Shown here one piece after another: positions 1 to 64,000 of a stretch of DNA of 64,000 nucleotides. The translations under genes and the position numbers were made by a program. The notes beneath the pieces are model-generated. The model ran no database searches. It saw only the letters and a list, made by a program, of their open reading frames with translations, and had not been told where the DNA came from. Location of the stretch: NCBI RefSeq assembly GCF_018320785.1, contig NC_054886.1:33339732-33403731 (forward strand), in the 5' to 3' direction. The number at the start of each line of letters is the position of its first letter. Position 1 is the first letter of the stretch. This stretch comes from Cheilinus undulatus (lineage: Eukaryota; Chordata; Actinopteri; Labriformes; Labridae).

Positions 1-816
1 CAGATTTGACTGTTATCCTCCAACACCAAGTATAAGAGATTATCTGCTCTGAGTAAGACTTCTGTTGTCCACCACACGTCTACATTTATCTGCCTTATAA
101 AAATGGACACCATCCTCAGAATCCTACATATTCAAGCAGTTTCATTTCTAAGGGCTTCAGCAGTTTCTCTTTCTTCAGCATCTCTCGCTCATAACTGATT
201 TTCATCTGCTCAAACTTCTGCTGATCCTGTAATAGTTTTTCCTTTTCTCTCAACAGTTCCTCTGGATTGTCAGACTCCTGCTCTCTCTCTGTTATCTCTC
301 TCTCTACTGACTGAAGCCTCCTCTTGTTCTCCTCTCTGTCTGCCTGCAGCTCCTGAAGCTTTGTTCTGAGTTGATCTCTCTGTGTCTCCAGTTCAGTCTT
401 CATCTCTGTCAGTAGAGAGACCATGTCATCACGGTCATCTGGACATGGTCTTCTTCTTCTGAAATCTTCAAGAGAAGACGTGAACAAGGAAGACGCATCA
501 TTAAAACTCTTATGAAACAGCATTAACACTCAAGTATACATCAGGGCCATTTCTACCCTCACAGCAATCTAACACTATAAGGCATTCATGACATGTAAAC
601 TACACGTATGTGCTCAACTTGCAACAGTGCTGCACCAACATCTTAATGCCCTCCTGACACTAATTTGAGGTAAACGCCTTAAATCATTTAAGAACAGCAG
701 TTTCTGATGTAGAAAATGGTACTTACTCTCCCCAAAAGGAGGCGCTATTATCTGTGTAAAATATTACTATGTGATTGTGTGAAAGGCGGCCCCTCATGAT
801 ACACAGGAAGTTTGAG
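1..816. repeat. Segmental duplication block, copy 1 (partner 35463-36278)
   Basis: This block matches 35463-36278 at a constant offset of 35462. I noticed only two base differences, near 327 and 480, in about 816 bp. It holds the final exon of a butyrophilin-like gene plus flanking intron and 3' sequence. The partner copy ends at the first N of the assembly gap, so this is either a very recent duplication or redundant haplotype sequence placed twice. The left limit is unknown because the window starts here. Confidence 0.9.
116..465 (-). CDS. Butyrophilin-like gene, last coding exon (coiled-coil tail), copy 1
   Basis: A single reading frame of about 116 codons ends in TGA at 116-118. It is opened by a good acceptor (pyrimidine-rich tract then AAG at 466-468) that gives phase 1, the phase used by every junction of the complete butyrophilin-like gene at 29156-33635. 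The product is almost pure charged heptad sequence (MVSLLTEMKTELETQRDQL then LREKEKLLQDQQKFEQM), a cytoplasmic coiled coil like the tail exon of that gene, and ends KLLEYVGF. No Ig or membrane exon that joins it in phase was found between 466 and 5300, so the upstream exons are far away, lost, or misassembled. The butyrophilin assignment rests on tail type and phase, not on a seen Ig domain. Substitutions relative to copy 2 are T/M and R/T. Confidence 0.6.
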
Positions 817-1290
817 TCAGATTGGACTATGCACGGCTGAGTTATAAACAACTTCCTGTTTCTTGAAAAATATGCAAATTTAAGGGCTCGCCATGGCCAC
901 ACCTTAAGACTTATCAGAAAGCTCCGGATACATTTTGATTGTTGATGTCTCCTCTAGCAGTATCCTAAAATTCAGCTTGGTTGGATGAATGCTGTCGGAG
1001 GAGTTCATCTTCAAAGGACCCCTTGTAATGGCCAAAAAAATACCAAATATTGCTAAATCTTTCAAAATGGCAGCTTTCCTGTTGGAGATAGGGGAGGGGT
1101 CCAAGAGGCTTTTTTGTAGATCTCCCTGAGCCAGATTAGCACACAAAATTTCAAAGACATTGGACAAAGTCAAAGGAGGGGGCTTTATTTTTAAAACTGT
1201 CAGGGGGCGCTATCAAGGTAATTCCAAACATTTTTGGTGGAGTCCCAAAAAATATCACATTTTTCATCAGACCTGTGACACACGCCAAAA
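735..1290 (-). repeat. Dispersed fish repeat with GCGCCCCCT boxes, inverted copy
   Basis: Read on the minus strand, this stretch follows 46790-47300 in order: a GCGCCCCCT box, AAAGCCCCCTCCTTTGACTT, an ACAGGAAA box, GTGTGGCCATGGC, AATTTGCATATTT, ACAGGAAGT and CTCAGC. It is therefore another copy of the long element at 46614-48760 in the opposite orientation. It overlaps the right end of the duplicated block, and the assembly gap at 36279 falls inside the same repeat in the second copy. I do not know its superfamily. Confidence 0.75.
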
Positions 1291-1379
1291 TTCAGGACTT
1301 TTTACATGTTCAGATACTTAAATCTACAAATATATACTCATTTTTCAAATTACAAATAGGTCATCAATGGTTCAGTGCC

Positions 1380-1420
1380 CTAATGATAATAATGATAATG
1401 ATGATAATAATAATAACAAA
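1380..1420. repeat. Microsatellite (AAT/GAT)n
   Basis: Imperfect trinucleotide run of AAT with interspersed GAT. No gene is attached to it. Confidence 0.8.
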
Positions 1421-1634
1421 CTATGACTTACATGAATACAAGCCATAAGCAGAAACACCGACGACAGCCAACAAGGCCAACCTCTTAGACCTAGACCTGG
1501 GAACACAGAGGCCAAAAACAGCAGGGACCTCAGAGACACTCTGACCTGATGAAAGAACAACAGCTATGAGGAAGTGAGAATTAAAAAATGAAGTTATGGT
1601 TTAAGCTTAAGAAACAAAAAATGTGGAAAGTTAT

Positions 1635-2110
1635 TCTGTTTCCTCATTCAGATTCAGAAAACTTTATTTATCCCAAAGGGCAATTCAGTTTTTGCAGTCT
1701 ACCCAGACCATACATACAATTACAAACCACAAACAGAGACAATAATAAATAAAAGTCAGTACATGACAGAGATGCTCACTGACACATTGACCCTCATGTG
1801 ATCCCTTTAGTAAAGACACTCAGGGTCCGGCAGATTATAATGCACATTTAAGAATAGCAGCAGATAAAAAAGAACATAAATAAGATACCCAAAGGTGCAT
1901 TACAGATTACATTATAAGTTTACATTCATAGAATGTATGAGCGAGCCACCAGAATTAGCACACAGTTTTAACCACCAAATGGTTTGGCACCAAACAAGGA
2001 AAAACACAAAAATACAAAGCTATTAGACCATGAGACTACTATCAAGGTTTAACAGCCTGATGGCAGAAGGAATGAAAGACTTTTTCTGTAAAGATTATTA
2101 TAGTACAAGA
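1635..2110. repeat. Decayed interspersed repeat, family uncertain
   Basis: The stretch opens with AAAACTTTATTTATCCCAAA and closes around TGATGGCAGAAGGAATGAAA. Both phrases resemble a common teleost interspersed element, known to me only from memory. No open frame or clear ends are visible. The interval 2110-2880 holds nothing I recognise. Confidence 0.35.
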
Positions 2111-2884
2111 ATGTTGAACAGCCAAGATTGATCAAACCATATTTAGATTAATTTTAATCTTTTCTAGAGAACTTTAAACCATCCTAGTTTTGTTAAATTC
2201 AATTGAACAACCAATTTAGATCATTTTAAGAAACAGAACATACCGTCTCCTTGCATTTTAGTTCCTTGTCTCTGAGTCGTGTTGAGACCTACTGTTCTGG
2301 TTCCTCAGATATAAAATAGCCTGAACTCTGATCCTTTTTATGAGGTGAGGTGTGGTTATCCTACAATAGTATCATTTGTCTACTGCAGCTTTTTCACAAA
2401 CATTTACGAGGATTGTTACAACATAAAGTCCTCATCCTCTCCAGTATCCTAAAAAGGCCTGTATGTTAACTTTTTTGGCCAACAGCTGAGGTCAGCCCTC
2501 CACATGGCTCTGTATGTCACTGACTGACTGAGAAAGTGGTGCAACTGTCAGAGATGTACATACAGAGTTGCGTTGTGGGCGGGGGTTAGTTTTACAGAAA
2601 GCCGTTGGTAATGGCTGCCTCCACTGCTCTAAAAACCTCAGATATAGCTTTAGCACTGCATCTGTTTTACGAGAACTGGACCACGTTTCAATATGAAATA
2701 AAGAATAAAAACAATCCTAAAAGCTTTTCATTTTAGGAAAGATGTTTTCAGTCTTTTGCATGAGTGTGTGATAGTAACAAGGAGAAAGTTATCTGTTGTG
2801 AGTGGATGTATACAAGGCCTGCTAGTGGGGTGATTAGCTCGGAATTAGCCACAGCGGCGGTTTTGTCGGAGATGAAGAATGTCT

Positions 2885-3410
2885 CTTTATTTAAAACAAG
2901 CAAGAGAGTCTGGCTGCAGACCTCAACAAAACCTCTATGCTGGGGCGGACCTCTACACTAGGGCATGCAGCGTGTTAGCTGTTGTTAGCATGACTACACT
3001 GCTGTGCTTACTAGACCTTAGCATAGTACAGGTCTATGGTTAGGCATACAGCAGCAGACCCTGACCCATACGCTTGGGTGAAGCTGTGCAGGCCGTGCAG
3101 ACCCCGACCCCTTAGCTGGGGCTTAGCCCCAGTGTACGGGTCTACGCTGGGCCGTGCAGTAGCAGACCCCGACCCCTATGGGTCTACGCTATTAAAACCT
3201 GAGTGGTTCGGTTTAGGCATTAAAACCTGACTGGTTAGATTTAGGGTAAGCCTGTGGGCAAGTGGATACAGCAGAAATTTCGTCGTGGGTAATATACATC
3301 ATGCCCCAGCACAGAGGTTTTCGCCCCAGCACGCAGGTCTCCAGCTGAACGCCCCAGCGTAGAGGTCTGCAGCCAGATGCCTCTCAAAACAAGGGCATGT
3401 AGCAACACTG
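2885..3410. repeat. Inverted-repeat unit with GC-rich tandem core
   Basis: AACAAGCAAGAGAGTCTGGC..GCAGACCTC near 2897-2925 reappears in reverse complement at 3360-3400, each arm carrying CTCTA.GCTGGGGC motifs. Between the arms, 3040-3200 is GC-rich and locally repetitive (GCAGACCCCGACCCCT and GGGTCTACGCT each recur). It resembles a foldback or MITE-like unit with a minisatellite core. The limits are approximate. The interval 3410-4120 shows nothing recognisable. Confidence 0.4.
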
Positions 3411-4127
3411 CAGGCTTTCTGTGACAGAAAAGATGTTTTTTCTCCTCTCCCGCTCTGTTTCTGCATGGGTGTGCAAGCTTTACGGCGGGGTTTTCCAGTG
3501 TATCCAGGGGCTGCTGTAGCCCTAGCAGTTAGCTCAGATGTTGCTGAAGGAAGGAGTTTAATCAGAACTGGACTACATTTCTTTTTAAAACAAGTGCACA
3601 CAGACAGCTTGTCTTGACACAGAAGTTGTTTTCTTCTCTTCCTGAGAGGCCTTGGCATTAATTTTACATGAAGCTCTGCCATTCACAATCCACGACAGCG
3701 GTGACCTGCACAAGATTAGCGGATGCGCACTGCGTCGTCTGTCGCTCTGATACCCTGTGAATGTGACAGAACATTCCTCCAATCAACTTCTGAAGATTTT
3801 CTGAAAAGTCTTGCTCTTCCCAAACGTTTTCTATGGGAGCTTTCCCAGATTAGAGTGAGATATATTCACTTGATCTTGTGTGTCGAGTTAGCTGTTTCCT
3901 GCTGACAGGGCTTTATGTTTAAACTTTTAAAGCCCTTCAGTTCTCATCCCACAGACATTAGTGACGGCACAAATACACACCCCAAAAACTAATCACTCTG
4001 CCAAAACACACAATTCAGTCAGGCATTTCAACAGACATCGCAGATAGTTGTGGTCTGCCATATACTAGGTTTTAACATAGTCCTGTTTTTTATAGCATCA
4101 GTGCTGGCAACATTAAGAGTCTGGTAG

Positions 4128-4290
4128 AGTACAAGACAAGGCAAGGCAAGTTTATTTGTATAGCACATTTCAGCAACAAGGCAATTCAAAGTGCTTCCCA
4201 CAGGACATTAAAATACAAGGACAAAGGGAAAAAGAAAATCAATGAAGACATTTTAAACGAAGCATGTAAAAGGTGATTAAAAACAGCAAA
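4128..4290. repeat. Teleost GGCAAGTTTATTTGTATAGC repeat
   Basis: Contains AAGGCAAGGCAAGTTTATTT, GTATAGCACATTTCA and CAATTCAAAGTGCTT, a word order I associate with the conserved 3' tail of fish SINE/LINE families. No open frame is present. Confidence 0.6.
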
Positions 4291-4299
4291 TAAGGCCCA

Positions 4300-5085
4300 C
4301 AACCCCAACTCAAAAAAGTTTGAGTGTAAGAAAAAAAAAATGCAATAAGTATTAAATCTTAAATCCATATTATATTCGCAAAGGAACATATCAGATGTTG
4401 AAACTGATACATTTTACCATTTAGTGACAAACAATAGATCATATTGAATTTGATGGTAGCAACACATCTAATAAATGTAGGGATGGGGCTATACATGGCT
4501 GGAAAAGTAAATGGAACTGATAAAAAAAAGCTAGATAAGCATTTCGTAACTATTTAAGTCAACAGGCGATCAGGTCAGTAACATGACTGGGTATAAATCT
4601 GTCAACAAAACTGTATTCAAAACTTTTGAACCAGTTTCATAAAAATGTTCCTCAATGTAAAAATGTTTTGAAGTTGAATATCCCTCCATCAGCAGTCCAA
4701 AATATCATCAAGAGATTTAAAGAATCTGGAGAAATCTCTGAGCAAGGGGCAAGGCTGAAGGCCAGTATTGGATGCTTGTGATCTTGGGGCCCCCAGGGGC
4801 CACTGCAATAAAAACATGCATGACTTTACTGAAATCACTACATTGGCTCAGTAACACTTCTAGAAATCATCGTCTGTCAACACAGTTGGTTGTGTCATTC
4901 ACAAATGACCGTTAAGAATGTCAAAACTAAAGCTCTTTTAAAATGGACTGAGGCCGAATGGAAAACTGTTCTGTGGTCACATGAATCATTTTTTAATTTT
5001 CTTTTTGAAACCATGGATGCCATGTCCTTTGGACTAAAGAGGAGAGGGAGCATCCAGCCTTTAACAGTATTTTAGTTCAACCCCT
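4300..5085 (+). mobile_element. Decayed Tc1/mariner transposon
   Basis: The left part carries the terminal region of a fish Tc1-like family (CCAACTCAAAAAAGTTTGAG, then GGGATGGGGCTATACATGGC), the same family as 11722-11985 and 61389-62428. Rightward, translation gives transposase pieces in one direction: a helix-turn-helix like SAVQNIIKRFKESGEISEQG and then ALLKWTEAEWKTVLWSHES, the conserved stretch around the first catalytic Asp, which here reads His-Glu-Ser instead of the usual Asp-Glu-Ser. Several stops separate the pieces, so it is inactive. It lies about 300 bp upstream of the first Fc-receptor-like gene. Confidence 0.75.
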
Positions 5086-5363
5086 TATCCATCCATTATC
5101 TGTACCTGTTATTCTGTTCAGGGTTACGTTATCCCCGGTATTATAGAGTGGTGTCACTGAGCTGAGTCTGTGTTCTTTTTGGTCACACCAGTGAAAAAAA
5201 AACTCAAACCATAACTGTTCTATACCACATAGATATTTAAAGATATAGAGCACAAACCTGCTGTATTACGTTTAGAAATAGTTCAGACAGGAAGAGGAAG
5301 CTCTCACTGATGGGTGTCTTTGTTAGATTTCATTGTGACTGCAGCAGTCAGCAGTGAGGCATC

Positions 5364-8300
5364 ATGGACGTCACATCTCTCTGCAGCAGACTCAGTAAGA
5401 TCAGACTCTTCTGGCTTCATAGCTCATTGTTCTCATTAGAAAGTATGTTAAATCTACAGTTTTCTCATTTCCTCTCTCCAGTGGTCGCTGTGATGGTTCT
5501 GCTGGTTGCACAGATTAACCAGAGTCACTCTGCTCAAAATGCTGGTAGGTTTCAAACTCAGTCTATATGTCAGTCTGAAACATTATTTATAATAATCTGG
5601 CATGCTGATATGTAGGTTTTGGTGAAATGTTAGCAGGAAACTGGTTCATATGAGACAGTGAAAACAGTTTCAAAAACTAATAAAACTTCAACCCTCTCTT
5701 AGAGGGATAAAATTATACTAAGAATAAAGCAGAAATGTGTGCCTAGTTTCATGAATATGTAGCAGTTTTTACCTGTCAATAAGTATGTGAATATTATTTT
5801 TTTCATTTGATGCTTTAAGCTGAAATAATCTTTTTTTGTGTGTGTGTGAATATGCAAACATACCTTAATCTGACTGCTTTGCTCTAATTTGTTTGTAATT
5901 TTTACAGACAGAGTTTTTCCTCGTATTACTCCAGACAGACTGCAGTTCTTTGAGTATGAGACCGTCCACATTAGTTGTGAAGAGTTGATGGGACTGACTG
6001 GATGGAGAGTGATGCACAGGCACAAAAAAACAACAAATTTTAACATCTGTACCCCTCCTGCATCAAGCTGCACCATTCAGCCTGCCTTTGAACGACACAG
6101 TGGAGGGTACTGGTGTGAAGACGATGAAGGAAACACCACTGGTTCCATCAACATCTCTGTTACTGGTATGTACTAAAACATAGCAGAAATCCAACCTGAC
6201 AACCAAGGTCAAAGGGCAAAGACTGATAGTCTGATATTTTACAACATGTCATTAATTTTCATTTTGTCATATTATTGCCTCTAGTTTTAATCATCCCTCT
6301 CTAAACCCAATGGCTGACGAGGGGTAAAGTATTTACTGTCACCATGTTTTGATGGGGGATTTTTCTACCTTTGAATATTTAGCTGTTGTTGTTAAAGCTG
6401 TTGTTCCCACAATCCTGGTCAAAGCGTACCACCTTGTTGATGAATTTGCTGCACTGATAGTAAAATTTTCCGTTGACTATGAGCACATTGTCATTGCTGG
6501 TGATTTATACATATGGAAAATCATGCTAATCCAAACACAAAACAATTTCTCAATATTCTAGACACATTTGAACTTACACAGTGGACTGGACCAACCAATA
6601 AGCATGGATACACCCTCAATCTGATTTTATCTAAAGGCCTCAATATAGCAATAACAATCACTGATATTCTGGATGTTGAGCTCTCAGGCCATTTTTGCAT
6701 CTTCTTCTATATGACCCGCACAATCAGAAATGAAGATGTGGTCAGAACTGTAAATAATATATGACCCATAATCTGCTCATCATGTCATTGATGATATGAT
6801 GGACAATTTCAACTATATTGTGTGTCACATCATACAACTAAAACATAGGTATTTAAGAGGAAACACAAGGCTCCTTGGAGAAACGGGGAAGAGTAAGGAT
6901 GCTTAAAAGAATTTGCAAAGTTGATGAACTAAATAGTGAAAAAAACAAACTTCACCTACATTATGATATTTGCAAACATGCACTTGCAGCCTACAGTAAA
7001 GAAATTAAACTGTTGAGACAGCAGCACATCTCAGAAATTATAAATGAAAACAAAAACAATACACAGTACCTGTTCTCCACAGGTGATAAATTAATCAGTC
7101 CCCCCAGATCAACCCTGCTGACTTTCTATTGTCAAATAAGTGTAATGAGTTTGCCGCTTACCTCAAAGAAATCCGATCTTTCATTACTTTAAAAAACTGT
7201 CCAAATTAAAATGCACGCCTTTAAACTTGTTACTTATAATTTTTTCATGTATTATTTATTTATCCATGTATTTAAGTCTTCTACCTGCTCTCTTAACCCC
7301 ATCCCTAAAACACTATTCAAATGTGTCTCTACAGGCTGGTATTCATATAAACATTTAAACAATTTAAGTTCAAGATCAGTAATACCCTGATAACGAGCGA
7401 TAAACACTATTACAAATTATATACTTCCAGTATATTACAGGAAAGGAACTGACACAAGACAGAGAGGAGGAAAAAGAAAAGAATGGAAGAAAAGTGGTGT
7501 TTATATTTATTTATTACATTTTATTTGTCATGTAGGAATTATTTATTCATGCATTTCTTGATTATTTTTTTTTTCCATATTGCGTAGCTCCAGAACATGG
7601 GTCTTGTTGAAGCGCAAAGTGCTATTATTGTGATTATCTTTGTAATTACTTGTTGTCATAGTTCTAATTAAACAATTCTACACAAACACACACACCTACA
7701 CACACAAATAGACATGGAATTGAAGAATAGATAAGAAAAACTCCAAGTCACTCTCTTTTAACATTGAAACACCTTTAGTTCTGCAGCACGGTCAAATAAA
7801 AGCATTTCAATGTCTGAAGAGAGTGCCTTGGAGTCTTTTCTTGTTTATATATATATATATATATATGTATTATTTTATATCTTGTTTATTCTTAAAAAAA
7901 GTTCCTCCCTGCTTGTCTCTGTCTTGTCACACAATACTGTTGCATCTTTCCACAAAGTCAGATGTGGGCCGACTGTGGCTCAGTCGAGAGAGTCAGCTGT
8001 CCCACAGTTGGAAGGTTGTGGGACAACCAGCTCCTGCAGTCACATGCCGATGTGTTGTTTGGCAAGACCCTTAACCCAGATTTGCTCCCACTGATTTGTC
8101 GGTGGTGTGTAAATGGGAATGGACGTGTATGCCTGAGATTAGCTAATACTGATGGCCACTTCTCCACAGCAACCTCTGCCATCAGTGTGTAAATGTGGAG
8201 TTGAATTGGTAGGTGTAATGTGCACTGTAAAAGTGCTTTGAGTGGTCACATGACTACCACAATGCAGTATCTATAAAAACAAAACAAACCTAAATCAGTG

Positions 8301-11300
8301 GATCATGGTCAACGTTTGGATATTTACACAAGTACTGTAGACAGTGGTATGACTGTAAATTTAGACATCAGAGTTGGATGGATCTGTGCCAGTTTTTTTT
8401 GTGATTAATGAAGAAAAATTAAAAAATACTGACAGCCCCATATGAGACATACATTTCATTATTTGATGACAAGATTTGTTGTAAAATTCAGGTTAAAGTT
8501 CAGTACTCAGCACTACTTAGTGTTACAGTACTGTTTATTTATGGTAAAAAAAATGACCTGATATCTTTGTGTGATATTTTCAGCTGGATCTGTGATCCTG
8601 GAGGTTCCTGCCCGTCCTGTGATGGAGGGATCTGATGTGACTCTTTTCTGTAAAAATCAGAAGTTTCAGTCAGAGCACATTGCTGATTTCTACAAAGATG
8701 GCGTCTCTCTTGGGATTGTTCATGGTCACATGACCATCAAAAATGTTTCCAAGTCTGATGAAGGATTTTACAACTGCAGCATAGCAGGAGCTGGACAATC
8801 ACCGGAGAGTTGGCTGGCTATCAGAAAAAAGAAAAATGAACCAGACAAGGAGATTCAGCCCCCACAGAAACACTCCCCACATCATTCTACCATACTTTGG
8901 ATTGCTGTCAGTATTTCACTGACTGTTATTTTTCTGTTTGTGCTGGGATTCTTTCTCTGCCAGAAACACCAAGGTACAGCAGTGCTTCAACCATGTTTTG
9001 TGTTGAAATGTCCTCTACTTCCTGTTTTTGTAACTCCAACATTCATAATTCACTGTTTTTAATGAGCTGCATTGAAGCTCTGCTTCTTTATTTATTATTT
9101 CTAATGATTTCCTCTTTATTTGTCTGTTTAGTGTCTTGCAAATCAACACCAGGTTCTCACTCACAAGAAGAGAATATAGGTGAGTAAAACAACCATAGAC
9201 TATTAAAATAAAATATTATTAGAGACACTGCTCTAGGAGGGATGTTGGATGTTTGTCTGGAACTTTTCTCATCTAACAAGCACACAAACAAACCAGACAG
9301 TTTCTGCAGAAACAACATTACCGCTGTGTTTCTTTACAACATAACTGAATTTGCTTTCATATGCATATATCTATACAGAGCTTGACAAATGTATTAGACC
9401 ACCTGTCATATCTGTCTCAGACATATTAATGACCACCCTAACCCTAACCAAAGTAAGGTTTATGCCACAGCTGCCCTAAATTAACAGCATTGGTAATGAC
9501 CAAAATCATTTTTATGTTTCTGCAATGGTTAATACACCAATATGTAGAAGCTCTTTAACCCAAATGATATTTTTGATGCTAAAATAGAATTATTATTGTT
9601 ATCCATGAATTTCCAAATTTAGTGATTTACAAAAAACCTGAAAAAATAGTAAAGTACATTAATATTTCTTGATTAATATGTCAAATTATAGTTATTTACT
9701 TGCATTCCTGAACAGAAAAATGAGTTTTAGTGGTTGAATGTTATGCTTGATTCACTTCTGACTTCTCAGAGAAGCCCAATGAGCCGGCTCAAATTTGGGT
9801 GAATTCAGTTTGAAATTCCTCATTCCTGTTCAAAATGGTAAAACGTGGAGAGCTGACTGAAAATGAAAGAGTCCGCATTAAAGCACTTCATGATGCTGGA
9901 TGGTCTCTGAGACAGAGATGACAGGTGGTCTAATACATTTGTTAAGTACTGTATATACATATTTTCTATCATTGCTTTATTGATATCTCATGTTGTATTT
10001 TATTTTGAATGTAACATACTGTATGACAAAAATACTACATATATATATTTCTGTTTCTGTGAATGTTTCAGTGTCAGGACAGGGCAGTAATGCTGATCCA
10101 CTACATGCCACATATGCTGTAGTCACAAAAACTAGGAAAAAAGGTAAAATACTTTATTATGTCTAAATGTATTTAATAATGAAACTCTAAATTCTTGATC
10201 ATGCAAACATGTTGTTTAAACAAAAAAAAAAAAAAACATATTTAGAAGATTTCTTCTTTTGTCTTTTATGTTTCAGCATCAGTTGGAAACAATGCTGATG
10301 AAGTCACGTATGCTCAAGTTGAAAGCTTCAGGAGGGACAACGGTAGCTATAAGATATATTAAACCTAACCGTGTGCTAAGTCAACACTAGCTTCTTTAAC
10401 AACAAAATTATATAAATAATTACAAAGTTGTTCATTTTTGATTGAGACTTCCATTCAGCCTACAGTTGTAAAGAGAACATGTCAAATTTAGAGATCATTT
10501 TATTGGATCCATCATAATATTAATGACTGTAAAATGAAACATCTCCCCCTCTACGGAAGCAGATTAGGGCCATTAGGGAAGGAGAAAATAATTTTGGATA
10601 AATCGAGATTAAAGTCGAAATGACGAGAATAAAGTCAAAACTTGTTATTATTAACAGTGGATCATATACACTGTGTGTTTATGTGGCAAAGAGAGAGAGA
10701 ATCTCTTTGTTGATAAATTCAATAAAGAGGTGTGATTTCACATATTCATTGATATGAGGCTCATTTAGTAGAGACAGTTATTCTGTTATTGTCTTAAATA
10801 CTCATACATCTACAGGAGCACAGCAGCGCTCTTGCCTCTCTTCCTCTTCTGTCTGATCACCTGTAGAGACGCACAGGTGATAGACAACCACGTTACCTCA
10901 TGGGAGAGCGACGGGAGATTGATTGCTCGTTTATTGATTATAGACAAGTTGCTGCTAATGACAAAATGTTTTTAAAAAAAGGCAAAAAAGGAACACTTTG
11001 TCACGTGTTGTATTGAAAACTCTAGTTAACAGTATTGTGTATGATACATAAAGAAAATGTTACCTGCAAAACGCCATGTCCACAATGAACATTACATTTG
11101 TGTATGGAATTTAGAAACAAAAGTGCCCGTATGTTTTTATTGCTGCTTTCATGCAGCGCCTCCATGCTTCCCTTCAGATATGTCAGTAGAGTTGTTTATA
11201 TTGGTGTTGTCTCTCCCACCACAACAAACACTGATCAATAAACAAGTGATGAATCCCCCTTCGCTCTCCCATTACCGAGGCTGAGTCTGTCACCTGTGCG

Positions 11301-12179
11301 TTTCTACAGGTGATCAGATGGAGGAAGGTGTTCTCTCTCTCATGTTAATGTACGAGTATTTAAGACAATAACAGAGAATCGTGCCTATATCAATGAATAT
11401 GTGGAAATTATACATCATTATTGGATTTAACAACTCTTTGCCACATAAACACGCAGCGTCTATGATCCGCTGTTAATAATAAAAAGTTTCAACTTTTTTC
11501 TGTCATTTTGACTTTAATCTCCAAATTTCAACTTTATTCTTGTCATTTTGATTTTAATCTCGACTTGTCCAAAATTATTTTCTCCTTCAAAAATGGCCCT
11601 GATCCTCTCCCGTACCTCTTCAGATGCTTTAGTTTGATAACACAGAGTAGACTAGACCGTGAACGTTTGACAAAATTATTCACATGGAGAGTTACTTAAA
11701 AATGTAAGATATATGACCTGAATTCCAAAAAAGTTGGGATGTCACGTAGAATGTAAATGAAAACAGAATGCAATTATCTTCAAATTTCATAAACCCATAT
11801 TTTAACCACAACAGAACATAAACAACATTTCAAATACCGAAACCATTTCATGAAAAATGTTAGCTCATTTTGAATTTAATGGCAGCAACACATATAAAGA
11901 ATTAAAAAAAAATAAATAAATAAAAAAACAAAAAAAGGGACAGGGCTGTGTTTACTATTGTGTAGCATTCACTCTTCTCTTGTTCTGCATTAGATATAGC
12001 AAAATGAAACCTGATAACAGAATTTTAACATGTGAATATTTAACAGAAAAACTAAGAAAATATGACTGATGGTTTTAAGTATGACTGATAGTTTTCTCCC
12101 CACAGACAGGCCAAGTGCAAGAACACAACCAAGTCCGATGAAGGACAGTGCCATCTATTCTTTCATTACCAAAAGGTGA
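5364..12179 (+). CDS. Fc-receptor-like (FCRL-type) two-Ig membrane receptor with ITIM-type tail
   Basis: Eight phase-compatible exons (5364-5394, 5482-5544, 5908-6165, 8584-8973, 9132-9179, 10072-10143, 10277-10342, 12106-12179) give about 333 residues. Order: split signal peptide (MDVTSLCSRL, then VAVMVLLVAQI); Ig domain 1 (HISC..GYWCEDDEG) with an extra NIC..SSC pair; Ig domain 2 (VTLFCKN..DEGFYNCSIAG); membrane segment ILWIAVSISLTVIFLFVLGF without charged residues; cytoplasmic tail with three tyrosine motifs, ATYAVV, VTYAQV (a canonical ITIM) and AIYSFI. Exons 6 and 7 look like duplicates of each other (SNAD..TYAVV and NNAD.VTYAQV). The stop is TGA overlapping the exon 8 donor; splicing onward would also give an immediate stop. 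A downstream in-frame stretch running into an AAT repeat (12390-12509) is probably not coding. Likely a leukocyte inhibitory receptor at the plasma membrane; ligand unknown. Introns are swollen by a LINE, a SINE and DNA transposons. Confidence 0.85.
6230..7200 (+). mobile_element. LINE fragment (L2-like), endonuclease plus linker, in intron 3
   Basis: Translated pieces match the apurinic endonuclease of fish non-LTR elements: STFEYLAVVVK, then YEHIVIAGD, then FLNILDTFELTQWTGPTNKH.GYTLNLILS, then LSGHFCIFF where SDH is expected. They are followed by the linker between endonuclease and reverse transcriptase (RVRMLKRICK..HYDICKHALAAYSKEIKLL..EIINENKNN). The frame changes several times and no reverse transcriptase follows, so it is a dead, 3'-truncated copy. 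It is in sense orientation within the host intron. Confidence 0.75.
7845..7867. repeat. Microsatellite (TA)n
   Basis: Short pure TA run in intron 3 of the Fc-receptor-like gene. Confidence 0.8.
7963..8285 (+). mobile_element. tRNA-headed SINE, teleost type
   Basis: Begins with an A-box-like TGTGGCTCAGTCGAGAGAG and a degenerate B-box region (GGAAGGTTGTGGGACAACC). The body carries CAGTCACATGCCGATGTG, TTGGCAAGACCCTTAACCCA and TTGCTCCCACTGATT. The end is AAAAGTGCTTTGAGTGGTCA followed by CTATAAAAAC. This word order is characteristic of a widespread tRNA-derived SINE group of spiny-rayed fish. It lies in intron 3 of the Fc-receptor-like gene. Confidence 0.75.
9376..9951 (+). mobile_element. Tc1/mariner deletion derivative (576 bp) in intron 5
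   Basis: Ends CAGAGCTTGACAAATG and CATTTGTTAAGTACTG are inverted repeats extending inward through TATTAGACCACCTGTCAT, and the element is flanked by TA on both sides (9374-9375, 9952-9953). From 9835 an ATG opens the start of a Tc1-type transposase (MVKRGELTENERVRIKALHD then AGWSLRQR) and stops after 28 codons. Internal deletion therefore left both termini and the first DNA-binding helix. This family differs from that of the Tc1 copies at 4300, 11722 and 61389. Confidence 0.85.
10552..11614. mobile_element. Long inverted-repeat (foldback) DNA element in intron 7
   Basis: Left arm 10552 to about 10970 and right arm about 11200-11614 are reverse complements over roughly 400 bp. Shared landmarks are GGAGAAAATAATTTTGGA, a GAGATTAAAGTCGAAATGAC/GAATAAAGTC pair, TATTATTAACAG.GGATCAT, TTTATGTGGCAAAGAG, CATATTCATTGATAT, TCTGATCACCTGTAGA.AC and GGGAGAGCGA. 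The unique centre is only about 230 bp. No transposase is visible, so this is a non-autonomous element. I saw no clear target duplication. Confidence 0.8.
11722..11985 (+). mobile_element. Tc1/mariner terminal fragment
   Basis: Begins AATTCCAAAAAAGTTGGGAT and includes AAACAGAATGCAATTATCTT, AAACCCATATTTTA, TTAATGGCAGCAACAC and GGGACAGGGCTGTGTTTAC. These are the successive landmarks of the terminal region of the Tc1-like family found at 61389-62428. There is no transposase part. An A/AAT-rich run interrupts it. It sits just upstream of the last exon of the Fc-receptor-like gene. Confidence 0.75.
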
Positions 12180-12449
12180 GTATAGTATAATAATCTCATT
12201 CACTTGATTTTGTATTTTTATTTCTGAATCTATTCAACAGAAATTGGATCCTTCTCAAAGCTAACACCCACACTGTTTTAGTTTGTTTTTAGCTGTGTTG
12301 GTTTGAAGAGTATACCTGTAAATGTAAGGCTGGCAGACATCAAATGCTTGAAGCATGCTGTTTCTTACTTTCTATTGTATGTTTTTTTAGGTAATTTTCA
12401 CAAGACCGATGGATCAAGAACAAGGTCTGCCTCATACTCTGCTCTTGGT

Positions 12450-12505
12450 GTTAATTTATTATTATTAATAAAAATAATAATAATAATAATAATAATAATA
12501 AACAA
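12450..12505. repeat. Microsatellite (AAT)n
   Basis: About 15 near-perfect AAT units just past the end of the Fc-receptor-like coding region. An open frame through it reads poly-isoleucine, which I regard as chance. Confidence 0.85.
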
Positions 12506-12509
12506 ATAA

Positions 12510-15108
12510 AAGAGATTTATGAAAAAAAATGTTAATCATCAAAAATGAAAATACACCAGTGATATGTAATATTAGATCTGAATGTAAGTAGTGATGAAAA
12601 TGCTAAAGGTGTATAAGATTTATACCAAGCTGTGAGAGAACAGTTGTGGTGGAATGAAAGTTCACACTGCGAGTCTTGATTTACAGTGAAAGACCATTTT
12701 TCATAATTTTTCAGCTCATATTTTATGAGTTAAAATAGGCACAAACAGTGACAAAACAACATCACTAGTGAACACAACTAGCAGCAAAATAAGAACAAAT
12801 ATTACATATCTGGCTAATTCTCTACCTATTTCCTGATTTAAGATGATTTCCTTGAGTCTGAAAGAGAATCTTGGAAAGCCTCAAAGATGTGGATTCTGAG
12901 GGAAGCATGTGCAGTCATATGACCAAAATATCAAACATGACATTAATTCATCCAAACAGTCAGGGACAGTGCTGGTCATCGATGCACAGTCAGACTGAAA
13001 GTCGGCCCGATGTTTAAGAGAGTTCTGCAACACAAAATGAGTGTCTGGATTGGCTGAGAACTGCACAGTGTACTCATTTATAAAGCATCAGTTTAAAGTC
13101 TACAACTGGAAACTATGCAACTGTTATTTTTAAACAGACACCACAGTCAAACACAAGCAGATTTTTTAAGGACAAAGGTCAAACTAAGGTTACGGTGTCA
13201 TTTCCTACTTCATAAATAAAGTCTGTTTTAAAAGAGGTCACAATTGTACAATAATGAAACCACTGGGAACAGGGCGTGTGTCACATCTGCAACTACAAAT
13301 CCTCATGAAAATGAAAATCAAAGCTCCTCTTTAACAACAGACTGAAAGAGTGATATGAAAAACTAAACAGGGTGGGCTTTTCTACTAACACTTGAGCAGT
13401 GTTAAAGGTCAAGTAAGAATATATTAAACCCTTGTTATTTGTTCTTGTTTTCTAAGTTCAGTTAAGACTTGGGTTGATGGTTCAGAGGTTCCTCTATTCG
13501 GGGCTTGGCACCCTTCTTAAACATGTTTTTACCTTAAGAGGTTGTATGAGCAAAACGAAAATATATTGGAGATCTTCACACATAATTTAAGTATTTGATA
13601 TAAAAAATGTATTTTAAATAAATGATTTGTTTGGCCATTAGTGAATTATGAACAAGGCTTTTCATCTTGACACAAATTTAGATGAAAGAATAGTTTCTTC
13701 TTTTCCAAAATCAAAGGTTAAATCAAAGGTGTAGTCTTTGTAGAAAAAGAATGACATCTTTGCTTCAGTCAGAGAATCTGAATCAGTGGAGACACAAAGC
13801 TCAAGTTTGTTTTTTAATCTTTATAGGAGAACAAATCAAAACTGAAGATTTACTGTAATCACAGAGTGAAAGTCTAGTTTAAAGAGTTCATCTTTCATAA
13901 CTGATTTAGTAAAATCTCTGAGTTGACCATGTATGCCTGTTTTATCCATTCATAGCCAGGCAAGTATATTGAATTGCTTGGTACAATTTGAATCTTTTAG
14001 AAAAGGCTTGTTGTGTGCTCAAATGAAAGGGTCCATAAGGCTGAACAGCGTAGTTTTACTAAAGTCTGTGCGGTTCACACCTGTCTTTCTTCATCTGTGG
14101 TCTTCAGCCTGACTGCATTCTCTGTGTCTATTGTAAGAGCGATTATACGTGTGACAGTTAAACCACATTTATTATCTGACATCTGATTAAGCTATTTATA
14201 AGAGCGGAGTGCTGCAGTCTTCAAATATTCTCAGTGTGGTTTATGATTAAACTGGTGAGGCTGAAGCGGCCGCGCTGAGTATAAAGACGTATTCATGACA
14301 ACTTTCCGTTAACATCTGAAACCAACAGCCTCATGCTCATCATCCCATATCGATGTTTCCTCAAAGCAGGAAATCACACCACATTCAAATAGTGACAGTC
14401 TGCTCCTACAGGCTTGCACTTGAATTTAAGTAAGGCATTCTGGGTTATAGACAGGCTTCAACATACTGTAGACCTTTAGAAGCAAATCATTGAAAGCTTC
14501 TCCATTTATGTTGGGATTGACTGCATACACATTGAAGATGTTTCACCTTGAAAATATCTGTGTTCTCAAAATACCGTGCCCACTGTTTCCTTCTTATTTA
14601 TACAATACAGAAATGAGTATTGTCTTTGCTAGTTTTGTCTACGTTCCTGAATTCCACTGATGTTGTTGCATAGATTACACCTGCAAACATTTCTTTTCAA
14701 ATTGTAAGTTGGAAAGTTGTGAGAGATGTGTATTTTAGGAAAGAAAAGAAACATACCCCACCCATGGCAAATGTGTGATTGACTTATAAAATGCTTTTTT
14801 CACTGTTTTAATAAATGAAGCAGTAGTATGATAAATGCAGATTGAATTCATGTTTATTCATTCAACCATCTATTAATGTTTATCTGTTTAATTTGGCCTT
14901 CTTTTGTCAAAAGATGTAAAAAACATCCGAAAGTATATATATTTTTCCTTCCAGTTATATCTGCAGTGCTCATAATGAATCAGGTCTTGACCCTTGTATA
15001 TAATAATCTAATAATATGAACATATGAGAGTGCAGTTTGATTTTGAGGCTTTAAACTGTGTGGATTTGTTTCATCACCTTCATCCTTGTAACTTAAATGA
15101 GCCAATTA
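12510..15108. other. Gene-free stretch
   Basis: I see no exon with plausible splice sites, no conserved domain and no complete repeat here. It is AT-rich, consistent with 3' flank of the Fc-receptor-like gene and old decayed sequence. Confidence 0.5.
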
Positions 15109-15858
15109 AAGACCCTGTAAAGTGAAATCCAAAACTTGTGTCTTAAAACACTAGAAATGTTAGACTATGGTTGCTGTAAACATGTGAAAACACTGAGATC
15201 TACATGTAACTGAATTCTGGATTTAGACCATTAGAAAGCTTTTCACCTCTTTCCTGGCTTGGTTTAATGTGGGCGGGGCTAATATGGGCAGAATGACCCT
15301 GCCCCTCTAACACTACAATCTAAAATCACAGAGCAGTTCATCTCAGTCCAGTCTGTTGTTAGCTGATGTCTCTGCCTTTATTGTAAGTTAACAGTCAGTT
15401 AAATGCTGTTTTTCTGTTCATTAAGGGTAAATTTGAACTATCATAACAGAGATTTGAGCTAGAAAGTGGACTTTGCCTCTTCTAAGGTACAGAGCCAGGC
15501 AGCTGTGCTAGGACCATAAGGTCAAGGGGTGGGCTAACAGTGTGAGAGTTTTCCCACATTCAGATTGTAGCATTTCTAAATCTGAGAAGATTGCATATCT
15601 CCTAAGTGGGCGTGGCTTCAGCTCATTCAACAGACACGCCCACACCATCCTAGAGCAGATTTTACTGCCCTTAATTTTCATGATTTTGAAGCTTCATTTT
15701 ATAAACTTAGAGATGATTTATTGTTATATTATATTATATGATATTATATTATATTATATTATTGATGTTTCATTGAAATGTGACCTGGGGGTTCATAACA
15801 CAGTAATCTGTCAGACAACAAATGTAAATACAGATTTATTTTCACTTTACAGGGTCTT
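15109..15858. mobile_element. Non-autonomous DNA transposon with AAGACCCTGTAAAGTGAAA ends
   Basis: The left end AAGACCCTGTAAAGTGAAA at 15109 is matched in reverse complement at the right end (15840-15858), and both sides carry TA. The interior is non-coding and includes a TATTA microsatellite (about 15718-15766) and a GGGCGGGGCTAATATGGGC stretch. It is about 750 bp. A TA target duplication would suit a Tc1/mariner-type MITE, but the superfamily is an inference. Confidence 0.75.
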
Positions 15859-15859
15859 T

Positions 15860-16750
15860 ATGCAGAGATGTAAGCGCTGATAATGTAACAGTGATGCATA
15901 ATGTAAGAAATTTATTTTTGATTTTTATAATTACAATTCCTGCTGCATTATTGAGAACAATTTTTGCCTTTAACAAATCCCCTTTGGGAGCTATTAAAAC
16001 AGTGTGCAGACTTCACTCTTTCCTTTTGATTGTTGGTCTGGCACCTGTTTTACTTTCTTGGATGTGCATGCATTTCTCTATTGTATTGCTGTGCCACATA
16101 CCTCAGTATTCACAATTCAACAATGGCACTTAAACTGAAATGCAAAAGCTTCAATTAAGCTTAAAGTTACTTTATATTTTTAAAACACAGAGGAGAGGCG
16201 ATTATCATGGTAATCTATAAACTACTGACTCACTCTATAATGTAATAAAATTATTACACTACCTGGAGAAAAACTGTTTTGCCTGCTTCATAGTATAAAA
16301 AAGATGCTACATGTAGTAAGTAATTACAACATGTGCAAAACTGTTAACATTATCAGCTCTTACAAGACAAGTTGCAAAAAACACATCAAAGAGACCTGTA
16401 ATACCCTTTTGGATTTTTCCATTGTATTAACCCTGACTGTTTCATCAAGCATAAAGCAAAGGGCTGATCCTAATAGTGATGTACTGCCCTCCTGTGTCAT
16501 GATGTGAAAAAATTGGTTTACTATCCACCATTTAATACACTGATAAAAAATGTACAGTGACACCCTGTACAGTCAACAACCTTCACCTGCTTACTGCTGG
16601 TAGAATCTTTTATCAAACATTAAAGTAATTTATACATTTTCCTTACAAAATCAGCTGTTTTAAAGGTAGATGAAGATTAAATATATGTTACAGCAAAAGC
16701 AGGACTGAGATGTCATTTTCAATTTTTTTATTTCATGCTGTTTAATCCTC
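15860..16750. other. Gene-free stretch
   Basis: Short open frames on both strands have no recognisable domain, no consistent splice sites and no coding bias. Confidence 0.45.
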
Positions 16751-16754
16751 TTAA

Positions 16755-17345
16755 GATGGCGCCGATTGACCGGCAGCTTTTTTACAGCAGCTCTGAGGAC
16801 TCTCTGGAGTTTTTCCTTCTTAATTCGTCTTTATTTTATTTCTTGTTACTCTTCTTTGTTTGGTTGTGTTTTTAAATCCTCAGAGACACCAAGAATGGTG
16901 CTTCTAGTAAAATTTTTTATTTACTTTTTAAACTTTTTCTCCGCGTCTGTGGGTCTGTGAGCGGCAATGGCCATTGTTTACAGCAGGGACCAGCTGTTGG
17001 CCCAGCGTAGCACAGCTGTGCGGCCGGAGTAGTGACCTGATGTCCCCCGCAAGTTCAGGAGGAGGGTGCAGAGGTGCCGTGCCGGGATCAAACGCCGCAA
17101 CAAGGGGAGAGCTTATTGACCGGCTCTCCTGTCCGTCATCATGGGGAACGTAAGATCTCTCCCCAGTAAGATGGACGAGCCGGCGGCGTTGACCTGACAT
17201 GATCAGGAGTTCCGGCGGTGCAGCATGCTGTTGTTCATGCAGCACGCGGACGCAACCGTAGCACTGGATGGATTTTCCCTATTACAGGTTGACCGGACAG
17301 AGAGGAGCAGTAAGAGGAAAAGAGGGGGGCTGGTGGTGTAAGAGA
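16755..17345 (+). mobile_element. LINE 5' fragment (L2/CR1-like)
   Basis: It starts at AAGATGGCGCC, like a LINE 5' end. Translation then gives AIVYSRDQLLAQRSTAVRPE and, in another frame, VMGNVRSLPSKMDE, the phrase that opens the endonuclease domain in fish L2/CR1-type elements. It is followed by VDRTERSSKRKRGGL before the similarity ends. Several frame changes and no downstream endonuclease or reverse transcriptase make it a dead fragment. GC content is higher than its surroundings. Confidence 0.65.
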
Positions 17346-17349
17346 TAGT

Positions 17350-17960
17350 GTAACTCCAGGCACATCACTATCAAAGAGCAGCACTGCTGCCCGGACATTT
17401 AACAGTTGGCGCCCATACTCCACGTATGCAAATTTTCAAACCGCAAGACAAACGTATGCGGCAGTAATCTTGGAATTAGCGTGTAAACTGATGAAAACGG
17501 TTCATTGAAAATCTCTCCAAGATCTTCCCGAGATGAGATTTCAATGGAGCGAACTGATGAGGTCATCACAGTATTATCTCCTGACTGGTTCGTCCGTGCT
17601 GCCAGCAAAGCGGAACAGACCGCCCCCACAAGGCCTTTTAGCCATTTAGTAACACAGTAAATAAACACTTACCAAACAGATATGTCCTGCTCTATCCTTC
17701 ACTGCTGCTGGTTTTCTTCCCCCTCTCTCTCCACACTATCAGGGTCAGACTCCGGGTCTAACATGTATGGACGTATATCAAAATTCACCATATTTTACTC
17801 CAGTTCTTTCAAACTTTACAACTACTAGCATAGCAACATAGCCACATTGGAGAGGGCGGGCACAAAACATTGAGTCCTGCTGCCGGCCAGCCTCCAGAAA
17901 ATCGGCCAATCAGAGGAAAGCAGGTCGGGGGGGGGGAACAAATGAAAGAGAAGGAGGATG
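17350..17960. other. GC-richer non-coding stretch, probably repeat-derived
   Basis: Sequence from CTCCACGTATGCAAATTTTC to a G-run near 17930 is less AT-rich than its flanks and has no sustained open frame. I cannot assign it. The following 17960-18870 shows nothing recognisable. Confidence 0.3.
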
Positions 17961-18879
17961 AGAGAGATGAGGGTCAACCTAAACCAGAGACAGAAGGGAA
18001 GGAATGAAATAATTTAATAAGTTGAATCAGAAGGAACAAAAGACAATGACATAATACTTATTAGGATACTTGGCATTAAAATGACATTACATAAAGTGGC
18101 ACTAGCCCTGTATGCATTGTATATTAAGAACTGCCTATAGTGGAGCTCTGTGATTTTTCCTCTTCTTTGTTCATCTTTTCCTACATTGACACTTCACCAC
18201 AAAACATGACAGATTTTTTAAATGAAAATCAAAACACAGAAAAAAACACTTAAGCAGTAACGTTTTACTTCGACACTCATAAACTCAGCTGCCAATTAGA
18301 ATTTGTGTATGTGGATTTCTTTTTATTCTCTTTAAGTCTAAAAACCTACACTGAATTCTGATGTGCTTCATCTCCAGTGCAACACCCAAAAGCAGCTCTT
18401 ATCAACCAGATCATGGGTTCAGTGTTCATTTTAAAGCATACATGACCATTAAATCCAGGATAGAAATGATTACCTGTATAAAGTCAGTATTTTTGTTGAT
18501 GTTGGCCCACAGAAAATCAATGTTTGGGTCCTGTCAGTCCTGTCAGCATGCTTTGAGTTTAAAATAGTAGTTTTATTGCTCTGCCTTTTGTTTCTTCTTC
18601 TGTAGTTTATTGATCATAATCCAAGCATCACAGTGTTTCATCTAGTAACCTTTGCCTATTCTGATTTTTGTGACCACAGTCGTTAGACCAAAAGTTATTG
18701 AACAGCCAAACGATAAAACCTACAATGTAAAAAAATGAATGAGAATCGACACTGCAGTCAACACGATTCAAACACTGGAGATACTATATACAGCCAATTT
18801 TAATCTTGCACCTGTGTTTTGCGTACTGTTCTGGATAGGTTTGGGGTCTTTTGGGGTCAAACTATGAGCTGGTATTAAA

Positions 18880-20665
18880 CAGAGGTGCAGCAGCTGGAAA
18901 ACAGACATGAATATGTGCAAATAAGCAATAACAAGTCTGACATGCTACAGGTCACGTGTGGGGTCCCACAAGGATCAGTGCTGGGTCCTATATTATTTAT
19001 ATTGTACATTAATGATATTTGTAATGTGTCAAAATTGTTTAATTTAATTTTGTTTGCTGATGACACAAACTTGTTTTGCGCCAGTAAAAACCTGAATCAT
19101 CTTCTGGATACGGTGGTAAAGGAAATGGATGTTTTGAAACGATGGTTCAATGTTAATAAATTATCTTTAAATGTTAATAAAACTAAATACATGATATTTG
19201 GAAATCGGAAAGAACAATGCAAATGTAAAAGTTATGATAGATGATATTGAAATAGAACGGGTTTATGAGAATAAACTCTTAGGAGTTATCATAGATCACA
19301 AACTGCTGGAAACCTCATGTTAATTGCATTAAAACTAAAATATCAATGTCAATCGCTATATTGTATTAAACCAAAAATGTTCTTAATTTAAATTTATTAC
19401 ATATGTTGTATTGTTCTTTCATACTTCATACATTATTTTCTGTGTGGAAGTTTGGGGAAGAACATATAAAACAATCATAAATCCAATTTTTTTGCTTCAA
19501 AACGATCAGGCTCATAAACTGAGCAGATTTGTCATGATCCAGGTTTTGATTTATTATGTTTCTGAGTTTTCCTATGGTTATCCTTTGTGTATTCTGTGAT
19601 TTCTAGTTTGACTTTGTATTAGGTTTAGTTCTTAGGTGTTATCTGTAGCCCTTGTGTTTCCTTTGTTCAGCTTTTAGTCTTTAGTTCAGTTCATTTCGTG
19701 TTTTATATAGTCTTTGTGTTTCTGTGTATTTTGGGCTTTTGTTATTTTCCATGTGTCTAGTTTTTTATTGTATTAAGTAATTCCCTGTGTTCCATGTTTA
19801 GTTTTACATCCCTTGTGTTTCATGTGTAGTACTCCATGTATTTCTTGTCTAGTTTATTTCCCTGTTTCATGTTCAGTTTTTGCTCCTTGTGTTATGTTTA
19901 GTTATTCCCTGTTTCATGTTAAGTTTCCCTGTGCTTCTTGTTTTGTTTCATGTTTTAGTTTTACTCCCTGTGTTTGAGTTTCCCTCCTTGGTTCTTTGTA
20001 TCCTCCTGTATTTTCAGTATTTCTGTAGTTTAGCTTCTTGTGTCCAGTTTTCAGTCCTTGTGTGCTTCTTGTGTTAGGTCCCATGTTTCCTGTTTTATTT
20101 TGTAGTTGCCTTCCCTTGTGTGTTATTCCAGTTTTGCTTCCTGCCTGAGTTTCCCTCCACTTTGATTATCCTTCACCAGTTTCACCTGTGTCTGATTGTC
20201 CACACCTGTCTGCCATTGTTAATCACTCCCTGTGTATATAAGCTCTGTGTCTCCCTGTGTCTGTGTTGGTTTATTGCATATGTCTTCCTCGTGTCAGCTC
20301 CTCGTGCTTCCTCGTGCTCCTTCGGATTTTGTTTTGTTTCTTTGAGTTTGATTCCTGGATTTATTTTGAGTAAGTTCTTTTGTTTCATTAAATCAGTCTT
20401 TTGTGTTATCTGCATTTGGGTCCTCCCTTTTGAGTTTTTTTCCCCTGAAATCCCTGACAAGATTATCGAGAACCAACACACAAATTATTTATAAATCTGC
20501 AGGTTCTAAAATTTTGTGAATTGGTTGATTTGAGAATAGCCTCACTGATGAACAAGGCATACAATAAGATGTTACCAGATTGTATCCAGAGGTTGTTTCA
20601 GATTAGAGAGTGTGAGTATGAACTAAACACAATAAACTTACAAAGAATTATGTTATGATTCAAAG
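18880..20665 (+). mobile_element. LINE reverse transcriptase fragment, split by a solo LTR
   Basis: 18945-19240 encodes the catalytic core of a non-LTR reverse transcriptase: CGVPQGSVLGPILFILYIND, then ILFADDTNLF, the FADD active-site box, then WFNVNKLSLNVNKTKYMIFG. Thumb-region pieces follow (YENKLLGVIIDH, then VWGRTYKTIINPIFLLQ). After the insertion at 19530-20459 the same element resumes (LKFCELVDLRIASLMNKAYN, then LPDCIQRLFQI). Frame breaks show it is dead. Clade uncertain (Rex/L2-like). Confidence 0.75.
19530..20459. mobile_element. Solo LTR of an LTR retroelement (930 bp)
   Basis: The unit begins TGTCATGATCC and ends CCTGACA (TG...CA ends with a short TGTCA/TGACA inverted repeat). It is flanked by a perfect 5-bp duplication AGATT (19525-19529 and 20460-20464). 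A TATA-like GTATATAAGC near 20235 and an ATTAAA signal near 20388 fit U3/R/U5 organisation. The body is pyrimidine-rich with many CTTGTGT-type words. No internal coding region is present, as expected after LTR-LTR recombination. It lies within the older LINE fragment. Family not assigned; the intact duplication suggests a fairly recent insertion. Confidence 0.85.
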
Positions 20666-23480
20666 AGGTTTACATTATAAATGTCTAAAGAGCAAAATAA
20701 ATCCCAGTATAAGTCACAGTGAGGTCATACTGATCAAATTGATGTTAGTTTTTGTGTCAAACAAGCTGGTTTAATGAAATGTTATTGAAGTTTACACACA
20801 TTACTGTGCCAACTGTAAAGAGTCTTCTTTTTCATAATCATCTAAGTCAGAAGTTAAGACTCTTCTAATGAAATTTAACAAACTTACCTTGTCTTTGGAG
20901 AGCAGACATTTATGGGAAAAATTACAGATCAGATAACGTACAATATTATGAAGACCAAATTTCAGCATCCAGCGCCTCATGTTTTCATTGGTGACTTTAT
21001 TTAGTATAAAATGGTTCCCATGACCAAATTCATGGATCGCATACAGCTCTGTGGACATAATATGGTGCTTAACACATCCTGACAGTAATGTGTGACTGAA
21101 ATTAACTCAAGTTGGGGAAAATAAATAAGAATTGGATCAAAAAGATTTTGTTGGTCAGGTTTGAGTATCTTTAGAGGTTAAGAGTTACACTGTGAGGATC
21201 TGGCTGATGACTTAATAAAACTTCTAAGAGTGAAATAAAGAGAGACGGGATGTTATTTCACAGATCTGCTGTATTAAAAATAAATATAAAGACACAAAAA
21301 CTGGTAACATATTAACAAGGATGTTCAGGTTTTTCTGTTTTCACATTTATATTACATTGCCATGAAATAACTTTTGTTTTTTTAGTTTTCAGGATGTTTC
21401 ACCCAACAGTCCCATAAATGTAGTCCCTTTACCATCAGTACACTGGTTCTCCATCACACTGCTGTCTGTCTTCTTCTAACACACTATGGAGGTAAATAAA
21501 CACAAAACTGTTCAAACTTAAAGACTGACTCGACCATTTTCATTTGGGGCTTATCATGAACTTTCTATTGTTCATGTTTATTTTATATATTTGTTTGTTT
21601 ATTTGTAAAGGGACCATGTACAATAAAAAACAAATGTTTCCATTTGATGCATTGTACCAGAGTTAGCGTAAAGCTAATTTACATCTGCAGTCCCTTGGCA
21701 GGTCACAATGCATTTTACATGCATTTCCATCCATTACAGTGTGCAGGGGCCTGACCCTAGATTCATGCATTTTCATTCAGCATTAACACATAATAATCTG
21801 TCAGGTGTGTGCTGCTGTGTGATCTGAAAACAAAGAAAAAGACACAGAATGTAAGATGGAGAACTGTTTTACTCCCAAAGACATTTTTATTTCATAGATC
21901 ATCACATTTACATGTGTATACATTAAAGTAGAGGAACAAAACACTCAAACATAACAAAATGATGCATTTTTGGGCTGATTTATTAGAAAATAGTTAACTC
22001 AGTTATTCCTCACATTAAAGAGTTTTTAGTTTATGCTTTCTTAACACTGCTGTTGTTGCCTCTGAATCAAAAAACAGTGTTAAGTCAATATTTTACAATA
22101 TTTTGCCAATAGAGGGCAGAAATGTCCTCTCATTAAAGGAGCAGTCTGTGTGTTTTCACACTTTTCTCTCACAGATTATTAACAGTGAAACTTTGTGGTT
22201 CAGTTCTCTTATATGGTTGTTATTAACCGCTGTATTGTTATTATCATTATAGATATGTCTACCGCTGTGAGTCTGTCTGGGGTCAGACTTTGGTTGATGG
22301 TTCTAGTTTACCACAGACAGTCTGACAGAGGTCACAGCGATCATGTTCTCATGTTCTCAGCTATTTCAGACGTGAACAGACTGAGTACAAACACCAAGGT
22401 GATTCAACCTCTACAGTGTCCTTATTTCTACAGCTTTTCAAAATAAACCTAGCTGGGTGAGACACTTTTTAGCCCAGACCGGAAACTTCCACTTCTGAAC
22501 ACCTATGAGACAACGCTGCAACTGAAGGAGATGATGTGTTGTGTGCATAGCCCCAGCTCTCACAGCCACTTATTTTAAGATATTTTTTTTTTCAAGCATT
22601 GTGCTGTTTATCTACCTCTACATGAAGAACAGTGCTGCACATTCTGCTCAGTAAGATGCACACACATAAAGAAGCAGTCACTGATAGCTCAGTACTTTTT
22701 CTTTTTTTACTCTTTTTGCCTTTTTTTTCAGACATTTAACATATTTTATACATTCTGAATCAAAAAAATGTTGCAGAAAAACAGAATATATGATAGTCCA
22801 AAAGTCAGGATTACTATTAAAGGCCAGACTCCAGCTACAGAAATGTCTGGTCCCCCAAAATGATGAATGAATGAGCCTCCCATAGATGGTATCTACAAGT
22901 CTCCATTGATAACAAGCTATAATTGGATTTGAATAAATCACTATTCTTTCTTTTGGTAACAACTTCAGAGCCTGATTTAATAAATTCAGTGTTCATGATG
23001 TTAAGAAAAAAGAAAAGAAAAAAAAAATCCCCCTCTACCATCCAGCTGGGCCATGGAAACCTCCACCACAACAGCTCACAGAGACTGTCTTCCAGTATTC
23101 AGTGTTTCTGTGCAGCTATCTGAAAGAGATGCAGAAAATATGTTAAAAACAGCTGATGAGATATGAAAGGGATGTAACCCTGATCTCTTTAGACCCTTTT
23201 CCTTTGTCTCCTTTTTTGTTATTTGTATTTACGACACATTTTGGATGCATTTTCTTTGCAGATGACACCTGAATTTATTGTTCTGTGTCCAAAATTTCCA
23301 CAGCCACTTGATAGATCATAAAGGAAATGAGCTTCAATGAATAATCATGATTTTTTGTCCATTATCATTCTGTTATTTGACTAATAACACAACTAAAATG
23401 AAGCATATGACAGAATGGAGAAAAGCTTATTTAAATGTAATGTTTTGAGTCGTATAGTCAGACAGTCAAGGCAGCAGGAG
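20666..23480. other. Gene-free stretch with one decayed repeat
   Basis: No exon is supportable. 21575-21760 (AAGGGACCATGTACAATAAA, then GCAGTCCCTTGGCAGGTCAC) resembles a dispersed fish repeat. The rest is ordinary AT-rich sequence with short chance frames, including an 85-codon minus-strand frame at 20801-21058 without recognisable features. Confidence 0.4.
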
Positions 23481-23511
23481 GTTGTACACACACTCTTCTT
23501 CAGAATCAATG

Positions 23512-25983
23512 TCAGCTTGATGTAAACTCAGCTGTGGAGAAACAGTGGAGAATGGTGTGGGTTAAACTGATAAAACTGCTGCCATGGCTTCATCAGAGCT
23601 AATCGCTCCACCATCAGCCACACCGAGTCACACTACAAACCTTTCTGTCAGAAATCTGGATTCATCATCTTCAACAAAATAGTTTTAACAAAACAGCGTC
23701 AAAAGTCAAAGTTTTAAACACTACAAATAAAACCTGCTAATACAGAAGGGACAGTATGACTGTCAACCATCCTTCCTGAAATGATAATGATAATGATTAT
23801 TTGTAGTATTTTAACATAAAGTTGGTTTTACTGACCTGTTTGATCTTCTTGTGGTGGTGATTTTCCAGACAATAAACCAAAAAAGTCTGAAAAAACAGAT
23901 AAAATCACCATAAGAAAGGCACAAAACAATGTAATCTTTTAAAACAGTAAATAAGCAAACGATAAGCAGGAAGTTGGAAAAATGAACTGAAAAGGAAACA
24001 AATAATCACACATTATGGTTTCTTGCATGTCTGTACCTTTGTGTATGCAGCAGAGGATCAGTCCTATTGCTACCAGAAACGTGAAAACTACTGCAATCCT
24101 AAAAATCCACACCTGGGTGGGAAAATTAGACGGATGTTGTTGTGGGGGTTGAAACTCTTTGTACGATATATTTGTGTTTTCTGTGACAGCCAGCCAACTC
24201 TCCGGTGATTGTCCAGCTCCTGATATGCTGCATTTGTAAAGTCCTTCATGAGACTTGGAAACATTTTTGATGGTCAAGTGACTATATTCAGACCCAAGAG
24301 AGACGCCGTCTTTGTAGAAATCAACGATATATTTTGATTCTGAGTTCTGTTTTTGGCATAAAAGGGTCACATTAGATCCCTCCATCACAGGACGGGCGGG
24401 AACCTCCAGGATCACAGATCCATCTGAAAAATGTCACACAAACAGTGTGTTAAAATCAGTTTTTGTACATAAAACATAAAGTCTGTTACTCTTTACAGTG
24501 TTAAAATAATTTGCACTGGATTTTTACTGTAAGAACTTCAGAGGGAAAAAGATTTTTGAAGCTGAACAGTGAACAGCATTATGACTTTAATTTATTAAAC
24601 ACAAAAAAACTGTTAAAACATAAGCACAGATTAATCACGTTTCCACATTATTAAGCAAACAACATTTTTCTCTTATTTTCCTAAATCTTAATGCAAATGA
24701 CAGAGTATTTTTCAAGTCATCAGCCATTAGAGCATAGTTCAAATGTTTTTGAACAAACTTTATAATGAAAACTGTTATTTTTAAAAAAAATAAAATCTCA
24801 AAATGCACTGTTCCACATTATTAAGCAGGCAACAAGTTTCAGCAACATGGGAAAGAAAAAGGATCTCTGCTGCCAAAAAGTGTCAAAATGTCATTTGCAT
24901 AATAATGAGGAAAGCAGTGTAATTAAAACTGAATGGTCATAGCCTTTTTCTTTTCCTTCTTTTCTTTTTGACAGTTTTAAATGGTGTAAAATTGTAAGGA
25001 AAAAAAACAGGCAGATCTAAAGGGTAACCAGTTGCACTGATTTTAGCAAATAAATGATAAAAAAAATTAGCTGTTTTTGTCTTACTCTATTAAAATGTAG
25101 CAAAATTAAAAAAAAAAAAAAGCAGAGCTGCTAAATGAGATTAATGGAATGTCTTCTTTTCCATCCTTTTTTACAGGCAGAAAGTGACTAACTCAGTGGA
25201 TATCTTCACTCATGGTGCAGAAGTGTCTAACATCAACAACAACAATAATCCACCAGGTTTGAGTCTCCTGGTGTTGTCTTACATACCAGTAACAGAGATG
25301 TTGATGGAACCAGTGGTGTTTCCTTCGTCGTCTTCACACCAGAACTCTCCACTGTCCCATTCGAAGGCAGGCTGAATAGTGCATCTTGATGCAGGAGGAG
25401 TACAGATGGAAGAATTTGTTGTTTTGTTGTGTCTGTGCATCACTCTCCATCCAGTCAGTCCCATCAACTCTTCACAGCTAATGTGGACGGTCTCATACTC
25501 AAAGAACTGCAGTCTGTCTGGAGTAATACGAGGACGAGCTTCACCTGAGGGTTACAAGGAAAGAAAGGAACCTGTTTAACTTTTATTCAACTTATTCTTT
25601 TTTTTAGAAATCATGGTTTATAGGTGAGAGTGCATTTTCTGCTTCATTTCACAAATAAACATATTTAGTTTCTCTCTTGTCCGACTTTTAAAATAATAAA
25701 AGCAGTCTCTGTGTAAACATTGTTCTGTTTAGATGTTAGCAGAAGACACATAATCATATGTTTTAATATTAGAGACACAAGCACAAACTGAGTGTGAAAC
25801 CTACCAGCATTTTGAGCAGAGTGACTCTGTTTAATCTGTGCAACCAGCAGAACCATCACAGCGACCACTGGAGAGACAAAATAGAGATTTTATACATTTT
25901 AGTTATGAGAAAAAATAATAATAATGTAGTTATGAGAAGAACCTGAACTCACAGAGTCTGCTGCAGAGAGATGTGACGTCCAT
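23512..25983 (-). CDS. Fc-receptor-like two-Ig receptor, short tail, Arg in membrane segment
   Basis: Six exons on the minus strand (25953-25983, 25805-25867, 25287-25544, 24037-24423, 23836-23886, 23512-23531) join in phase to about 269 residues. The first three exons have the same lengths as in the gene at 5364 (31, 63, 258 nt) and are nearly identical. Order: signal peptide (MDVTSLCSRL..VAVMVLLVAQI), Ig 1 (HISC..EFWCEDDEG), Ig 2 (VTLLCQKQ..LYKCSISG), then a membrane segment VWIFRIAVVFTFLVAIGLIL with an arginine near its outer end, as in receptors that pair with ITAM adaptors such as FcR-gamma. The spliced tail is short (DFFGLLSGKSPPQEDQT, then AEFTSS) and has no tyrosine. Another frame of the last exon reads DIDSEEECVYNLLLP, perhaps the ancestral tail. 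Likely an activating partner of the inhibitory paralogue; adaptor use is inferred. Confidence 0.85.
24560..24925 (+). mobile_element. Tc1/mariner-like transposase N-terminal remnant
   Basis: TTCCACATTATTAAGCA occurs twice (near 24640 and 24811), followed by AACATGGGAAAGAAAAAGGA. This encodes MGKKKDL, which I recognise as the start of a fish Tc1-like transposase. The frame then collapses. It sits in intron 3 of the minus-strand Fc-receptor-like gene, antisense to it. Confidence 0.55.
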
Positions 25984-26093
25984 GATGCCTGACTGCTGAC
26001 TGCTGCAGCGTGACTCTGAACTGTAACGACCACACAGAGACACCGTCAGTGACAACTTCCTCTTCCTGTCTGATCTATTTCTGATTAAGCAGT

Positions 26094-26096
<3 letters not shown>

Positions 26097-26134
<38 letters not shown>
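26097..26134. repeat. Microsatellite (TA)n
   Basis: Roughly 18 TA units about 115 bp upstream of the start codon of the Fc-receptor-like gene at 23512-25983, so close to its expected promoter. Confidence 0.85.
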
Positions 26135-26137
<3 letters not shown>

Positions 26138-26244
26138 TCTCCTTACCTTGAGAACTTCCTCCTCCTGTCTGATCTATTTCTGATGTAAATACATCACACT
26201 TCTGAAACATCCCTTTTCTCTTCCCCGTCTGATTCCATCCAGGC

Positions 26245-27165
26245 CATGTGACAGTGGACCGGCTCTTTACCTTTGCAGGACTTCTTAAGGGGGCCTGGGG
26301 GTTGCTCATCCAGTCTATATGGGTTATGTGGACTCGGAGAAGGCTTATGATCTTATCTCTAGGGTGGTCATGTGGGGTTACTGCAGGAAACTAAAGGAGT
26401 GTCAGCATTCTCTGCACAAGCCATTGCCAGGGCCCCTTTTCACCGTCTCTGTGTTTTTTTATGGCAAGGATCTCAATGGGAGGAGGGTTTCCAGTTTGGG
26501 GACCTCCAAACTTAATTTCTACCTTTGCAGATGATGTGGTTCTGTTGGCCTTTTCAGCTGTGGACCTCTGACAGGCACTGGGGTAGTTTTCAGTTTAGTG
26601 CAAAGCGTCTGGGGTGAGAATAAGCACTGCGAAGTTCAAGGCCGTGGTTCTCTGTCAGAAAACATTGGATTGCTCCCTCTCAGGTGGGGAGTGAATCTTT
26701 GCCCCATGTGAAGGACTTCAAGTATCTCAGGCTCTTGTTCACAAGTGAGGGTAGACTGGACTATGAGACTGGGTTCAAGCAGTTGAATTTAGAGTCCTCA
26801 GGAGGGTGTCTGGGCTCAGCCTTAGAAAAAGGGTGAAGAGCTTGATGTCCAGAGGGACCTCAGAGTAGAGTCGCTGTTCCTCCATCTTGAAAGTTGCCAG
26901 TTGAGGTGGTTTGGACCAGGATGCCTTCAAGTTGCTTCCCTTTGGAGGTCTTCCGGGCATATCCAACTGGGAGGAGACTCTGTGGCAAACATAGATATGC
27001 CTGGAGGGAATATATATCCTATCTGACCTGGAAATGCCTCGGGAACTCTCAGGAGGAACTGGAATATGTTTCAGAGAAAAAGGATGTTTGGGCTGATTAA
27101 CTTCACCTGCTTCCACTGTAACCCAACCCCAGTCAGAGGAAGATGGATGGACGGACTTCTGAAAC
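26245..27165 (+). mobile_element. RTE-like LINE 3' fragment
   Basis: Pieces of a reverse transcriptase common in fish are readable in order: DSEKAYDLISRVV, FADDVVLL (active site), RISTAKFKAVVLCQK, GGEQ..HVKDFKYL, RVSGLSLRKR, then QLRWFG and GRRLCGKHRYAWREYISYL. It ends near RGRWMDG with a GATGGATGGACGG tail, typical of RTE-type 3' termini. It is internally deleted and has many frame changes. Clade placement is from memory of similar fish elements. Confidence 0.7.
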
Positions 27166-27169
27166 ATGG

Positions 27170-29150
27170 AATTATTTAACATTGTCTCTGCATTTTCTGT
27201 AGCAGAGTCTGCCTTGATATTTCAGTACATCAATAGAAGTTACTAGGAATCACAGCAGCAGCACATTTTGCAGCTGTGTAACCCTGACATGCACCAAGCC
27301 CTTTTGCCACCTGCAACATTTCTGTTCCCATTTTTGGCAATACCAAAATCAAAACCCCATTGGTATATGTGCAGCTATGACAGGTGTCAGCGTACTGTCT
27401 GCCAGCAGAGGTCAGTCCTCTGTCATAATAAAATGATTGTCTGTGTAGTTGGAGGTCCTGCTGAGCCATTTTCTTTTCCTGTTTGAAATCCAAACAGAGA
27501 AAAAACAATGACGCGTTTCATGTTATTGTCTTTTATTGCAGTTTTATGGTTATCAGGAGACTTTGTCCTAACCGTTGTTTTATTTTATACCTAGATTGAT
27601 CATTTATGGTCTGTAATACAATCACTGTTTTGTTACTGATTGAAGCAAATAACTTCCAGCAGTGGATCAACCAGCCACAACAGTCAGGATGGTTTATAGT
27701 TTTGTGGGAGTTTTTCAACAGTGAGTGTATTTAGTTCAGCACCATTTTGTTCCAAACATTAACCATTAATTTCACTCACATTTGTATAGCTTCAATGTTT
27801 TCACCGTTTTGTTTTTTTTTCACTAAATCACCACATTCTGATAAAGACAAACATGTTTTTATATCAAAATAGACTTCAACTTGTGCAAGGAAAGGAATTT
27901 TGAAGCACCATGTCATTGAATAAAACTTTAGACTATATTTATAGTTTAGATTCAGACTTAAGATATTTTGGTTGAATTTTTGGACCCACAAAGTCCTGCA
28001 AAATGGTCAGGCTTCCAAAAAAATCTGCTTCCAACAAGATATTTTCGTAGTTATGAATATTATTTTTCAATTAGATTTTTCTGGATGCCTAATCACACAT
28101 TAATTTTGATATCACATTTGATTTTTTTTTTTTTCCCAAGCCAAGATGCGAGAACTCAAAGACATGTCAAGCATTTTCCAGTTTGACTATTTTCATAAAG
28201 AACACTGCACATTCAAGTTTTACAGTTTGTTGTAAACACTTTCCTGAAATCTAATAATTATTTTAATCATTTTTCTTTCTGTTTTTGAACCTGTCATGAT
28301 GTTATCAATTGATTAATCATTTCTTTATCTATTTAAATCAGAAAAGAAGTTTACATCAAAAAGGAAATTTTAAACATCACAGCCAGTCTCTAAAATGTTT
28401 GTTTTTTTTTTTTTTCTGGTAAAATACTGACAGGATTTAGTTCATAAACTATGTAACAAACATACTGAATAACTAATTTAGCAGAGAAAATGTATTTATA
28501 CTGCTTGTGCTCTGTGTCATCTATTTAATGCTTTAACCAATGAATACATAAACATAAAAAAACACAACATATAAAAACGATTAAAGTTAAAGTATTTAAT
28601 ATTCAAAATTAGCTCTGTAACCACAGAGTACAAGCGTTTTTTATGATTTATTTTTAACTTGTGATATTATCCATGTCATGATATTCTGGTTACATCAAAG
28701 TACAGCAGAATGATGTTAATTACACTTTCACTGGTTTATTGAACTTTCTTAATTAAACACAATTAACATGCACAGTAGGTCACTTTGATGTTAAACTGGT
28801 TCTGTGTGTTCAGTAAATTATCAAGAGATTATTATTTATCAAAAAAATATGTTTTACTCATAGACTGTACTGTTTTGTTCTATTTGTTCCATCATTTATT
28901 CTGTTCTATTTTTATTTTAGCTCCTCTCCCTCATTTATCATGTCCTCCATTTTTCTATATTTTCTCCATGTGGCTCTTTACTTTGTTCTTCATCATTGCT
29001 TTTTGTCACACCATGCATCCATCAGTTATTGCAGTGGTACCCAAGCTTTTTCTGTCGGGCCCCCCTTTGACAGGTTTAAAATATTTTCAGCCCCCCCCCC
29101 AACCGAACATTTCAATATGTTCAAACATGTAAATGTACATCAAACACACC
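27170..29150. other. Gene-free stretch
   Basis: No exon or complete repeat is recognised. 29030-29105 (GCAGTGGTACCCAAGC, then TCGGGCCCCCCTTTGACAGG) resembles one end of a fish hAT-type element without its partner. Confidence 0.4.
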
Positions 29151-29155
29151 ATCAT

Positions 29156-32100
29156 TCACATTTCTTCCTTAGGTTGCTCTGTGTTGTTCTCCATCTTCTT
29201 TACAGCATCCATCATCATTGTCATCAGTTTGTCTGTGTCCATCTCCAGTTGTTGAAAGTCTTGCTTTCTGTTCTCATGGCTCCAGCCGGCCTCCCTACAG
29301 ATCTCTTTGAGTTTTAAATACACCTGTGCTTTCTTTTCTTTTAAATCTCCCTTCTCCTCAGAAACTTCTTTCTCCACTGATTTAACCTTTCTCTCATGTT
29401 CCTCAACCACACTCTCAGCCTCCTTCTTCTTTAAGGTGAGATCATCTTTTTGCTGCTTCAGCTCTTTATGCAGTCCCATCAGTGTCTCTTTGAACTCTTT
29501 TCTCAGTGACTCCTCTAAAAGCTTTAACTTATTTTCTGAATTATCCACTTTCTTGCCCTCCATCATGAGCTGTGTTCCTTCTCTGTCTTCATTTTTGTTC
29601 TTCTTTCCTGTGGAGAAACAGAAGTAATACATTACTTTTAAATCATTCAAACAAAGATTTGATAATCCTGATTGTGCCTGTCTTATAGACATGTTGAACT
29701 GAAGGAAACTTTAATCCATCTGAATGAGGAAGCCTTGTAAACTGGTAGATAACTCTAAACATGGGATATTTATTTTCTACTTTAGTATTAAAAACACTGA
29801 ATATGAAAAATGAGTGAACCACAGTTGGACGTACATCTTTGTTGGTGTTTGTTGGTGTATGCTTCACATTTACATGAGAAAAATCTTAAACAATTTTTTG
29901 TAGTTGTTGTTATTAATCGACTTTTTTCATCTTACCTTTTAGTTTATTTCTCAGTTTCCAGGCCATGAAGACACATATGAAGATAATTATGAGGCCAAAC
30001 ACCACACTGATGGCTATAGAAGAGGAACAACCGGGAACCAGGAAGAAATCATCTGGAAAGAGAAAAAAATGATATAAAAGCAGATACTGGAGTTTATGTT
30101 TGAGAGAAATGTTTGTGTTTAATGTTTCTGAAGCTGAATCCTGTTATTTTTCTACCTGGAACATGGAAGCTTCTCTCTCTGGTCTGGTTGATGTTCCTCT
30201 GTTGGAGTTTACAGGTGAAGTTGTTGCTGGCTGTCTTCTTCACAGTCACTCTGCTGCTGATAGTATAGAGATCATCAGGACCTTTGACTGATCCTGGAGC
30301 TCCAGCAGAAAGGAGATGTCCCTCAGCATCCAGCCACATCAGCTCAGGCTGTGGGTACCAGCCTTTAGACTCACAGTCCAACATCACTCCATGGTTGGCC
30401 TTATCCATGCCTGCTAAGCTAACGCTAGGTGGAGAGGCAGCACCTGAGGATGGAGAGATACCAAGAAAGTTATTATTCTAGTTCTGGAGTTCTGTCCAGC
30501 TGAACTTTGACCCCAGGATATATCATTATCTGTTTCCAGATGTGACCAATGTTGGTGGATGTAAACAGGGAACATGTTTTATGAATGGAGAAAATCAGCC
30601 AAGGTCTTTAAAAGGGACATAAAAGCAAAATGTAATGTGCTAATTAAACAGTCATCTACCACCTTTAACTAAAGGCTTTCTGTTTACATTTGTGTGCAGA
30701 AATCTAGCAGGGTCCTTTATTAAGACCTTACAATTTAATACTCTGCATGGACTGGTGTAGATGATTTACTTACCAACAGTCAGATCAACAAACATTTCTT
30801 TCTTCATCGTTGGAATGGAGCATCTGTAGGTCCCGTTATCAGAGATCCTGGCTTTAGTCAGAGTCAGTTGGAGGTCTCCAAGCTTCAGTTTGTCCACAGA
30901 CAGTGACGCTCTGCCTTTGTAGGCCTTGTTTTGGTTATCTGGAAGTTCCTTGCCATTGTGCCAAACAAAGACAAATCTGGGTACAAGGTCAGACCTCCCC
31001 CACTCCAGTGTCATGGAAACAGCATCCACAGGAGGATCCAGCTGACAGGGCAACACTACATCTTCACCCATCATTACTGTGACCGACTGATGGGGAGATT
31101 TATCTGTTTTCTGACCTGAAACAAAGTAGATTTACTTGAATTCTCTTATCAAATACACATTAACCGAGGTATAATATTTAGATTTGAGATCTGTCTTTAC
31201 AGATTCAGTAAAAAATGCTGGATATCAAATCTGTTCTAAAGGATGACCAAAAATGACTGAAACCATCTAAGAGTTTATAAAATATCCTTTGAATCATGAT
31301 GTGCCTTGCATGAAAGCTGCTCTTTCAATAATGTCTTCAGAGCCGCTGAATTCAATCATTTTAAGTTGCAAAACATTTAAAGTTTTACTTCATTTCAAGT
31401 TATTGAATTATTGGTTTGGACCCTGAAAATACATTAAAACCATCAACAAGATACAAAATAACACAGAGTGTTTGTGCAGTGTTTATACTCATCATATATG
31501 AAAAACAAAGAAGCTCACTGGTTGACCAGTTACTTGGAAAGCTAAATCAACAGGAAAACTCTGGTTCCCTGTGCAGATGGTGATACAGTGCCTTAAAAAA
31601 GTGTTTGCCCCCTTTCTGATTCCTGACTTTTTTGCATATTTATTTACTTTAATGTTTTGGATCATCAAACCAATTTTTATATTTCAGAAAAACAACCCAA
31701 GTAAATACAAAATGCAGGGTCTGTGAATATTTCATTTTTTAAGGCGGAAAAAATCCAAACCTATCTGTCCCTGTGTGAAAAAGTAATTGTCCCCTGAACC
31801 TAATAACTGGTTGTTCCACCCTTGGCAGCAATAACTGAAATCAAGTGTTTGTGATAACTGCTGATGAGTCTTTCTCATCACTGTGGAGGAATGCTGTCCC
31901 ACTTTTCTTCACAGAATTGTTTAAACTCAGACATATTGGAGGGTTTTCCGGCATGAACTGCCCGTTTAACCCTTGTGCCCTCCTCAAATTTACTACCCTC
32001 TGGACACCTTCGAGGCAAAAATGTACATGTACAGAAAAATTGCCATTAAATCAGCATACATGGATTTTTTTTTCTACTTTTTTTTTCATAAATCTCTTTA

Positions 32101-33635
32101 ACAACTTCAGACCTTCTCAAAACTACCAAACATTCAATTATTTCAAGATTTTAACCCTTTAAATGCCAGTTTGATTATTTGAAAATTTTCTTTTTTTTTC
32201 TGCAAAAAAAACACAAAAAGTGAATTATTTTCCATAAGATTAATATTAGAAAGATGAGGCTTTGGTGTTGATAAGAATCTTGGATGGGTCAAAGATTAGC
32301 AACAAAATTGATTTGATTGCATTTGTATTTTTTTATATAATGTCAGAAATACCCTCTTTACACCCTGGAGGCAAAAATGCCCCCATTGACCTCCATTAAA
32401 CCCCAGTTTTTTAATCTCACTGTCATTGCAGGATAAAATCATGCATTCTTTAATGTCAGCATTTCAATGTGAAGAAATACAGTAAAAATTGACATTTTTA
32501 CCGTATTCCACCAGATTCAACCATTTTCCCATTGTAGGACCATGCACCAAATTCTGTTATTTTTGCCTTTTATATTGTGGAGAGTTTTTATGTGTGTGAT
32601 TACGGCTGTGTGTGTGAGTGCGTGCATGCCGGGGTGTGTGTGTGTGTGTGTGTGAATCTGTAAGCATGCACAGAATATTTCTCCAAAAGTCTTGGGGATC
32701 ATCAGGATGTTTTTAGTCAAATGTGAGACGAGTCTTTGTGTTCTTTTTGGTCAGCAGTGGTTTTGGCCTTGGAACTCTCCCATGATGCCATTGTTGCCCA
32801 GTGTCTTTCTTATGGTTGACTCATGACCTCTGACCTTAACTGAGGCCAGTGAGGCCTTCAGTTCTTTGGATGTGGTTCTGGGTTCTTCTGGGACTTCCTG
32901 GATGAGTCGTGGTTGCACTCCTTGAGTCATTTGGCCGACCACTCCTGGGAAGGTTCACCACTGTTCCCAGTTTTCTCCATTTGTGGATAATGGCTCTGAC
33001 TGTGGTTCACTGGAGATCCAAAGCCTTGGAAAAGTCTTTGTAACCTTTTCCAGACTGATAGATTTCAATCACTTTGTTTCTCATTTGTTCATGAATTTCT
33101 CTGGATGGTGGCATGATGTGTTTCTTTCTGAGATCTTGTAGCCTACTTCACTCTGACAGCTTCTATTTAAGAGATTTTTTGATTCAACAAATCTGGCGGT
33201 AATCAGGCCTGGGTGTGGCCAGAGAAACTGAACTCAGCTTTCTAATAACTGTAGTTAATCACAATTAACTCATGATTTAACAAGGGGGGCAATTACCTTT
33301 TCACACAGGGCCAGATAGGTTTGGTTTTTTTCCCCTTAATAAATTAAATAATCATTCAGACACTGCATTTTCCACTTACTTGGGTTGTCTTTGTGAGGTA
33401 TTAAAATTGGTTTGATGATCTGAAACATTTAAGTGTGATAAATATGCAAAAAAGTCAAGAATCAGAAAGGGGGCAAATACTTTTTCAAGGCACTGTATGT
33501 GAGTTTAGTTTAAAGAAAGGACTAACTAAAGTCGAGGTAACAAGAACAACATGATGGGTTCGACTTACTTCCACAAGAGGGCGCTATGAGAAGGACAACA
33601 CCAACGTGTAAGAACACGTCCATGAGCTGAGCCAT
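29156..33635 (-). CDS. Butyrophilin-like receptor (IgV-IgC-TM-coiled coil)
   Basis: Five exons on the minus strand (33569-33635, 30774-31115, 30156-30443, 29936-30052, 29156-29607), all in phase 1, give about 421 residues. Exon 1: signal peptide (MAQLMDVFLHVGVVLLIAPS). Exon 2: V-type Ig (GEDVVLPCQL..MTLEWGR..GRASLSV..DNGTYRCSI). Exon 3: C-type Ig (HGVMLDCESKGWYPQPELMW..NNFTCKLQ) with Asn-X-Ser/Thr sites. Exon 4: membrane segment (SIAISVVFGLIIIFICVFMAW). Exon 5: about 150 residues of charged coiled coil ending EQPKEEM. This is the butyrophilin/B7-like plan, in which a coiled coil replaces the mammalian B30.2 domain; no B30.2 sequence is present here. Expected role: cell-surface regulation of T cells or related recognition; specific ligand unknown. 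Intron 1 holds a 1.9-kb Tc1 element. The tail exons at 116-465 and 35578-35927 belong to related genes. Confidence 0.9.
31586..33495 (-). mobile_element. Tc1/mariner transposon with long terminal inverted repeats
   Basis: The ends CAGTGCCTTAAAAAAGTGTT and the reverse complement at 33476-33495 are flanked by TA (31584-31585, 33496-33497). The inverted repeats run about 200 bp. On the minus strand 32751-32942 retains a transposase segment, VQPRLIQEVPEEPRTTSKEL then KASLASVKVRGHESTIRKTLG, the second helix-turn-helix region of Tc1 transposases. The catalytic part is missing and replaced by foreign sequence (31966-32665). It occupies intron 1 of the butyrophilin-like gene. Confidence 0.85.
31966..32665. 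mobile_element. Sequence nested inside the Tc1 element, family uncertain
   Basis: The Tc1 consensus is interrupted after GCATGAACTGCCCG and resumes at AGAATATTTCTCCAAAAGTC. The intervening 700 bp starts TTAACCCTTGTGCCCTCCTC and contains two similar phrases (CTCTGGACACCTTCGAGGCA and TTACACCCTGGAGGCAAAAA). It closes with a (TG)n run at about 32580-32655. A TTAA start with CCCTTGTGC resembles piggyBac-type termini, but I could not identify the other end. Confidence 0.4.
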
Positions 33636-33699
33636 CGTCAGGCACTGAAAACATAAAAAACAATCTTAACTGTGGTTTTTATGGCTCTCAATTTTGGAT

Positions 33700-35462
33700 T
33701 AAAAATATATTCACATTTGAATTGTCCTCCTGCTGATTGTGGGGATACTGCAAAACAAGGCTGAATATGACAGATATGAATGAAGTGCCATCCTCAAAAG
33801 AACCAAGTTCGCCCAAACTTTAAGGTTAAGTCCCGAGGCAGTGTTGGCGTGACGGTCTGATGTAAGTGAAGACCCGCTGAGACACCTTTATAATTAATAC
33901 AACAGTGCTAAATGTTCTTAAAATAGCCTTACAGAAAATGTTCAACATTTAAATCATTAAAATTTGACTGTCTTACATACCGTTTATTGTCGCCTCCTCG
34001 TCCCTCAGCGTTCAGCACAAAGGTCAGAATGAATGAAATGATGTGTACTTTGCACATGACTATAAACCATAAAGGCGTGTCTATAAAACTTCAACTTGGA
34101 TACCACACAACAGCCTGTGGTGATGTTAAAATACAAAAATGACTTCCTGTCCTTATAATGTTATATGATAAGTTGAAATGTAAATGCCTAAATATAAAAA
34201 AGAGATTAAACTCCTCTCTGCAGCTTGAGTATCTACTGTCAAATATGTGGTAAATTATTTTTGAGACTTTAATCTTGGTCAAAAATGCAGCAATAATAAA
34301 CCTGCATGCACAACAGCTATTACTCTACACACACAGCCCTAATGATAAAAAAATCTGTGCCAGTGATGGGGGATGTCTTTGTTAGTTCACTGCTAGTTTC
34401 TGATTGAAGTGTTTTTGCTAAGGCGTCAGAAAAGCTTAAATGTTGAGCAATGCATTTACTTGAAATTTTTGATGAAACTGAACAAAACAGCAGCTAAATC
34501 TTTTGAAAACTGAGTGTATGGGGACACTGCATGTCACGGTCACGTGTGTTTGAACTGAACTACAGATTTAGAGAAGGCAGAGACCCGGAACGTTCTGGGC
34601 GCCCATGACCATAAAAACGTCTGAAAACGTTCAACAAACTGAACAAATGTTTGGAAATGATCAACTACTCCAATACCATCCTGAGACAAAACAGCAGTCA
34701 ATGCTTGTAAAACTCCATCATCACCAAGGATGAAGAAAGCTCCACATGTTGGTTGTTTTCTGTGACATTAAGGGGATCATTTTGGAGGAGTGGGTTCCAG
34801 AAGAGTCAATGGTGAATCAGCACGATTAAAAACTGATTCTAGAAAAACTGAAAGTCTGATGAAAGAAATCATAGTTGTGGAGAAATGGTTTAATTCTTCA
34901 TGAAGACAACAGATTAAATCTGTGCTGACAGAACAGGTTAAGAGTCTGTCAGAGGTGAAGTAAAGTACCACAGATGTTCTGCCACAGACAGCCACACAGG
35001 TAGAACAGAGGAGGTGCAGGTATGTTGGTGATTAGGTAATAGTTCATAGTGTGTGAATGTGTGTGGGGATATTCTCTCAGAAAAGCTTCAAGTTTAAAGT
35101 ATTCAATAGTAAAACAGAAAACCTCCTCATAAGACAGGATGGGTCCTAAACTCCTCTTCCCTCTTAGCATGGTTTTGCTTTTTGTTTTCAAAGGGTCTGA
35201 ACATCAAGAGAGAAATTATTTTAATGAGAATTACAGATTCTGATATCTATCAATGCAGGCTAAATCTAGATCAGCAGTGATTCATGTTTTTAAATTAGAA
35301 TACAGAAATAAAACACTCTCATGGAGCAAGAAGACAGTCTTCAAATCTTTTTAATGTCAGGTGATAATGGATTTCCTGAAATATGTTAGAGTACAATAAA
35401 CAAATAGAGCTGACATGAGTGGTAGAAAAACAAAAAAACTATACAGGCCAAATCAGATTCAA
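33700..35462. other. Upstream region of the butyrophilin-like gene
   Basis: 5' flank of the gene starting at 33635. I see no exon with consistent splicing and no clear TATA box. Short frames at 34777-35191 have no recognisable features. Confidence 0.4.
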
Positions 35463-36278
35463 CAGATTTGACTGTTATCCTCCAACACCAAGTATAAGAG
35501 ATTATCTGCTCTGAGTAAGACTTCTGTTGTCCACCACACGTCTACATTTATCTGCCTTATAAAAATGGACACCATCCTCAGAATCCTACATATTCAAGCA
35601 GTTTCATTTCTAAGGGCTTCAGCAGTTTCTCTTTCTTCAGCATCTCTCGCTCATAACTGATTTTCATCTGCTCAAACTTCTGCTGATCCTGTAATAGTTT
35701 TTCCTTTTCTCTCAACAGTTCCTCTGGATTGTCAGACTCCTGCTCTCTCTCTGTTATCTCTCTCTCTACTGACTGAAGCGTCCTCTTGTTCTCCTCTCTG
35801 TCTGCCTGCAGCTCCTGAAGCTTTGTTCTGAGTTGATCTCTCTGTGTCTCCAGTTCAGTCTTCATCTCTGTCAGTAGAGAGACCATGTCATCACGGTCAT
35901 CTGGACATGGTCTTCTTCTTCTGAAATCTTCAAGAGAAGACATGAACAAGGAAGACGCATCATTAAAACTCTTATGAAACAGCATTAACACTCAAGTATA
36001 CATCAGGGCCATTTCTACCCTCACAGCAATCTAACACTATAAGGCATTCATGACATGTAAACTACACGTATGTGCTCAACTTGCAACAGTGCTGCACCAA
36101 CATCTTAATGCCCTCCTGACACTAATTTGAGGTAAACGCCTTAAATCATTTAAGAACAGCAGTTTCTGATGTAGAAAATGGTACTTACTCTCCCCAAAAG
36201 GAGGCGCTATTATCTGTGTAAAATATTACTATGTGATTGTGTGAAAGGCGGCCCCTCATGATACACAGGAAGTTTGAG
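35463..36278. repeat. Segmental duplication block, copy 2 (partner 1-816)
   Basis: Near-identical to 1-816 and ended by the assembly gap at 36279. The right-hand part lies inside the dispersed GCGCCCCCT repeat, which could explain why assembly stopped here. Confidence 0.9.
35578..35927 (-). CDS. Butyrophilin-like gene, last coding exon (coiled-coil tail), copy 2
   Basis: It has the same exon structure as 116-465: phase-1 acceptor, about 116 codons of coiled coil, stop TGA at 35578-35580. It differs from copy 1 by one substitution inside the exon (R to T in ENKRTLQS) and one in the preceding intron. Its upstream exons would lie to the right, where the sequence becomes N after 36278. This copy therefore probably represents the 3' end of a butyrophilin-like gene cut by the gap. 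Confidence 0.6.
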
Positions 36279-36378
36279 NNNNNNNNNNNNNNNNNNNNNN
36301 NNNNNNNNNNNNNNNNNNNNNNNNNNNNNNNNNNNNNNNNNNNNNNNNNNNNNNNNNNNNNNNNNNNNNNNNNNNNNN
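36279..36378. other. Assembly gap (100 N)
   Basis: Exactly 100 N bases, the usual placeholder for a gap of unknown size. The missing sequence probably includes upstream exons of the copy-2 butyrophilin-like gene and of the SRCR gene. Confidence 1.
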
Positions 36379-36589
36379 GATGTAGCTTTCCTGATGATTT
36401 ATTAGACCAACATTCATGTTTTTAAACCCAAGTGCAAATAGAAATAGTTTTTCCATGAGATATACACAGAACTAAATCAATTTCCTGCTGCTTTTTCAGT
36501 GAACATGATCCTTACTTGGTATTTTACTCACACAGTTTCTACAAGAGCATTTAGTGATGCATATAAAAGCTTCACAGCAACAATTGCAG

Positions 36590-37260
36590 CCAGTGGAATC
36601 TATGAAAAGCAAAAAGAAGAAATATAGAAATAACTAATTAAAAAAATAAGAAAAATAAATGATTAAGATAAAATAAAAATAATAAATTAAAAGAAATATT
36701 AAAATGAAATACATTAAAATGTGACTAATTTCAAATATTTAATGAAATAAAAAAATTAATAAATCAAAACCATTAAATTAATAAAAATTGAATAAGGATT
36801 TGGATGAAGAGCAAAAAAAATGACACACATTAAGTTTAAGTAAAATCAAATGTAAACAATAAAATAAAAATAAAAGTAATAAACATTTTAATGAGTAATT
36901 TTTTTAATTAAAATGAAGTAAATCTAAAATAGATTACATTGAACACAAATAAAAATAATTCAATATGAATTTCAAAATATAAAAAAACATGAATAAAAAA
37001 GAAAAAAGAAAATGAAAAAAGACACAAATAAAAGGAATTCGGAAGATAAAATAATAAAATTCAAATTTTTCAAATCAAAAAACTGAAAATAAAGCAGATT
37101 CAAAACAAATTTAAAAAGACAAAAAGTAAAAGTAAATACAAGTAATACAAAAAATATTTTATGTATTTTCTCTACAAATCAAAAGAAACCTGAAAAAGTT
37201 TGCAATAATTTTAATTAAATGACACAAACGTAAAAAAATATCTAAACATATACTATTAGC
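36590..37260. repeat. AT-rich low-complexity tract
   Basis: Nearly all A and T, with endlessly varied AAATAAA/AATTAAA words and no fixed period. Non-coding on both strands. Confidence 0.8.
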
Positions 37261-37359
37261 AGAAGATCGTAGGAAAAATGTTTCTGTTCTCATGCTTTCA
37301 TGGCAGATTTTGACTGTTTTCCTAAGGTTAATAATTCATTAATCATTGATATTGACTTC

Positions 37360-37433
37360 AGGGCCGATTGAATGAGGTGGCGGCCCCCCTAGTGGCCCCC
37401 TGGCCGCCAGTTGTCTAACCCTGCTTTAGAGTC
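37360..37433. mobile_element. hAT-like element terminus
   Basis: Reverse complement reads CAGGGTTAGACAACTGGCGG, then a CC-rich block, the usual opening of fish hAT-type non-autonomous elements. The other end was not found and may be decayed, or the AT-rich tract to the left may be its interior. Confidence 0.45.
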
Positions 37434-37659
37434 AGATTTAGTTTTTGTGTGTAGTTGTAGCTAGAAGTCATCAGCATTACAGTGGTAAAGATATTGTGTG
37501 TGTGGATTATTGAAGTTGATGTGAAAATGTAAAGCTGAGAAGAGAACGGGGCTGAGCTTTGACTTCTGAAGGACTTCACAACTTACTGTAGATCTGCTGG
37601 AGGAGAGGTGAAATAGACCCCCTTTGTCTTTTCTGAACTATTTCCTTGTCTTTGCTCAG

Positions 37660-40600
37660 ACCCTGATGATGATGTCTGGTTGGTGGGAGGATCCAGAACC
37701 TGCTCTGGTAGATTAGAGATCAAACACCATGGAGAGTGGAGACCAGTGGATCCTTTCTATCCCTGGACTCTAAAGGATGCAGCTGTGGTTTGTAGCAGAC
37801 TCGACTGTGGCTCTGCTGTTTCAACTAGAATGATAGGAGGATCCTCTGACAGACCTGTGTGGGGGATCGACTCTGATTGTGTAGAGTCTAAATCTACATT
37901 AAAGGAATGTGTGGACACAGAGGATCGGCCCAGCTCTTCTGGGCTGGAAATCACCTGCTCAGGTATCAGTATTAACACATCAGTGCCCAGATCTTTCTGA
38001 ATGTTTTTAATCACATCACTATGTTAACAGAGTCTCATATGAACGTGTCCTGCTTATTTTCTCTTCTATGTTCTCTTGTCCAGAAATTCCCATTTGAATG
38101 AGTGGTAACTGTTGTTGCCTTTAGACCTTGTTTCTACCTCTGTAATGGTAAACTGTGAGTTAGAGTTCAAACAGAGAAAGATTATTCAAAGAGCTGTGCT
38201 CATTCAGAAACACTTTGATAACAGCAAATGTGAGAAAAAGACATTTGATCATCAACCAGGTGGTCTGGAGTCCATCATTGTGGAGCTCAAACATCTTTTT
38301 TTAATGAGAGGAATGTGTGGAACATGGGATGGTCCAGTGATGAAGGCCTGGAAATCAGCTGCTCTGGTATCATCATCCATGAAAGCTCTGATTCCTCCTT
38401 CACCAAGCGTTCTTAGGGAGACATTTGTTCTTTGAGCCCTCCCACAGAGTTCTTCAACATTCTGACCTTTCTGACATGATCTGTTCGGACAGGAACCAGT
38501 GAAGAGAAAGGACTGGTTTTGGATTGTGATCTAGTTCTCTGTCTCTCTCCTTAAATCTCCACAGACCCTGTCAGACTGGTGAACAGGACTGGTCTGTGTT
38601 CAGGCAGACTGGAGGTGAGGTCTGACCAGCGCTGGTCCCCGGTGTGTGAGGAGGACTTGGACCTGCAGGGTGCTCAGGTGGTCTGCAGGGAGCTGGGCTG
38701 TGGAGCTCCTTCAGTCTTCAAGGGGGGAATGTTTGGAGAAGTGGAGGCTCCATTCTGGACCAGAGACTTCCAGTGTAAAGGTAATGAGTCTGCTCTCCTG
38801 GACTGTGGAGGATCTGGCTCAGGTAGAAACACCTGCTCACCTGGTAAAGCTGTTGGACTCTCCTGTGAAAGTAAGAGAGCAGACGTAGCTTTGATTTGAC
38901 TCACTAGTTCACTTCCTTTAATGATTCTGTTCTTGTCTGTTTAGATCCAGATTATATCAGGTTGGTGGGAGAGCCCAGCCGGTGTGCAGGAAAACTGGAG
39001 ATGAAATACAAGGAAGAGTGGAGACCTTTGGTAGAGAAGAGTTCTGTCTGGGACCAGAGGTCTGCAGCTGTAGTGTGTACAGTTCTGAAATGTGGTTCTG
39101 CTGTTTCAACAAGAGCAGTGAGACATGATGATGGAAGACCGGTGTGGGGGATCAGAGGTTCCTGTGTCCAGACTGCGTCTTCTCTGTTTCAGTGTGTAGA
39201 TCATGAACTTTATCACAGCGACGAGGGCCTCGAGGTGATCTGCTCAGGTAATACTAAACATCACACCTGAATCTGGTATCCTGAGTCCTTCTATGAATGT
39301 ATGATTTGAGTTTCTTCAACTGCATAGAAAACAACTTTCTATTTGATTTTCAGTTCAGTTTTATGTTTTCACCATGAAAAGGAGATGCATGGATAAATAT
39401 GATGTGCAGGAAGAGATTAATAAATAATGTTAGAATATAACTGAACCAACAAAACACAAAAAATCTCTGAACACATAATCATGTAGATGTAATAATCCAG
39501 AATTTGGAGCCATATATCACGATAGAAACTGACCTCTGCTTGTTTAAAACATTGAAGTTCTGAAGATTGAAGATTTTTGGAGTAGCAGAATTAAATCAGG
39601 AGTCATGGGGTAAAAAACTCTCTGATAATCTGATGTGAATCAATCAGTGATGTTTACATCAGAGGTCTGAGAGCATCGGTCCCTGGAGTCTTAGAGCTGT
39701 AATAAAGTAACATCCTCTTATGTCCTCCCATTATGTCTGTTTGTTTCTCCAGATTTGCTTGAAAAGCCAAACATCACCTTCTCCCTCTTCACTGACGGGG
39801 TCTCCGAGGCCTCGCCGCAGGGCTACCAGGCCCTCATTGGCACTAGCTTCAACATCACATGCTCCATCAAACCTCAGTATGAAGGAGGAGATTTCCAGCT
39901 CATCTTCTTTGACTCCATCACAACACAGAGCTACACGCTGACAGCGGTCAACCATTCTGCCCATTTCCTGTTTCCTCCTGCAAACCAGAGCCACGGAGGG
40001 CAGTACAGCTGCGTTTATCACCTCTATGCTTTCTCCCATAACTTCTCCTCAGAGAGCCAGACTGTCTTTCTCACTGTTGGAGGTAACTTCTCTGATTATC
40101 TGGCTCAAACAGTGACTGTCATTCTCCACCACATTCACTCCTGTCAGACTCTCTTATCTGAGCAGGTGTTCACTCATTTCTGCTCACGTTACTAAATATT
40201 TCGTCATCTCCTCAGACAAGAACAGCTCATTATTATTTTGGTCACATTAAAACTTCCTCCACACTGCTGACATGTTAGCCATGGGGTTGCTAACACTGCT
40301 ACGTTACTGGTGTGTTGACGTTCTGCTCCAGTGTTCCCAGTTAGTGACAGCTGATGGAAAAGATGGGGGCGGAGAAATCAGCTCAGGTTTCTGATTCTCA
40401 ATCAGTTAAAATACTAAAATCAGCTCTGATCTGATACTGAGGTCCTGATCAGGACGTCCCTGATGAAGATGTTTCCTAAATCCCTGTCAGATTTCAGAAA
40501 TGTTCCTGTTTTTATGACTTCAGGGCTGCTGAGATAAATGAAGGGCTCTTCTAGATCTAAAAGCTTTATAAACATTAACTTGACCCTGGTTCAGTGGTCT

Positions 40601-40962
40601 GAAGGTTTTGAGCTGACTTTGTCTTTGATAGATGAGTCTTATGACCAAATGTGATGATGTCAAATCTGTTTCAGCCTCTCTGAGAGACCTGATCATCAGA
40701 TGTGTGGTCCTGCTTGGTGGTCTGCTGATATACGACACTGCCCTCTACTGTTACTATAAGGTACTGCACACATCTTTATTTAGAGGAGGATTCAGACTGT
40801 TTGGCATGATGTCATTAGGAAAAAACTCTCAGTGATTTTACTGATTTAAAAATAGTTTTTCTGATTTCTCTCCAGGTCAAAACCAAGCGGCAACCTCCGG
40901 TCCTGAGAAATGAAATCAATGTGGAAATGGAAATACTTACAATACCGCAAGAGTCCACTTGA
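37660..40962 (+). CDS. SRCR-Ig membrane receptor (CD163/DMBT1-like), 5' incomplete
   Basis: Exons in phase: 37660-37962 (SRCR), 38565-38870 (SRCR), 38945-39247 (SRCR), 39753-40082 (Ig), 40675-40760 (membrane), 40876-40962 (tail, stop TGA). SRCR domains read DVWLVGGSRTCSGRLEIKHH, VRLVNRTGLCSGRLEVRSDQ and YIRLVGEPSRCAGKLEMKYK. The Ig domain has FNITCSIK..GGQYSCVYH and several N-glycosylation sites. The membrane part is IIRCVVLLGGLLIY and the tail VKTKRQPPVLRN..TIPQEST has no tyrosine motif. The middle SRCR has eight cysteines (group B). The first and third lack the second and seventh, the two that normally bond each other. No signal peptide exon is visible; it is probably in or beyond the gap at 36279. 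A decayed exon lies at 38125-38366. Likely a scavenger or pattern-recognition receptor on leukocytes. Confidence 0.85.
38125..38366 (+). pseudogene. Decayed SRCR exon inside the SRCR gene
   Basis: An acceptor-like TTTAG precedes 38125 and a donor-like GTATCA follows 38366. The end of the stretch still encodes ECVEHG and, after a frame change, SDEGLEISCS, matching the C-terminal signature of the neighbouring SRCR domains (SSGLEITCS, SDEGLEVICS). The body is no longer SRCR-like. It is probably a former domain exon between SRCR 1 and 2, now skipped. Confidence 0.55.
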
Positions 40963-41033
40963 GGCTGGCTGCAGAAACAGTCCAGTCTGGACACCTGTTA
41001 ACTGTACGGGGGGGCGGGGGGTTATGTACCACA

Positions 41034-41345
41034 ATGGTTTAGATTATATGTCCAAAAAAAAAAAAAAAAAAAAAAAACACACCGCGCTAATTGCCGTGTC
41101 TCATTTGATTGACAGATAGCTCGACAGGCAGACACTGCATTTCTGTCTACCAGAATGCTAGCTAGCTGACAGGAAGTCGTGCTTAGTGGGTGGGCCGTTA
41201 GGTTGATCCAAAGTTCAGTTGAGACCGCCATTTCAATATGGAAGCCGCCACAGATTGGCTTCAAGATCTGTTTGAGTCCGCCTACTGTAGGCAGATGGCT
41301 GACGTCACACAGGGCTTGTCCAATTCTTTCTACAGTCTATGGTCA
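41034..41345. repeat. Dispersed fish repeat with poly-A
   Basis: A poly-A run (41046-41077) is followed by GCTAGCTAGCTGACAGGAAG, CCATTTCAATATGGAAGCCG, GCTGACGTCACA and TTCTACAGTCTATGGT, a word series I recognise from fish genomes. It is just downstream of the SRCR gene stop. Confidence 0.5.
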
Positions 41346-42007
41346 AAACCAGACACTGCCCGTTGTCTCAGTGAAGACGGTGGAGCCAGAGACGTTTTCA
41401 ACTGACATTTGTCGACATTGTGGGTTTCTGTGTGAAAAGAGCCCAAATCTAAACTAAATGTTGATACTTTTATTTCAAAATCTGTTCTCAGAGTGAAAAA
41501 GTCACTCATGTCTTTACGCCATAGCTGCATGATAAGACCACTGACCTCCTTCACTTGGACTTCACATCTGAAGAGAAAGGGTTCCATCTATTTCCTATCC
41601 TACATGTAGTGAACTATTAGTGCTGTTTGGCTTCATTTATTCTATAGAAATATCTGTCAAACATCATTAAACTGGTCATCTTCCTGCTGTCAATACTGCA
41701 AACATTTAACCTTGAAATAATGACCTCTCATTGGCCACGGCTCTCCATGAGTCCAAACAGGATTAGTGGTATAGATGATGGATAAACAGAAGGATAATGC
41801 CCTCTTTATTCCTCAAATATCAGCTTCAAAGTCACAAAGGTGTCTGCTAAATCTTTTCTTCACACCATCAAGGCCTGAAACTCAGACTGATCCTACTATT
41901 TCTCTTTCTTTGAGACTCATATCTTCCTCTACCCTCCTGCTTCTCACATGGAAATCAGTTTCAAAGCACCATCGTAGCGGACAGTGTCGTTTTAAAGACT
42001 CTTGCAT

Positions 42008-42644
42008 AGGGATGGGGATCTTTTTTTTTTTTTTTGATATTGATACCCTTATCAACACTCCTTATTGATCCGAGTCCTTATTGATACCACTATCAATACT
42101 TTTCTGTAGTTTGGTGGAAAAACAAAATGGAGACAAATATTTAAACTAGAAGTGGTCTTAGCTGAGTAATGCTTGAGTTAAGAAGCTATGATTCAGCCTG
42201 TCACATCTATTAAATATCTCTCAAACATATTCTTCATATTCACAACTGTATTTATGAAGGTTTCTCATCAAACAACTACATTTTTCTCTGACATTTGAAC
42301 ACATCATAACATGTAGAATACAGCTAATTTACTGCGGTTACCTGAACATATCATATGTCTGTTTTTCAGCTCCTAAAGTTCGCCACTTAACTTCAATTCT
42401 TCTGATTCCACTGCAGACTTCTACACTGGATTAATATTGTTAACAAACAGGACTTACCACAAAGTTCAGGAGCACTTTTAGCATTTATCTGAGCAGCTGA
42501 AGAATAAAACTGTCCTGAAGCAGCTAAAGAGAGGGATATGAGAGCATGATTGATAGCAGTATCAATAAGCTAAAACGTTAATGATTTTTGGGTATTTCAA
42601 AAACACAGATCCTTATAGACCCAGGTTTTAATCCTCATCCCTAG
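42008..42644. mobile_element. hAT-like non-autonomous element
   Basis: The ends TAGGGATGGGGATC and the complement GATTAGGATGAGGGAT-type right terminus (ATCCTCATCCCTA) are inverted repeats. Flanking 8-mers CTCTTGCA and GTCTTACA agree at six of eight positions, in keeping with a decayed 8-bp hAT duplication. The inside is non-coding with repeated TTATTGATAC/TATCAATAC words. Confidence 0.6.
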
Positions 42645-42649
42645 TCTTA

Positions 42650-43845
42650 CACACTGTTAGAGTGTTGGTGAAACCTACAGGTGATTGGAGGGCGCTGCCA
42701 TGGTGGCAGGCCTTAATAACAGCAGTGGTAATGGCTGTTTCTGCTGTTGTCTGCTGACTGTGACAGCAGCAGAGATAGCTGATGGAAATGTTAGACAGTC
42801 GCTGATAAAGGCACCTAAATCCTATGATTTTAACTGGATTTGTATTTTAAATATTACAGCATTAACGTACATCTTACATCTATTTCAGAAACAGAGAACA
42901 ACTTTGACCTTCAGCCACAAATTTGTGATGAAGTGTTGTATAATATATAACCTTATTCTACTAGCAAATTAGCTTAATTATCACGTGCTCTTTTTTTTTA
43001 CTTTTTTGAGTGTAAAAGCAGTTTGTAAAGATTAAATCCATACCAGGAACTCCAATATTGAATGCATTTTTATCTGTTTTTTATACATATATATTTTTTT
43101 GTCCATTTCTGCCACTAGTGGCTGATGCTAACTGCCTTATTTGCTGTGTGACTATCCGTGACAAACAATAGCAGGCTATTCTTTTGTAGCGTCAAGCTTG
43201 ATTGTAACATGAACAGCTCGTCACTGTGCAGATCATACAGGAGAGCGCCTGAGTAATAGACAGGAAGCTGCTTTGAATAATGGCATAAATCAGCCAATTC
43301 AAAGAAGTGTGAGGACTTTTTTGTACATATGCGAATATTTTGAAGATTTTTTTGTCACATAATGATAATTTTTTTTTATTTTTTAGTCCAGAAGAGATGG
43401 GGGAACAAGTTTGTTTGTAACTATTGTCATCAGGAAATACATTAAAATCTTTGAGTTTTAAATTCCATTCTTTTCTTTCGTCTCTATAGTCCCATGATTT
43501 TTCTAACATTCATGTGACATTACTGCAGCACACATATTCTTAAAGCCCAGGTTGTTGAAGAAAGGATGTTCAGAGCTTGACTGTGCAGCACAGGGCTGAT
43601 GTTTTACAAGCTTTTAAGACAAAAAGACCAGGAGAGACCAAACGCTTCAGGTCTCAGAGGGTTAATAATTACCTGATGATGTAAATAATTATCACCCGCA
43701 GGTGCCTTTTAGATTTGAAGGATCTGTAACATATGTGCAGCAGCTATATTTGTTTGGTATTTTCCTTTGTCTTGTGTAACCTTCTGCCTCTTTTATATGA
43801 AATATGTATAAGCATTATTACTATTCATTAACTGTACTGTTCATT
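42650..43845. other. Gene-free stretch
   Basis: No exon or repeat recognised. The open frame at 42685-42972 has no domain, no good splice context and no coding bias. Confidence 0.4.
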
Positions 43846-43848
43846 TAA

Positions 43849-44623
43849 AGAGTAACTAAACCCTCAGACAACTGATCAGATATAAACATGTATATGGGTA
43901 GTAGTGCTGTTGATCAGATAGGGTCCACATGTTGACTCTTTATCACACAGTGTTTAAATTCTACTTTCGTGTCAAAAATGAGAAAAGTCACTGCAGGGAT
44001 TTTTGGTGCAAAAAGCTGGGCTCAGCCAATCAGAGACGTTTGTAATGTAGGGCTGTTACTGAAATGATCTAAAAACGTGTTTTTCCAGGGTTGATAACAT
44101 ACAAAACTGTGTGGTCTACATCAGTGCTTCTCAACTGGTCGAGCCTCAGGACCCACCATCACCTCCTCAATCAGAAACTTCTTCTTTTTGAACTAATCAG
44201 ATTTATCTAGTAGGAGCTCTGATAGATTGGACCTCATAGAAAGCAAAACATGACAAATCAAAGAGGGAGGTTAAAAAAGCATGTTTTGAGCCATTTACAC
44301 CAGATGATACTTCCTGGTATATCTTTAAGACCTGCTTTAAGCCTGCTCATTGTGGTTGATCTCATTGTTCTGAAGACATGGAAACATCAACTGCATCATG
44401 ATTTGATAAAATCCACATTTAGAAGACAGACTGGATAAAAAATCGCTTTGGTTTTAGCCTCTTTAGGCACCAGAGAAAAACTGATAGATGGAAATGTTCT
44501 TAAAGTTCAGCAGTGAAAAAGGATTGGTCGGGTTTATCTCTCTCTAAATGTGATGTTTTAAAGGCATTTTTGAAATTTAAGGTTTGATGAATTTCAGCTA
44601 AAACTCTGGGGTTTAGTTACTCT
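43849..44623. mobile_element. Inverted-repeat element with AGAGTAACTAAACCC ends
   Basis: AGAGTAACTAAACCC at 43849 is repeated in reverse complement at 44609-44623, delimiting 775 bp of non-coding sequence. A second repeat opening (CAGTGCTTCTCAACTGGTC) lies inside at about 44123. Superfamily unassigned; I could not see a target duplication. Confidence 0.6.
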
Positions 44624-44629
44624 GAGATA

Positions 44630-46228
44630 TTTTAAGTTTTTTATATATTTTTGTAGATTTAAAGTGAAGTTTTCTTTGATTTGATAAATATGACAAATGC
44701 ATCAGTATGTTCAGATAATGTTGCTTATTGTGAGGCCTTCTCTGCTCTGCTATGTGTTCTGCTGCACCTTCATCTGTGACTTTACACATTAGATTTAAAG
44801 TTCATGTATAAAGTCACATTTGGAAATAGACCTGGGGCTTAAACTGATGACAGACATGGACACCAACTAGAAAAACTCCACCGATGGTTCCTGACATCTG
44901 TGGGTGCATGGTGGGACTGGGTTCATAGTTCATCTTGTTGAAAGGTGACTGAGCCTTGGCCACTAAAAATGAGGCACTGGCTTAAATACCTGGGATGTGT
45001 CATTTAGAGAAAACCTGGGCTGCAGCATTTACCAAAGGAAAACAAACCACCAAAAAGAGGATTTGGCTGAGCAGAGAATGCTCAGGTTTTATCACTTGTG
45101 TCCTGATTTTGATCATTTTTAGTTTGGCTTCAATAAAGATTAAAAATGTAGTGTAACAGTCGTGGTTCATTTTCTCATAAGAGTCTTCACATAGAAGGAC
45201 GCCGTATCACCCTGAGCAGAAGCTGGTCATACCCTGTTATAACCAGTTTGGGCTACTGTTCATTAAACGTGAGGAATACACTGTAGAGAGTAAATGTAAG
45301 GATTGGACCAGAGTCAGAAGAGCGTAGAAATGACCAAAACCATGAGAGGAACTAGTGAAACAGAGCAGAGGACTCTGACTGGAATGTCGAACACTGTGGT
45401 GAACAGGATTGTGGGATCCAAGGTTTCATTCAAGTTAAAATGTCCACTACTTATCAAAACACACTGGCAATAACAACCCAAAATAACAAACTGTGAGCAC
45501 TTTAAAATAAAAGAGCAATCAGGTATTTCTGAGGTTTTTCTAAACACCAAGTCTGCAGCAGACCAGTATGAATGGAGTGGTATCTGAGGTGTCTGGAGCT
45601 GTGTTTGTGTGTACAGTTCAGTCCTACCGTGCTCCATGATGGAGCAGGTCACTGGCTCAATGGCTCGCCATCCAGCACTGGAGAGGTCTGTCTCTGGACT
45701 CTCTAAAGTCTTCTCCTGGGGCTGAGATCTCCTCCAAAGCCTCTGACTTAATCCTCTTAGTACTTAATATTCTGAGTATTTAAAAAGAGGGATAAAAGGG
45801 GTCAACATCAAACATGTATTTAAGAGTGCATCCAATAGAATTAAAATTAGGCAAATAATAATAAAACAAATACTGTTGTGTGTGAAACATAAACCATAAA
45901 ATGAAGCAAAATGTGCCTGGTAGTCCCAGAGACTCTCAGAGATCCTTTTAAAATAATTGTCAACAACATTTAAGATAATCCACATAGCACCATAATGGGG
46001 GTACACGGCATCTCCATTTCCTGTAAATCACCACTAGATGGCAGAATGTGTCAATGAATCATAGAGAGCCAAACTCCGCCTTTGCTACCACCTAAATAAA
46101 TGAGATGTTTTTATCTGTGTTTACTGATGTATATATTTGTGTTACTGGATTGGGGAGGCTTGAAAATACTTTCATGCAAATACTTTTCATCTAAAGTGGA
46201 GCCAGAAAGAAAAGTTCAGGTACCACTG
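44630..46228. other. Gene-free stretch
   Basis: Nothing recognisable on either strand. The 112-codon minus-strand frame at 45314-45652 has no domain or splice support. Confidence 0.4.
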
Positions 46229-46236
46229 AGATAGAG

Positions 46237-46497
46237 CAGTGGTTCTCAAATGGTGTGCTTAGGCACAGTAGCGGACCTTGAGGCTAGTCTAAGCATGCTG
46301 TGGAAGTTTGTACCAATATACTGTATGTTAGTACCAAAAAGGTGGGAACCTGGATTTGAGGTTCTTTAAGATGTTTTGTCTAAACCTCTACAAGCTTTCT
46401 TCATGAACTGAAGAAGGAGGAGAGGCGAAAAGTCTTCAAGAGATTTAATATTTTGGCGTCATATGAGGTGTGCCTTAAGAAAGTCTGGAAACCCCTG
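46237..46497. mobile_element. hAT-like MITE (261 bp)
   Basis: The ends CAGTGGTTCTCAAAT and the complement CAGGGGTTTCCAGAC are inverted repeats. The flanks AGATAGAG (46229-46236) and AGATATAG (46498-46505) form an 8-bp target duplication with one mismatch, as made by hAT transposases. Non-coding. Confidence 0.8.
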
Positions 46498-46613
46498 AGA
46501 TATAGAATAGGAGTGAAATCAACACAGGGCTGCATGCACACAGGCCTAAGATGGAAAAGACACTGAATGAAGGCTACTTTTGTTTACCTATATGTTGGTT
46601 GTGCTTTTTTATT

Positions 46614-48760
46614 AGGGCCCGAGCACCGAGTGGTGTGAGGCTCTAATTGTATTTGTTAAGATTATTTTACTTACGCATTTGCCATCATCGCATGGACTTT
46701 TGAGACCTTTAACATTTCTGAATTTGCGGGAAACTTTGCAGGTACATCCGGTCCCATGAAAATTTTGATATTTTTTGGGTCTCCAACATGAATTGCAAAA
46801 ATAGCGCCCCCTAACAGTTTTCAAAGTTAAAGCCCCCTCCTTTGACTTTGTCGTAGATTCATGAAATTTTGTGTGCAGGTGCGGCTGGGGGAGAGCTACA
46901 AAAAAGCCTCTTGGGCCTACACTCTATCTCCAACAGGAAATCCACCATTTTGAATAAATATGCAAAAAAGAGGCTGTTTTTGGCCTTTTCCAGGGGTCAT
47001 ATCTGGATTAACTCCTCTGAGGGATTTCATCCAATCAATTTGTACTTCAGCACAGAGCTACATGACACATGGATGATGAAAAGATATTCGCGGTTTTCTC
47101 ATTAGTCAAAAGGTGTGGCCATGGTGAGCCCTCAAATTTGCATATTTCTTTGGTAAACAGGAAGTAGTTTATAACTCAGCTGTGCATTGTCTGATAGGAC
47201 TCATATTGCTCAGGTATATTGACGGGCAAGGCCTTCATCCATTCATGTGGTCAGATGTTTTTACAGATCAAAGCGCCACCAAGTGGTGACAGGAAATGTC
47301 AAGGTTTATGGTGCAAGCTCCTGTTAAAAAAATATCCAAGATATCCACTTCAAATTTGTGTCAGGAAGGACTCAAGAAGTGGATTTAGCTTTGTGAAAAA
47401 TAAAATTGACTTTTCGTCAGAGGGTGTGGCGACAAAGACAAGAGTCGCCATTTTGTCTTGCCAAAAATTTTTGAACAGTCATAACTCTAGTATACATTGT
47501 CATATCTGAGACAAATTTCATGTGCTTGATAACAGTCCAGGCCAGAACACATCCATACTCGAAATTTTGAAAACTTGTACAGCGCCACCCTCTGGCAACA
47601 GAAAGTTACTCCTCCTGAATTTCACATCGCAGTACCTACATGGTTGGACAAATCATTCTGAAATTCACTCAGGCAGTTCCCACACATATACAATGGTCAA
47701 ATGTCTACATTAAAAGGCGTGGCCATGGCGATTTTTTGTTTGCCATGAAACAGGAAGTAGATTTTTCAAACAGTTATAAGACATCTAGAGCAATGAAACT
47801 TGGCAAAAAAAATCTCATTGGCATTCTGAGGTGATTGAAATATACATTTTGTAGGTGGGCGTGGCCTATTGGCTCAATGGCGCCCCCTAGAACATTTAAA
47901 AAATTCAGCCCCCCCAGCAGGTTTAACCTAGGATTTTGAACATGTGTGGGCAGATGTGTCATGTCAGGACGCAACGAAAAAATCCTCTTCGACCCGTATC
48001 ATAAGTCAAACAGGAAGTCAGCCATATTGAATTTTTTGGTAAAGCAAGCCATATTTTAGGAGTCGTATTTGAACGAACTAGTCCGAGGGCATTCATCCAA
48101 ACTACTTGATTTTTGGTGTAGAGCAAGAAGAGATGTCTTAGGTCCAAAGTTATTTGGGATTTTCTCATTAGTCGAAAGGCGTGGCCATGGCGGCCCCTTA
48201 GATTGAAATGCTTCATCATGTGATAAAAGTGGCTGGTGCTCACTAAAAAATTTCCATTTATTACAAGATTGGCCAAATCCTGCTGAAATTAGCCCAGGTA
48301 CCTTCCTCAAGGTTGGTATTACTCAAATTTGAAGGTCAAGAGTCCTTACCTAAAATGGTGTGGCGGTGAAAATTTTTCTTTTACCATGTAACAGGAAGTA
48401 GAATTATCTAGTGCCTACAAAACTTGTAAAGCCATGAAACTTGGCAGAAAAACACCCAGTAGCAAAATTAGATGATTGGTAGGATGATTGTCGGTGGGCG
48501 TGGCTTTTTGGCTCAGTAACGCCCCCTACAGTAATTTGAAAATTCAGCCCCTGCAGCAGGATTATCTGAGGATTTTGAAAATTCATGAGCTTATACATCA
48601 TTTTAAGTTCTACAGAAAAAACCTTTTTGGACCCATGCCATAAAACAAACAGGAAGTCTGCCATTTTTATTTTTGTGGTCAAAAAGCAGCACATTTAGCA
48701 TAATTATCACTACAGCCATTTTTACACAAAAGCTACCCTCTGAGAACAGAATCCCTTTTC
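46614..48760 (+). repeat. Long modular dispersed repeat with GCGCCCCCT and CAGGAAGT boxes
   Basis: Begins near GGGCCCGAGCACCGAGTGGT. Recurring boxes: GCGTGGCCATGGC (47109, 47719, 48179), GCGCCCCCT (46803, 47881), AACAGGAAGT (47155, 47750, 48008, 48391, 48649) and GAAACTTGGCA. The halves about 47743-48060 and 48385-48700 are homologous at a spacing near 642 bp, so the element contains an internal tandem duplication. The copy at 735-1290 is inverted. No protein-coding frame is convincing. Common in fish to my knowledge, but I cannot give a family. Confidence 0.75.
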
Positions 48761-49689
48761 TTCTTTGTTTATGTTTTTTTTTTTAAGGTTTGGTGTTCAA
48801 AGGTCAATCAGATCCACTAATGTGCCTGAAACTGCTGTAGTGTGCATGCCAGGCCAGTAGGCGGCAGTGTGACTGACAGTGAAACACATGCATGCTCACC
48901 TTTCCTTCCTCCTGGTGGTGTCAGCAGACAAACATGGCTGACACACAAATGTTTGTGTGGACAGATGAAGTGGGGTTGCTTCCTAGTGACAGTCAACCTC
49001 AAAATAAATAGATATTTAAAAACTGGGAACATATACACGTTGGCAGGAAGTGAGCAGCACAAACAAACAGCACATTTTTGTGTGGTCTGTGCAGCACCAG
49101 GCCAAGATCAAGTCTCTGAAGGACTACATGCAGAACATGGAGCAGAAGAAGAGACAGCTGGAGGAGAGCCAGGACGCTCTGACAGAGGAGCTCGCTAAGC
49201 TGCAGGCTCACGGTTCGCACATTTATATTAACCATTAAAACATCTGAGCTCAAGTAAAAACAGGTTAACTTGAATGAATTTTCCTCTTTGTTTTTCATCA
49301 GAGAAAAGACACGAGATGTCAGGAGAGGAGAAGGAGAAGGAGGACGGGGACATAAAGGTGAGGAGGAAACACGTCACTGAGAATCTCTGTTACAGAAATG
49401 TGAAATAGCTGAATGTTTTTGTGTCTGTGTGGCACAGAAAACTCTGGAGGAGCAGCTGGAGAACCACAGAGAGGCTCACCACAAACAGCTGAGCCCACTG
49501 AGAGACCAGATCCAAGACCAGCAGAGGATGCTGGACCAGCTCACAGAGTAAGTCTGACTGTTTTAAATCAAACTACATTTTTAAAGATGTTAGAGAGCAC
49601 AGACATAAGAAGAAACACATGGTATGAGATATTTGAATCAAAGTCTGCAGTAAAATAAGTATACTAATTTAGACCGGTGTTACTGAAAA

Positions 49690-50449
49690 CTGCTCAACAA
49701 AAGAGCCAAATTGATGAAAAACACCTTTGCAATAGCCACATTTAAAGTGGTGAAAAGTGGCAAAAATGGATTAAAGGAGACATAAATGATCAAAAAGCAG
49801 AATGGTAAAAACGTTCAAAATTGGAACAAAATGGCAAAAACTGGGTGAAAAGTGTCAAAAAAAGGAGTTACAGATAACAGAAATGGTCAGAAAGCAGCAA
49901 AAAAAAAAATGCTAAAATGGTGAAAAGTGACTAAAATGGCCAAAAAAACGGCAATAGAATTGGTGAATAGGCAAAAAATAGACATTAAATGGCAACAACT
50001 AGGTGACAAGTAGCAAAACTGGGGGAAAAGTGATTTTAAAAAGGAGTTATGCATGATAAAAACGGGCAAAAGCGGCAAAAATGTGGTAAAAATTAATGAA
50101 AAGTGACTAAAATGGTCAAAAAGCTGCAAAAATAAGGTATAAAATATTGAAAAGTGACTAAAATGGCAAAAGGCTGAAAAAAATGTGGTTAAAAAATAGT
50201 GGATAGTGACTAAAATAAGCAAAAAGATGCAGAAATATGGTAAAAATGAATGAATAGAGATTAAAATGACCAAAAGCAGCAAAATATAGTGAAAAGGTGC
50301 CAAATTGGAATAAAATGGCAAAGAACGGCTGTAAAGTGGCAAAAATGGATGAGAAGTGACATTAAAAAAGGAGTTACAGCTGATAAAATGGTCAGAAAGT
50401 GGCAAAAATGTAGTAAAATTAATGAAATGTCACTAAAAAGGTCAAAAAG

Positions 50450-50485
<36 letters not shown>

Positions 50486-51020
50486 GGGGGAAGGTGCAAA
50501 GTTGGAATTAAATGGCCAAAATTGGGTGAGAAGCAACATAAAAAAGGAGTTACAGATGACAAAAATGGTCACAAAGTGGCAAAAATGTGGTAAAATAATG
50601 GTGAAAAGAGACTTAAAGGGCCAAAAAGTGGCAAAATTGGCTAAAAAAATGATGTGAAAAGTGACTTAAATTGTAAAAATTGACAAAATATGGTTAAAAA
50701 AAATGGTGAACGTTGAGTTAAATAGTCAAAAAGTAGCAAAAATGTGGTAAATTATTGGTGAAAAGTGACTGAAAGGGGCAAAATGCTGCAACGAGTGACA
50801 AAAAGGTAAAAAGTGTCATTTCATGTCAAAAAGAAGCTGAATTTGGGTGAAAAGTGGCCAAAAAATTGCCAAAAAGGGGAGATAATTGCAATTAGCATAG
50901 CAGGATGAAAGTGGCAAAAACTACAAAACTGGCAAGAAGAGGAGGCACCTAGGGCTAAAAGAGGCAAAAATGAAAAAAAAGGAGAAGAATTAGAAATAAG
51001 GGTAGAAAAAAACTAAGAGA
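49690..51020 (+). repeat. Degenerate minisatellite, GTGGCAAAAATGG-type
   Basis: Some 1.3 kb built of varied AAAAGTGACTAAAATGG, TCAAAAAGCGGCAAAAATG and GGTAAAA words, period roughly 50 bp. A longer marker, AAAAGGAGTTACAGATGA, recurs near 49861, 50041, 50369 and 50543, implying a higher-order unit of about 175 bp. The plus strand is strongly purine-rich, with a poly-A run at about 50453-50482. Long frames on either strand are by-products. It lies in the intron between kinesin-like exons 3 and 4. Confidence 0.8.
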
Positions 51021-51547
51021 AAAAATAAAGGTTGTCATTAAAGCCTCCTGTAGAAGAGTGGGAACAAACTGATTAATGTGACTGATATGGATCATTCCTG
51101 AGGTGAAAGTTTTTTAAGGTTTTCTGGGGAAAAATATTTGAAATGAAGACATAAAAGAGCCACAAACCATCCCAATGAAGCCACACATTGAGTTTTACTC
51201 ATTTAGACTAATAACTGTCTGTGACAAGACTTGAACTGGATCAGGAATTTAGTCTAAACTGTCTAAATAGGGCCTAAAATTTTGACCTCAAGTCCACAGA
51301 GACGAATGAAGCAGTAGAAAAATTAACAAACCTATTCATGTTTGATGTTTTTTAGATCTAGGATATTTCCACAGATTTGATTGGTTCTCATTGGCCCACT
51401 TTATGCTGGTTTAAATGATCCTAAAGTTTGTTTTTTATTATTTTTTCAAACCAAAGTAGTGACAGTCATAACGACTGTCTGCTGTGTGTGATCCTCATGA
51501 GGAAGGATGTAAACACTCCTCTTTACTGAGCCAGGAACTTTACAGGC

Positions 51548-51636
51548 TTTACCCTGGCTCTAAAAGTCTACACACACCTGTTACATTAGTCTGGCTTTAC
51601 ACTGGCTCTAAAAGTCTACACACACCTGTTAGATTG
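51548..51636 (+). repeat. Two-copy direct repeat
   Basis: TGGCTCTAAAAGTCTACACA, then CACCTGTTA, occurs twice in tandem about 48 bp apart, with CTTTACNCTGGC context. Non-coding. Confidence 0.7.
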
Positions 51637-52339
51637 TTGTCATGTGAAGGTTCCCTACCTGGGGTCCAGACACCCCTAGGGGGGGCGCCTACAATGAACT
51701 TTTATTTATAGAGTCATGGTTGAAAATGTGATGTAAGAGGAAGTATTCAAGCCCTCTAAAAGGCCAAACAAAATAAAGAGGATCTGTACATTTCTTGGAA
51801 AAAGGTGACATTTAAAAATACATTTTTGAGATGATAAAGTCTTTTTATTTTTTAAGAACCTGAACTCAGAATTTTCTATTTCAGAAGTCCTAAATTATTT
51901 CATCATGCACTTTAAAATTTCAAGTTTGTAATGTCAGCATTGAACATCTTAAACTAGTGAATTTACAAAGATCCAAACTGAAAACAGTGAACAGAAATGT
52001 CTCTTCAGAGTCTGGGGAATAATGATAATGTGATCATTATTCAAAATGAATTACTCCAGACAATCACTCTGCCGTGAAAAAGCGCCCAATCAGAGCTTAG
52101 CGAGCGTCTCCTCTCAGTCTGAACCAGGGTCTGCTGCTGGAGCAGGAGAGGCTGATGTCAGACTACGACAGACTGAAGACTGAAGAGCAGGAGAAGGACG
52201 CCAAGCTGCAGAAACTCATGTGAGTAAAGGACTCATCCGTACGTTTATTTATGTTGAATGTGAGTTCATGTGGTTTTTGTTTGCAGACTGCTGAACGAGC
52301 AGAGGGAGCAGACCAGAGAGGACCTGAAGGGCCTGGAGG

Positions 52340-52522
52340 GTCAGGGTACCAAAGTATCATTTATTTTGAAAGGGCATTTGAACATACGGAAATCAAGAAA
52401 ACGGACAACTTCACTTGTTTTTCGATGTGTCCAGAATTGAAAAACGAGTGAAGTTGTCCGTTTCCTTGATTTCCGTACGTTCAAATGCCCTTTCAAAATA
52501 AATGATACTTTGGTACCCTGAC
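52340..52522. mobile_element. Palindromic transposon inserted in a kinesin-like exon
   Basis: Two arms of about 83 bp, starting GTCAGGGTACCAAAGTATCA and ending in its reverse complement, surround a centre of roughly 16 bp; only a few mismatches are visible. A perfect 8-bp duplication CCTGGAGG flanks it (52332-52339, 52523-52530), as hAT-type transposases produce. Removing one duplication and the element restores a continuous kinesin-like exon ending in a GTAAGT donor. Confidence 0.9.
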
Positions 52523-52743
52523 CCTGGAGGATAAGGTAAGTATTTCCTGTTTGTACAGTGGAGGAGATGAAGTCCCCATGAGGGGCTCAGTGATCATCCA
52601 TGTGTGCAAATAAAGACTCCATCCTGTAAAACTCCAGCTGTGTCTGCGTTTTTGTTGCATAACCCCCTACTTACATCTCTGACGCCTCCCCAGGGGGGAG
52701 CTGCACCGCGTCCCCCCTCCTCCATCAGGCATGCCTTGATCCA

Positions 52744-52827
52744 GGTACCGGCCACAGTGGGGTTTGAACCCCAGCATCCTCTGCAGAACTGGTCTAGTCC
52801 AGTCCTCTGTGCTACCACCGCCATACC
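52744..52827 (-). tRNA. tRNA-like module 1 (pseudo-tRNA or tRNA-derived repeat)
   Basis: On the minus strand an A-box-like TAGCACAGAGG and a B-box-like GGTTTGAACCCC with a clean GGGG/CCCC T-stem are spaced as in a tRNA. The acceptor ends do not form a convincing stem, so I treat it as tRNA-derived. Confidence 0.4.
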
Positions 52828-52901
52828 TTTCACGCTACCATCTCTTCTCCTGGCGCATTTATCCTCTTTGTTCAGGATGTGGCTTTAAAATTCACTGAGA
52901 C

Positions 52902-52970
52902 CAAGATGGGACTCGAACCAGGAACCTCCAGACTCTGAGTCAGTCCACTATCTCTTTAGGCTACAGAGCC
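52902..52970 (-). tRNA. tRNA-like module 2 (pseudo-tRNA or tRNA-derived repeat)
   Basis: On the minus strand: A box TAGCCTAAAGA and a perfect B box GGTTCGAGTCCC. The anticodon-like stem GGACT/AGTCT encloses seven bases but lacks the invariant U33. Acceptor pairing is poor. Confidence 0.45.
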
Positions 52971-53120
52971 AGACATGCGGCAGAGCCTCAGAGCGGCTTT
53001 TCCTTCTTTATCTGGACTCAAATCTTGAAAACTTAAAGGCATTGGTTAGATTTGAAAGGCCAACTCCTGTCCAGGTCTCCTGAAGTCTAGATTTGGACTC
53101 AGACTTTTAAAATAGATGAA

Positions 53121-53191
53121 CCCATGATAAGATTTGAACCTGTGACCTCCTGATTCACAGTCAGTTTGCTTTTCCACTAATCCACTGAGAC
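53121..53191 (-). tRNA. tRNA-like module 3 (pseudo-tRNA or tRNA-derived repeat)
   Basis: On the minus strand: A-box-like TGGATTAGTGG, anticodon loop CTGTGAA (GTG, His-like) on a short CTGA/TCAG stem, and B-box-like GGTTCAAATCTT. Acceptor pairing is absent. The same orientation and similar spacing to the other two suggest a decayed array. Confidence 0.4.
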
Positions 53192-53670
53192 ACACACCTG
53201 TTTATGGTTCTCAGATGATCTGATCTCTGCTTCTGGGTACTGGACTTAAAAATGCACCAAGAATCAAACCCGTTATCGCTGCTTGCAGCTTTAATTTAAC
53301 TTTTGGTCCTTAACAGAAGCAAAAATATTTGTGTAGTCAATCCAAATACTAATCACTTGGATGAATGCCTTGAAATTACCATCTAGTAATTGTTTTTTGA
53401 AGGTATTTCCTATTGATTTAAGTTCACAGAAAAGCTCAGACAAAAACAATCAATGCTAAATATCTTTAATTTGAATAGAATAATAAAGATCATTATGCAC
53501 AAAGTCAGCTCTTAATAAAGACACCAAAAGCTCAGAAAATAATCACTCCTATTTTGTGCTCCATTTCACTGGCAGTGTTGTTGCATTGAAAAGAAAATAT
53601 ATATATAAACTAAAGAGGTTAATATCTGTCAGTTGAGTTTTGTGCCTTTTAAAGACACTTCATGCAGGAA

Positions 53671-56600
53671 TTATGCAGGATATTTGGCACAGACAGAGGG
53701 AAGGCCATGGTGACACTTTTCATCATCCCAGCATTTGTCGTCTGTAAAAGAACAGAGCATGAGGCGCATCAGTGTTCCTGTTAATATAACATGAGATGAA
53801 ACTTGGGTTTGACTTAACTTGTCTCAAGATGGCTAATAAATCCAGGACAGTCTGGCTGACAGCCGTTCATCTCTGACAGCTGCTCTCACAGACTGTTCAT
53901 CTGAGACACTATATCACAGAACGGAAATACACGCTTAAACTTTCTAAATCAAATCAGATTAAACTTCAGTTTAGTGTTTAGGTAAAGGTTAGGATACCAA
54001 AGGTTAAAGGTCAAAACCTGACTTAATAATGTGATTACAAAATGTTTAATAAAGCCTAGTAGACAGATTACAAACAGGAAAAGAGGTGGTACTCTGTGAA
54101 AACATTCAAACACAGCCAGGATGGTTATGTAGCTCTGTTAACTGCCTAAGATAACAGAGCTACATAGCTAATGTAGCTAAAGCTATGCAAAACAGCTATG
54201 TCTATGTTATCTGCATAGTTAAGTTAGCTTTAGCTATGCTTGCTAAAGCTCATGTTTCTAAAGCTAACTCAGCTATAGATAACAAAGCTATGTAGTTAAC
54301 ATAGTTACGTAGCTGAAATTAAGCTTACAAAGCAGCTAGGTCCATTATCTATGTAGCTACATTAGCTTTAGCTATGGTTGCTAAAGCTTATGTATTTAAA
54401 GCTAACTCAGCTATAGATAACAATTAAGTAGCTAAAGTTAAGCTCATTAAGCAACTATGTATGCTAAGTAGGTCTATTATCTATTTAGCTACGTTAGCTT
54501 AAGCTACATCTGCTAAAGCTCATAAAGCAAAAGCTAACTTAGCTACTTTGGATCATGTATTAACTTCAATTATGTAGCTAGCATAGCTCTGTTAGCTAAA
54601 GAAAAAGCGAATAAAGCTACAGTGAGCCACAGTTCAAACTTCAATTCTGGATTAGACCTCTGACCTTTTTAAATGTTACTGATGAAAAGTTAATTAGTGT
54701 GTGATGTTTGTAAAGTGGTTTCTTCATGCCAAACTCTGTTTATAAATACAGCTACAAAAAAATAAAAAAAAAAGGATCTAAAACTGAAATAATGTGCCTT
54801 TCCCTTCTGAGATACACGGTGTCTCAGATAAACGGTTAGAGAGATTTGCCGTCAGAAATGTACGGTCTGCAGACAGACCCCTGCCAATAAATCTGAGTTT
54901 ACCTTATGTTTATACTCCTTAAATCTATAGGTAATAAATGTATTTTAATACCTCCATGGTTCATCTGTAGACAGTGCTGTTTGAGGCGGTTGTTTGGCTC
55001 GCCTCTGCACCAGTATGAGAAGCTGAAAGGAGAACCGTCACTCCAGAACCAAACGCCCTCCTGGATAAAAAGAACAGATTAAATTAAAAATGTATACTGA
55101 AACATTAAACTTAGAGTTTCAAACTCCCTGCACTGCAAAATGTTAGCCATGATGAAGATGCTGCCAGTGTAATAAGGATACTTTTTTGTTGGTGACATAA
55201 ACATCCCAGAGAAAACCTGACATCTTGGTTTCACTCAGGTCCTCATGCTGTTTGTTACATTTCATTCTCTACTGAATTTCCACACATTTCTGGTCTCTCT
55301 CGTTCTATTCAGATACTGCCTCTTGGACTCATGTAGTTTATGCCTCAGTTACACTAAACTACAAAGTCACATCTTTGGTTGCTCTGATTGGTCTGTAATA
55401 GATGTGATGAACAGAGGGTTTGAGATTTCTTTTTTAAAGGTCCTGCCCTTCCTGAACACAGATGTGTGTGACATGTTTCACATCACTGGGTATAAGAAGC
55501 AGTGTGTCATTTTAGGTATCGCTGCAAGAGCAGGTCAAATGCAAAGCTTAAAATTTCATCTCTATTGGCACCAAGGGAAAATTTTCTTTGCAGCTGGGTA
55601 AAATCATGAATTATAGAAACCATAGGCACAAAAATTTGACATAAAAATACATGCAAGACTATATGAAGAGAAAAATGAAACCAAAATGTCCCCCAAACCA
55701 TTATCAAATATTAGAAGGAAAATGATAGAGTTTTCCTTTATATTTATTTTAGACCAGGGGTTTTCAAACTTTTTTTGCCCAAGGCACACCTAATGTTAAA
55801 GTCAAAGTCTCAAGGCAAACCATATTCATATCAATACAAAACAGACTTTAAATGATTTAACAGTCAAGGTGGCCCAAGAGGAGTGGTTTCTGGGGCCCAG
55901 ACAACTGGGGGTGGCAAAAGAGGGCAAAAGGTGCCTGAAAGGTGGGAAAAAGTGGTTAAAGTGCTGATAGAACATGGCAAAATTGGGCAAAAAAGTGGCA
56001 AGACAAAGTCAAAAATGGTTAACAAGGGGTATAAGGGGCCAAAAAAATTAGTTAAAAGTGTTAAAACATGTTGAAAGTGTCAAAAAGGTGGCACAAATGA
56101 GTTACAAGTGGCCAGAAGGGTTAAATGTTACAAAAGGGTTGTTAAAATGGTTTAAAGTGTTTAAATAAAATGGACAAAATTAGGAAAAAAAGTGGCCAAA
56201 CAAAGGCAAAGTGAGTGAAATTTGGCAAGAAGGTGGCAAAAATTGGTTTATAGTGTGTAAAAAGGTGGCAAAATAGGTTACAAGTGTCAAAAAAGGCTTA
56301 AAGTTGCCAAAAGGTGGTAAACAGTGATGAAAAAATGGGCAAAAAATGTCCAAATAATAGTAAAAGTAGGCCAAAACCAGCAAAAAGGTAGCAAAAATTT
56401 CCAAAAAAGTTGCAAAAAATGGGTAAAAAGTACAAAAAAAGTTGCAAAAAATGGTTGAAGTTGTCAAAATTAGTGGCAAAATGGGTAGAAAACTGGTTAA
56501 CTTGGTTAAAAATAGCATGAATTAATAATTCAACACCAATTTCAACTCAATAATAGCTTGCTTAATGAGCTACCTGTTAGCCATGATGCTACTGATCCAA

Positions 56601-58105
56601 CACACATACACTGATATCATCAATAAATCACTACGAGGGAGGTCCCATTCTCTGGGTTTTTTTTCAGGGGCCCAGCCAGATCCCAAAGTCACGCCTAGAC
56701 TTGCCTCGAGGCACACTAGTGTGCCTTGCCACACCATTTGCGAACCACTGTTTTAGATTGAAGTGAATAAATTAGGGCAGGATTATGTAAAGATATTTTT
56801 GCACTGATATATTTCCTACCTCTTCACTGTCAGAGCCTCCGAGCCATGTCTCTGGATGTCCGTGAGTCCTGTCAGAGATCATCTTCTTAATGCCGTGGTA
56901 CTCCTCTGCTCTGTGTACAGATGCAAGGTTTGCACCCAAGGACTGGCAGTTTTTCTGCGAGGTCAGTAAAGGTTAGTAGGAGTCCTCAGAGGGTGGCAAA
57001 GTTAGAAGAAAGAGGTAAATCTATTTAAAAGGAATACAGCACCCTGACCAATAGAAACTGCTACAAACCTCAGCCCTGGCCCAACTCATTTCTCTTGGGA
57101 CATAGAGGAAACAACGATCGATGATCAGATTCCAACCACCAGGGCAGGAATGTCCTACTGAAGACACAGGAGTAGAGACTCAGTTGATGTTCAGTCTCAA
57201 GGGTAAGACAGTGAGGGGTTATTATTCTATTTAAAAGCAAATTCTGTATACACATGCATTTGCAGGTGTGATCATTTGGAAAGGACAGCATCACACATTG
57301 TGATTAGGGACATGTGTTATGGATTAAGAAGGTTGGTCCAGTCTTTTCAGCCTCACAGCCAAGGTTAATCTGCTGTCCTACCAGCAGACTCAAACCTTAG
57401 GATCTAATTTTTATTCTCTATGAAGGTCAGACATCATTTTTGGTTATTGATATTTAAAACATTTTAACTTTGGCAGCAGCATTCTGGCTGAAATCAAGTC
57501 TTTGTTTGTGGAAACCATTACTCTACAACAAAGGCATATGTTTCTCAAATATTGACCCAAGTTATCCTAATCTCCATATCTTGTTGAGATTTTTAAATTG
57601 TAATTTATTTTCCTGTATGGTTGCTGGTAAAATTCTGATCTGAGTCATCAGACAAGGGTCATAAAGGAAGCTGTCGTCTTTTCAGCTCAGTAAACAAGCT
57701 GTTGATTTTTATTTTTTAACTCTTATGCGAAATACAGGGATTTCTATCTTGTCTTTGTTCAGCTGTAGAGAATCAAAAGCCTTTCTATTACACTAAATGT
57801 TTTATTCAGTATGTCTAAGGGGTACAGTTAGCTTTTAGATAGAGCAAAGTAAATCACAGAGTCATCTGCATAAATGTGAGCAAGTGTGTGTTTACCATCA
57901 TGAACTGGTACCACTGCGCCTGAAAGAGCTGAAAGGTTAAACACAGTAGTTTGTTATTTTACATTCTTGGTGTCAGCAGATAAAAAAGTTTTCAAGATGA
58001 ACTGAAAAAGGGGAAACTACAACATAAATGCTGTCCCTTACCAGCTGCTGTGGTCAGAGCCATCACGGCACAGAGAAGTGAAGACGCAGTCAACATCTTC
58101 ATCAT
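53671..58105 (-). CDS. Secreted C-type lectin (ladderlectin/nattectin-like)
   Basis: Six exons on the minus strand (58042-58105, 57896-57928, 57069-57157, 56820-56954, 54952-55060, 53671-53741) join in phase to about 166 residues, the usual size of this fish family. Signal peptide MMKMLTASSLLCAVMALTTA. A short linker (ALSGAVVPVHD). Then one C-type lectin domain: HSCPGGWN..DRCFLYVPREMSWARAE, KNCQSLGANLASVHRAEEYH, WLGGSDSEEGVWFWSDGSPF, SYWCRGEPNNRLKQHCLQMN, DDKCWDDEKCHHGLPSVCAK, stop TAA. The EPN triplet and WDD at the WND position predict calcium-dependent mannose-type binding. An added cysteine pair (YWC and DKC) resembles type II antifreeze/ladderlectin relatives. A second ATG two codons in could also start it. 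A 1-kb hAT-like element lies in intron 4. Probably an innate-immune soluble lectin. Confidence 0.93.
54120..54620. repeat. AGCTA-rich tandem repeat, about 135-bp period
   Basis: TGCTAAAGCT recurs at 54241, 54379 and 54511 (spacing 138 and 132 bp), with AACTCAGCTATAGATAACAA and ATTATCTATNTAGCTACNTT conserved between units. The unit itself is made of self-complementary AGCT/TAGCTA words, so it can pair with itself at many positions. It is in intron 5 of the lectin gene. Confidence 0.8.
55755..56750. mobile_element. hAT-like element (996 bp) with internal minisatellite
   Basis: The ends CAGGGGTTTTCAAACTTT and the complement CAGTGGTTCGCAAATGG are inverted repeats. The flanks TTTTAGAC (55747-55754) and TTTTAGAT (56751-56758) form an 8-bp duplication with one mismatch. 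GCACACCTA near the left and AGTGTGCCT near the right extend the inverted repeat. About 600 bp inside (55900-56515) is a degenerate AAAAGTGGCAAAA minisatellite like that at 49690-51020. It lies in intron 4 of the lectin gene. Confidence 0.85.
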
Positions 58106-58225
58106 GAAGAGGATGGAGGTGTTGAAATTATCTTTAAAATACAGAGGGAGCAGGGTTAAAGTGAGATTAGAGAGAAATCACAGAGAACAAGACAAACACA
58201 AATAAGAGGAAAAATGAAAGCAAAC

Positions 58226-58304
58226 CTGTTAAAATGTCAATGTCTGGTCTTCCTAGACAGAGTCAGAGTAAACGTGGATGATTGAAAGGACTGGCTCTTA
58301 TATG
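58226..58304 (-). promoter_or_regulatory. Lectin gene core promoter and 5'-UTR exon
   Basis: On the minus strand a TATA box ATATAAG lies at 58297-58303. About 30 bp downstream the first untranslated exon would begin, ending at 58226 before a GTTTGC donor. The next acceptor (TTTTAAAG at 58132) joins 26 nt of leader to the ATG at 58105. Confidence 0.65.
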
Positions 58305-58309
58305 CACAG

Positions 58310-61300
58310 AATTATCTGACCATTAATCAGAACATATGTTGAATAGGTTTCCTCCACCCTGGTTGATAGTAGATAGTAGAGAAGATCATTGGTGCTCCAT
58401 AAAGGATTATCAGATTTACAGCTGGTCAGAGGTGTGACCTCTCTAACTACTGTTTACTTTAGAGGTGAACCCTCAGCTAAGGCACCTGCACACTATAAAA
58501 ATGATGATGGAAGAAAGTTTACAAAGAATGTCCTCCAACAACTTGTATCACCTTTAACAACAATTAATGGCATCCTATGAAAGGGTGAATGAAGGAAGTA
58601 CATTTGAAAAGCCAAACTGTTAACAAAAGAGACGCCATCTGGGATTCAAGAGACCGGCTCCTGTTGAGCCAAATGATACAGGAGTCTTAAACCAGATGGA
58701 TTTCCAGTTACAACAAGTGAGACAGGACAGATGTGGAAACACAAACATCAGGGTTTTACCCTGATCTACTGTGACAAACCGTGCCAGACCAAACTGGTGC
58801 AGTTGGTGGAAATAGACCAAAGGTTAGCGTTGTCTGATTTCAAACAGCGGCTTTTAATCCATGTCTGCTGCTGTTTGTCCCCAAGGACTCAAAAGTACTT
58901 TGAGATGTTTTTTCCCCACAGTTTGACCGGATGACAGCTGTACAGTGCAAAACTTTGCCATCTTGATAGGATTTTTCTATGGCTAACTTCTTCTCAATCT
59001 GGAGGCCATCATCTCTGATTCTTGTTTCCTCATGGTAAAGTAAATCTAGTGATTCTCATCTTCTTAAAATTGTATGTAGACTCACATGTGCCCTTCGACA
59101 CTGTGGTATAAAATAATCTTCCACATGTGGCTGCCATCTTTGATTATTTTGGCTCTGTTTCCAACTTTAACAGTGCTGAGTTGATAAAATCCAGAGATGG
59201 GATTAGGGATGAAAATTAAGAGGACCACATCTCTGGTAAACATTTACTAAACACTTCACTCTACACCCTTTAAACAAACATGGTCACACTCATGCACCTC
59301 AAAGCTGTTGGTCTCTAAACCAGGTCAGTTTAGAAACATTAAAACAGTTTATCTTTAAATGAAACTGGCATTAAAGATTGAAGGAATTTAAGACTATCAA
59401 AAACCACGGCCACGCCAAAACCTAGCACAGTTTTCAGTTACACTTGTGTCTTTGATTATATAGTCTGCTTGTCCAATAAAAAAGTAGTACCAAATTAAAA
59501 CTCCAAGTGAAGGCAGTGCAGTTATAACTGAATATGGATATGTTTAAAGTATTTACTGGTGTCTTTACTTGACCCTTTATTTTCTTGCATCAAATCCAAA
59601 TTTGTCATCTTTAATTTATCAAAAACATCGCTCCACTTTTTTTTTTTTTGCATACTGTTTGCTGGTTTAAATGGTGTGTACTTGCTTTATTGTGTTTAAC
59701 ACATCAGAACTGACTTTACATCTAGAAAAGACAGCCCATCAGTGTCACTTATGTGTATTTTTATTCATGTATGGAAAAATTTCAGGATGAAATCAATACA
59801 AAGATGAAAAAAGAAAAAAAGAGTGTCATCTGCAGAGAGGCATCCTGTGAATGCATTTGAGTTTAAAAAAACAACGCTGATTTGAGTTGAATTGAATTTA
59901 TTGCAGGGCTTTTACACTATAGAACACAATTTTTGATTTAATTTTCTGTAGTAAGTTGTGATCAATCTTCCCATTTTGAAAATCTAAACTGTTGCATTGT
60001 AAATGTTTTATTTTATTGTTATACTGCCTTGAATTAAAGGTAACTGACTTGTTTTGATACAGATCATATTTCAATATTTCAATATTTCAAATGTATTTTT
60101 CTGTTGTTTAATTCTGTACATATTCGACAAAGTCTGGAGATTACTGATGTCAAAATATCCCTTCAGAAAGTGCCATTAAAAGTTACTTCTTGTCAGGGCA
60201 ACAGTTAAAAATCCAACTCATAGTAGCAACAGATCAGATCGATTTTATGGCACAGAATACACAGTTATTCTCAGAAAATTTTCACAAGACAACTTACAAA
60301 TGTTCTTATTCCAACCAACACCATTTTCAATGTTTGGTGTACACAGCATTGTTTTTTTTTTAACTTTTAAATATACTTCTAAGTACCGTACTATGACAAT
60401 TTGTGAATACACCTTTGATGACTAAAGCACAAGGCAAATTATTTCCAAGGTGTTGGAGGCCAACAGCCTGGATTTACAGTCAAAATGCATTCATAATGTA
60501 GTAAAATGACAATGCTTTTTCATTGGTAGAAAAATGGTTACAGTAAAAAGGTAAATGTTTAATATCATAAGGTTCAGATGACTTCAGACTTGTCCCCAGA
60601 GCTGTCTGTGAGTTTTTTTTTAAATAGAAAGAGACTAGGAGCAGTGGTTTACTTATTTTCTATCACTGTGGCTGCAGAGAGACGCTGACATGGATAAATC
60701 AAAGTGTGCTAAAGGGGACAATATAACATACTCACTATGGACCTGAAGTCATCATAATAAATGCATTAATGCTATCAGCCCTAGTTTATAATGAGAACAA
60801 TAATTTCATACTAATGTAGAAAGCTGACATTCTTTTCATGATGATCAGTTAGCTTTGAGGAAATACAGAGGGTTAAAGTGTTGATGACTACAGATTATCA
60901 GTCTTTGGCTTTCTTGGGCATTTCCCCAGAATTCTGTTTTATAACTGTTGTTTCAGCCTCTCCTCTGACACATGGCTCCCTTTATTGTGTTAGACGTTTC
61001 GCCCTGCTAACAGCAGACCTGCTATACATCCCATAAACCAGGTGATAGATTAGGATCATAAAGATAAAGCAGCAACATCAAATATTTATGAAGGGTAAGT
61101 TCACCAAGTCTGACCTGTCATTTTCAAACACGCCCTCCACCACACAACTGTTTAACTAATGAATGGAGAAATATATTTGATGCTAATTATTTTTAAGAAT
61201 GCTTTACGTGAATACAAGCAAAGAGATGCAAATCCAGGTGAAAGGGAGTTAACAGACCTTCTAGCCTCAATAACAGCAACAGTCAACAGACATGTGGGAA

Positions 61301-61385
61301 AAGGCAGACTACTATAACTACTGTGGACTCTCTAGTTCTGTTTATGCTGCTCTTGACTCATTTTGTTGTTTTGGCTTATTTGAAT
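58310..61385. other. Gene-free stretch
   Basis: Upstream flank of the lectin gene and AT-rich sequence without recognisable exons. Short frames (58389-58580, 58731-58934) lack domains. Confidence 0.4.
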
Positions 61386-61388
61386 TAC

Positions 61389-62428
61389 AACCCAAAATTC
61401 CAAAAATGTTGGGGCGCCTTGTAAATTGTAAATTAAAAGATGCAATGAATTGCGGAGCTCAGAAACCCATTTTTTATTCACAATAGAAAATAAAAAAAAC
61501 ATATCAGATGATGAAACTGGAACATTTTGCTATTTTATAAAATATTAGCTCGTTATAAATTTGGTGGCAGCAGTGCATCTCAAAAAAGTAGGGACAGGGC
61601 CATGTTTATTGTTGTTTCTGTAAAGCTCTGGGAAGTCAGGAGAACAGTAGCTCTCATTTTGGGAGAGGAATGTTGTCCCATTCTTGTATGATGTAGGATT
61701 CTAGCTGCTCACCAGTTGGTGACCTGGTTCTTCTTTGCTGGATTTTTTTTTTTTTCTGATGCTCCAAATATTTTCTATTGGTGAAAGGTCTGGACTGCAG
61801 GCAGGACCAGGACTTTTCTACTAGGAAGCCATGCTTTTGTGATGGATGTGGTATGCATTTTAAAACTGTGCACTGAAAACAAGCTGGACGGTCCCTCTCC
61901 TCCCTAGTCTGCATGACAGCACCCATGGTTTGCATTAAGAATTTCATGTTTTGATTCATTTGACCACAGAACAGTTTTCCATTTTGCCTCAGTTCCTCTC
62001 TCAGAGAAGATGGCAGTGTTTCTGGATCGGGTTCACATTTGGCTTCTTTTTGCATGATACAGCTTTAACTTGCTTTCACTTTTTGTTATATAATGAATTA
62101 TATTATATTATGGATGGTGGGATACTCATAGACAATTTTATAATTTTATATTCAGGAAAATTTTTCTGAAATGGTTGAAAAATGTTTAAATGCAGGTTTA
62201 TTTAGATTGGTAAAACTGTATCCATCTTTACTTTGGAGAGACTCTGCCTCTCTAAAATGCTCCTTTTATACACAGTCATGTTACTTCAAATAATCCATTA
62301 CTAAACACTGCTCCGGCTGTTTATCATTCACACCGCTTACTTTCTTACCATTTACTTTCCCCACTTTTTTGAGATGTGTTGCTGCCGTTAAATCCATCAA
62401 AGTACCCCAGCTTTTTTGGAATGGGTTG
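61389..62428 (-). mobile_element. Tc1/mariner deletion derivative (about 1.04 kb)
   Basis: The ends ACAACCCAAAATTCCAAAAA and the complement CAACCCATTCCAAAAAAGCT are inverted repeats. Inside, on the minus strand, 61654-62055 encodes the C-terminal part of a Tc1 transposase: WSCLQSRPFTNRKYLE, where SPDLSPIENIW is expected, then EQLESYIIQEWDNIPLPK. Two-thirds of a full element is missing. It is the same family as 4300-5085 and 11722-11985. Confidence 0.8.
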
Positions 62429-62429
62429 C

Positions 62430-63430
62430 AGCAACCAAACCCCATTGTTCCCAGCAACATTTATGTTCAGCCGTGTTTGTATGTTTGCACCTCACTGCTC
62501 TGTATGTAAGCATGTAGGTAGAGTTTCACTAGAAAGTCGCAGCACCACCTACTGGCCTGGAATGAGCACTACAGCCTTTAACGCTGTTTGGCTGACTCGT
62601 GCAGGGAGGTTTTTTATTTGTTTTTGATTAAAAAGTCAGATTTGACTTGCTGATTTCATGTAACTGTGGTTTCAGACTGCCAATGATCATCACACAGTGT
62701 TTAATTTATATTTGTGGTGAGAAACAGGTACAGGTGATGTAGGCCAGTGGGTTGTTCAGTGAATAAAGGTGGGGATAAATAAAACCATATGAGTGACATC
62801 ACTGAACACAGTCGTTGCTATGGATGCTTTGAATAAATACCTTTATGAGTGTTATTCTAACAACATGAACCCACAAGTCTGGTCAGCCTGCATGTGGTTT
62901 AAAAAGTAAAGCTCTAAATATATAAAGAGCTTCACTGTGAGAACTTCATATCTAAACAAAACTTTCGACAAAAGCGTTAGACGCTGTGCCTATATTTACC
63001 TCATCTTTAGCTGCTGTTCTAGGTAGACATGCAGCGTCTATCTTTATAATGGTGAACTCAATCTAACAGTTCGCATTCAACAGGTCGACTGCAGTCATGT
63101 GATCCTGATGAAATGCTAAGGTCACATAGCAGGTGGGAAGTTAAGAACACTGGTTCAGGCGTTAGTACATAAAAGCTCTAGCTGAACCTTCACACTGCAG
63201 TTATTAGAAAATTTCTACAGACATCAGTTTTATTCCTACACTTGAGTGTCTCTAACTTCGGGGCTGATTTTTTAATGGTTGGTACAGTTGTAAACAGCAC
63301 TTCACTTTTATGATTGCACTTCTTTGCAGAAAACACTTCCTGCGTGACAGTTTTGGTGATGAACCACGTTATTTATTTTTATCCCTCAGTCTCCGTGTTT
63401 CGCTGCATCGTCTCACGCTCAGTTGACATC
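62430..63430. other. Gene-free stretch before the third Fc-receptor-like gene
   Basis: It contains a short repeat end at about 62537-62565 (CCACCTACTGGCCTGGAATG), the inverse of one at 48849-48870. Otherwise it is 5' flank of the gene at 63439. Confidence 0.4.
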
Positions 63431-63438
63431 AAGACACG

Positions 63439-63953
63439 ATGGAGCTCACAGGTTTCCTTCTCACGCTCAGTGAGTAACATTTTCAAACGTCTTTGCTATC
63501 TTTTCTACCACTGTTATTATTTTGTTGGAAACATCAGGCGACCATTTCTGTAGAAAATAACTTTTTTTTAAATCACAACTTGTAATACATTTATGAAAGT
63601 TGGATATATTTTCCCACCATTTGTCTTGCTGGTCTTTCCTGCTGGTTATCAGGTGTAGGAATTAAGACGGTGACCTTTTCATGTCTCTGCAGCCTCTCTG
63701 ACGGTCTCTCCTGACAGATGTCAGTTCTTTAAGTACGAGTCTCTCTCTCTGAGCTGTGAAGAGAACAGAAAACCTTCTACATGGAGGGTGAATGCTGAAA
63801 CAGAGCGAGGAGTCTCAGAGTGTGGACAGGACTGGGGCTCTGTGGAGACATCGGTCTGTGTCATCACTGAAGCCTACCAGTGGAACAGTGGGGAGTACTG
63901 GTGTGAGTCCCAGTCAGGAGAGAGGAGTCCAGCTCTGAATATCACCATCACAG
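63439..63953 (+). CDS. Third Fc-receptor-like gene, first two exons, runs off window
   Basis: Exon 1 (63439-63469) is 31 nt, the same length and phase as exon 1 of the two other Fc-receptor-like genes, and encodes MELTGFLLTL. Exon 2 (63693-63953, 261 nt) completes the signal peptide and encodes an Ig domain, LTVSPDRCQFFKYESLSLSC, then TWRVNAE, CVITEAYQWNSGEYWCESQS and NITITG. The motif set DR.QFF.YE...SCEE..., W.RV... and G.YWCE.. is the same as Ig domain 1 at 5908-6165. Unlike those genes it has no separate 63-nt signal exon. A GTTAGA donor at 63954 shows that more exons follow beyond the window. Plus strand, downstream of the lectin gene in divergent orientation. Confidence 0.8.
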
Positions 63954-64000
63954 GTTAGAGCATCACCACAGAGAGGAGAGACAGCTACACAGAATATAAA

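Follow-up and report, generated by a model that had tools for sequence, protein, structure and literature searches.

A convergent pair of FcR/FCRL-like genes of putative inhibitory and activating type in Cheilinus undulatus, with ectodomain exons that look younger than, or homogenised relative to, their introns and signaling halves

Introduction

Two genes within a 64,000-nucleotide stretch of the Cheilinus undulatus genome (termed here the window) are best read as a convergent, two-domain FcR/FCRL-like pair, one member of inhibitory and the other of activating type, that stems from an old duplication and whose ectodomain-coding parts were later homogenised; this reading is given a probability of roughly 0.7. 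Their products are probably teleost type I receptors. According to the proposed explanation, both products would bind the same or a similar ligand; that of the plus-strand gene (the plus gene), after phosphorylation, would recruit SH2-domain phosphatases mainly via the motif VTYAQV, and that of the minus-strand gene (the minus gene) would signal via an adaptor of the ITAM type whose membrane segment contains an acidic residue, for instance FcR-gamma. An old duplication would have given rise to the pair, after which exon-scale gene conversion or recombination would have made exons 1-3 alike, together with the portion of exon 4 that encodes D2, while the introns, stalk, membrane segment and tail went on diverging.

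Results

Both genes can be modelled with intact frames, spliced and free of stops up to the end (Table 1), with GT-AG boundaries at every modelled intron and phase 1 as deduced from exon-length arithmetic. They converge, about 11 kb separating the gene ends, and their opening exons have identical lengths (31, 63 and 258 nt). A tblastn search with the plus protein recovers exons of the minus gene, namely that of D1 (E=9e-47) and that encoding D2 through the membrane segment (TM; E=6e-46). An earlier note on this DNA had described the two genes as tail-to-tail paralogues with matching opening exons, and these models and matches bear it out. AATAAA sites lie some 290-330 nt beyond plus exon 8. 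AlphaFold models built from two-row alignments have a mean pLDDT of 57.5 for D1 and of 47.9 for D2-TM.

Table 1. Modelled exons of the two receptor genes (positions are those of the window)
Feature	Position	Strand	Content
Plus exon 1	5364..5394	+	Leader start, 31 nt; 30/31 nt identical to minus exon 1
Plus exon 2	5482..5544	+	Remaining leader, 63 nt; 62/63 nt identical to minus
Plus exon 3	5908..6165	+	Ig domain D1 (258 nt), 87% identical in amino acids to minus D1
Plus exon 4	8584..8973	+	Ig domain D2, stalk and a membrane segment without charge, 390 nt
Plus exon 5	9132..9179	+	Membrane-proximal tail
Plus exon 6	10072..10143	+	Tail, carries ATYAVV
Plus exon 7	10277..10342	+	Tail, carries sole strict ITIM, VTYAQV
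Plus exon 8	12106..12179	+	End of tail: AIYSFI, stop TGA
Minus exon 1	25953..25983	-	Leader start, 31 nt
Minus exon 2	25805..25867	-	Remaining leader, 63 nt
Minus exon 3	25287..25544	-	Ig domain D1, 258 nt
Minus exon 4	24037..24423	-	D2, stalk and Arg-bearing membrane segment (VWIFRIAVVF), 387 nt
Minus exon 5	23836..23886	-	Short tail; weak homology to plus exon 5
Minus exon 6 (proposed)	23512..23531	-	AEFTSS and stop, 20 nt; weakly supported

That the locus is in part an assembly artefact is highly improbable. The window does contain a 100-N gap (36279-36378), and the 816 bases just before it (35463-36278) duplicate, apart from two mismatches, window positions 1-816, but this repeat lies outside both receptor genes. 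Moreover, exon 3 differs by about 7% and exon 4 by 19% between the two genes, which are oppositely oriented and hence do not represent two haplotypes of one gene.

When searched against PDB chains with phmmer, both proteins match FcgammaRI over D1-D2 (E=2.7e-11 for the full minus protein, where the match spans query residues 37-198, and 4.3e-9 for the plus ectodomain), and FCRL5 is the top chain in both searches. At E-values up to 0.001, KIR or LILR chains occur neither among the 53 distinct sequences matched by the minus protein nor among the 22 matched by the plus ectodomain; weaker matches in the minus search include CD22, DSCAM and NCAM2. Judged by this sequence homology to FcR D1-D2, the ectodomain of the pair is FcR/FCRL-like. 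As in the mammalian FCRL and classical FcR proteins, it has two domains, with sequence matches to FcgammaRI D1-D2 and to FcepsilonRIalpha.

Two family hallmarks are lacking. FcR and FCRL genes are described as having a split leader with a second exon of 21 bp (PMC7940838); the leader of the fish pair is indeed split, yet both genes have a second exon of 63 nt. Because the corresponding 30/21 rule is satisfied by just some of the frog XFL genes (PMC2413239), the 21-bp rule is not absolute outside mammals. Likewise, (M/L)Fxx(D/N)TxL, the membrane motif of classical activating FcRs (PMC2413239), is absent from the minus membrane segment, VWIFRIAVVFTFLVAIGLILCC.

The signaling ends of the two genes are of opposite kinds. 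The plus membrane segment, LWIAVSISLTVIFLFVLGFFLC, contains no charged residues, and the plus tail carries three YxxV/I motifs (ATYAVV, VTYAQV and AIYSFI), one of which, VTYAQV, conforms to the strict ITIM pattern [ILVS]xYxx[ILV]. The minus membrane segment contains a single Arg, four residues into the hydrophobic run and directly ahead of the 19-residue hydropathy peak. Splicing minus exon 5 to 23531-23512 yields the tail QEDQTAEFTSS followed by a stop, and reading through exon 5 yields QEDQTGQ followed by a stop; neither tail contains Tyr. The contrast reported in the earlier note--an uncharged membrane segment with VTYAQV and two similar motifs on one side, on the other an Arg near the outer membrane end and a short tail lacking Tyr--is thus seen again, with the refinement that a single motif is a strict ITIM and with the minus tail holding under either reading of its 3' end. 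The genes are also linked and have closely similar ectodomains (87% identity over D1 and 60% over D2, stalk and TM), and the paired inhibitory/activating layout of mammalian type that had been proposed for an FcR-like family is backed by gene models, motifs and phmmer matches. Two features run against the proposed explanation: two of the three plus-tail motifs are not strict ITIMs, and the minus Arg does not have the NxxR setting of FcR-gamma partners.

The minus product might instead be non-activating and act as a decoy, as a sink for ligand or as a surface protein independent of adaptors, with the Arg merely marking the membrane border. This is unlikely: the Arg does sit just ahead of the hydropathy peak, and the tail is short and Tyr-free, but a basic membrane residue together with such a tail is the layout of stimulatory receptors, as in catfish IpLITR 2.6b (PMC4810170) and Xenopus XFL TM1 proteins (PMC2413239). 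FcR-gamma partners, among them the KIR-related and XFL TM1 class, carry the motif NxxR N-terminally in the membrane segment (PMC2413239); the minus gene has its Arg at the right place but within WIFR instead, a further point in favour of a non-activating product. A caution comes from catfish, where adaptor binding by LITR 2.6b survived replacement of the membrane Lys, so that a charged membrane residue need not determine adaptor binding (PMC4810170).

The 3' end of the minus gene admits a further reading, in which it is an inhibitory copy, either decaying or wrongly modelled, with its true Tyr-bearing tail in exons outside the model. The 20-nt final exon, which is modelled solely from one acceptor and an AATAAA about 250 nt past it, leaves some room for this, as does the other frame of the same stretch, which is open and Tyr-containing and reads LSLHQADIDSEEECVYNLLLP followed by a stop. 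Three kinds of search (nucleotide similarity, motif scan and frameshift-tolerant scoring) nevertheless recognised no remnant of an inhibitory tail exon downstream of the minus gene. Nucleotide similarity of this region to plus exons 5-8 was reached by 28-86 of 100 shuffles. The strict-motif scan of 12180-23835 for ITIM exons returned one candidate, as against 0-6 in 20 shuffles, although its sensitivity is low: of the three plus-gene tail exons that bear motifs it recovered one, alongside one false exon, and it could therefore overlook non-strict ones. In frameshift-tolerant scoring, 250 acceptors were sampled for comparison with the last-exon stretch, and its score was matched by 123 of them for plus exon 6, by 34 for exon 7 and by 100 for exon 8. 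A tail missed in this way is accordingly quite unlikely, the read-through of exon 5 being Tyr-free as well. Two narrower candidates were dropped: that the last minus exon is a decayed, frame-shifted ITIM exon, suggested by a likeness seen by eye (the similarity does not exceed that of shuffles, and the exon 7 score is reached by 34 of 250 acceptors), and that ITIM exons lie hidden downstream (the candidate count falls inside the shuffle range of a scan of low sensitivity).

Divergence is unevenly distributed along the genes. Silent differences per silent site number 0/21.7 in exons 1-2, 8/55.0 in D1, 9/55.0 in D2 and 17.4/30.8 in stalk plus TM, where the alignment is loose; this corresponds to a dS of about 0.14 for the ectodomain exons versus about 1 for stalk plus TM, as estimated from the two genes of the pair alone. 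The contrast between exons 1 through D2 and stalk plus TM is significant (Fisher p=2.4e-6, rounded counts), whereas a stricter count confined to degenerate codons of identical residues is not (11/154 versus 4/23; Fisher p=0.11). Introns 1-4 are barely alignable, scoring near shuffled sequence and below all 60 simulations at 13% divergence. The earlier note had called for synonymous divergence to be compared between exons 1-3 and exon 4; the low values do include exons 1-3 and the high ones the stalk-TM part of exon 4, but the D2 part of exon 4 is as low as exons 1-3. The same note's suggestion of a recent conversion of one copy, if taken to mean a recent change of the signaling half, is not supported, given a stalk-TM dS of about 1 and introns that hardly align; a recent signaling switch was rejected on the former ground. 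From these patterns of divergence, the ectodomain exons look younger or homogenised, and the introns and signaling halves old.

It is also conceivable, though improbable, that the genes arose by plain duplication a moderately long time ago and underwent no conversion, the likeness of their exons reflecting constraint and their AT-rich fish introns having been turned over by indels and transposons. Consistent with this are an ectodomain dN/dS below 1 (0.094/0.142), the dissimilar sizes of intron 3 (2418 nt in the plus gene, 863 nt in the minus gene) and the failure of the identical-residue codon count to separate the ectodomain from stalk and TM. Constraint at the protein level, however, does not hold down silent sites: these differ at 17 of 132, as against 120 mismatches at 451 sites in forced alignments of introns 1, 2 and 4 (p=0.001). 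In particular, exons 1 and 2, with no silent difference, flank an intron of nearly equal length in the two genes (87 and 85 nt) that, when likewise force-aligned, differs at 18 of 77 sites and has 18 gap columns (Fisher p=0.010). Intron scores below those simulated at d=0.13 also argue against it.

In favour of the homogenisation reading, differences are clustered inside the first 198 codons (p=0.003, 5000 permutations). Against it, the longest run of identical codons is not unusual within those 198 codons (p=0.27; over 247 codons, p=0.04). A near-continuous tract in spliced-message coordinates would fit cDNA-templated conversion, and a conversion templated by a cDNA copy--skipping the introns, covering both leader exons, D1 and the greater part of D2, and ending at the D2-stalk border--is entertained here as a long shot. 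If it did occur, matched paired-receptor ectodomains would be renewable through an RNA intermediate.

Discussion

Several known systems resemble the fish pair in part. The catfish IpLITRs are fish immunoglobulin-superfamily proteins, distantly related to FcR/FCRL and LRC receptors, that include inhibitory types as well as a stimulatory type that, like the minus gene, combines a basic residue in the membrane with a short tail devoid of tyrosine motifs; the basic residue of IpLITR 2.6b, however, is Lys rather than Arg (PMC4810170), and the LITRs are likened to the pair here by description. The Xenopus XFL genes are likewise paired with similar ectodomains, a TM1 form with an Arg-bearing membrane segment and a short tail standing against a TM2 form that, like the plus product, has an uncharged segment and one to three YxxL/I/V motifs. 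XFL TM1 differs from the minus gene in having NxxR rather than WIFR and in encoding membrane segment and tail in one exon, whereas the fish pair has D2, stalk and TM in one exon and the tail separate (PMC2413239).

For homogenisation between oppositely oriented inhibitory and activating genes, the closest parallels come from other families. In the Xenopus ceacam pairs, conversion is confined to the exon of the ligand domain and the flanking introns are poorly conserved; these genes, however, belong to a different Ig family, their activating members have ITAM or ITAM-like tails instead of a charged membrane segment, and the N exon is affected (PMC5112662), rather than the first three exons and a portion of exon 4. 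The primate SIGLEC11/SIGLEC16 genes form an inverted inhibitory/activating pair whose ectodomain likeness results from gene conversion, but they are arranged head-to-head rather than convergently, and their similar region is continuous, spanning about 3 kb of genomic sequence, of which about 2 kb has undergone conversions (PMC5701461). Among the matches listed from the open-licence literature (titles and the starts of abstracts), none describes gene conversion between paired FcR-like genes of a fish.

Conclusions

Paired receptors are thought to offset pathogen mimicry, the activating twin countering microbes that bind the inhibitory one. Inhibitory/activating pairs are already known among catfish LITRs and Xenopus XFLs, and the fish pair is ordinary in kind and interesting in detail. 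Compact and with exon-restricted similarity, it offers a small system for exploring how ectodomains stay matched while signaling ends stay opposite. Opposite orientation has been proposed as a condition for conversion partners among frog ceacam genes (PMC5112662), and with the fish pair it can be asked whether this condition also applies to FcR-like genes.

Gene models and signalling features

Both genes of the pair, a plus-strand and a minus-strand gene in convergent orientation (here termed the plus and minus genes), were reconstructed exon-wise from the sequence of the window. In each, the open frame is unbroken up to the stop codon (333 and 269 residues, respectively), the introns as modelled are GT-AG and in phase 1 throughout, and exons 1, 2 and 3 measure 31, 63 and 258 nt. 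With both models intact and their opening exons matched, the paired-gene observation of the earlier note is sound. AATAAA sites follow the proposed minus stop at a distance of about 230 nt; in the plus gene they occur about 290-330 nt downstream of the stop. A donor-like AG/GTGAGT overlaps the plus stop codon (12177-12179); on inspection of the sequence, splicing from it into the likely acceptor that comes next (TTTTTTTAG/GTAATT) would lead to an immediate stop (AGG TAA), so that the protein would stay the same.

Features of the window
Feature	Position	Strand	Content
Plus gene (FcR-like)	5364-12179	+	8 exons
Reverse-transcriptase fragment	18879-19241	+	RVT_1, E=2e-15; between plus and minus genes
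Minus gene (FcR-like)	25983-23512	-	6 exons
Butyrophilin-like gene	29156-31131	-	V-set and C2-set_3 exons above Pfam cut-off
SRCR gene	37617-40195	+	three SRCR domains then Ig domain; near FcR-like genes
Third FcR-like gene, opening	63439-63955	+	leader-like ATG stretch and D1 exon at 63.7 kb

The opposite signalling hallmarks also hold up. The plus gene combines an uncharged membrane segment with a tail bearing ATYAVV, VTYAQV and AIYSFI, among which only VTYAQV conforms to the strict ITIM pattern; ITIMs recruit SH2 phosphatases. The minus gene, in contrast, has a single Arg close to the outer end of its membrane segment and a tail that is Tyr-free, also with exon 5 read through. Residues of basic charge in the membrane segment are described as partners of ITAM adaptors, and homologues of FcR-gamma and DAP12 exist in fish (PMC4810170). 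A similar division is described for Xenopus XFL, where TM1-class receptors are Arg-bearing with short tails and TM2-class receptors are uncharged with YxxL/I/V tails (PMC2413239); catfish LITR 2.6b has a stimulatory layout with Lys, and kept its adaptor binding after charge replacement (PMC4810170). These features make it likely that the two genes encode paired receptors. An unlikely alternative is that the minus tail is mis-modelled: over 23531-23466 (minus strand), where the last minus exon lies, another frame is also open, reading LSLHQADIDSEEECVYNLLLP and then a stop, and a shifted splice there would yield a Tyr-bearing tail. The scan for missed tail exons was of limited sensitivity, which adds some weight to this alternative and takes a little from the main reading, a paired-receptor set with later-matched ectodomains, which stays probable.

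Family assignment

In phmmer searches of PDB chains, FCRL5 was the top chain and FcepsilonRIalpha was also matched by the ectodomain; FcgammaRI was matched over both Ig domains, D1 and D2 (E=2.7e-11 for the minus gene, 4.3e-9 for the plus gene). Further, weaker-scoring matches in the minus search were CD22, DSCAM and NCAM2, and of the distinct sequences at E<=0.001 (53 and 22) none is a KIR or LILR chain. Pfam reports generic Ig domains and nothing else, and these over D2. One exon encodes D2, stalk and membrane segment. The second leader exon, for which 21 bp is described as the FcR/FCRL rule (PMC7940838), is 63 nt in both genes. The pair also has no NxxR and lacks the classical FcR membrane motif, both as described in PMC2413239. 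As regards strict FcR/FCRL membership, then, the ectodomain fits but the leader-exon and membrane-motif hallmarks do not, which is why 'FcR-like family' is an apt name; judged by anatomy, the two genes would act as paired FcR-like receptors. In zebrafish, four FcRL5-like genes were listed in a previous survey (PMC4016189).

Genomic surroundings

Judging by its gene content, the window is probably from a teleost. The D1 of the third FcR-like gene, which continues past the window end, is 35-37% identical to those of the pair. The SRCR gene near the FcR-like genes may reflect an old linkage, since in mouse the chimeric Ig/SRCR gene FCRLS adjoins CD5L, another SRCR gene (PMC7940838). Beside the butyrophilin-like gene is a long charged, coiled-coil-like open frame without a Pfam match; a frame resembling it lies at 116-529 (minus strand), with sub-threshold coiled-coil matches only. 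Within its final intron the plus gene carries an inverted repeat (10552-10938/11234-11614), perhaps a transposable element, whose arms measure about 330 bases and are 74% alike. The 816 bases (35463-36278) before a 100-N gap (36279-36378) repeat positions 1-816 with two mismatches; this is either a duplication of very recent origin or an overlap in the assembly, and the repeat may extend beyond the window start.

Divergence between the two copies

Self-comparison places the likeness of the two genes in the exons, with hardly any in introns. Silent differences number 0/21.7 sites in exons 1-2, 8/55.0 in D1 and 9/55.0 in D2, as against 17.4/30.8 in the stalk and membrane segment (Fisher p=2.4e-6 for exons 1 through D2 versus the latter, on rounded counts). 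Local alignment scores for introns 1, 2, 3 and 4 (23, 31, 32 and 22) are close to those of 60 shuffles each (maxima 21, 32, 34 and 29) and are all lower than the minima of 60 simulations each at 13% divergence (47, 147, 705 and 66). The introns are nevertheless most likely homologous and old, given the near-equal lengths of intron 1 (87 and 85 nt) and global alignments that beat shuffles (10 versus -28+-8 for intron 1; 0 versus -137+-14 for intron 4 through exon 5). The border of likeness is not exactly at every splice site, since similarity extends about 15-20 nt into intron 2 and into intron 3 from both its ends, and exon 3 opens with roughly ten bases that differ. Upstream of the ATG, the adjoining 300 bases score in between (local score 100; shuffles <=25, simulations >=175). 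Differences are clustered within the first 198 codons (p=0.003), and a divergent patch inside D2 (codons 134-166) is flanked by near-zero silent change (1/24.7 and 0/19.0 sites).

Together, the exon/intron contrast, the clustered differences and the D2 patch suggest an old duplication whose signalling halves have differed for a long time, and ectodomain-coding exons that apparently became similar afterwards, in at least two pieces. The 'recent conversion of one copy' proposed earlier is thereby best turned round: it is the ectodomain likeness that seems the younger feature, while a recent signalling change is not supported, in view of the silent divergence of the stalk and membrane segment. 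Homogenisation is favoured by the comparison of silent change (17/132) with mismatches in introns 1, 2 and 4 (120/451, gaps excluded; p=0.001), in which the gap-tolerant alignments overstate intron identity, if anything. Against it, degenerate codons for identical residues are silently different at 11/154 in the ectodomain versus 4/23 beyond (p=0.11), the longest identical-codon run in the ectodomain is ordinary (p=0.27; p=0.04 with stalk and membrane-segment codons added), and the alignment of stalk and membrane segment is loose.

Parallels are on record: ectodomains of the inverted inhibitory and activating genes SIGLEC11 and SIGLEC16 have been homogenised (PMC5701461), and in Xenopus ceacam genes ectodomain homogenisation between inverted inhibitory and activating members stays within a single exon, next to introns that are poorly conserved (PMC5112662). 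Opposite orientation is stated there as a condition for homogenisation, and the present pair, being convergent, has it. The receptor pair itself is of a known type; the detail worth following is its similarity, which spans multiple exons and spares the introns.
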